Assembly (NCBI GenBank): GCA_937128505.1
Contig: CAKZMM010000029.1
Location: 1 to 33,481, forward strand
Direction of reading: 5' to 3'
From: an uncultured Thermogutta sp.
GTDB taxonomy: Bacteria > Planctomycetota > Planctomycetia > Pirellulales > Thermoguttaceae
DNA length: 33,481 bases
The translations under genes were made by a program, and so were the position numbers. Each line of letters begins with the position of its first letter. Position 1 is the first letter of the stretch. Of the stretch, positions 1 to 33,481 are shown piece after piece. The notes beneath the pieces were generated by a model that worked only from the letters and a program-made list of their open reading frames with translations, was not told where the DNA came from and ran no database searches.

Positions 1-342
1 CGGTTCGACGAGGTGGGTATTCCTGCTTAAAGAAGCTACGTATTCCGGGTTCAACAAAGGTTTGTATTACCTAGCTCGATAAGGTTTGTATTACCTAGCT
101 CAATAAGGTCTGTATTCCTGGATAAAAGCTGGATAAAAGAGGCCTGTATTCCTAATTGGAAAAGTTCCGTTTATTCCGGGTGCATAAACCCGTGTGTACC
201 CGGATGCACGGTGATGACGACCCACCAAAAAGGGGCCCCCCGCCAGCACCGGTAAAGCATCGAGACCGGCAAAATAGATGGCATGGGAAGAGTGGCGAAT
301 TTCTAGCGGATACCCGGGTGAATTTGTCGCGGGTTACCTAGA
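1..342. other. Upstream spacer without a supported gene
   Basis: Apart from the 24-bp tandem repeat I see no gene here. The only reading frame, 156-341, starts at TTG, has no family resemblance and stops one base before the next gene. The base composition of 1-180 is AT-rich compared with the coding DNA that follows. Any promoter for the 343-1356 gene should lie here, but no convincing -35/-10 pair stands out. Confidence 0.5.
57..124. repeat. Short degenerate tandem repeat (24-bp unit)
   Basis: Two adjacent 24-bp units (57-80 and 81-104) differ at one base; each begins AAGGTTTGTATTACC and ends in CTCRAT. A third, shortened and diverged unit follows from 105 (AAGGTCTGTATTCC). Looser copies of the GTATTCC core occur near 16, 40 and 145. 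No protein reading or known mobile element explains it. It resembles the small tandem duplications in the other spacers of this window. Confidence 0.75.
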
Positions 343-1356
343 ATGCTGAAATTAAACCTTTTGCGACATTTTGTAGCCATAGGAATTCTGGTGGCTTTAG
401 GATGGTATCTCCTCTCGCAGTACGGCCCTCAGTGGTTGGAGGGCACACGACGGAGCGTTTCCTTCGGGCAAAATCCTGAGCAAACCTCCGATCCGCTTCA
501 GCCTCCGCTGCCACCGCCGCTCAATATATCGGAGAAGCGGACCATTCGGTTGGCGACCTTTTACCCGGGGCCCTTAGAAGTGGCACGACTTCAGGATGAG
601 ACATTCCGCGATCAGATGGTGCGCATTATCAGGGAATTTGACCTGGTCGCGGTTCATGGGGTTCGGTCGCGAAGTTTGGCCCCGGTTCTTTCGCTGGTAG
701 AGCAGATCAACGCACGAGGAAGTTACTATGATTTTGCCGCGGCAGTCGGCCCGGTGGAGGATAGCGTCGTCCAATTCAGTGTGCTTTTCTTCGATCAACA
801 AAGCTTGGTGATCGACCGCAGTACGGTGCGAAAAGTGGAAGATCCGCACGGACTTTTCCGTTGGAAACCCTGGGTTGCCTCGTTGATGACCCGCGGGGTA
901 ACCCCTGCGGAGGCCTTCACCTTTACGGTGATTTGTGCCCAGGTGGACCCGATGAGGACGGCTCAAGAGCTGGAGCTTTTGGCGGTCGTCTTCCGCGCGG
1001 CGAAAAACGACGGACGAAACGAGGATGACACCCTGCTGCTGGCTCATTTGGCCGCGGACGAACTTCAGTGGCAATCGCTGAAGCAATTAGCGCGGATTGT
1101 GCCGGTTTTTTCCGGCGTGCCCACCGCTTCCCGAGCAGCACGTTGTGTAGATAACATCTTGTTGGATCGAATAGCCACAAGGGAATTCACGGGCCGCGCG
1201 GGGGTACTGGATCTCGGTCGTTTCCTGCAACTGCCGCCCCTGGAAGCCGCCGAGCGATTCGCATTCTTTCCCGCTTGGGCCGAATTCAGCGTTTTCGAAG
1301 GGGGTGAACCGGGGTTCGTGGCCCAATCGGAATCACGGGGGACAATGGCCCGGTAA
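343..1356 (+). CDS. Membrane-anchored endonuclease/exonuclease/phosphatase-like protein, catalytically degenerate
   Basis: A 337-residue protein with an N-terminal hydrophobic anchor (about residues 9-26), a proline-rich linker (47-60) and a DNase I-like (EEP) domain (about 66-320). The scaffold is clear: IRLATF at 68-73, FDLVAVHGVRS at 99-109, FTVICAQVDP at 194-203, DDTLLLAHLAADE at 228-240, and VDNILLDR...EFTGRAG...AWAEFSVFEGG to 321. In active members of this family the matching positions are Asn (TFN), Glu (QE), His (IHTDP), Asp and Asn (GDLN) and Asp-His (SDH). Here they read Tyr74, Gly106, Gln200, His235, Ala237 and Ala307-Phe308. The fold is therefore kept while the metal and catalytic residues are gone. 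It is probably a pseudoenzyme exposed outside the membrane, perhaps binding nucleic acid or phospholipid. The family assignment comes from my memory of homologous motifs; the substitutions are read directly. Confidence 0.75.
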   Translation: MLKLNLLRHFVAIGILVALGWYLLSQYGPQWLEGTRRSVSFGQNPEQTSDPLQPPLPPPLNISEKRTIRLATFYPGPLEVARLQDETFRDQMVRIIREFDLVAVHGVRSRSLAPVLSLVEQINARGSYYDFAAAVGPVEDSVVQFSVLFFDQQSLVIDRSTVRKVEDPHGLFRWKPWVASLMTRGVTPAEAFTFTVICAQVDPMRTAQELELLAVVFRAAKNDGRNEDDTLLLAHLAADELQWQSLKQLARIVPVFSGVPTASRAARCVDNILLDRIATREFTGRAGVLDLGRFLQLPPLEAAERFAFFPAWAEFSVFEGGEPGFVAQSESRGTMAR

Positions 1357-1749
1357 CGGATTTTGATCTCTGGAAGTATTCAACTTGAGATCTCTTGCAG
1401 TATCTGGATCGATGGCGTTTGAGCGGGCTAATCCGCGCAACATCCGTCGTCAAGACACGCAGAATCCGGTTGCGACCAAGGGTTCCTTGTCGCCACGATA
1501 GGGGTGATCCCCACGAGATCACGGGAAGGGGCACGACTCACCGATCGAGAAATTTCCTTTCCATTCTTTCCTTGTCTTCCGAATTTCAATTGACGCCGTT
1601 TCAAGATGTAGTGACGTTGCGCACGATCCGTTGAGGATGTAGCGATGGTGCGCACGATTGCGTGAGGATGCAGTGTGAGGATGCCGTGATGGTCGGCAGG
1701 ATTGCATGAAATCGCGGCGGGAGTGATTCTGCCGCCGGAAAAAGGCTAG
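1357..1749. other. Spacer between convergent genes
   Basis: No supported gene lies between these convergent genes. At 1635-1700 the motifs GCGCACGATT and GTGAGGATGC recur in short imperfect copies, another local tandem duplication. I found no clear GC-rich stem followed by a T-run that would serve as a terminator for either gene. Confidence 0.45.
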
Positions 1750-2691
1750 CTATCGCTGGTCAAGATGATTGCGAAATTCCTCGTACAAGCGGATCGCATC
1801 ATCGGACGTAAGACCCCTACCCACCACAAGTCGTACGTGACCGATGGCCGATTGTCCTGCGGGGAAGTCCTGCCCGAAAAGGGAAACATACAAAGAGCGG
1901 TGACTTTCGCCGCTGTGAGGCGTGTAAACGGCAAAACACGTCTTGGGCGATGCCATGAGTACCGCCGTCCGCCCGGAGGGCTCATCCACCCGAAGGGCTA
2001 ACGGTGCCGCCATGAGCTCGTGAATTGCCCAGGTGACAGGGCTGGGAGGCCGAAGCCATCGGCCATCTTGAATCAATTGGGCCGCCACTTCGTCCCCCGG
2101 AAAGGCTTGCCATCGACCGCGGTCCTCGGTGGCCTCGATGAAGCGAGCTTGACCCGACGGTGTCTTCGCGTAGACCATCGACTTGTCAAAACCGGCGAAA
2201 TACGTGGCCACAAAGACCTCAAAGGATCGCAGGGGCCGACGTGCGGTGACGGTGGTTTGAAGGTCGATGATTCCCGGAGCCTGCCACCGATAAACGGCCT
2301 TTAAATCGAAGGGGTGCTCGGGATCCGCCGACCAAACGATCTCCGCTGCCCCATGATCCAGAACTCGCCGAGTACTGGCCCAATCCCACGCTGCCGGGCC
2401 GTACCGGACCTGGGCATCAAGTAGTCGATAAACCGAAAGCCAGCCATAAGGTCCTGAAAGAATTTCGCCTGTGGGGGCGGCTTGGACCGACACAAGCCCC
2501 ACCGAGCGGTTTGCATCCCCGAGTTTGCCGCGAAGTAATCCGGTATCAAATCGCAACTCCCCCGACTGAATGAAAAACCCTAAAGGCTCATCTGCGGAAA
2601 GGCTCTGCATCTCCCAGAAAAGCGTCGCCAGAAAGAGGCTCGCTACGATCTCGAAAGCTACCCGAGCGCGAGTAACGTGAATCGGTTTCAT
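1750..2691 (-). CDS. Secreted protein of unknown function
   Basis: A 313-residue protein read on the minus strand. The N-terminus (about residues 10-34) is a hydrophobic signal sequence ending near SLSA-DEP, so the protein is probably exported. The start is supported by a GGGGG-type ribosome binding site about 5 nt before the ATG at 2691. The mature part has repeated beta-strand-like stretches, for example ELRFDTGLLRG, IIDLQTTVTARRPLRSFEVFVATYF and SAIGHVRLVVGRGL, and ends in a helical DDAIRLYEEFRNHL. This pattern suggests an all-beta sandwich, possibly of the galactose-mutarotase/carbohydrate-associated kind, but I do not recognise the family and see no catalytic motif. It converges with the preceding gene and stands alone. 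Confidence 0.65.
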   Translation of the reverse strand: MKPIHVTRARVAFEIVASLFLATLFWEMQSLSADEPLGFFIQSGELRFDTGLLRGKLGDANRSVGLVSVQAAPTGEILSGPYGWLSVYRLLDAQVRYGPAAWDWASTRRVLDHGAAEIVWSADPEHPFDLKAVYRWQAPGIIDLQTTVTARRPLRSFEVFVATYFAGFDKSMVYAKTPSGQARFIEATEDRGRWQAFPGDEVAAQLIQDGRWLRPPSPVTWAIHELMAAPLALRVDEPSGRTAVLMASPKTCFAVYTPHSGESHRSLYVSLFGQDFPAGQSAIGHVRLVVGRGLTSDDAIRLYEEFRNHLDQR

Positions 2692-3754
2692 CGTTCCCCC
2701 TCACGGCATAGTAACCGTACTTCGATCGGTTAGAATGGGGTTTTCTTTTGCAATCCGGTTGTCTGCGCGCCGCCCTTTTTCCAGTTGTTGCATCGGGTTC
2801 AGTACCTGGCAAGTCAAAAAAGGATTTAGGTCGGCATTCGAAGCCGGGCAACTTTCGCCAAGAGGCGACTCGGCTTGGGCCATTCATCGCGACAAACTTT
2901 AGGGGCTTTTCCCGAGCCGCCACGGTATTACATGAAAAGCTGGTGCCACCGGAGAACAAAAAGGTCAAGCGGAAGATCTCACCGGATCGTACACCATGAA
3001 GTTGGGCCCGAGGGGTGTAGAAAGGATCTGGGGGCCCAGTCGCGCAGTAGAGAATTGCGATTGACGATTCCTCCCCGAAAAGATACTCTGGTGAATTGCA
3101 TCTATTCGGATGGCTACGGGGCCGGTGTGCTTGCGGGTTTCTCAAGCGGGGGAGAGTACGCAGAGGCCGGATTTGCCGCTCCGCTGGCACGGAGACAGAA
3201 GTCGAACCTTCGAAAGGCTTTCACGAAAAGCTAACTTCGGCTTTTTGCTCCCTTTTTCCGAAATTTCGTCGCTTTATTCTGAAGATATCGGCAACGGTGT
3301 AAAGGTTCCTGCGAAGCAAGAACTCATGCTATGGGTAGAGCCTCCGGGTAGGGATTACCGCTACCCGTAGAAAGGAAAGCCGAGACCGCCAACCATCGTA
3401 AAAAACTCATCGTAACAAAGCAATCGAAAAGAATTCTAAGAAACGAAACGGATTAGAGCGGTAAGAAACGCTAAAAAACGAAAGCAAGAGCAAGGCTGAA
3501 AACTGTAAGAAGCGCAGAAGAAACAGTCGAGCGAGAAGCTGCAAAACCAATCGCCCCATCGTAGCAAATCTTTGACGATGCGAGCTATTCAGAGACAAAG
3601 TGCGGTCGGTTCGGCGAAAAATCCGAGGGTCTTGCCGTGGTAATTCGGCCCGGCTTCTAACGAGCGGAAAGCTCATCCATCTGAACCCCGGGAGCGAAGC
3701 GGCAACCCGAAGAAGCTGCGGAGAGCAGGCGAGCAAAGCTTTGGATTCGAAGGA
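2692..3754. other. 1.06-kb gene-poor spacer
   Basis: Several reading frames exist on both strands (for example 2588-3190 minus and 2875-3234 plus), but they overlap each other, lack ribosome binding sites and give low-complexity basic sequence typical of random GC-rich DNA. From about 3375 to 3550 the plus strand is strongly purine- and A-rich, with recurring AAGAAACG/AAAAAACG words. That skew may belong to the untranslated leader of the following gene. Confidence 0.45.
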
Positions 3755-5806
3755 ATGCAGGCCGAACTGAGCGCAAGCCGTTTGAGCTCTGAGGGCATTG
3801 CTCGGGCTTCGATCCTGGCCGCCGTGCTGGCTCTGGGGTTGGCTTCGGCGATCGCGCAAGGAGTTTTAATCGCCACCGCGCCGGTCCCTGCCCGGGATTG
3901 CATGGTTTATATCGGGGAGGCTCAGCAGATTTGGCGGCTGGGGATTCGCACGGCGCTCACCGCGCAACCCGCCGAGCCTTTATTCCCAAGCTTGGTGGCA
4001 TTCAACTACGGGCTGCTTTCACGCATCTGGGGCCAATCTCCCACGATTTGGGTCATCAGTGCGCAACTTGTGGCCGGTACTAGCCTGGTGTTTGCCACGG
4101 TCCTTTTGTTTCTTCTTAGCTTGCCGGTCGTTGGTTTCTGGGGTGCGATCGTAGCTGCGAGTTTTTTCGCAGTTCTGCCCGAGGTTGCCCGGCTGGGCGC
4201 TGCCGGGATCACCGATGCGCTCCACATCGCTTTGTTTTGCCTAGGATATTGGGCGATTATACGTTATTTGATGCCTGCCCCCGGCCAGGTGCTTGCTTCC
4301 GATCCCACCCCCCCGCATGCCGCCACGAGCGGAGTAGACGCCTCCGCGCGATGCCTATCCACCCACTTGAGCGGCAATGGGGCTTTTAAGGTCACGGGCT
4401 CACCTTTTTGGCTTCTTTTAGCCGGTTTGGCGACCGCTTGTGCGGTGTTGACTCGGCGCGAATCCCTCGTCTTGGTCGGCGTGACTACCTTGTGGTTGAT
4501 CGGTCGAGGATTCTGGGGATTTTTTTGCGAGACTGCGCCGCATGCTTCTCGGCTTCACACAAAGCGCGATCAAAAAAAATGGGAGGGAGGGGGGCTTCCC
4601 AGGATCACCACACTCTCGCGTCTTTTAATGCGGTATGGTGTACCCATGATCAGTTGGTTTGCGGGCCTTGCGATCCCGTGGGGCATCTATTTCCAGGTGG
4701 TCGGCGCCGTTTCGCCTGCGATGATGATCCGCCGGCTACTTGAAAGCCCCTCCATGGCTTGGTCGTGGGTGAATCCGCCGGATCTGAATTCCATTTCCCC
4801 GAGTTGGCTTTTGCCCGGCAAGGTCGGGGAACATGCTTTTTTGGAATTGGTCCGTCTCTCCCCGCAGGCTGATACCGAACAAGTTGAGAAGTGTCGCTCT
4901 GCCCTTCGCTTGGATCCTGCGGCGGAGGTGGAGCCGGTCGATTTTCGTTGGTTTAATCGGGAAGATGTTCCGTCATGCTCCGGCTTGACCCGAGCCTTTT
5001 GGCGATTTGTGAAGGAGTTTTGCGATCTACTTGGTTACGTGCCGATTGCTTTTGCCGTCGTCGGTTTTATAAGCGTGCTCCATCGGCTTATGGTGTGTGA
5101 GACATTCGCCCTTTGCCTTGCCGTTGCCTTCGCCTTGGCGATTATGGTTTTTTCAGCCGCGAACGGTTACTTGGAAGCGAGGCATTTGTTGACCCTCGGA
5201 GTGCTTGCGATTCCCCTTGTGCCGCTGGGTATTGAACGGGCGTTCAAGAAGGGACGCTGCCTGACGATTGTATTGATCCTGTTAAGCTTGGGAATCATCC
5301 TCCACGAGTACCAAGCCAAGCTCCCCCTCAATCATCGCGATGCTGCGCACCGTCAAGCGAGTTTTTTCCTGCGGCAGTTGCCCAGCGAAGAAAGCTGGGT
5401 CATCGACACTCAACGGTTTGCCAGTTTTTGGGCCGAAAAACGCCTTTGTCCGTACGAGTTTTCATATCCATTCCTGGGGGTTCCAAATGTTCACTACTTA
5501 GTGCTGGAACGTCGCGATCTCAAATACACCAATCCCCGCTCGGCCGCGCTGCGTTTGATGGTCGCGGTGGCTGCCGAGCCGATTGCAGTCTTCGGCCCCA
5601 AGTCTGACCTTAATGAGAAAAGGTTCCAGCATTTAGGAGCGCGGACTAATTGGTGGGGAATCCGGGCCGATACGAACACGGTCATTGTGTACCGATGGGA
5701 TCCCCTGCGTTGGCGGCGATGGTGGCTGAGCCGGCTTAAACAGACCGACGACGCGGCGGACGATAGGGCACCCTTAGTTGCGGAAAAGCCGGCGCTATCT
5801 CGGTAG
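3755..5806 (+). CDS. GT-C family (PMT/ArnT-like) membrane glycosyltransferase
   Basis: A 683-residue polytopic membrane protein with roughly ten to twelve hydrophobic segments in the first 530 residues and a soluble C-terminal part. The first extracytoplasmic loop after TM1 carries ARDCMVYIGEAQQIW (residues 47-60), the RD...Y/F-hx-A pattern of GT39/GT83-type transferases in which the Asp (Asp48) is catalytic. The usual QHPLFP-like motif follows as AQPAEPLFPSL, with Glu in place of His. The expected role is transfer of a sugar from a polyprenyl-phosphate donor to lipid or protein on the outer face of the inner membrane. A cytoplasmic loop of about 55 residues near 180-205 is unusually rich in Pro, Ser and Thr. 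The ATG at 3755 directly abuts an AGGA, so the start is uncertain and could lie a few codons further in. The acceptor substrate cannot be told. Confidence 0.75.
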   Translation: MQAELSASRLSSEGIARASILAAVLALGLASAIAQGVLIATAPVPARDCMVYIGEAQQIWRLGIRTALTAQPAEPLFPSLVAFNYGLLSRIWGQSPTIWVISAQLVAGTSLVFATVLLFLLSLPVVGFWGAIVAASFFAVLPEVARLGAAGITDALHIALFCLGYWAIIRYLMPAPGQVLASDPTPPHAATSGVDASARCLSTHLSGNGAFKVTGSPFWLLLAGLATACAVLTRRESLVLVGVTTLWLIGRGFWGFFCETAPHASRLHTKRDQKKWEGGGLPRITTLSRLLMRYGVPMISWFAGLAIPWGIYFQVVGAVSPAMMIRRLLESPSMAWSWVNPPDLNSISPSWLLPGKVGEHAFLELVRLSPQADTEQVEKCRSALRLDPAAEVEPVDFRWFNREDVPSCSGLTRAFWRFVKEFCDLLGYVPIAFAVVGFISVLHRLMVCETFALCLAVAFALAIMVFSAANGYLEARHLLTLGVLAIPLVPLGIERAFKKGRCLTIVLILLSLGIILHEYQAKLPLNHRDAAHRQASFFLRQLPSEESWVIDTQRFASFWAEKRLCPYEFSYPFLGVPNVHYLVLERRDLKYTNPRSAALRLMVAVAAEPIAVFGPKSDLNEKRFQHLGARTNWWGIRADTNTVIVYRWDPLRWRRWWLSRLKQTDDAADDRAPLVAEKPALSR

Positions 5807-7098
5807 CAAACCGATTCTGCCTGCGAAGCGTAAGCTCTGAGAGGCACGAGTCGATCCTGTCGTGTTATCCGCGGGATTTTTCAGGCCGCCTCAAGATCCT
5901 AACTCCCGATGACACTTGGGGTTGAGCCCGGCAGATGAGCGAACGAGTTGGTAAATATTTGGGTTGCCCGGATGTAACCACCCATATCCAGGACTTGCGT
6001 TAGCCCCCTTTCCGCTTTTCCTTCGTTCTTCTTAGGTCCCTTGGCCTCGGGGAACGAGAGGTAAGTCGAGTGCGATTCGCGGTTTGCTGCCGACGTCATT
6101 TCGCCGGATGTGTCGGCTAGAGTTGTGGCCCAATTTAATCGCGAAGAGCCAGCACATTCACCGGGACCCTTGGCACGAGGCGTATTTCAGCCGCTGTTGA
6201 GAGGCAAGTCCTACACCTCAAGCACCTTTTGGTGTATCACTAATTTTGTGCCTTTAGTTAAGAAAAATCTGAACGGGCTGACTCCAGGGTCTTTGGTGTT
6301 TAAAATAAAGAGGGCATGACGCCTGCAAATTTCACTTTGCTCATGTGCGTTATGAAGGAAAGCGGTTCGGCGGCATGATACGACACGATGGGCGTGTTTT
6401 AGAAAACGGGATGGCCGCACCCCAGATTCCATCGTTCATTGTCCCCATCTTCGCTGCCGAATGCTTTCGGATTGAGGGCCGTGAAACGATCGTAGAAATC
6501 ACAACGGCCGTTTGATAGCGTCGTGTTACAAAAAATCGTGCGAAAGAAAGCGTTCGTCGTTTGTTTGGGCAAATGTTGGTGATCGCTTAAGCAAATGTTG
6601 GTGATTTCAGAGGAACCCGAAAGAACTGGTAACAGTAGTATTTGGTAGAAGTTGGTCGGTGACTCTTTTGACTCTGTGTTTTTGACTTTCATGCCGCCGG
6701 ACTGGAGGATTGCTCCCACGTCCGGGGGCCGAGGCTTTGCCGGCCGCTCGACCCTTTTTTGGCAAGTGCAGATCGTGCCGATCTCGTACGGGCAAGATCG
6801 CCCGAGCAAGAGCGGCCACCAATGAGTAGCGTGCTCATGTGGTTTGGAACCTGAAAACACGTTGACCGCCAAGTGATCGTTTCCTTTCGAATCGCCTCCC
6901 GCAACGAGCCCCAGAAGCACATTTAGAGACCTAGTTCCCAGGAAAGCAAATCCGTTCCAAAGCCGGCAGTCAGGAGGATTCCGCGAGATTGGCCTGCTGC
7001 AGGGCGACGGATGCCCGCCGAATTTAGCCAACGATTTAACGCCGCAGAGTCCAGCCCGGGGTCCGGAAAGCCCCGGCCTAAAGTGTGGGAGAAATCCT
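5807..7098. other. 1.3-kb spacer without a supported gene
   Basis: No convincing gene. A long minus-strand frame (6399-7445) runs into the adaptor gene and gives a basic, family-less translation, so I regard it as spurious. A 15-bp word GCAAATGTTGGTGAT occurs at 6569-6583 and 6591-6605. Near 6222-6233 there is a small CACC-TTTT-GGTG hairpin. Regulatory signals for the export operon that starts at 7099 should be within this stretch. Confidence 0.45.
6569..6605. repeat. Direct repeat, 15 bp, period 22
   Basis: GCAAATGTTGGTGAT appears exactly at 6569-6583 and 6591-6605, separated by 7 bp. It could be a pair of operator half-sites or just a local duplication like those in other spacers of this window. 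Confidence 0.8.
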
Positions 7099-9921
7099 GT
7101 GGCCATTATTCGCTTCTTAAGAAAAATCGTTTTTTCCAAGATCACGATCTTTTTGGTGATCATCCTACTGATCTTCGGGGGATTCGCTGCGTTTGGGTTG
7201 CGGCGTTTTGCCGCTACCGCGGGCAGCACGAACATGATCACCCATGTGGTACAACGCGGAGATTTTGTTTTTGATGTCACCGAAAATGGCAACGTCGAAA
7301 GTGCCCGAAATGTAGAAATTATTTCCAAGGTCCGGTCCATGAGTGGTAGCGGGACGGTCATTCTGGAGATTGTTCCCGAGGGAACGATCATCCGGCCTGA
7401 GGACTGCATCCCGGAAGATGCGTTCGTGCCCTTGGAGCTGATCAAGCAGTTGGAGGAATATCACCGCCAACACGGCATCAAATTGGCGGATTACAATACC
7501 GAGCGTGACCCGCGGAAACGGGAGGATTTGCCCCGGGGGCCCGTGGCCCCTTCAACGGCACCTCCAGAGCGGGAAAAGCCGGCTGCTCCGGAGCGCCCAT
7601 TAGCAGCCGCCTCGCCGTCCTTCCCCGGGGCGGCGGTTCCCACTCAACTGGCGATGGCAGCCCCGGGTGCAACCGCAGGGCCGGCAGTGGCAAGCAACGG
7701 TGATGGGGGCCAATCTTCCAATCATGCGGATTCCGCTGGATCCGTTTCCCCCAGCACGCAACCAGCCGCACGCGGCGGCGATCCCCCTGCAACTCCCCAG
7801 CAATCCGCCGGTAGAGTGCAGGGTTCGGATCTCAGTGTGCCTTCGGGTGGAGCGGTTCAACAAACGGTAGCTGTTGAAAAGGAGGACGATCGTTCCGCCG
7901 GGGCGCGTGCAAGGGGCGGAATGGGGCCGGCCTTGCAGGCAAGCCAATCGCAGGATCCGCACCGGATCAACCCCGCGTTACCGACGCCCCCCCAGGCGGC
8001 AGCTCCTGGACCGAGCCCGAGCAATGATGGGAATTCGGGTAGTTTGCCGGCGGGCGGTGCTCCCTCGCTCGGCGGGAGGCCTCCTTTAGCTCGATCTCCC
8101 GCGATAGCGCCGGTCCAAGCTTTCGAGGCACCGCGAGGTTTGGCGGCTGATGAGGCTTCATCGAACGGAGCGAATTATGCGCGATCGCCCGGGGCGGTGC
8201 TGCCGGTTGTCAATTCCGCCGCAAAAGCTCCGCCGCCCCGAGATCTTTCAGGGATTTTACCGGAAGTGCCAGCCCTTTCCGCGGGAAAACGGGTCCTTAC
8301 CTTTGAAGATGTGCGGGACAAAATGGTTTTGGTCCGGCTCGATAGTGCGTCGCTTGAAAATCAGCGGACCCAGCAGCAAATCACTTGCGAGAATAGCCGG
8401 GCTTCGGTCGTGCAAGCCTTGAGCAACTACGAGGCCGCGCTCATTTCACTTCAAGAGTACCTCGAGGGAACTTATCGGCAGCAGTCGCAGGATCTGCTTT
8501 ATCAAGAACTCATGGCCGAGGAAAACTTGGCTCGTGCCCAACAATATCTCGACTATAGCAAAGAGTTATACGCTAAGGGTTATATCTCCGAGCGCGAGCT
8601 CCAAGCAAACGAATTCGACGTTCAGAAAAAAAGGGTCGAGCTGGATAACATCAAGGCTAAGCGGCGGGTACTGGATCAGTACACCCGGGAAAAGATGGTG
8701 ACACAACTTCAGGCGGATATCGAATCTGCCCGGGCCCGCCTTGAAGCTGCTCGAAAAAACTACCTGTTAGACATGCAAAAACTCCAAGAAATCGAGCAAC
8801 AGATCGCAAACTGCACGATCTTCGCCTCTCGGCCGGGACAAGTCGTCTACGCTAACGAACGCGACTATCGTGGAGGCAACACCATCGTGATTGAACCGGG
8901 CACGGTGATCCGAGAACGCCAAGTGATCATCCGGCTGCCCGATCCTTCTCAAATGCAGGTTGTTGCGCGGATCAACGAGGGCCGGGTGAGCCTTGTACAG
9001 CCGGGGATGCAGGCCCGGATTGTCCTCGACGCCTTTGTCAACCAAGAGCTGCTGGGTTCGGTGCAAGAAGTGAGCGAGTACCCGGCACCAACCTCATTCT
9101 GGGCTTCGAACATCAAGGAGTATGAAGCGAAGATTCGCATTGAAAATCCGCCGGAAGGACTTCGCCCGGGCTTTACGGCGCAGGTGAAGATCCGGGTGGC
9201 CGAGCAGGCGAACGTCTTGCAGGTTCCCATTCAGTCCGTACTGGAACATGGGGGTAAACATTATCTCATTCTCGTGCGAGGTGAGCAGCTTGAGGCTCGT
9301 GAGGTCAAACTGAGCCGCACCAACGAGAAATTTGTGATCGTCGAATCCGGCCTCGGAGAGGGGGATGTTGTCGTGGTCAATGCTCGCGAATTCCGCGACC
9401 GGGTCAATTTGCCAAAACTGCCGACCCAATCGGCAGAGCTTTTGTCGGAAGCCGGCGCGGAGCAGGCCCCAGGTGACTCCGCCACCGTCGGAGCACAAGC
9501 TGGCCAACCGACACGGGCGGTATCTGGGCCGGGAGCTACGGACACCAGCGGTGCGGACAGCCCACGCCGTGGCCCACCGGGAATGCCGCCGTTTGGTCCG
9601 CCTCGATCGGAAGGCGCTCCTGGTCCCGGAGCTCCGCCCTCGGATCAGCAGGCTGGCGGCCCACCGGGTGGAGAACCGCGGGGCGGTAGGCCCGATCCGG
9701 CTCAATTCTTCCAACGCCTCGACCGCAACGGCGACGGAAAGTTGGAGAGGGACGAAGTCTCCGGCCCACTACAAGCCGCCTTCAGCATGGTGGATACGAA
9801 CGGTGACGGGCAGATCGACCAAGCCGAGTTCATGGCCGGTGCCCGGCAATTTGCGCCGCGGGGGCCGCGTCCACCTTCCAGAGACGCCTCTCCATCGCAG
9901 CCGGGAGGTGGTGCCCCATGA
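7099..9921 (+). CDS. HlyD/MacA-type periplasmic adaptor with large insertion and C-terminal EF-hands
   Basis: A 940-residue membrane fusion protein, about twice the usual length. It starts at GTG with GGGAG eight bases upstream. Order: TM anchor (about 12-33); first half of a lipoyl/barrel-sandwich domain ending in the hammerhead ILEIVPEGTIIRPED (88-102); an insertion of about 300 residues (103-407), mostly Pro/Ala/Gly/Ser-rich; the second lipoyl half MVLVRLDSASLENQ (409-422); a coiled-coil hairpin (about 425-585); a beta-barrel and membrane-proximal domain (about 600-780); a Pro/Gly-rich linker; two EF-hand loops with DxNxDG at 875-880 and 899-904. It should link the inner-membrane ABC permease encoded just downstream to an outer-membrane channel. 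No outer-membrane TolC gene is present here. The EF-hands suggest calcium binding. The stop overlaps the next start (ATGA at 9918), so the genes are translationally coupled. Confidence 0.85.
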   Translation: MAIIRFLRKIVFSKITIFLVIILLIFGGFAAFGLRRFAATAGSTNMITHVVQRGDFVFDVTENGNVESARNVEIISKVRSMSGSGTVILEIVPEGTIIRPEDCIPEDAFVPLELIKQLEEYHRQHGIKLADYNTERDPRKREDLPRGPVAPSTAPPEREKPAAPERPLAAASPSFPGAAVPTQLAMAAPGATAGPAVASNGDGGQSSNHADSAGSVSPSTQPAARGGDPPATPQQSAGRVQGSDLSVPSGGAVQQTVAVEKEDDRSAGARARGGMGPALQASQSQDPHRINPALPTPPQAAAPGPSPSNDGNSGSLPAGGAPSLGGRPPLARSPAIAPVQAFEAPRGLAADEASSNGANYARSPGAVLPVVNSAAKAPPPRDLSGILPEVPALSAGKRVLTFEDVRDKMVLVRLDSASLENQRTQQQITCENSRASVVQALSNYEAALISLQEYLEGTYRQQSQDLLYQELMAEENLARAQQYLDYSKELYAKGYISERELQANEFDVQKKRVELDNIKAKRRVLDQYTREKMVTQLQADIESARARLEAARKNYLLDMQKLQEIEQQIANCTIFASRPGQVVYANERDYRGGNTIVIEPGTVIRERQVIIRLPDPSQMQVVARINEGRVSLVQPGMQARIVLDAFVNQELLGSVQEVSEYPAPTSFWASNIKEYEAKIRIENPPEGLRPGFTAQVKIRVAEQANVLQVPIQSVLEHGGKHYLILVRGEQLEAREVKLSRTNEKFVIVESGLGEGDVVVVNAREFRDRVNLPKLPTQSAELLSEAGAEQAPGDSATVGAQAGQPTRAVSGPGATDTSGADSPRRGPPGMPPFGPPRSEGAPGPGAPPSDQQAGGPPGGEPRGGRPDPAQFFQRLDRNGDGKLERDEVSGPLQAAFSMVDTNGDGQIDQAEFMAGARQFAPRGPRPPSRDASPSQPGGGAP

Positions 9922-10634
9922 AATTGGCTGCCAGCGTGCGAAACTTGGTTAAGGATTATCCGCTGGGTGGGGAGATCGTCCGTGCGCTCCGCGGTGTGAG
10001 CTTCGATTTGCCCGAGGGCGATTACGTGGCGATCATGGGGCCCTCCGGCTCCGGCAAAAGCACACTGCTTAATTTGCTTGGGTGTTTGGACCGGCCCACG
10101 TCAGGCTCGATCATCCTCGGCGACGATGATGTCAGCAAGTTGAGTGATGACGAGCTTTCGGAAATTCGGGCTTCGCGGATCGGCTTCGTGTTTCAATCGT
10201 ATAACTTGATTCCGCAACTGACCGTTTTGGAGAATATCGAGGTACCGCTATTTTATCAGGGGCGACTGTCGGCCGCGGGTCGTCGGCGTTGTCGTCAACT
10301 GGCGGAGCTAGTCGGCTTGGGGGATCGGCTGAACCATCGCCCGTTTCAGCTTTCCGGAGGACAACAACAGCGGGTGGCGATCGCCCGAAGTTTGGTCAAT
10401 GACCCGGTATTCATCTTGGCTGACGAGCCGACCGGGAACCTCGACTCGGCCACCGCGGAAGAGATCCTCACGTTGTTGGAGCAACTGAACGCCTCGGGAA
10501 AAACGTTGATCATGGTGACGCATGAGGCGGATGTGGCAGCCCGGTGCCGACGGGTGATTCGGCTCCGCGATGGTCGAATTGAAAGCGATCGGCTTCAGGC
10601 GCCCTCGCGTACCGTGGCTGCGGCGGTGTTCTGA
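9918..10634 (+). CDS. ABC transporter ATP-binding protein, MacB/LolD type
   Basis: A 238-residue ATPase of the lipoprotein/macrolide-export subfamily. Walker A is GPSGSGKST (41-49), the Q-loop is in GFVFQSYNLIPQ, the signature is LSGGQQQRVAIARS, Walker B with catalytic Glu is ILADEPTGNLDS, and the H-loop His is in MVTHEAD. The length and the FQSYNLIPQLTVLENIEVPL stretch are typical for this subfamily. A strong GGAGGT ribosome site at 9904-9909 precedes the ATG, which overlaps the stop of the adaptor gene by 4 bases. It supplies mechanical energy to the permease encoded from 10807 for extrusion of a periplasmic substrate such as a peptide, lipid or drug; the substrate is unknown. Confidence 0.93.
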   Translation: MKLAASVRNLVKDYPLGGEIVRALRGVSFDLPEGDYVAIMGPSGSGKSTLLNLLGCLDRPTSGSIILGDDDVSKLSDDELSEIRASRIGFVFQSYNLIPQLTVLENIEVPLFYQGRLSAAGRRRCRQLAELVGLGDRLNHRPFQLSGGQQQRVAIARSLVNDPVFILADEPTGNLDSATAEEILTLLEQLNASGKTLIMVTHEADVAARCRRVIRLRDGRIESDRLQAPSRTVAAAVF

Positions 10635-10806
10635 TTTTCCAGATCGGTCACTTTTTTTCGGATTGCTTACGCTTATTTCGTGGATTGCAGGGCTCAAATT
10701 AAGCCCAAGGCATTGGTGAGTTTTAACGAACTTTGCTGCTTTGCCGAGCCCTCAGCACGAGCGCTTCGTTCTCGTAGGTCAAGGCAAAAGGGTCCCGACG
10801 GTTGCA

Positions 10807-12132
10807 ATGAGTTTCATTTGGTTTCGAACTTGGCAGCTAGGGGTTAAGAGCCTTTTGCTCCACCCCTTGCGCTCGGCGCTAACGATCCTGGGTATTTTCA
10901 TAGGGGTCGCCAGCGTCATTTGGCTCTTGGCGATTGGCGAAGGAATTAGTCGAAAGGCTCAGGAACAGATCGAGCAATTGGGGGCCAACAACATCATCAT
11001 TCGCTCGATCAAGCCGCCCAGCGAGGTGACCGATCGCACCACCGGGATTGTTCCCTACGGACTTACCCGGGATGATTACGAACGGTTAACCGAGACAATT
11101 CCCACGATTGCCCGGGCCATTCCTATCCGGGAATTGCGACGGCGTTTTACTTACGGGGATCGGCTTGTCGATGGGCGCTTGGTGGGTTGCACCCCGGAAT
11201 ATGCCGAGGTCACCAAGCTGGAAGTGGATCGGGGCCACTTTATCACCCATGCCGAAGTGGCGAACAAGCAGAATCATTGCGTGCTGGCTGCCGAGGTGGC
11301 CGAGCGGCTCTTCCCCCTTCAAGATCCGATCGGGCGTTCGATCCGTATCGAGAATCATTATTACGTCGTGGTGGGGGTTATGAAGCCCCGCATGCCCACC
11401 GCCGGGGTGGGCGGCTCGCTGGCCGCCCAAGAATTTAGCAATGATGTGTATATTCCGATTACCACGTTATGGAGTCGCATCGGGGATATCGTTATCACCC
11501 GACGTGCGGGCTCTTTCGAAGGGGAATACCTCGAGCTGAGCCAGATTACTCTTTCCATCGACAAAATCTCCAATGTCTTGGCCACGGCAGAGACCATCAA
11601 GGATACTCTGGCCCGCTATCATCGCATGGAGGACTATGGGGTCACGGTACCTTTGGAGCTTTTGGAACAAGCCCGGATTACCCGATTGATGTTCATGGTT
11701 TTCATGGGGTTGATTGCGGCAGTCTCGCTGGTGGTGGGGGGCATCGGCATCATGAACATCATGTTGGCCACGGTTACCGAACGTACCCGCGAAATCGGTA
11801 TCCGCCGTGCTTTGGGCGCGAAACGCCGCGATATTGTGCGACAGTTTTTGATCGAAACCGTCTCCCTTTCTGTGCTCGGGGGTGTGGCTGGGATCCTTGG
11901 GGGGTTGACCTGCCCCGTGGTGCTCATGTGGCTTCAGGCCCGATTGATGGATTTGATACCAAGCCTTATGCGGCAATTGCCCGAGGTTGTCCGGGCCGTG
12001 CAACCCGTGATTGTCCCCGGGTCAATCCCCCTGGCATTTGGGATCTCGGTGGTCATCGGTGTCATCTTCGGCCTGTATCCTGCAACCCGTGCTGCCGCCA
12101 TGGATCCGATCGAAGCGCTCCGTCATGAATAG
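10807..12132 (+). CDS. FtsX-like ABC permease, MacB type
   Basis: A 441-residue permease if read from the ATG at 10807. An in-frame TTG at 10741 would add 22 residues without hydrophobic character or a ribosome site, so I prefer the ATG. The first membrane segment with its amphipathic lead (WQLGVKSLLLHPLRSALTILGIFIGVASVIWLLAIGEG) is followed by the periplasmic MacB core domain (about 40-270). Then comes the FtsX domain with three more membrane segments and the typical cytoplasmic loop TERTREIGIRRALGAKRRDI. The C-terminus ends PIEALRHE, as in MacB. It forms the inner-membrane channel of the tripartite system with the adaptor and ATPase. In MacB the ATPase is fused; here it is separate, as in LolCDE-like or planctomycete versions. 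Confidence 0.9.
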   Translation: MSFIWFRTWQLGVKSLLLHPLRSALTILGIFIGVASVIWLLAIGEGISRKAQEQIEQLGANNIIIRSIKPPSEVTDRTTGIVPYGLTRDDYERLTETIPTIARAIPIRELRRRFTYGDRLVDGRLVGCTPEYAEVTKLEVDRGHFITHAEVANKQNHCVLAAEVAERLFPLQDPIGRSIRIENHYYVVVGVMKPRMPTAGVGGSLAAQEFSNDVYIPITTLWSRIGDIVITRRAGSFEGEYLELSQITLSIDKISNVLATAETIKDTLARYHRMEDYGVTVPLELLEQARITRLMFMVFMGLIAAVSLVVGGIGIMNIMLATVTERTREIGIRRALGAKRRDIVRQFLIETVSLSVLGGVAGILGGLTCPVVLMWLQARLMDLIPSLMRQLPEVVRAVQPVIVPGSIPLAFGISVVIGVIFGLYPATRAAAMDPIEALRHE

Positions 12133-12513
12133 AACCGGGCCATCAGAACTGGGGCAGGATGCGGCGCTAGGGCCCGCCACCTAGCCGCGGCTTGAAGAAT
12201 CAAACTTGCGGGGCTACTTTGCTTCTCGTTAAGCGATCCGCCGCGAAATGGTTTCCCGGGCATGACAAGCGCTACGGTAAGACGGGTGATGAGAGCGCGC
12301 CACACCGATTTCAATGATGAAGCGGAGGATGAGGCGAATTCGCTTCGAGGGAGGAAAGATGCTGCAAACGCTTGGGCGGGTGATCATGCGGGCAGGTGAG
12401 AAGCGGACCTCCTTCAACAACCGGCCGTATGCGGCCAACTTTTCACGCGGTGCACCCGACCTGCCGTCACCTATCGTTGCGCGCGAGATAAATTCGCTTT
12501 CCACTTCCCCGCT
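12133..12513. other. Spacer between convergent operons
   Basis: This 381-bp stretch separates the convergent permease and aminotransferase genes. I see no gene. It includes the perfect 10-bp palindrome GCGAATTCGC near 12337-12346 and an inverted repeat GGCCG-TATG-CGGCC at 12423-12436. Neither has the T-run expected of an intrinsic terminator. Confidence 0.45.
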
Positions 12514-13764
12514 TTAGCCAACAGCTTGGGCTTTCGGAACCGGAAGTGGTCTAAGCCGACCTTGTTCGAGGACCACCCGAGCCATTTGGCGGACTGCTCG
12601 CTCGGGCATCTCCGGATAAAGCGGCAGGCACACCAATGCATCCATTAGCCGACGCACCTCGTCGAGCTTCAGGTCCGAACGATCCGCCGGCGGGTCAATG
12701 ACGGCCAAGCTATGAGTGCGTGCAGCATCGAAGCCTGCCTGCTGGAGGCATTGCGTCAATTCCCCCGGACAATCCGCGAGGATCGGGAAAACCCAATGGG
12801 TGCGAGCTCCTGCTTGCCGTCCCGGGCAAAAGACCCGATCACCAAAAAGCTTGAGCAAAAGTTCCCCTTTGGCCGCCCGATCGGCAAGTCTTGCCTGATT
12901 AAACTGCTTCAGCCTGCGGTATAACATCGCCAGAAGCGGAGTGCATGGTTGATGGCGGATCCGCTCCAACCAATCAGTGCCCGGAAAGCCCCGCACCGCA
13001 TTATGAATAATTCGGTCGTAATCGAACCCCCCCAGGCGGCAACCCTGAACGAAAAGCCCAAAAGGCAGCGGGCGACAAATCCCCGTCATGAAGGCGTACT
13101 TCAGCAGCGTCCACAGATAGCGTCGCCGGCTTTGCACCGGTTGAGCACTTTGCAACTCGCGCATCCGAGCCAATAGCGCCGGATTTCGAACCGTGAACAA
13201 CGCGCCGCCGAGCGCCGTCGCCGTCTTGATCGAGCCGAAACTGAACATGCTCACATCGGCCTGTGGGTGCCCCACAAAATCCAGACCGGCGAATGCCTGG
13301 GCACAGTCCTCGACCAAAAGCAGCTTATGATCGGCGGCAAATTGGCCCACAGCTTCCATGGGAATCCGCCCGCCGAAAAGATGGGCCACCACGAAGGCTC
13401 GAGTGTTCGAGCCCACAAGCCGGGCGGCTTGATCGAGGTTCGGCCCCAAGGTTTCTAAATCGACATCCACCGGTACGGGGATTAGCCCGTGGACCCGCAT
13501 GATTGCCGCCATGTGCGGAATATTGAGGGCCGTAATCAGTACCTCGCTTCCCGGGGGAAGTGCCAAGGATTGCCACAAAAGATCGAAGCCGCTGCGAACG
13601 GACAGACAAGCCAAGGCTTCGCCCGAGGCGGACCAAAGCCGCTCGAGGCGGTCGCGCGCCGCTTTTGCATCCATCGGACGCACCGAGTACGTGATCCCCG
13701 CCAGAATGTCACGCAGCCGGATGTCGAAGCGTTTTCGGGGCCACATGCTCAAGTCATTCCGCAT
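12514..13764 (-). CDS. DegT/DnrJ/EryC1/StrS family PLP-dependent aminotransferase-like protein
   Basis: A 416-residue fold-type I PLP enzyme on the minus strand. The N-terminal cofactor-binding part has SGFDLLWQSLALPPGSEVLI, the conserved AHLFGG (127-132), VEDCAQAF with the PLP-nitrogen-binding Asp153, and FSFGSIKTATALGGAL with the Schiff-base Lys180. Family members usually aminate keto-sugars for surface polysaccharide or antibiotic sugars; some are dehydratases. The usual His after the Lys (K-H dehydratase switch) does not apply because Lys is kept, so aminotransferase chemistry is expected. After 190 the sequence is less typical, with an Arg-rich amphipathic stretch (RRRYLWTLLKYAFMTGICRPLPFG) that could touch a membrane. 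No sugar-biosynthesis genes adjoin it, apart from the GT-C transferase 7 kb away. An alternative start is Met7 (13746). Confidence 0.85.
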   Translation of the reverse strand: MRNDLSMWPRKRFDIRLRDILAGITYSVRPMDAKAARDRLERLWSASGEALACLSVRSGFDLLWQSLALPPGSEVLITALNIPHMAAIMRVHGLIPVPVDVDLETLGPNLDQAARLVGSNTRAFVVAHLFGGRIPMEAVGQFAADHKLLLVEDCAQAFAGLDFVGHPQADVSMFSFGSIKTATALGGALFTVRNPALLARMRELQSAQPVQSRRRYLWTLLKYAFMTGICRPLPFGLFVQGCRLGGFDYDRIIHNAVRGFPGTDWLERIRHQPCTPLLAMLYRRLKQFNQARLADRAAKGELLLKLFGDRVFCPGRQAGARTHWVFPILADCPGELTQCLQQAGFDAARTHSLAVIDPPADRSDLKLDEVRRLMDALVCLPLYPEMPERAVRQMARVVLEQGRLRPLPVPKAQAVG

Positions 13765-14097
13765 CTTGCTATCAAAAAGGGTGGACCACTACCGACTAAC
13801 GCCGCGCGAACCCTCAAAGCGAAATTGGATCGACAAGATCTGCCCGCTTGCCTCCTCATTACTTGTCGTTTTTGAACTAAAGTTGACTTCCGCTGGTGTG
13901 TCCCTGCCTTAGAACAACTCCCTGGCTCCAGGAGCTCACCCGACTGTCTGCGACATTTTAGAGCCTCAAAAGGACACTTGCGATTCTCAAAAGATCGTCA
14001 CAAAAGTACGTTAGTTCTAGGGCAATTACCGCATTGCTCGCTTCGTTATTCGTACGCTTCCGCGAAGTTTTTCGTACGCTTGCGCAACCCTATTTCT

Positions 14098-14124
14098 GGG
14101 GAATATCCTCCGGAGATAATCCCC
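14098..14124. repeat. Inverted repeat (10-bp arms, one mismatch)
   Basis: GGGGAATATC (14098-14107) and GATAATCCCC (14115-14124) can pair at 9 of 10 positions around the 7-base loop CTCCGGA. A further GAATATCCCC copy follows at about 14139. There is no T-run after it, so a terminator role is doubtful. Confidence 0.7.
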
Positions 14125-14180
14125 GGGACATCGCGGCGAATATCCCCCAAAAGTAACACCCGCGAATCGCTTTTCTCCGT

Positions 14181-14228
14181 CCGTGTGATTCTCCAGAAAA
14201 TGATCCGACCGTGTGATTCTCCAGAAAA
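14181..14228. repeat. 20-bp direct repeat, period 28
   Basis: CCGTGTGATTCTCCAGAAAA occurs identically at 14181-14200 and 14209-14228. The 8-bp spacer between the copies reads TGATCCGA. Being exact while the surroundings are diverged, it is a recent duplication or a conserved binding pair. Confidence 0.85.
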
Positions 14229-14545
14229 CGAGAGGTTATTCCTTTCCTTCCGAACTGTGTTTATCAACCCGATTTCTTTCTAAACCCGAAGCCTATTCTG
14301 CTCTTTCTAAACCGATCTTTCTAAACCGAAGATTACCGGGGGAACTCACTGCGAAAAAAGCTTCCGAAAGGTGCCATTAAGCGTTTCCAACGGAGTGCCC
14401 CGACGAAAGTACCTAAGTATTTTGTGCAAATAGGCTTCTGGAATATCTTATGTAAAGAGGCTTCTGATTTTCGTAGCGAAACTCATTAACATGATTCTGA
14501 CCCGGCGCCGCCTCTAACAAAAGTCCCCTAGCGGCAGTTTTCCCG

Positions 14546-14559
14546 GGGAGAATTCTCCC
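14546..14559. repeat. 14-bp perfect palindrome
   Basis: GGGAGAATTCTCCC is perfectly self-complementary. Its size and symmetry would suit a dimeric DNA-binding protein. No gene start lies within several hundred bases on the plus strand. Confidence 0.7.
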
Positions 14560-14985
14560 GAGCGGGCAGACATCACCTATCTTATCATTTCACTTGCTCC
14601 TGTCTTAATTAGTCCTCTTGCTCCCGCCCAAACTCTTCCTGTTTAGTGGGGGATCCTCTCGGGTTTCCTGGGATTCCACAGGTTTGAATGCCGAGAGACA
14701 CGCTCTTTACCGTGCGAAAAAAGCGAAAAAAAGGAGGCAAAAGAAGGAAGCGGGGAGTGCGGCTGCCATTCTTTAGATGGAAAGATCGCTTTTGCTAAAT
14801 GTGAACAATCACCGGCAAAGTCAATGTCTTCCCACCCGTGTATACAAGTTTTAAGAGATACATCACTAAATCGATGACCTACAGGGTTTGTGTTTTTTGC
14901 CGAAATGGTTGGGAAAACTTTTCGAGGGGAAAACGTGCCCCGGATGGTTGCCCCAAAACCGGAGCGCGAACCCGTTGGCCGAACT

Positions 14986-15018
14986 ACGGAAATCCGCAAC
15001 GCGGTGGCGGATTTCCGT
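14986..15018. repeat. Perfect 12-bp inverted repeat (stable hairpin)
   Basis: ACGGAAATCCGC (14986-14997) and GCGGATTTCCGT (15007-15018) are exact reverse complements around a 9-base loop (14998-15006). The hairpin sits in a locally GC-rich island of about 130 bp surrounded by AT-rich DNA, about 520 bp before the Fe-S protein gene at 15537. Neither strand has a T-run after the stem, so it is not an ordinary intrinsic terminator. It could be part of a structured RNA, or a protein-binding site. Confidence 0.8.
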
Positions 15019-15536
15019 TGGGTTGCTGACTCCCGGCAAAAAAGCTGACGAGGAAAAAATCCGTATGTCCTTCTTCAATCAACACTTGTGAAATTTGTCT
15101 CGATTTGAATTAGGCCATAATTACCGGGGCACACACTTTGCTTAATGAGGAAGCAAGCGTGAAAAAACGTTTGTCGGCCGTACATCAGGTTGGCTGCATT
15201 TATTGGGTATCTCATTAGGCATTCGCATAGTCGAAATCGTAAGCCATTAGCGAGTTTGATTATTCGATAACTAGCCTTGGATTATTCGTGAGCTCGCCGG
15301 GCAGCGAATTCCCCTTAAATCGCAAAAAACGATCCCCTTAAATTACCGAAAAACAGATGATTTTCGGCGGGTAAGGTCGCTGATATCCCAGGACTAATCC
15401 AGGACTAATTCAGGCAGAGTGCACCGTATTTCCGGACCATAGTCCCGCCTAAAAGAGCTCCCGTTTAAGTTTACCGATCGATAAGCGATTCGACGGACTT
15501 GTTTTTCAGGCTCTTAGGGTAGCTTGGAGATTTCCC

Positions 15537-16751
15537 ATGGCCACTGTCCAGGCGGACGATAAAGGGTTGGAGCTTCTCAAGCAATTGGCTCAATCCCCCG
15601 AGGGAGAATCCATTTTAGGTTGTATGCAATGCGGCATGTGCGGCGGGAGTTGCCCCCTGGGGTATGCCATGCGGTTTACTCCGCGGAACATCATCCTTCA
15701 GGCTCGATCCGGTAGGCTCCAGAGCGTTTTGGAAAGCCCATCGATTTGGGTTTGTGTCGGTTGCTACAACTGCTCATACCGTTGCCCGCGGGGGATTGAA
15801 TTGACGGATCTCCTCTGGCCAGCCATCCGCGACCGCGCGATGCAGGAGGGCTATCAGCCGCCGGCGGAGCTTCAGAAGGCACTTCAGAACACTTATATGT
15901 ATGGCAACGCGTTGGGCAAATCGCCCAAGAAGCGGACGGAATGGGCCAAGGATTTGGATGTTCCGATTCGCGACTTGTCGCAGAATCCGGAGCCGGTGGA
16001 GGTTCTATGGTTAGTGGGGGATTATCCGGCCTATTATCCAAGAAATCAGGTCGTTACCCGCGACTTTGCACGCATTCTTACAGCGCTGGGGGTTCGCTGG
16101 GGAATCATCGGCAACAAGGAAAAGACCATCGGCGATTGTGAACGGCTTTCGGGCGAGGAAGGGCTTTTCGAATCGTTGATCGAGTACAACATCCAGACGC
16201 TGCGTTCCTATGAGTATGAGAAATTGATTGTAACCGATCCGCATTCGCTCAATTCCCTCCAGAATATTTACCCGAAGTATGGGGGGCGTTTTCCAGTGGA
16301 GCATTACGCCACGTTTTTGGCCGACCGCCTTGAGGAGCTCAAAGGGTTATTGGTCCGCCCGTTGGAAGCCGTGGTTACTTACCATGATAACTGCTGCTTG
16401 TCGCGGCGGTGTGGGTGCTACGAAGCTCCGCGGGACTTACTGCGGGCTATTCCCGGGGTGCAACTGGTGGAAATGCGGCGCAATCGCGAGCACGGGCTTT
16501 GCTGCGGAGGCGGAGCCGGCGGAATGTGGCTCGATGGCCATATCGTGGAATTAGGCGGGCACCGTCTGTCGGACGAGCGGATTGTAGAGGCAGCGGCTAC
16601 GGGGGCGAAGATCTTGGCCGTCTCTTGCCCGTTCGAGCTCTCGCGGTTTGAGGATGCCGCGAAAGTCAAGGGTTTGGAAGACAGGATCGTGGTGCGGGAC
16701 ATTATCGAGCTGCTGGCGGAGTCGATGGATCTCCGCGAGAAAACCCGTTAA
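15537..16751 (+). CDS. Soluble HdrC/HdrB-like (HdrD-type) iron-sulfur protein with CCG domain
   Basis: A 404-residue cytosolic protein with GGAG 7 bases before the ATG. Two [4Fe-4S] motifs come first: C29/C32/C35/C39 (CMQCGMCGGSC) and C73/C76/C79/C83 (CVGCYNCSYRC), as in HdrC. A degenerate first CCG half follows (LWLVGDYPAYY...KEKTIGDCERLSGEEGLF), in which the usual cysteines are mostly lost. The intact second CCG half has C286, C322-C323 and C364, the ligand pattern of the non-cubane cluster in HdrB/HdrD. Unusually, the loop reads HDNCCLSRRCGC instead of the common HDPCYLGRYNG, adding Cys287, 292 and 294. It is probably the partner that accepts or donates electrons for HdrA encoded downstream, replacing separate HdrB and HdrC, or a partner of EtfAB encoded next. 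It is a clear paralogue of the soluble half of the 19101-21341 protein. Confidence 0.85.
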   Translation: MATVQADDKGLELLKQLAQSPEGESILGCMQCGMCGGSCPLGYAMRFTPRNIILQARSGRLQSVLESPSIWVCVGCYNCSYRCPRGIELTDLLWPAIRDRAMQEGYQPPAELQKALQNTYMYGNALGKSPKKRTEWAKDLDVPIRDLSQNPEPVEVLWLVGDYPAYYPRNQVVTRDFARILTALGVRWGIIGNKEKTIGDCERLSGEEGLFESLIEYNIQTLRSYEYEKLIVTDPHSLNSLQNIYPKYGGRFPVEHYATFLADRLEELKGLLVRPLEAVVTYHDNCCLSRRCGCYEAPRDLLRAIPGVQLVEMRRNREHGLCCGGGAGGMWLDGHIVELGGHRLSDERIVEAAATGAKILAVSCPFELSRFEDAAKVKGLEDRIVVRDIIELLAESMDLREKTR

Positions 16752-16933
16752 GGGCGTGGGTACCAGGGGAAGGATGGTTACAGGCAGCTCATCCGCTTTT
16801 GCTTCTGGGAGTTTGGGGATGTAACCGGTGGTCACAGGCATTGGCAGCAAGTGGTGGTAGGGAGTCGAGTCGGCGGTGCAACGATTGGTTTGCAGGGTGT
16901 AGCCGGCCAGCCGCATGATCGGGAGGATAGGGA

Positions 16934-17707
16934 ATGAATATCATCGTGGTGCTGCGACAGGTTCCCGACCTGATCGAACAACTGGAGTTAGACGCGGACG
17001 GAAAATCGCTGGATTGGGGGGCTGCTAGTTACATCATCAATGAATCGGACGATCACGCCTTGGAGCAGGCCCTGCTTTTGAAAGAGGCCGGGGGAGGCAC
17101 GGTGACGGTTGTCGGTTTGGATTTCGGCAATATCGAAGGATCACTTCATACGGCGGCTGCCAAGGGAGCGGATCGGTTGATCCGGTTGGCGTGGGGTGAG
17201 GATGCTCCCCCGCGGCTTTCTCATGCGGCGGCACTTTATGCGGCGGCAATCAAGCCGCAGAATCCGGACTTGGTTCTGGTGGGAGTGCAAGCTCACGACG
17301 AGTGGGAAGGGGTGCTAGCTCCGTGGTTAGCCGCAACGTTGGGGCTGCCTTATGTGGGGGTGATTCGCGGGGTATGGCGGACCGAAACCCCGGGTAAAGT
17401 TCGGGTACACAAGGAATTTCCCGGGGCGGTCATGGCGGAGTTTACCATGAAGTTACCCGCGGTTCTGGGGATTTTGGGTGCCGAAAAACCGCCGCGATAT
17501 GTGCCGGTTAGTCGGATTCGGGCGGCTGCCAAGTCGGCCCAAATTGTCGATCAGAATGTGGGGGTACAGCCGCCGGCGGTCGGCGCGCAAATCGAGCAGC
17601 TCTACTTCCCTGCAAAGGGAGAAGGAGCCACGATGCTTACCGGTTCCGCGGAGGAGGTTGCTGCACGCATTGCCGAGCTTCTTGCCGAGAGGGGGTTGCT
17701 GCGATGA
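16934..17707 (+). CDS. etfB: Electron transfer flavoprotein beta subunit
   Basis: A 257-residue EtfB, normal length. Recognisable parts are the start MNIIVVLRQVPD, NESDDHALEQALLLKEAGGGTVTVVGLD, the AAAKGADRLIRL segment, DLVLVGVQAHDEWEGVLAPWLAATLGLPYVG in the nucleotide-binding core, and the C-terminal arm ending AARIAELLAERGLLR. A GGAGG site lies 7 bases before the ATG. With EtfA it forms a cytosolic FAD/AMP (or two-FAD) carrier that passes electrons between dehydrogenases and a membrane quinone reductase. The stop overlaps the etfA start (ATGA at 17704-17707). Whether it is a bifurcating Etf cannot be decided by eye. Confidence 0.93.
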   Translation: MNIIVVLRQVPDLIEQLELDADGKSLDWGAASYIINESDDHALEQALLLKEAGGGTVTVVGLDFGNIEGSLHTAAAKGADRLIRLAWGEDAPPRLSHAAALYAAAIKPQNPDLVLVGVQAHDEWEGVLAPWLAATLGLPYVGVIRGVWRTETPGKVRVHKEFPGAVMAEFTMKLPAVLGILGAEKPPRYVPVSRIRAAAKSAQIVDQNVGVQPPAVGAQIEQLYFPAKGEGATMLTGSAEEVAARIAELLAERGLLR

Positions 17708-18681
17708 GTAGCCAGGACATTTTGGTAGTCGGCGAAGTCCAAGCCGGAGCCTTGGCCGAGATTAGTTTGGAACTTTTGGGAGCCGCGCGTCAATTGGCGG
17801 ATCAGACGGGCGGTCAGGCGGTTGTGCTGCTGATGGGGGAAAAGCTCGAGGCGGCTTGCGATGCTCTGGGAGGGGCCGATCGGGTGCTGCTGGTCGAAGA
17901 TCCTCGGCTTGCTGCATATAACTCGGAGCTTTATGTGCAATTATTGGACAGTGTGGTAGCGCAAGAGGATCCGCGGGCCATTCTGATTGGGAGCACATCG
18001 ATTGGTTGGGATTTGGCTCCGCTTTTGGCAGCCCGCCGTGGGGTGCCGATGGCGGTCGGCTGCCGACGGGCCTGGATCAAAGATGGCACCGTGTGTGCCA
18101 CCGCGAGTATTTGCGGGGGGAAGCTGCTGGCGGATCTTGCGCTGGACAAGTCGCCGGCAGTGCTGATGGTGCTGCCGGGAAGCTTCAAGCCGCCGGAGGC
18201 CCGAGGCACCCCGGCGCGCGTTCGCTTGAACCTTTCGGTCGGGGATCCGCAGGCGGTTCAATTTGAAAAGTTGGTTCTGCCCGAGGCCGGGGATATCGAT
18301 ATCACCACGCAGGAAATCTTGGTGGGGGTCGGCCGCGGGATAGGTCAGCAAGAGAATTTGGAAGTGGTGGAGCAATTGGCCGCGGCTTTGGGTGGTGCGG
18401 TCTGCGCAAGCCGCCCGGTGGTCGATCAGGGTTGGTTGCCCCCAACTCGACAGGTGGGCAAATCCGGCATGACCGTCAAACCGAAATTGTACTTGGCTTT
18501 GGGAATCAGCGGCGCCCCCGAGCATCAGGAGGGAATGGCGGGATCGGAACTGATCATCGCCGTGAATACCGATCCGCGGGCCCCCATCTTCGAGATTGCC
18601 CATTTTGGGGCCCAGATTGACCTCATGGACTTGGTGGAGCCGTTGACGGAGGTCATTCGGGCCAAGAAGGCAGCCGGGTAA
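17704..18681 (+). CDS. etfA: Electron transfer flavoprotein alpha subunit
   Basis: A 325-residue EtfA, normal length. The C-terminal FAD domain is clear: GVGRGIGQQENLEVVEQLA, then SRPVVDQGWLPPTRQVGKSG, LYLALGISGAPEHQEGM, IIAVNTDPRAPIFEIAHFGAQIDLMDLVEPL. These match the family's FAD-contacting SR..VD.GW, QVG.SG and GISGA..H motifs. It pairs with EtfB, to which it is translationally coupled. Genes for the HdrD-like proteins on either side suggest this Etf delivers electrons to, or takes them from, the membrane cytochrome b/Fe-S protein encoded from 19101. No acyl-CoA dehydrogenase lies nearby, so its electron source here may be the Hdr/hydrogenase side. Confidence 0.93.
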   Translation: MSSQDILVVGEVQAGALAEISLELLGAARQLADQTGGQAVVLLMGEKLEAACDALGGADRVLLVEDPRLAAYNSELYVQLLDSVVAQEDPRAILIGSTSIGWDLAPLLAARRGVPMAVGCRRAWIKDGTVCATASICGGKLLADLALDKSPAVLMVLPGSFKPPEARGTPARVRLNLSVGDPQAVQFEKLVLPEAGDIDITTQEILVGVGRGIGQQENLEVVEQLAAALGGAVCASRPVVDQGWLPPTRQVGKSGMTVKPKLYLALGISGAPEHQEGMAGSELIIAVNTDPRAPIFEIAHFGAQIDLMDLVEPLTEVIRAKKAAG

Positions 18682-19100
18682 GAAGAGCTTTGAGCCCCGG
18701 AATGGATACGCGGGATGTTTCGACGATATTTATTTTCGCGGCGATGATATTTTCGCGGCGATTGAGGACCAGCAAACGGAGTGATGCGAGCGAATCATCC
18801 TTTTGAACGATTTTCCGAAGATGAGGCTGTGCTAAAGGTTGGGTGGTGAATAGCGTTCGGTTTTCCGTGCCGGATCGCGACCGATTTTCCTGCGGCTTGT
18901 GGGAAGCGGCTTGTGTTTTCATTTTGAGAATCAACTTGTGTGCTCATTTCAGGCTGTTTTTGGAAACCAGCTTGTGTGTTCAAGGGAAAGTCGAATCGTG
19001 TACGAACATTCACCGGCCGGGCGTTCGGCGGTTTGTCGGTGTGGTGGTTCGGCGGGTTAACTGCGAACTAAGGTCAATCCAGCGACGAGGCACCTGAGCT
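18682..19100. other. Spacer inside the cluster with short repeats
   Basis: A 419-bp gap between etfA and the membrane Fe-S protein. No gene is supported. ATTTTCGCGGCGAT occurs at 18732-18745 and 18749-18762. A CTTGTGTKYTCA word occurs three times at about 18910, 18935 and 18971. GAGG at 19087-19090 is the probable ribosome site for the next gene. Confidence 0.5.
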
Positions 19101-21341
19101 ATGCCGTTTTCGCGGCCCTTGATGTGGAATGTACCGCACCTGTCGGAGTGGCTCCTGTACGGGCTAACTCCGCTGGTGGTCATTGCGTTTGTGGCGGGGG
19201 TGGTCTGGCGGGCGCGCAAATGGGCCCTGGGTGTAGCGGAGCCTGCTAGCCCCTCCGCCATCGAACGTTTAAAGCAACTGATTCAGCCACGGGTGCTCGT
19301 GGATTTCATCAAAAATGCGTTTTTCCAATGGCGGCTCGTTCCCGATTCATTTAGTAGTTGGATGCACCTGACGATTTTCTGGGGAATGGTGCTCCTTTTC
19401 CTGGGGACAGCCATCGCCACCGTTGATCAGGATTTTCTCAACTTGCCCTTCGATTGGCAGCTTTTGCAGGGGAATATCTATCGGTTGTTCGAATTGGTCT
19501 TGGATTTAGCGGGTGTGGCGTTACTGGTGGGATTAGCCCTTGCCGCCTATCGGCGGTATGTGGTCAAGCCGGAGAGGTTGGGACCGAATAGGCGTGCGGT
19601 AACTCGATGGGATAATTTTCCGTTTTTGGGAATTTTGGCCGCGATTGCCATCAGCGGTTTTTTGGTCGAAGGTTTGAGGTTAGCCGAGGGCTTTCGGCTG
19701 GAAGCACAGTTGCGGCAGGTAGCCGCGGCGGAGGGTTCGGGGAGTGGGTTGGTTGCCGAAAGGAAGGAGATTTTGCACCGCTGGGGATATGAGGAAAACT
19801 TGCGGCACCTCGGGACCGAGCGGCAAGAAGCGGAATTAGAACGCGTAAGCCAACGGGCGGTCGTTTTCCCGGCAGCTCCGTGGGCACCGGTGGGCTACGG
19901 GTTGGGGAAGATTTTCGCAGCAATTCCCGAGGGGGTGATTCGCACTTTGCATCAGCTCCTATGGTGGGCCCATGCTCTGCTTGCTTTCGGCTTCATTGTG
20001 GCGGTGCCGTTTACCAAGGCGTTTCATCTGATTTCTTCGCCGATTAGCATCCTTTACCGCAACACGGGTCCTGTAGGAAGGCTACCGGTGGTGTCGGAGT
20101 CGGGAGCTCAGACAATCCGGCAATTGACGTGGCGGCAATTGCTACAGGCGGACGCTTGCACTTGGTGTGGCAAGTGCCAGGAGGTTTGCCCTGGCTACAA
20201 TTGCGGCTATGCCCTTTCGCCAAAGGTGCTGGTGCAATCGGTGGATTATGTCCTTCTGCGGACGCCATGGAAGGGGAACGGCCAAGCCGGCAATCTTCAC
20301 GAGGTGATTAGCCCGGATGAGCTTTGGGCTTGCTGCACCTGTCGCGCTTGTGAGGAAATCTGCCCGGTGTGTGTGGAGCATCCGCGGCTGGTGATCGACA
20401 TGCGGCGATCTTTGATCGATCAAGGCAAGGTGGAGGAGGGGGTGCAGGATGCCCTGATGAATTTCCAGCGTTACGGTAACTCCTTCGGGCAATCGCCGCG
20501 GAAGAGGTCTACTTGGGTCAAGACGCTTGATTTTCCCATCAAAGACGCACTGAAAGAGCCGGTGGAATACCTGTGGTTTACCGGCGACTATGCGGCTTAC
20601 GATCAGCGCGTGGTGGAAGTTACGAAGAAGCTGGCCCAAGTGCTGCACCACTTGGCAGTGGACTTCGGGCTTCTGATGGATAAGGAGCAGAATGCGGGAA
20701 ACGATGTGCGGCGGATCGGCGAGGAAGGCCTATTCGACATGCTGCGCCAAAAGAACCTAGAACAGTTGGGTAAGGCGCATTTTGCGGCGGTTTTCACCAC
20801 CGATCCCCACACCTACAACGCCTTGAAAAATGAATACGAGATTTCCGATGGCGAAGGGAACGGTTCTGGAACCGGGCCGTTAGCCGGAAAACCGGTTCTC
20901 CATTACACCGAACTGCTCGACCGCTGGTTGCAGGAAGGAAAACTCGTGCCGAGCGAAAAACTTCAAGGTGTGGCGACCTATCACGATCCTTGCTACCTGG
21001 GCCGATATAACGGCATTTACGAAGCCCCGCGGCGGGTCATCGAGGCCCTGGGCCTGAAGCTGGTGGAAATGCCGCGGAATCGACGCAATAGCTTTTGCTG
21101 TGGCGCGGGAGGCGGACGGGTGTGGATGAAGGATATTCCGGGTATCGAGCGGCGACCGGCGGAACTCCGCGTGCACGAGGCCCTGGCTTTGCCCGGCGTC
21201 CAGCGGCTGGTGGTGGCATGTCCAAAAGACCTAGTGATGTTCCAGGATGCGGTGAAAACGATCGGGGCGGAGGATCGGCTACAGGTCGTCGATATTGCCG
21301 AGTTAGTTTGGCAAGCGGTGGGCTCTCCGGTAACCGCTTAG
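19101..21341 (+). CDS. Membrane cytochrome b/Fe-S/CCG protein, Etf:menaquinone oxidoreductase (EMO)-like
   Basis: A 746-residue fusion. The first 330 residues form a nitrate-reductase-gamma/HdrE-like membrane domain with about five to six hydrophobic segments and candidate haem-b histidines in WMHLTIFWG, LHQLLWWAHALLAF and TKAFHLISS. Then come two [4Fe-4S] motifs, C353/C356/C359/C363 and C411-C421 (CCTCRACEEIC). A degenerate first CCG half and an intact second half follow, with C631 (HDPCYLGRYNGIYEAPR), C666-C667 (FCCGAGGGR) and C707. This architecture is that of membrane HdrD/DsrK-related proteins found beside etfBA, which pass electrons between Etf and menaquinone. A charged 65-residue loop (about 205-270) splits the membrane part. 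Its position after etfBA supports the EMO assignment; an HdrDE-type function with a methanophenazine-like carrier is unlikely in a bacterium. Menaquinone as partner is inference. Confidence 0.85.
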   Translation: MPFSRPLMWNVPHLSEWLLYGLTPLVVIAFVAGVVWRARKWALGVAEPASPSAIERLKQLIQPRVLVDFIKNAFFQWRLVPDSFSSWMHLTIFWGMVLLFLGTAIATVDQDFLNLPFDWQLLQGNIYRLFELVLDLAGVALLVGLALAAYRRYVVKPERLGPNRRAVTRWDNFPFLGILAAIAISGFLVEGLRLAEGFRLEAQLRQVAAAEGSGSGLVAERKEILHRWGYEENLRHLGTERQEAELERVSQRAVVFPAAPWAPVGYGLGKIFAAIPEGVIRTLHQLLWWAHALLAFGFIVAVPFTKAFHLISSPISILYRNTGPVGRLPVVSESGAQTIRQLTWRQLLQADACTWCGKCQEVCPGYNCGYALSPKVLVQSVDYVLLRTPWKGNGQAGNLHEVISPDELWACCTCRACEEICPVCVEHPRLVIDMRRSLIDQGKVEEGVQDALMNFQRYGNSFGQSPRKRSTWVKTLDFPIKDALKEPVEYLWFTGDYAAYDQRVVEVTKKLAQVLHHLAVDFGLLMDKEQNAGNDVRRIGEEGLFDMLRQKNLEQLGKAHFAAVFTTDPHTYNALKNEYEISDGEGNGSGTGPLAGKPVLHYTELLDRWLQEGKLVPSEKLQGVATYHDPCYLGRYNGIYEAPRRVIEALGLKLVEMPRNRRNSFCCGAGGGRVWMKDIPGIERRPAELRVHEALALPGVQRLVVACPKDLVMFQDAVKTIGAEDRLQVVDIAELVWQAVGSPVTA

Positions 21342-21561
21342 ACGCTGTGAAATCAGGCGGTCTTTAGGGTGCTTGGGAGAAGCGCGAAGGTAAGACAATA
21401 AGCGCAGCTTAAAGCGTAGCCTAACGGGAGCCGACGCGTAACTTGAAAGGGGCTTACCGGGCCGAAAAAAGACAACCCGAAAGGTACACCGGCGGAGGCT
21501 CGGCGGTTTTAGCCGTGGTGTGCTAAAAATTTCAAGTGGCAGCCTAGAAAAAGGGTGCGTT

Positions 21562-23562
21562 ATGATCAAGGGCGATAAGAATCTCCGAATTGGCGTGTAT
21601 GTCTGCCACTGTGGCACCAACATTGCCGGAACGGTTGATGTAGAAAAACTTCGCCAATTTGCGGAAACCCTTCCCGGCGTAGTACTGGCTCGGCATTACA
21701 AATACATGTGCTCCGATCCGGGACAGGAGCTGCTGAAGCAGGACATCATGGAGCACGGATTAAATCGGGTGGTCGTGGCCGCCTGTACACCTAGTCTTCA
21801 CGAAGAGACATTCCGCCGGGCCGCCGAGCAAGCGGGGATGAATCGCTTTTTGGTGCAGATTGCCAATATTCGCGAACAGGTGGCGTGGGTAACCGACGAT
21901 GCGGAAACCGCTCTGGACAAGGCGAAAGCGCACGTGGCTGGGGCGGTGCGTCGGGTGGCTTTACATCAGCCGCTAGAACGGCAGTTTGTGCCGATTTTGC
22001 CTCGGGCCCTCGTCGTGGGGGGCGGAATCGCGGGAATCCAGGCGGCTTTGACTTTGGCGGATGCCGGGAAAGAGGTGATCCTTGTCGAGCGCGAGCCATC
22101 GATTGGCGGACACATGGCGATGTTCGATAAGACTTTCCCGACCCTCGACTGCGCCGCCTGCATCCTCACCCCGAAGATGACCGCCGTCAAGAATCATCCG
22201 AATATTCGGCTGCTTACTTATTCCGAAGTGATCAATGTCGAAGGTTCGGTGGGCAATTATCGGGTTCAAATCCGCCGGCGGCCGCGATACATTAAAGAAG
22301 ATTTGTGCATCGGCTGCATGCAGTGTGTGGAAGCGTGCGTGTTTACCCGGGCAAGATTTCCCAATCCGTTTGATCGAGGGCTCGGAATGCGCAAGCCGGT
22401 GTATATTCCCTTCGCGCAGGCCGTGCCACCGGTGCCCTTGATTGACCCGGAAGCCTGCCTCCGCCTAAAACAGGGCAAATGTAAGGAGACTTGCGTGGTA
22501 GCTTGCGGCGACCGCGGGGCCATCGATTTCGAACAACAGGTGATTGTCGAGGAATATCAGGTGGGGGTGATCATTGTGGCGACGGGGTACCAAATCTTTG
22601 ACCCGTCGGTCATCGGCTATTATGGTTACGGCAAATTGCCGAATGTTTATACCGCCTTGGAAGTGGAACGGCTCCTGAATGCCGGTGGACCGACCTCAGG
22701 CAAAGTGCTCCTTCGAGACGGAAGGGTTCCGAAGCGCGTCGCCATCGTCCACTGTGTGGGAAGCCGGGACAAGAAATATCATGCGTATTGTTCCCGGGTT
22801 TGCTGTATGTATGCCTTGAAGTTGGCCCATCTGTTGAAAGAAAAAACGGGGGCCGAGGTCTATAACTGTTACATCGATATCCGCACCCCCGGCAAGGGTT
22901 TCGAAGAGTTCTACAATCGTGTTCAGGAAGAAGGGGTCCATTTCATCCGGGGGAAAGTGGCCGATGTTAGTCCGGTTCCGACAGGCCCGGGTGAAAATGG
23001 CAGTAGCGGTTTGATCATCACGGTGGAAGATACGCTGCTGGGCGAAGTGCGGAAGATTCCCGTGGATATGGTCGTCCTAGCGGTCGCTTTGGAGCCCCAA
23101 GCGGATGCCGACAACGTGCGGCGGATGTTCGGGATCTCGTGCTCGACGGAAGGCTTCTTCCTAGAAAAGCATCCGAAGCTTGCCCCGGTCAACACCGCAA
23201 GCGATGGGGTTTTTTTGGCGGGAGCTTGTCAGGGGCCGAAGGATATCCCGGACACCGTAGCCCAAGCCGACGCGGCAGCGGCCAAAGCGTTGGCCCTGAT
23301 CGACGCCGGTCAGATCGAGCTGGAGCCGAATACCGCATGGATTGACGAGGAGATGTGCTCCGGGTGCAAGACCTGCATTCCGCTGTGTCCGTTTAATGCC
23401 ATCAGTCGGGACGAGGAACGTCAGATCGCGGTCATCGACGAAGCCCTTTGCAAGGGTTGTGGAACCTGTGTTGCGGCTTGCCCATCGGGAGCTGCCAAGC
23501 AAAAACTATTTGGCTTCGAACAAATCGACGAAGAATTAGAAGGGATTTTGAGCTATGTCTGA
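21562..23562 (+). CDS. hdrA: Heterodisulfide reductase subunit A-like electron-bifurcating flavoprotein
   Basis: A 666-residue HdrA. I use the ATG at 21562 because the family starts near RIGVYVCHCGTNIAG; an in-frame GTG at 21520 would add 14 residues. Order: N-terminal domain with VCHCG (14-18), FAD-binding GGGIAG (153-158) with IGGHMAMFDKTFPTLDCAAC after it, a [4Fe-4S] motif C249/C252/C255/C259, a Cys-rich stretch KGKCKETCVVACGDRGAI near 310-325, and a C-terminal two-cluster ferredoxin domain (C599-C609 and C630-C640). In methanogens and some bacteria HdrA takes two hydride-derived electrons from MvhD and sends one to ferredoxin and one to HdrB. It overlaps mvhD by 8 bases (ATGTCTGA), so tight coupling with the hydrogenase is expected. 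The acceptor on the HdrB side is probably the 15537-16751 protein. Confidence 0.92.
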   Translation: MIKGDKNLRIGVYVCHCGTNIAGTVDVEKLRQFAETLPGVVLARHYKYMCSDPGQELLKQDIMEHGLNRVVVAACTPSLHEETFRRAAEQAGMNRFLVQIANIREQVAWVTDDAETALDKAKAHVAGAVRRVALHQPLERQFVPILPRALVVGGGIAGIQAALTLADAGKEVILVEREPSIGGHMAMFDKTFPTLDCAACILTPKMTAVKNHPNIRLLTYSEVINVEGSVGNYRVQIRRRPRYIKEDLCIGCMQCVEACVFTRARFPNPFDRGLGMRKPVYIPFAQAVPPVPLIDPEACLRLKQGKCKETCVVACGDRGAIDFEQQVIVEEYQVGVIIVATGYQIFDPSVIGYYGYGKLPNVYTALEVERLLNAGGPTSGKVLLRDGRVPKRVAIVHCVGSRDKKYHAYCSRVCCMYALKLAHLLKEKTGAEVYNCYIDIRTPGKGFEEFYNRVQEEGVHFIRGKVADVSPVPTGPGENGSSGLIITVEDTLLGEVRKIPVDMVVLAVALEPQADADNVRRMFGISCSTEGFFLEKHPKLAPVNTASDGVFLAGACQGPKDIPDTVAQADAAAAKALALIDAGQIELEPNTAWIDEEMCSGCKTCIPLCPFNAISRDEERQIAVIDEALCKGCGTCVAACPSGAAKQKLFGFEQIDEELEGILSYV

Positions 23563-24073
23563 GAACCGTGTGGCAAACCTAGGGAGCAAGTTCGAACCGA
23601 AGCTGGTCGCTTTCATGTGCAATTGGTGCAGCTATACGGCGTCGGATTTGGCCGGCACCGCCAGGCTCCACTATGCCCCGAATGTGCGGATTATCCGCGT
23701 GATGTGCAGCGGCCGCGTGGATCCGACATTCGTCCTAAAAGCCTTTGCCTTGGGTGCCGATGGGGTGATGATCGCCGGGTGTCATCCGGGCGATTGCCAC
23801 TACTTGGAGCAAAACTACAAAACGATGCGGCGTTACGCGCTACTGAGGTACACGCTCGCCGAGTTGGGGATTGAAGAGGATCGCCTGCGGCTGGTTTGGG
23901 CTTCGGCGGCCGAAGGGCCTCAACTGGCCGAAGCCATCAACGATTTTGTGGAGCGGGTTCGGCAGTTGGGCCCGCTTCGTTGGTCGATCAATTGGCAGGA
24001 AGATGGCCAGCGGGAAAAGGCCATCGAGCAGATTGCTCACGAGCACGCCGAAGCGCTGGAGGTGCCCGTGTAA
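23555..24073 (+). CDS. mvhD: Methyl-viologen-reducing hydrogenase delta subunit (MvhD), Hdr-hydrogenase linker
   Basis: A 172-residue MvhD/FlpD-like protein that carries a [2Fe-2S] cluster and bridges the hydrogenase to HdrA. The motifs are complete: AFMCNWCSY (C22, C25), VMCSGRVD (C51) and GCHPGDCHY (C76, C81), followed by a helix-rich tail. Its ATG lies inside the end of hdrA, an 8-bp overlap, which indicates stoichiometric production of the two. The C-terminal 30 residues (about 140-172) are extra compared with the shortest members. The hydrogenase subunits it should contact are encoded 771 bp downstream. Confidence 0.93.
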   Translation: MSENRVANLGSKFEPKLVAFMCNWCSYTASDLAGTARLHYAPNVRIIRVMCSGRVDPTFVLKAFALGADGVMIAGCHPGDCHYLEQNYKTMRRYALLRYTLAELGIEEDRLRLVWASAAEGPQLAEAINDFVERVRQLGPLRWSINWQEDGQREKAIEQIAHEHAEALEVPV

Positions 24074-24844
24074 ATTTCCCGTGCCGCCAGCGGTGCCTTC
24101 GATGGCAAGGCTGCTTCGCAGAAGAGAGTTCACATCAAGTTGAAGTGGCGATCCCCGGTTGTATCGAAGACAAAGTTCCGCGATACAAACCGGTCCGAGT
24201 TGCGGATCGCAGAGTTCGCTCCTTCAAAAATCGAAAAGAAACTGATATTTTGCGGTTTACCCTTGCAGGAACGGAATCCCGCGGCGTAGTCAGGGCGAAG
24301 TACGTCATTCAGAAAATAGCCAATCAAGGACAGGGAAAAAGATGACTATGTAGAGCGGGAATATCGTTTTTGTCCTTTCAGCCGGACGATGAGGTTGAGC
24401 TTCGGATATTGAAATTTTTCGCCCACATTGCCCGGCGTGACGAGGAATTCCGAAGATTGCCGAAATGGTGGGACTCGCGATTGGTTTATGCTGCTGTTGT
24501 TCTGCATGGTTCGTCGGATGCGGTAAGAGCCTTTTGCAGGGATGACGGGGCCCTCTCGCGAGGTCGTTTCCCCGGTTTCGTGCCGGGCGAACATGATGCA
24601 TGTTCGGAAACTTTGAGATATCGGGAGTGCGTGGGAGTTACCGAGTATTCGGCAGAATCGGCCAAGTTGGAGCCGGTTGTCTTCCTATCCGGAGCGGTTT
24701 GAGGTATTTTTATAGGTAAGTGCTGTCGATATAGGCAAATCCTGTCGATTCCGTCGAGATGATCACCGCTTGGTTGACATTACCGACGCATGCTCAAGAG
24801 CCTTGGGCACGCAGGCATCGATTGTAAAGTAAGGAACCATAAGG
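24074..24844. other. 771-bp gap between mvhD and mvhG
   Basis: No supported gene, although mvhD, mvhG and mvhA are normally adjacent. Frames such as 24370-24702 (+, TTG start) and 24305-24601 (-) have no ribosome site or family features. A 19-bp tandem duplication lies at 24712-24749. A promoter for mvhGA may lie in the last 150 bp; AAGGA at 24831-24835 is the ribosome site for mvhG. Confidence 0.5.
24712..24749. repeat. Tandem duplication, 19-bp unit
   Basis: ATAGGTAAGTGCTGTCGAT (24712-24730) is followed directly by ATAGGCAAATCCTGTCGAT (24731-24749); 16 of 19 positions agree. It lies about 100 bp before mvhG and could hold paired regulatory sites. Confidence 0.8.
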
Positions 24845-25891
24845 ATGAGTCAGACGCACGCGCATGGGCGTAGCAGCGGTAAGCCGAAGCTGGCCTTGTA
24901 TTGGGCGGCTTCTTGCGGAGGATGTGAGATCGCGGTTTTGGCGATCGATGAAAAGATCCTGACCGTCGCCGAGCATTTCGATGTGGTGTTTTGGCCTTGC
25001 GCGGTCGACGGGAAGGTGCGCGACATCGAGAAGATGGCCGACGGCGAAATCCGGCTATGCTTGTTCAATGGGGGCATTCGCACCAGTGAACAGGAGTATA
25101 TGGCGCGGCTTTTGCGGCGGAAATCGCAGGTCTTGGTGGCTTTCGGCTCGTGTGCGCAGGAGGGGTGCATTCCGGGGTTAGCCAATCTGAGCAACCGCGA
25201 GGAGATCTTCCGCACGGTCTACCGCGATACGCTCTCCACCGATAACCCCCAAGGCATCTATCCTCAGCCGGAGACAGCGGTGCCCGAGGGCAAATTGCAT
25301 CTGCCCATCTTTTACGACACGCTCAAGACCCTGGGCCAAACGGTGGAAGTGGACTATTATCTGCCGGGTTGTCCGCCGGAAGCGGAAAACATTTGGGAGG
25401 CTTTGGTCGCGGTTTTGGAGGGACGGCTCCCCGAGCGCGGTAGTGTCATCGGCAAAAACACCACGGTTTGCGATGAGTGCCCGCGCATTCGAGAAGAGAA
25501 GAAAATCAAGCGCTTCAAGCGCATTTGGGAAGTGATCCCAGACCAGGAGCATTGTCTGCTGGAGCAAGGGATCATTTGTTGCGGCATTGCAACTCGGGCC
25601 GGTTGCGGCGCGAAGTGCCCGCAGGTCAACTCGCCGTGCATCGGCTGTCATGGGCCGAACGAAGGGGTGGAGGATTTCGGCGGTCGGCTGCTGAGTGCTT
25701 TGGCTTCCATGATCGACTCGAATGATCCAAATGAAATCGAGCGCATCATTCGCGAGGGAATACCGGATCCGGTAGGCACGCTGTATCGATTCAATTTGGC
25801 CTCCAGCTTGCTCCGGCGTTCGCGGCGGGCGGCGACCGATGGGAACGGACAGAAAGGGGCGGCCGCGTCGAAGCTAGGGGCGGTCTCCTGA
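24845..25891 (+). CDS. mvhG: [NiFe] hydrogenase small subunit, MvhG type
   Basis: A 348-residue cytosolic hydrogenase small subunit without a Tat signal, typical of group 3. The proximal-cluster motif is ASCGGCE (C24, C27), with later ligands in FGSCAQEGC (about 102-108) and YYLPGCPPE (about 175). The C-terminal part has CDECPRIREEKK, IICCGIATRAGCGAKCPQVNSPCIGCHGPNEG, which supplies the medial and distal [4Fe-4S] clusters. Electrons from the NiFe centre pass through these clusters to MvhD and then HdrA. It lies just before mvhA on the same strand, with AAGGA 9 bases before the ATG. The last 40 residues are basic and low in complexity, a slight extension. Confidence 0.92.
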   Translation: MSQTHAHGRSSGKPKLALYWAASCGGCEIAVLAIDEKILTVAEHFDVVFWPCAVDGKVRDIEKMADGEIRLCLFNGGIRTSEQEYMARLLRRKSQVLVAFGSCAQEGCIPGLANLSNREEIFRTVYRDTLSTDNPQGIYPQPETAVPEGKLHLPIFYDTLKTLGQTVEVDYYLPGCPPEAENIWEALVAVLEGRLPERGSVIGKNTTVCDECPRIREEKKIKRFKRIWEVIPDQEHCLLEQGIICCGIATRAGCGAKCPQVNSPCIGCHGPNEGVEDFGGRLLSALASMIDSNDPNEIERIIREGIPDPVGTLYRFNLASSLLRRSRRAATDGNGQKGAAASKLGAVS

Positions 25892-26022
25892 GATAATCAA
25901 CGGGATATTGTGCTAGCGGCTTTCCGTTCGGCCTCGCAAAAGGGTTTGGATCAACCGACCAAGAGAATCAGCCCGGTTTCCTGAGGGCATAACCAACGAG
26001 CATGGCAGGAGTTCAAGCGACG

Positions 26023-27489
26023 ATGAAGCGGATTTCAATCGATCCGATCACCCGGCTGGAGGGTCACGGCAAGATTGACATCTTCTTGGATGATCAGGGC
26101 AACGTGGCCAATGCCTATCTGCAAATTCCGGAGCTGCGGGGCTTCGAGCGTTTTTGCGTGGGCCGGCCGGCCGAGGAAATGCCCAATCTGACCAACCGCA
26201 TCTGCGGCGTTTGCCCCGAGGCCCACCACATGGCGGCGACCAAGGCGCTGGATGATCTGTTTCAGGTGGACCCGCCGCCCACGGCCAAGAAGCTGCGGGA
26301 ATTGTTTTACAGCATCTTCTATGCCACGGATCACACCACGCATTTTTATGCGTTGGGGGGGCCGGACTTTGTCGTCGGTCCGGAGGCACCGCCGCTGGAG
26401 CGGAATATCTTGGGGGTGGTTAAGAAGGTTGGTTTGGAGATTGCCTCCAAGGTGCTCAAGATGCGGCACGACGGGCATCATTTGATCCAAATGATCGGTG
26501 GCCGGCGTGTGCATCCGAATTGGGGATTACCGGGCGGTGTAAGCCGCGGCATCAATGAAGAGCAACGCCAAGAGATCGAGCGACTGGGCCGCGAGGCAGT
26601 GGAATTTGCCCAGTTTTCCTTGAAACTTTTCCACGACGTAGTGCTGGGCAATACGCGCTATGTGGAGCTTATCCGCAGCGACACGTACGTCCATCGGACC
26701 TACAACATGGGAACAGTGGATGCGCAAAACCGCGTCAATTTCTACGATGGTCAGATCCGGGTGGTGGGCCCCGATGGCCGCGAGCACGCGAAGTATCCGC
26801 CGCGGCAATATTCTGAATACATCGCCGAGCACGTGGAGCCGTGGACGTACTTGAAGTTCCCCTATCTGAAGAAAATCGGGTGGAAAGGATTCGTAGACGG
26901 CGTGGATTCCGGCGTTTACAAGGCCTCGCCGTTATCGCGGCTGAATGCGGCCGACGGAATGGCCACGCCGCTGGCCCAGGCGGAGTACGAGCGATTCTAT
27001 GACGCTCTGGGCGGCAAGCCTGTTCATCACACGCTGGCGACGCATTGGGCGCGGTTGATCGAACTTTTGTATGCGACGGAACGCTGGGTCGAGTTGGCCA
27101 CCGATCCGGAAATTACCGGCAAAGAATATCGCGTCCTGCCGACGAAGACCCCCAGCGAAGGGGTAGGCTGCGTGGAAGCGCCCCGCGGAACTTTGACTCA
27201 CCATTATTGGACGGATGAACGGGGCATCTTGACCCGGGTCAATTTGATCGTGGGAACCACGAATAACTACGCCCCGATCAGCATGTCGATTCGCAAAGCG
27301 GCCCAAAACCTCATCCGCGGCGGCCAACTCCGCGAAGGCCTGCTGAATATGGTGGAGATGGCCTTCCGGGCTTATGACCCGTGTTTCGGCTGTGCAACGC
27401 ACAGTCTGCCGGGACAAATGCCGCTGGAAGTTCGCCTGCGGGCTGCCGATGGGTCCGTTCTGCGAACGCTCCGCCAGAACCTCGATTGA
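26023..27489 (+). CDS. mvhA: [NiFe] hydrogenase large subunit, MvhA type (group 3c-like)
   Basis: A 488-residue catalytic subunit read from the ATG at 26023, which has AGGAG at 26007-26011. An in-frame ATG at 26002 would add seven residues but has no clear ribosome site. The family start MKRISIDPITRLEGHGKI is visible. The L1 nickel motif is RICGVCPEAH (C61, C64) and the L2 motif is DPCFGCATH (C454, C457), so all four nickel-site cysteines are present. A tail of about 31 residues follows L2, the region normally removed by a maturation protease in many hydrogenases. The absence of a Tat signal on its partner and the link with mvhD and hdrA place it in group 3c, a cytosolic H2-oxidising enzyme feeding an Hdr complex. 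No hyp maturation genes are in the window. Confidence 0.93.
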   Translation: MKRISIDPITRLEGHGKIDIFLDDQGNVANAYLQIPELRGFERFCVGRPAEEMPNLTNRICGVCPEAHHMAATKALDDLFQVDPPPTAKKLRELFYSIFYATDHTTHFYALGGPDFVVGPEAPPLERNILGVVKKVGLEIASKVLKMRHDGHHLIQMIGGRRVHPNWGLPGGVSRGINEEQRQEIERLGREAVEFAQFSLKLFHDVVLGNTRYVELIRSDTYVHRTYNMGTVDAQNRVNFYDGQIRVVGPDGREHAKYPPRQYSEYIAEHVEPWTYLKFPYLKKIGWKGFVDGVDSGVYKASPLSRLNAADGMATPLAQAEYERFYDALGGKPVHHTLATHWARLIELLYATERWVELATDPEITGKEYRVLPTKTPSEGVGCVEAPRGTLTHHYWTDERGILTRVNLIVGTTNNYAPISMSIRKAAQNLIRGGQLREGLLNMVEMAFRAYDPCFGCATHSLPGQMPLEVRLRAADGSVLRTLRQNLD

Positions 27490-28015
27490 TTCGCCGGACT
27501 CAGCCGCCGCGTGTGATTCGAAATGCTTAGGTTCGCTCCCAAAGTAATGGGGGAGGCTGGTCGCATTTTTGATTCGTTGGCCTGAAACTGCGTACGGAAA
27601 CTGGATACGGTAGTTTCGCTTAAAGCGGCGGTCTAATCGGGATCTAGGTGGTCTCATTGGGATCCATTTTGCCTCCGGTTGATCCTTGCCGTTACGCGGG
27701 CAAACTTTGGTAGAAGCCGGGGTACCACCGATCTGCGTTGGCCTCGTCCGGCGAATCCCGTGCCGCTAACCGGGCAAATTGCGGCAGTTCGGATTCGAGA
27801 TCGCTCGGATTTGAAATAATCCGAGGCGAATAAGAAGATTCTCGGGGGGCTACAAAACGCTTCCCCGGCTGGTTCCTCGGATTCTCCCCCTAGCTCGGTC
27901 CTGTGGCGTATTCCGGGCAACCTAGGATCGAGACGATCTGATAGTATCGCTCGATCTCTCGATTGAGGGTTGCATGTTCTTTCGGAGCACCGACCGGTCG
28001 TGCCGTTTGCGGAGA

Positions 28016-28122
28016 ATCGCTGCACGACCTTTTTTGGACGATTTTCCCGGATCCTTGTCGGGAACAGCCAAATCTCTTTTCCTGTATCGCTGCGCGACCG
28101 TTATTAGAGGATTTTTCCGATG
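28016..28122. repeat. 37-bp imperfect direct repeat, period 70
   Basis: Copies at 28016-28052 and 28086-28122 both begin ATCGCTGCRCGACC and share a later GATTTTYCC; they are roughly three-quarters identical. The DNA between the copies is unrelated. Confidence 0.6.
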
Positions 28123-28179
28123 CTTGACGACGATTAGTGCCCGGGTGATCGCTTTAAATATTTAGATATAGAGCGTGCT

Positions 28180-28217
28180 GCTTTTGCGGAATAAGGCCGC
28201 TTTTGCGTGATTAAGGC
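28180..28217. repeat. Tandem duplication, about 19-bp unit
   Basis: GCTTTTGCGGAATAAGGC (28180-28197) and GCTTTTGCGTGATTAAGGC (28199-28217) are near-identical neighbours. Confidence 0.7.
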
Positions 28218-28367
28218 GGGTGAGCTTGCCGGGCCGCTACTCGGCTTGCGACGATGGTGTAATTGGAGGGGAACAAAGGGGTTGGGTTGCGCGGGAAATG
28301 GTTTGCGCGGCTCGGGCGAAGAATTTACCCATTAAAAAGCCTGCTTTAGGCGCAAGCTCGCTATTTC

Positions 28368-28411
28368 AGGCATCGCTGCTGTCCTGGAATTTTGAGGCAT
28401 CGCTCCTGCCC
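28368..28411. repeat. 17-bp direct repeat, period 27
   Basis: AGGCATCGCTGCTGTCC (28368-28384) and AGGCATCGCTCCTGCCC (28395-28411) differ at two positions. Confidence 0.7.
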
Positions 28412-28511
28412 AACAAGGGAGTCGAATGCCACGTAAACCGTTCCGCGCAAGCCACGATCGATTTTTGAAGGAATGCCGGCTAGCTGGGGATTCACCGGGA
28501 AAATCGCCCAC

Positions 28512-29309
28512 CTAGGGTGCTGTGCCAAGTTCCGGATCTTGGATGGGTACACTAGACTTGGCGTGCCCGTTTGCCTCTTTTGAGCTAGTGGTTAGGGCTC
28601 CGAGCACGGCCCCGAGAGCTTTCCCCACAGCCCAAACACTGAGCCCAACGAGTGCCCCAACCGGACCGGCCGCAAGCCCACCGATCGCGGCGGAAGAGAC
28701 GGCCCCGGAGACAGCTGCTGCCGCTTTTGCTTCCCCGGGTTTTGCTCCTGCTTGCAGAGCTCCGTAGTGTACAGCACACTCCATCAAATCGCTAAGCAAA
28801 AGCCAAGGGGTCAGAGCACGGCCGGCTCCTTTGGCAGCTTCTTTAGCCGCGAGTCCACCAGCTTGCCTCAAAGCCATCCATGTAGCACCCGTTTGCGCCG
28901 ACCGAGCAATCGCAGCCTTTGCGAGCCCCTCGCCCAGGGCAAAAGAAATGCTGGTAGCTAAATGACCCAGGCCATCCGAGACAGCCTCCACCTGCGCACT
29001 TCGGCCATCTCCCGTCTTGCACCAGGTCGCGAAATGTTCGCAGTTGTTGAAAATCAGGTCATAATTATCAACCCCTAGCCGGCTCAGTGCCCGTTGTACA
29101 ACTACCTCCGGACGATCACAGAATTCGTAGCGGACAATTTTGATTGCTCGGCCCTTAGCGAATTCTTCAAGGGAGGTCAGGGCGATTTTCGTTTGCCCGG
29201 CGTTCGTCTTCGCATAATGGACCACCTTCCCATCGCCGATGTAGATTCCGTGATGAGCGTACAGGCCACAATTTGCAAAAATGTGATCTCCCGGCTTCAT
29301 GGTGTGCAT
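28512..29309 (-). CDS. LRAT-domain (NlpC/P60-like) protein with glycine-zipper C-terminus
   Basis: A 265-residue minus-strand protein. Residues 4-100 are a lecithin:retinol acyltransferase (LRAT)-type domain: KPGDHIF, HHGIYIGDGKVVHYAK with His20 and His31, and NNCEHFATWCKTG with the nucleophile Cys90. The H-H-C triad is thus complete, so thioester or acyl-transfer/lipase chemistry on phospholipids is possible. Residues 100-190 form amphipathic helices. Residues 196-240 are hydrophobic and rich in Ala and Gly spaced as GxxxG/AxxxG (SGAVSSAAIGGLAAGPVG), a glycine-zipper membrane segment. An AGGTAAG-like site precedes the ATG. Animal LRAT/HRASLS proteins also have a C-terminal membrane anchor. 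It is transcribed divergently from the sigma factor. A lipid-modifying, membrane-active or toxin-like role is inference. Confidence 0.8.
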   Translation of the reverse strand: MHTMKPGDHIFANCGLYAHHGIYIGDGKVVHYAKTNAGQTKIALTSLEEFAKGRAIKIVRYEFCDRPEVVVQRALSRLGVDNYDLIFNNCEHFATWCKTGDGRSAQVEAVSDGLGHLATSISFALGEGLAKAAIARSAQTGATWMALRQAGGLAAKEAAKGAGRALTPWLLLSDLMECAVHYGALQAGAKPGEAKAAAAVSGAVSSAAIGGLAAGPVGALVGLSVWAVGKALGAVLGALTTSSKEANGHAKSSVPIQDPELGTAP

Positions 29310-29628
29310 TCTTACCTGGTCAAATGTGTTTTTGCGGTGCTCGAATCTTGCAAGAAATTCCTCGGGCTCTCTTTCTTATTCGTTCCGGTCTGATTTTTCG
29401 CTATAGCATATACGTGGCAAGCAAGGGAAGTATGACATGGCTTTTGCCAAAAAAAGCCTGACCGTCGGCCAAGGCTTCCCTCACCGGAGTTACGGCGTCG
29501 ATTCAAAGTGATCGAAAAAAGTTGGTTTGTTTCCGAACAACGGACGTGGTGGCGTTACTTCTTTACGATAGTCGAAACGCGGGTTTGGTGTTGCTTAACT
29601 GCTGGCCGCTCGACTAGGAGCATTGTTT
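29310..29628. promoter_or_regulatory. Divergent regulatory region with alternative hairpins
   Basis: This 319-bp spacer must hold the promoters of the LRAT gene (-) and the sigma-factor gene (+). GGCTTTT (29439-29445) can pair with AAAAGCC (29452-29458). The overlapping AAGCCT (29454-29459) can pair instead with AGGCTT (29472-29477). The two stems exclude each other, as in attenuators, but no T-run follows. AGGAG at 29616-29620 is the ribosome site of the sigma gene. Confidence 0.4.
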
Positions 29629-30192
29629 ATGACTCAGCGGCACTCCACGCCTAGAAGCCGATGCACTTGCCCGGTTGAATGCCGGGTTTTGCAACTTCGC
29701 ACTGAATCGGGGGCACAGCAAGATCAGGCTTGGCAAGAGCTTTGGAGCGGATGTATCGCGCCCATGGTCAGCAGGGTCGCCTTACGGCTCGGCTTGAGCC
29801 GACAAATGGAACAAGATTTTTTGGAAAGAGCGCCAGAAAAAATTTGGAGCAGTATAGAAACTTTCAAGCCGACTAGGGGATGCTTTAAGGCGTGGTGCTA
29901 CCGGGTCTTGTTGAACTTTGCGAACGACTTGGGCAGAGAGCGCAAGCGACGCCGCGAAGTTCTGTTCAGCCAGCTGAAGACGTCATCGAAGGCTACCGAA
30001 TCAGGCCAGGAAAAGGATTGGCTGGAACGTGTGTCGCGCGATGAGCCGGTGGACGAGTTGCTCATCCAAAACGAGCCCCTTTCGAAGCGGGAAATCCAAA
30101 ATTTGGAAGAATCTCCGCCTCTCCAACGGATCATTGTGGTGGCTTTGGCAGGGTTGGTCCCACGCATGGATCCTCAGACGTGGGATCGATGA
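29629..30192 (+). CDS. ECF-like RNA polymerase sigma factor, region 2 part, ended by an in-frame TGA
   Basis: A 187-residue product if translation stops at the TGA at 30190-30192. The ATG at 29629 is chosen because AGGAG lies 8 bases upstream; a TTG at 29623 would be too close to it. Residues about 30-112 (QAWQELWSGCIAPMVSRVALRL...EKIWSSIETFKPTRGCFKAWCYRVLLNFANDLGRERKRRR) match sigma region 2: the core-binding helix, the FxxWxxRVxxNxxxDxxR block and the basic end. A variable linker follows, then LQRIIVVALAGLVPRMDPQTWDR, the start of region 4. The rest of region 4 continues in the same frame after the stop (30193-30381). The gene is therefore either a recent nonsense mutant, a sequencing error, or read through. 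TGA is used as a normal stop by etfB and hdrA. Confidence 0.75.
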   Translation: MTQRHSTPRSRCTCPVECRVLQLRTESGAQQDQAWQELWSGCIAPMVSRVALRLGLSRQMEQDFLERAPEKIWSSIETFKPTRGCFKAWCYRVLLNFANDLGRERKRRREVLFSQLKTSSKATESGQEKDWLERVSRDEPVDELLIQNEPLSKREIQNLEESPPLQRIIVVALAGLVPRMDPQTWDR

Positions 30193-30381
30193 CTGGAAGA
30201 TGCCCTCATCCTCCCGCCTTTTCCCCCAGAAACGATTTACCAGGAAGATGACCCGCTCGCGCGCGTCAAAATAGTAGCGGAAGCTTTAAATATGAGTGAA
30301 GCGGCAGTTAAACAGCACTGGTATCGGGGCCGGAAAGTGCTCAAAAAGCTTTTTCGTCCGGAGGAGGGTGCCGATGAGTGA
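30193..30381 (+). pseudogene. Sigma region 4 continuation, same frame after the TGA
   Basis: The 62 codons after the TGA, in the same frame as 29629-30192, read LEDALILPPFPPE...VKIVAEALNMSEAAVKQHWYRGRKVLKKLF, a sigma-70 region 4 helix-turn-helix that binds the -35 element. TGG is the likely ancestral codon (WDR-W-LEDA). The end overlaps the next gene by 8 bases (ATGAGTGA at 30374-30381), a coupling that makes sense only if this frame was translated. No independent start with a ribosome site is present; the first internal ATG is at 30292. Confidence 0.75.
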
Positions 30382-31216
30382 TCCGCTTTCATCAACCAAT
30401 CCCCCTGGTCACAGTGCCGAGCCGACACTGTGCGGAGCTTCCGGGGGGACTCTGCTTGCGGTTTGGAGGAACCTCCCCGACCCCCGCGATCCTCGAGCGC
30501 CTTTAGGCGACACAACAACGATCAAATTGCCGCGAGGGAGTTGGGACCACTTCTTCGAAAAACATGTGCTCAACGAGGGCGAACCGTGGGGAGACCTCCT
30601 GACGCCGACTGTCCTCGAGAAATTGCTCGAAGCATGGTATGGCAGGGAGGAAGACGCGGAGGTGATTTCCGAAGCGGTGGGCAAACTTGAAGCCGAGGTC
30701 CGGGAAAGCCTCAAGCGGCCCATGGTCATCCTGTATCAGGCAAAGAAAGTTGGGGAAAGCCGGCGAAAGGTATGGCTTTTGCAGCTGCCCTCAGGCGCAA
30801 CGCTTTACGCCAAGGCCCGCTCGAAAGCTGCTTACGTTTGCACCTGTTACTTTCCGTCGGTCTCGGGCGTAATAAAGAATGGGCAGAAGAGATGGAAAAA
30901 CGTTGCAGCGAAGCTCGTATGTCGCTACGCACAGCGAACCGAAGACGGACGCCAACTGATACCACCGTCGGCCGGTCATTCGGTATCCATTAAACATGAA
31001 ACTACATCGGAAAAACGCAGAGACATAGTTTTTGTAATATTAAAAACGTGGGGGTTTGCCCTGGATTCCCCGGGATATCCGTGGCGAGGTCGGCTGCCGG
31101 ATTGGGAGGCGGCCAGAAAACCTTCGGCGGCTCGTGAACTGTGTCGTCGCCTCAAACCGAAACGACATTGGTTCGATCAACCGGATAACCCGGACGATAC
31201 ACAACCGTCTAACTGA
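30374..31216 (+). CDS. Protein of unknown function coupled to the sigma factor; possible BECR-type RNase-like domain
   Basis: A 280-residue cytosolic protein. The ATG at 30374 is preceded by a strong GGAGGAGGG (30359-30367) and overlaps the end of the sigma frame, so this start is firm. I do not recognise a family with certainty. Residues about 55-170 contain WDHFFEKH, a helical segment, LKRPMVILYQAKK, then strands KVWLLQLPSGATLYAKA and AAYVCTCYFPS. This order (H..KH, helix, P..I, strands, T-x-Y-F/P) is reminiscent of Barnase-EndoU-ColicinE5/D-RelE-like toxin nucleases. The resemblance is by eye only. The C-terminal third is basic and rich in Trp, Arg and Pro. The gene lies in the same run as the 389-residue acidic protein. 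Confidence 0.6.
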   Translation: MSDPLSSTNPPGHSAEPTLCGASGGTLLAVWRNLPDPRDPRAPLGDTTTIKLPRGSWDHFFEKHVLNEGEPWGDLLTPTVLEKLLEAWYGREEDAEVISEAVGKLEAEVRESLKRPMVILYQAKKVGESRRKVWLLQLPSGATLYAKARSKAAYVCTCYFPSVSGVIKNGQKRWKNVAAKLVCRYAQRTEDGRQLIPPSAGHSVSIKHETTSEKRRDIVFVILKTWGFALDSPGYPWRGRLPDWEAARKPSAARELCRRLKPKRHWFDQPDNPDDTQPSN

Positions 31217-31795
31217 AGTTGAGAATTTGGCGGAATTGGGCAAATCGAAACGCTTGGACTGAGACTTCGCGGGTCAAACACAACTCAAACCAAGGCACTA
31301 GGGACGAGCAATAAAAAGCTTAAACCTTGGAATGGCAAGACTCGGAGTGGCAAGACCCTGCAAGTCCGCCGTCCCTGTTCTTGACCGGTTATTCTGCCTA
31401 AGTGTCGGGGAATAAACAGCTTATAGGATACACGGCAAAATTAGCTGGATTTGGTGGCAGAGGGCATTCAGCAAAATTTATCAGCAAGATTTTAGAGGTG
31501 GCCAAAGCTGGTGAAGGGTCACCGGGAAATTCATTTTAAATTTCCGACAATTTCAGCGAATGGACTTTAGGAGCGATTCGGAGACTTGATTGGTGTTTTC
31601 AAAGACCACCGTTTCAGGAGACCAATACACCTTCCCCTTTACGCGAGTGCGATGGTTGATGGAGTCAATCTATTTTCAGGGTTTGAGGTGCCGAAGCTAT
31701 CAGCCGGTAAATTTTCAAGAAGCTTGCGATATTCAGCACCTCTAGCAGTTTTTGATACTTTTTTGTTTTTTTGTTTTTTTTGAGGTTGATGCATT
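31217..31795. other. 579-bp AT-rich spacer ending in a T-tract
   Basis: No gene is supported. GGAATGGCAAGAC and GGAGTGGCAAGAC (31329-31341, 31344-31356) form a small duplication. Just before the next gene (about 31748-31781) there is an almost uninterrupted T-tract broken by single Gs. GAGG at 31782-31785 is the probable ribosome site for the 31796 start. Confidence 0.5.
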
Positions 31796-32965
31796 ATGAA
31801 TTCTTTCAATGATTACAACAAAACAACTGGCTCAAATGGGGCACGTCACCCTGACCCCATGGGATGGGCGGAAGCGGTCAAAGAGGCGCTCGCCGAGCCG
31901 GCTTTGGAGGAATTCAATCAGCCGGAAACCCAGCCAAGCGCATCAGCACGGGCTGCTGCTTACCAATTGGCGGTAGCGCTTGGACGGTGCCGAGTTTTTG
32001 GCCAGGAGTTGCCCGAGGATCTCGACGGGGTATTGCCCGCGGCGGAAGCGGTTGCTGCTGCCCAACAAGCAACGATCTTGGTCCAGCGGTGGGTAAAAGA
32101 CCTCGGGAATCTGGGAATGCGCTGGGATGAGGCAATTCCGGAGGTGGCCGAGTCCATGTGCGCGGAGGTGCTCGAAGAGCGTATGGAGCTACAGTTCGTT
32201 GTGGAGGCGGTCAGCGAAGCTTATCAAGAGCTTTTGGAAGAGGGCGATGCCGAGGCCGCGCAGCTCGAGGCGGCCCTCGACGAACTGGCAGCCAACGTTG
32301 AGCGGTTCGATGAAGCACTTCAACAGTTGGAAATCTTGGCTCTGCTGTCCACAGTCGTCGACCTACCGTTGCTGGACAATTGGCGGGCTTTTTTGTCGGG
32401 ACCTTATCGTGAAATGCCACCGTGGTGGCTTGATGGCACCTTGGAGGCCGTTGCAGAGGAACGGGATCGGGTCGTCGTGGCTACGCTCCCCCGTGCGGAA
32501 GTGTGGCGACAGATCTCTGCCCAAGAAGCCGGCCGCGCCGCGATTTTGCATCTCTCAATGGTAAGCCATGCTCGGCATGTGGCTTCGCTTATATTTAACA
32601 TCGCGCAGCCAATTGCTGTAGCGGCTGATACGCCGGTGGGAACTCCTGAGGTGCGGGCCCTGCTGCGGTGGCGCTCGCCCGATGGTCGACTGGTGGCGCG
32701 ACTATCCGTTCCGCGCGAGGCTTATCCGGAAGATCGGCTGGTTTTGGAACTCCTTTCCGGCGATGAATCCCGGGAGGCAACTGAGCTAAGGGGTAAAAGG
32801 ATTTGGCTCGGGGGTGTCGAAGCGCAAGTGGAGGAAAAGGGTATCGCCCGAATTCCGCTGGGTCTTCTCCGCGAATCGCTTGGGCAGCCGGAGGCTGAGT
32901 TGACCCTGGAAGTGGAACACCGGGGAGAAAAGTGGCTCGCCCTTACCGGGGACGAAGAGAGCTGA
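31796..32965 (+). CDS. Acidic protein of unknown function, helical N-terminus and beta-rich C-terminus
   Basis: A 389-residue, strongly acidic, Ala/Glu-rich protein without signal peptide or membrane segment. Residues about 50-250 are predicted helical by eye, with heptad-like stretches such as EEGDAEAAQLEAALDELAANVERFDEALQQLEIL that suggest a coiled coil or helical bundle. Residues about 285-385 look like an all-beta domain: ALLRWRSPDGRLVARLSVP, RLVLELLSGD, RIWLGGVEAQVEEKGIARIPLG and ELTLEVEHRGEKWLAL. I do not recognise the family. It follows the sigma factor and 280-residue genes on the same strand but after a 579-bp gap, so it may have its own promoter. A regulatory or scaffold role is possible; no enzymatic motif is visible. 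Confidence 0.7.
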   Translation: MNSFNDYNKTTGSNGARHPDPMGWAEAVKEALAEPALEEFNQPETQPSASARAAAYQLAVALGRCRVFGQELPEDLDGVLPAAEAVAAAQQATILVQRWVKDLGNLGMRWDEAIPEVAESMCAEVLEERMELQFVVEAVSEAYQELLEEGDAEAAQLEAALDELAANVERFDEALQQLEILALLSTVVDLPLLDNWRAFLSGPYREMPPWWLDGTLEAVAEERDRVVVATLPRAEVWRQISAQEAGRAAILHLSMVSHARHVASLIFNIAQPIAVAADTPVGTPEVRALLRWRSPDGRLVARLSVPREAYPEDRLVLELLSGDESREATELRGKRIWLGGVEAQVEEKGIARIPLGLLRESLGQPEAELTLEVEHRGEKWLALTGDEES

Positions 32966-33364
32966 ACCGTGACCGCGTTGTAATGCGCTCGGTTGTTCGG
33001 AGCAACATTAACTCACAGTCGACCCCCTTGGTTCTTTTAAAATCCGACACCAAACCACCGCTTGCCGAAAGCGAATTCTCGAGCACCGGCTGGCGAAAAG
33101 CCATCAAGTCCATGGCTCGTTGATTCCCATGATGATTGTGATCACCCTCGTCGAAAAAGAAGAGCGATAAAAAAAGAGCGATTTTTACCAGTGCCGGCCA
33201 ATACCGGTGTTTCTTACATGCCCAGGTACGCTGGATCATCGATAAGATCGGAACTCCTCAACCTCTCAATCAATCGGGGGTTCAAAGAAGATCAGAAACC
33301 GATTGTTGTATTTTCGCCGTCACGACTCAATCTCTAGGGAAATGCGAGACCATGGGGTTAGCAA
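32966..33364. other. Spacer before the last gene
   Basis: No gene is supported in this 399-bp stretch. The runs near 33140-33185 are rich in GAAAAAG/AAAAAG. GGGG at 33354-33357 may serve as a weak ribosome site for the last ORF. An in-frame TAG at 33359-33361 fixes its start. Confidence 0.45.
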
Positions 33365-33481
33365 ATGGAACAAACGAGTGTTTGTTATAACTGTGGAAAG
33401 AGAGTTAATTCCAACTTGGTTTCGGAGGATCGGGTTATCTTCCACCGCTGTTGCGGTCGTAAATGGACTAAACCGGCATAT
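33365..33481 (+). CDS. Partial CDS, zinc-ribbon-like N-terminus, cut by window end
   Basis: The first 39 codons of a gene that runs off the window. The translation begins MEQTSVCYNCGKRV and continues with HRCCGRKW. The CxxC followed about 20 residues later by CC suggests a small zinc-binding ribbon. An in-frame stop lies four bases before the ATG, so the start is fixed. Its orientation and position suggest it continues the sigma-factor locus. Nothing can be said about the rest. Confidence 0.45.
   Translation, partial: MEQTSVCYNCGKRVNSNLVSEDRVIFHRCCGRKWTKPAY

Follow-up and report, generated by a model that had tools for sequence, protein, structure and literature searches.

An ECF-type sigma factor gene interrupted by a stop codon in a planctomycete operon associated with CARF-Lon proteases and type III CRISPR

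Introduction

The closest described counterpart of the operon reported here is the CalpL/CalpT/CalpS system of Sulfurihydrogenibium in which, according to the parts of the reports available to us, a Lon protease is fused to a cyclic-oligoadenylate sensor of the SAVED type and is encoded together with an ECF sigma factor and a single candidate inhibitor, CalpT, with a link to type III CRISPR (PMC11417357, PMC12751052, PMC11229360). A 23-kDa fragment of CalpT resembles MazF, as stated in the accessible part of PMC9704534. In the type III-E Craspase (CASP-sigma) system with Csx29 and Csx30, a CRISPR-activated protease cleaves a sigma-holding anti-sigma protein; in the sections available to us, the protease in question is of the TPR-CHAT type and associates with Cas7-11 (PMC10028731). 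CARF-Lon fusions have been predicted bioinformatically, with the speculation that they cleave host proteins (PMC9704534, accessible part), and the 2025 CRISPR classification, as far as its available text goes, lists Lon-family proteases among type III effectors (PMC12669027). Among the matches listed in our literature search, which left most subscription papers outside its reach, no paper joined a CARF-Lon protease with a sigma factor.

We analyzed a stretch of 33,481 nucleotides (hereafter, the window) that makes up the whole of contig C29 in the 5.58 Mb, 198-contig draft genome of an uncultured Thermogutta sp. (assembly GCA_937128505.1). The operon that begins in it shares with CalpL/CalpT/CalpS, so far as the available text of those papers allows the comparison, a Lon protease fused to a putative cyclic-oligoadenylate sensor, a co-encoded ECF sigma factor with a candidate inhibitor, and the link to type III CRISPR. 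It differs in that the sensor looks more like CARF than SAVED, in that two extra proteins (called here the partner and p389) stand where CalpT stands alone, in that the partner has no MazF match by sequence, and in that the hosts are planctomycetes. With Craspase, as described in the accessible sections, it would have in common the cleavage of a sigma-holding protein by a CRISPR-activated protease, the protease here being CARF-Lon; the NCBIfam type III-E sigma model gives the window's sigma factor a weak score of 25.7 bits, its cut-off being 100. With the CARF-Lon effectors it shares the PADLOC family CARF_m2--CARF_LON, and it is set apart from them in encoding a sigma factor and two candidate substrates as well. 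We do not assign the operon to the CalpL family; by analogy, its workings look like those of CalpL. The reading that we favor, at a probability of about 0.6, is that the sigma factor is the output of a type III-linked CARF-Lon module and that its gene carries a nonsense mutation here, likely within a wider loss of type III functions.

Results

The first gene of the operon is an ECF-type sigma factor frame, recognized from its translation, domain matches and homologues, at 29629-30381 of the forward strand, on which the other features of the operon within the window also lie. Translation gives an ATG start, a terminal TGA at 30379-30381 and, as the initial annotation had noticed, a single internal stop, the in-frame TGA at 30190-30192, which leaves a truncated product of 187 residues. 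Sigma-70 region 2 lies upstream of this TGA at 29758-29949 (residues 44-107; PF04542, 26.1 bits against a cut-off of 24), where the annotation had placed it. The annotation had also described a "clean" region 4 helix-turn-helix continuing in frame behind the TGA; the continuation holds up, but the adjective was a little generous, as the match at 30274-30336 (PF08281, E 6.9e-4) scores 19.6 bits, below the curated cut-off of 25.7. As the sequence stands, the TGA separates the two regions, so they do not occur in one translated product. On the read-through frame, the ECF superfamily model TIGR02937 scores 42.3 against a cut-off of 42.9. The 62-codon open run behind the TGA is unremarkable by itself (chance about 0.08), and it is homology (38-42% identity to the three closest homologues) rather than the length of the run that establishes the sequence after the TGA as real sigma sequence. 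Divergent from the operon, on the minus strand, is a gene for an LRAT-like protein (28512-29309; PF04970, E 1.3e-26), and farther upstream (15537-27489) there is a row of heterodisulfide-reductase-like, electron-transfer flavoprotein-like and NiFe-hydrogenase-like genes, possibly for an electron-bifurcating complex.

The stop column was compared across 15 sigma homologues: 13 found at E 5e-23 or better in 396 genomes of the order (the window excluded), plus those of loci L113 and L117. Weaker matches of that search, mostly to region 2 only, lie outside this set; within it, the L113 sequence is a fragment beginning at the motif and the G174 sequence is divergent. All carry TGG, for Trp, at the column of the TGA and are free of internal stops, so the initial annotation was right that a Trp codon would fit there. 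Homologues ending naturally at this point, which it had named as the finding that would tell against an interruption, were looked for, and all 15 instead continue; we therefore regard the TGA as a lesion and exclude a natural protein end. Among the strong matches of the 396-genome search, the window's gene alone has a mid-gene stop; a second apparent case, in G144, proved to be a TGA at the normal end of the gene with the Trp column intact. The records of the relatives are labelled Thermoguttaceae, Pirellulales or Planctomycetota.

Identity of the window's sigma factor to those of L109, L110 and L111 is 35-42% before the TGA and 38-42% after it. With conservation similar on either side of the stop, the lesion appears to be young. 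Among themselves, these three share 46-60% before the stop and 65-72% after it, and on these sequence identities the window's part behind the TGA is perhaps slightly more diverged than expected, yet plainly sigma sequence. Relaxed selection behind the stop was undetectable, in that columns invariant among the three were kept in 18 of 35 cases behind it and 36 of 58 before it. A DNA-level comparison within the genus, covering three genomes, gave no match besides the window itself.

The second gene, for the 280-residue partner (30374-31216), is intact; its ATG at 30374, preceded by GGAGGAGG, confirms the annotated 8-base overlap of the next gene with the end of the sigma frame. The third gene, p389 (31796-32965), is also intact and encodes a protein with a helical N-terminal part and a small beta domain whose family is unassigned. 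The last 77 bases of the window (33405-33481) coincide exactly with the opening 77 bases of contig C99 and were found nowhere else in a search of the genome. Because this overlap is exact and unique, we infer that the contigs are adjacent, and the operon appears to continue from C29 into C99, a contig of 3,834 bases with genes for a CARF-Lon protein (883-2340) and Cas6 (2341-3306). Between p389 and the CARF-Lon gene, a short frame (33366-33481, running into C99) encodes two cysteine-pair motifs around a glycine-rich stretch.

The C99 protein matches the PADLOC model CARF_m2--CARF_LON (PDLC01981) over its full length (model positions 6-408 of 408) at E 6.6e-90, and the proteins of three relatives do so at E 4.7e-99, 3.9e-152 and 1.5e-113. 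When a profile of 12 CARF-Lon proteins was searched against the PDB, the middle part matched Lon proteases and the C-terminal part matched Csm6 CARF domains. A Ser and a Lys (169 and 212 in L071) are kept in 16 of 16 aligned sequences (15 of the CARF-Lon type, plus the G040 protein considered below); this pair, with its spacing, we take to be the Lon catalytic dyad. The C-terminal sensor part gave CARF-family and Csm6 matches and no SAVED-named family in the complete match lists for L071 and L075, which come from a model library that may lack CalpL. A second CARF-Lon gene with a p389-like gene lies on contig C176 (L102). At the end of contig C36 (12062-13130; L002) is a second, frameshifted sigma gene, distant from the window's and related to the G003 sigma; it may belong with the C176 CARF-Lon, and no overlap of the contigs was found.

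The gene order sigma, partner, p389, CARF-Lon protease is conserved in relatives, with Cas6 or Cas10 and RAMP genes next in some genomes. All 15 loci with a homologous sigma gene have p389, 14 have the partner (the G009 copy being broken) and 11 have an adjacent CARF-Lon gene; an ECF sigma factor and a Lon-type protease thus share an operon at 11 of 15 loci, and in the genome studied here by way of the contig overlap. The other four are G002, whose CARF-Lon gene is on another contig; G389, where the contig terminates inside p389; G040, considered below; and G174, at whose locus neither partner nor CARF-Lon was found. A Cas6-like gene follows the module in L109, L110 and L111, Cas10 and type III RAMP genes follow it in L115 (the locus of L075; one RAMP is nearest to type III-D Cas5), and Cas10 and a RAMP protein gene follow it in L117, while the module of G026 has no Cas gene visible beside it. 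In a set of 60 relatives, the present genome included, all six with a sigma match (E 1e-5 or better) fall within the nine CARF-Lon carriers (hypergeometric 1.7e-6, a value inflated by physical linkage and shared ancestry). Of the nine loci from the search that also gave L113 and L117, one (L116, with the label Candidatus Harrisonbacteria) contains a frame resembling p389, with sigma, partner and CARF-Lon unmatched in its 5.9 kb. In L209 (G144; 8878-10131) a CARF7-type gene (CARF_DUF2103/RelE-like) diverges from the operon of sigma, partner, p389 and CARF-Lon.

For the partner, neither Pfam nor PADLOC nor NCBIfam gave a match with an E-value of 1 or lower; p389 had none in PADLOC and only sub-cut-off ones in Pfam and NCBIfam, and a sequence search of the PDB gave neither a significant match (best E 1.1 and 0.11, respectively). 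The structure model of the partner (pLDDT 66) has an alpha/beta core, for which the best VIA-align rows, none above Z 4.9, were BrnT-type, CDI and RelE-type toxins, a weak RelE/BrnT-like resemblance; Foldseek returned nothing significant. MazF did not match the sequence of the partner; the fold list of this model has no MazF row either, an absence that carries no weight. Set beside the resemblance of the CalpT fragment to MazF, likewise a toxin fold, the toxin-like rows of the partner model form a parallel that is suggestive only. The fold search with p389 was uninformative, retrieving for the most part widespread helical bundles (Z up to 7.6) and, for the beta domain, one copper-resistance protein (Z 5.6).

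In G040, homologues of sigma, partner and p389 are followed by a protein of 1672 residues in place of CARF-Lon, encoded on the minus strand of contig C55 (L207, 3384-8402) directly behind the trio. The Lon part of the CARF-Lon model aligns with residues 246-311 of this protein (E 1e-5), and the Ser and Lys are again present. After this part comes an ATPase-like region with sub-cut-off matches to AAA_22 (E 1e-4) and NPHP3_N (E 1.9e-4) and a GxxxxGKT motif.

The genome has two Cas10 loci, and both are damaged. At C59 (L108), the Cas10 gene lies in pieces in different reading frames and a TAG interrupts a RAMP protein gene; at C122 (L107), Cmr2 is split by a frameshift and Cmr3 is interrupted by a TAA. 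The fragments of the split genes fall on successive portions of the same family models. In total, 6 of 20 hand-listed type III genes are broken, both cas10 genes included; the list, drawn up after the first lesions had been noticed, comprises sigma, partner, p389, CARF-Lon and Cas6 of C29/C99, the C36 sigma gene, p383 and CARF-Lon of C176, seven genes of C59 and five of C122 (two of them, of 315 and 156 aa, having been named by visual inspection), and excludes the unassigned frames of both Cas10 loci. The stretches around these two loci gave no CRISPR array, one repeat pair excepted: at C122 (6305-6411), two 35-base direct repeats, 83% identical and 72 bases apart, lie beside the broken Cmr genes and are possibly the remnant of an array.

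As controls, 428 reference frames, drawn from 800 kb of the genomes G002 and G026, were used to find orthologues in 400 kb of C83/C84 of the present genome. At an identity of at least 40%, 30 of 32 were open and two were flagged, in both of which the stop falls close to where the match begins and probably precedes the real start of the gene; with a laxer threshold of 35%, 32 were open and 3 of 35 flagged. Stops occurred in none of 40 ABC matches and in 1 of 30 sulfatase matches (a clear pseudogene), and another sulfatase was in two pieces. Judged by these controls, false stops are not widespread in the genome. The 6 of 20 differs from the orthologue controls at p 0.002 by Fisher's test if these are counted as 0 of 32, and at p 0.04 if counted as 2 of 32.

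Discussion

The initial annotation saw a sigma factor with a stop codon that would decide whether the locus is active. Both were there, but the CARF-Lon protease and the type III CRISPR-linked operon around them were missed, and, working from a single contig, it caught the sigma lesion and could not see the other broken type III genes of the genome. By analogy with CalpL/CalpT/CalpS, an infection would lead Cas10 to make cyclic oligoadenylate, which the CARF domain of CARF-Lon would sense; the Ser-Lys protease of the Lon part would then cleave a candidate inhibitor, either the partner or p389, and so free the sigma factor to switch on its presumed regulon. Sigma region 4 is needed for the binding of -35 elements. 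Having lost it, the truncated product should not recognize such elements, and the output of the window's sigma copy is probably dead, that is, the copy is probably silent.

Of the three explanations that the initial annotation left side by side for the TGA, a recent nonsense mutation fits best, base-call or assembly error keeps a share, and read-through gained no positive support. An artefact of the draft, whether from base calling, assembly or a mixture of strains, would mean that the real gene is intact. The assembly is in 198 contigs, and a contig break lies 3.3 kb downstream at the unique 77-base overlap, which can mark trouble with coverage or strains. Against this, the orthologue controls are open in 30 of 32 cases (the other two having the explanation given above), all 40 ABC matches are free of stops, and the lesions, which vary in kind, are concentrated in type III genes. 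We consider an artefact unlikely, while granting it a real chance of being right.

Read-through of the TGA, programmed or tolerated (for example by tRNA-Trp), would yield a little full-length sigma factor, and would agree with the conserved sequence behind the stop and with a next gene that still overlaps the end of the frame. A stop codon followed by C is a leaky context, and a C follows this TGA. However, none of the 15 compared homologues shares the TGA, the other type III breaks are TAG, TAA and frameshifts, and TGA is a common normal stop, ending 8 of the 18 window genes tallied, which also excludes a general TGA-to-Trp code. The genome, estimated to be 98% complete, has 42 tRNA places, among which there is one tRNA-Trp (CCA) and neither a tRNA with a UCA anticodon nor a tRNA-Sec; two matches to the tRNA-Sec model over its cut-off were an ordinary tRNA-Ser and tRNA-Leu, leaving no candidate for a selenocysteine or suppressor tRNA. 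We thus regard read-through as improbable. More improbable still is that the 187-residue product functions alone, for instance by acting as a decoy and titrating the inhibitor. In favor of this, region 2 is undamaged and the start of the next gene still overlaps the frame, but no compared homologue is so shortened, and region 4 has been retained in the sequence as though it was needed until recently.

We conclude that this lineage most likely carries a real and recent mutation, one element in a broader loss of its type III CRISPR signalling. Decay of that signalling is the likeliest reading of the lesions at the sigma gene and the two Cas10 loci, and it is the simplest cause that they could have in common. 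The decay is not general, since partner, p389, CARF-Lon and Cas6 are open. The module has eroded elsewhere, too: in G009 (L112, 9213-9990), the partner gene has stops and a frameshift, and the neighboring sigma and p389 genes are open.

If the weak matches in the single genome G040 are read correctly, Lon would be the constant element and the sensor the part that changes. One could then tentatively, and with some doubt, see in sigma, partner and p389 a portable planctomycete cassette for transcriptional output that would be fired by an adjacent Lon protease, mostly CARF-Lon and, in G040, a Lon-STAND-like ATPase, which might possibly sense phage proteins directly. If true, this would be a third, separately assembled route from protease to sigma factor in prokaryotic immunity, beside CalpL and Craspase, and the loss by point mutation seen here would show that the cassette is dispensable once Cas10 signalling decays.

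CARF-Lon effectors have had no target in the literature that we examined, and the operon offers both a testable target and an output for them. The stop codon itself is of lesser weight, marking a probably silent copy and one more sign of the erosion of the pathway. The operon points to protease-triggered transcription as a strategy that type III immunity uses repeatedly, and not in CalpL and Craspase alone.
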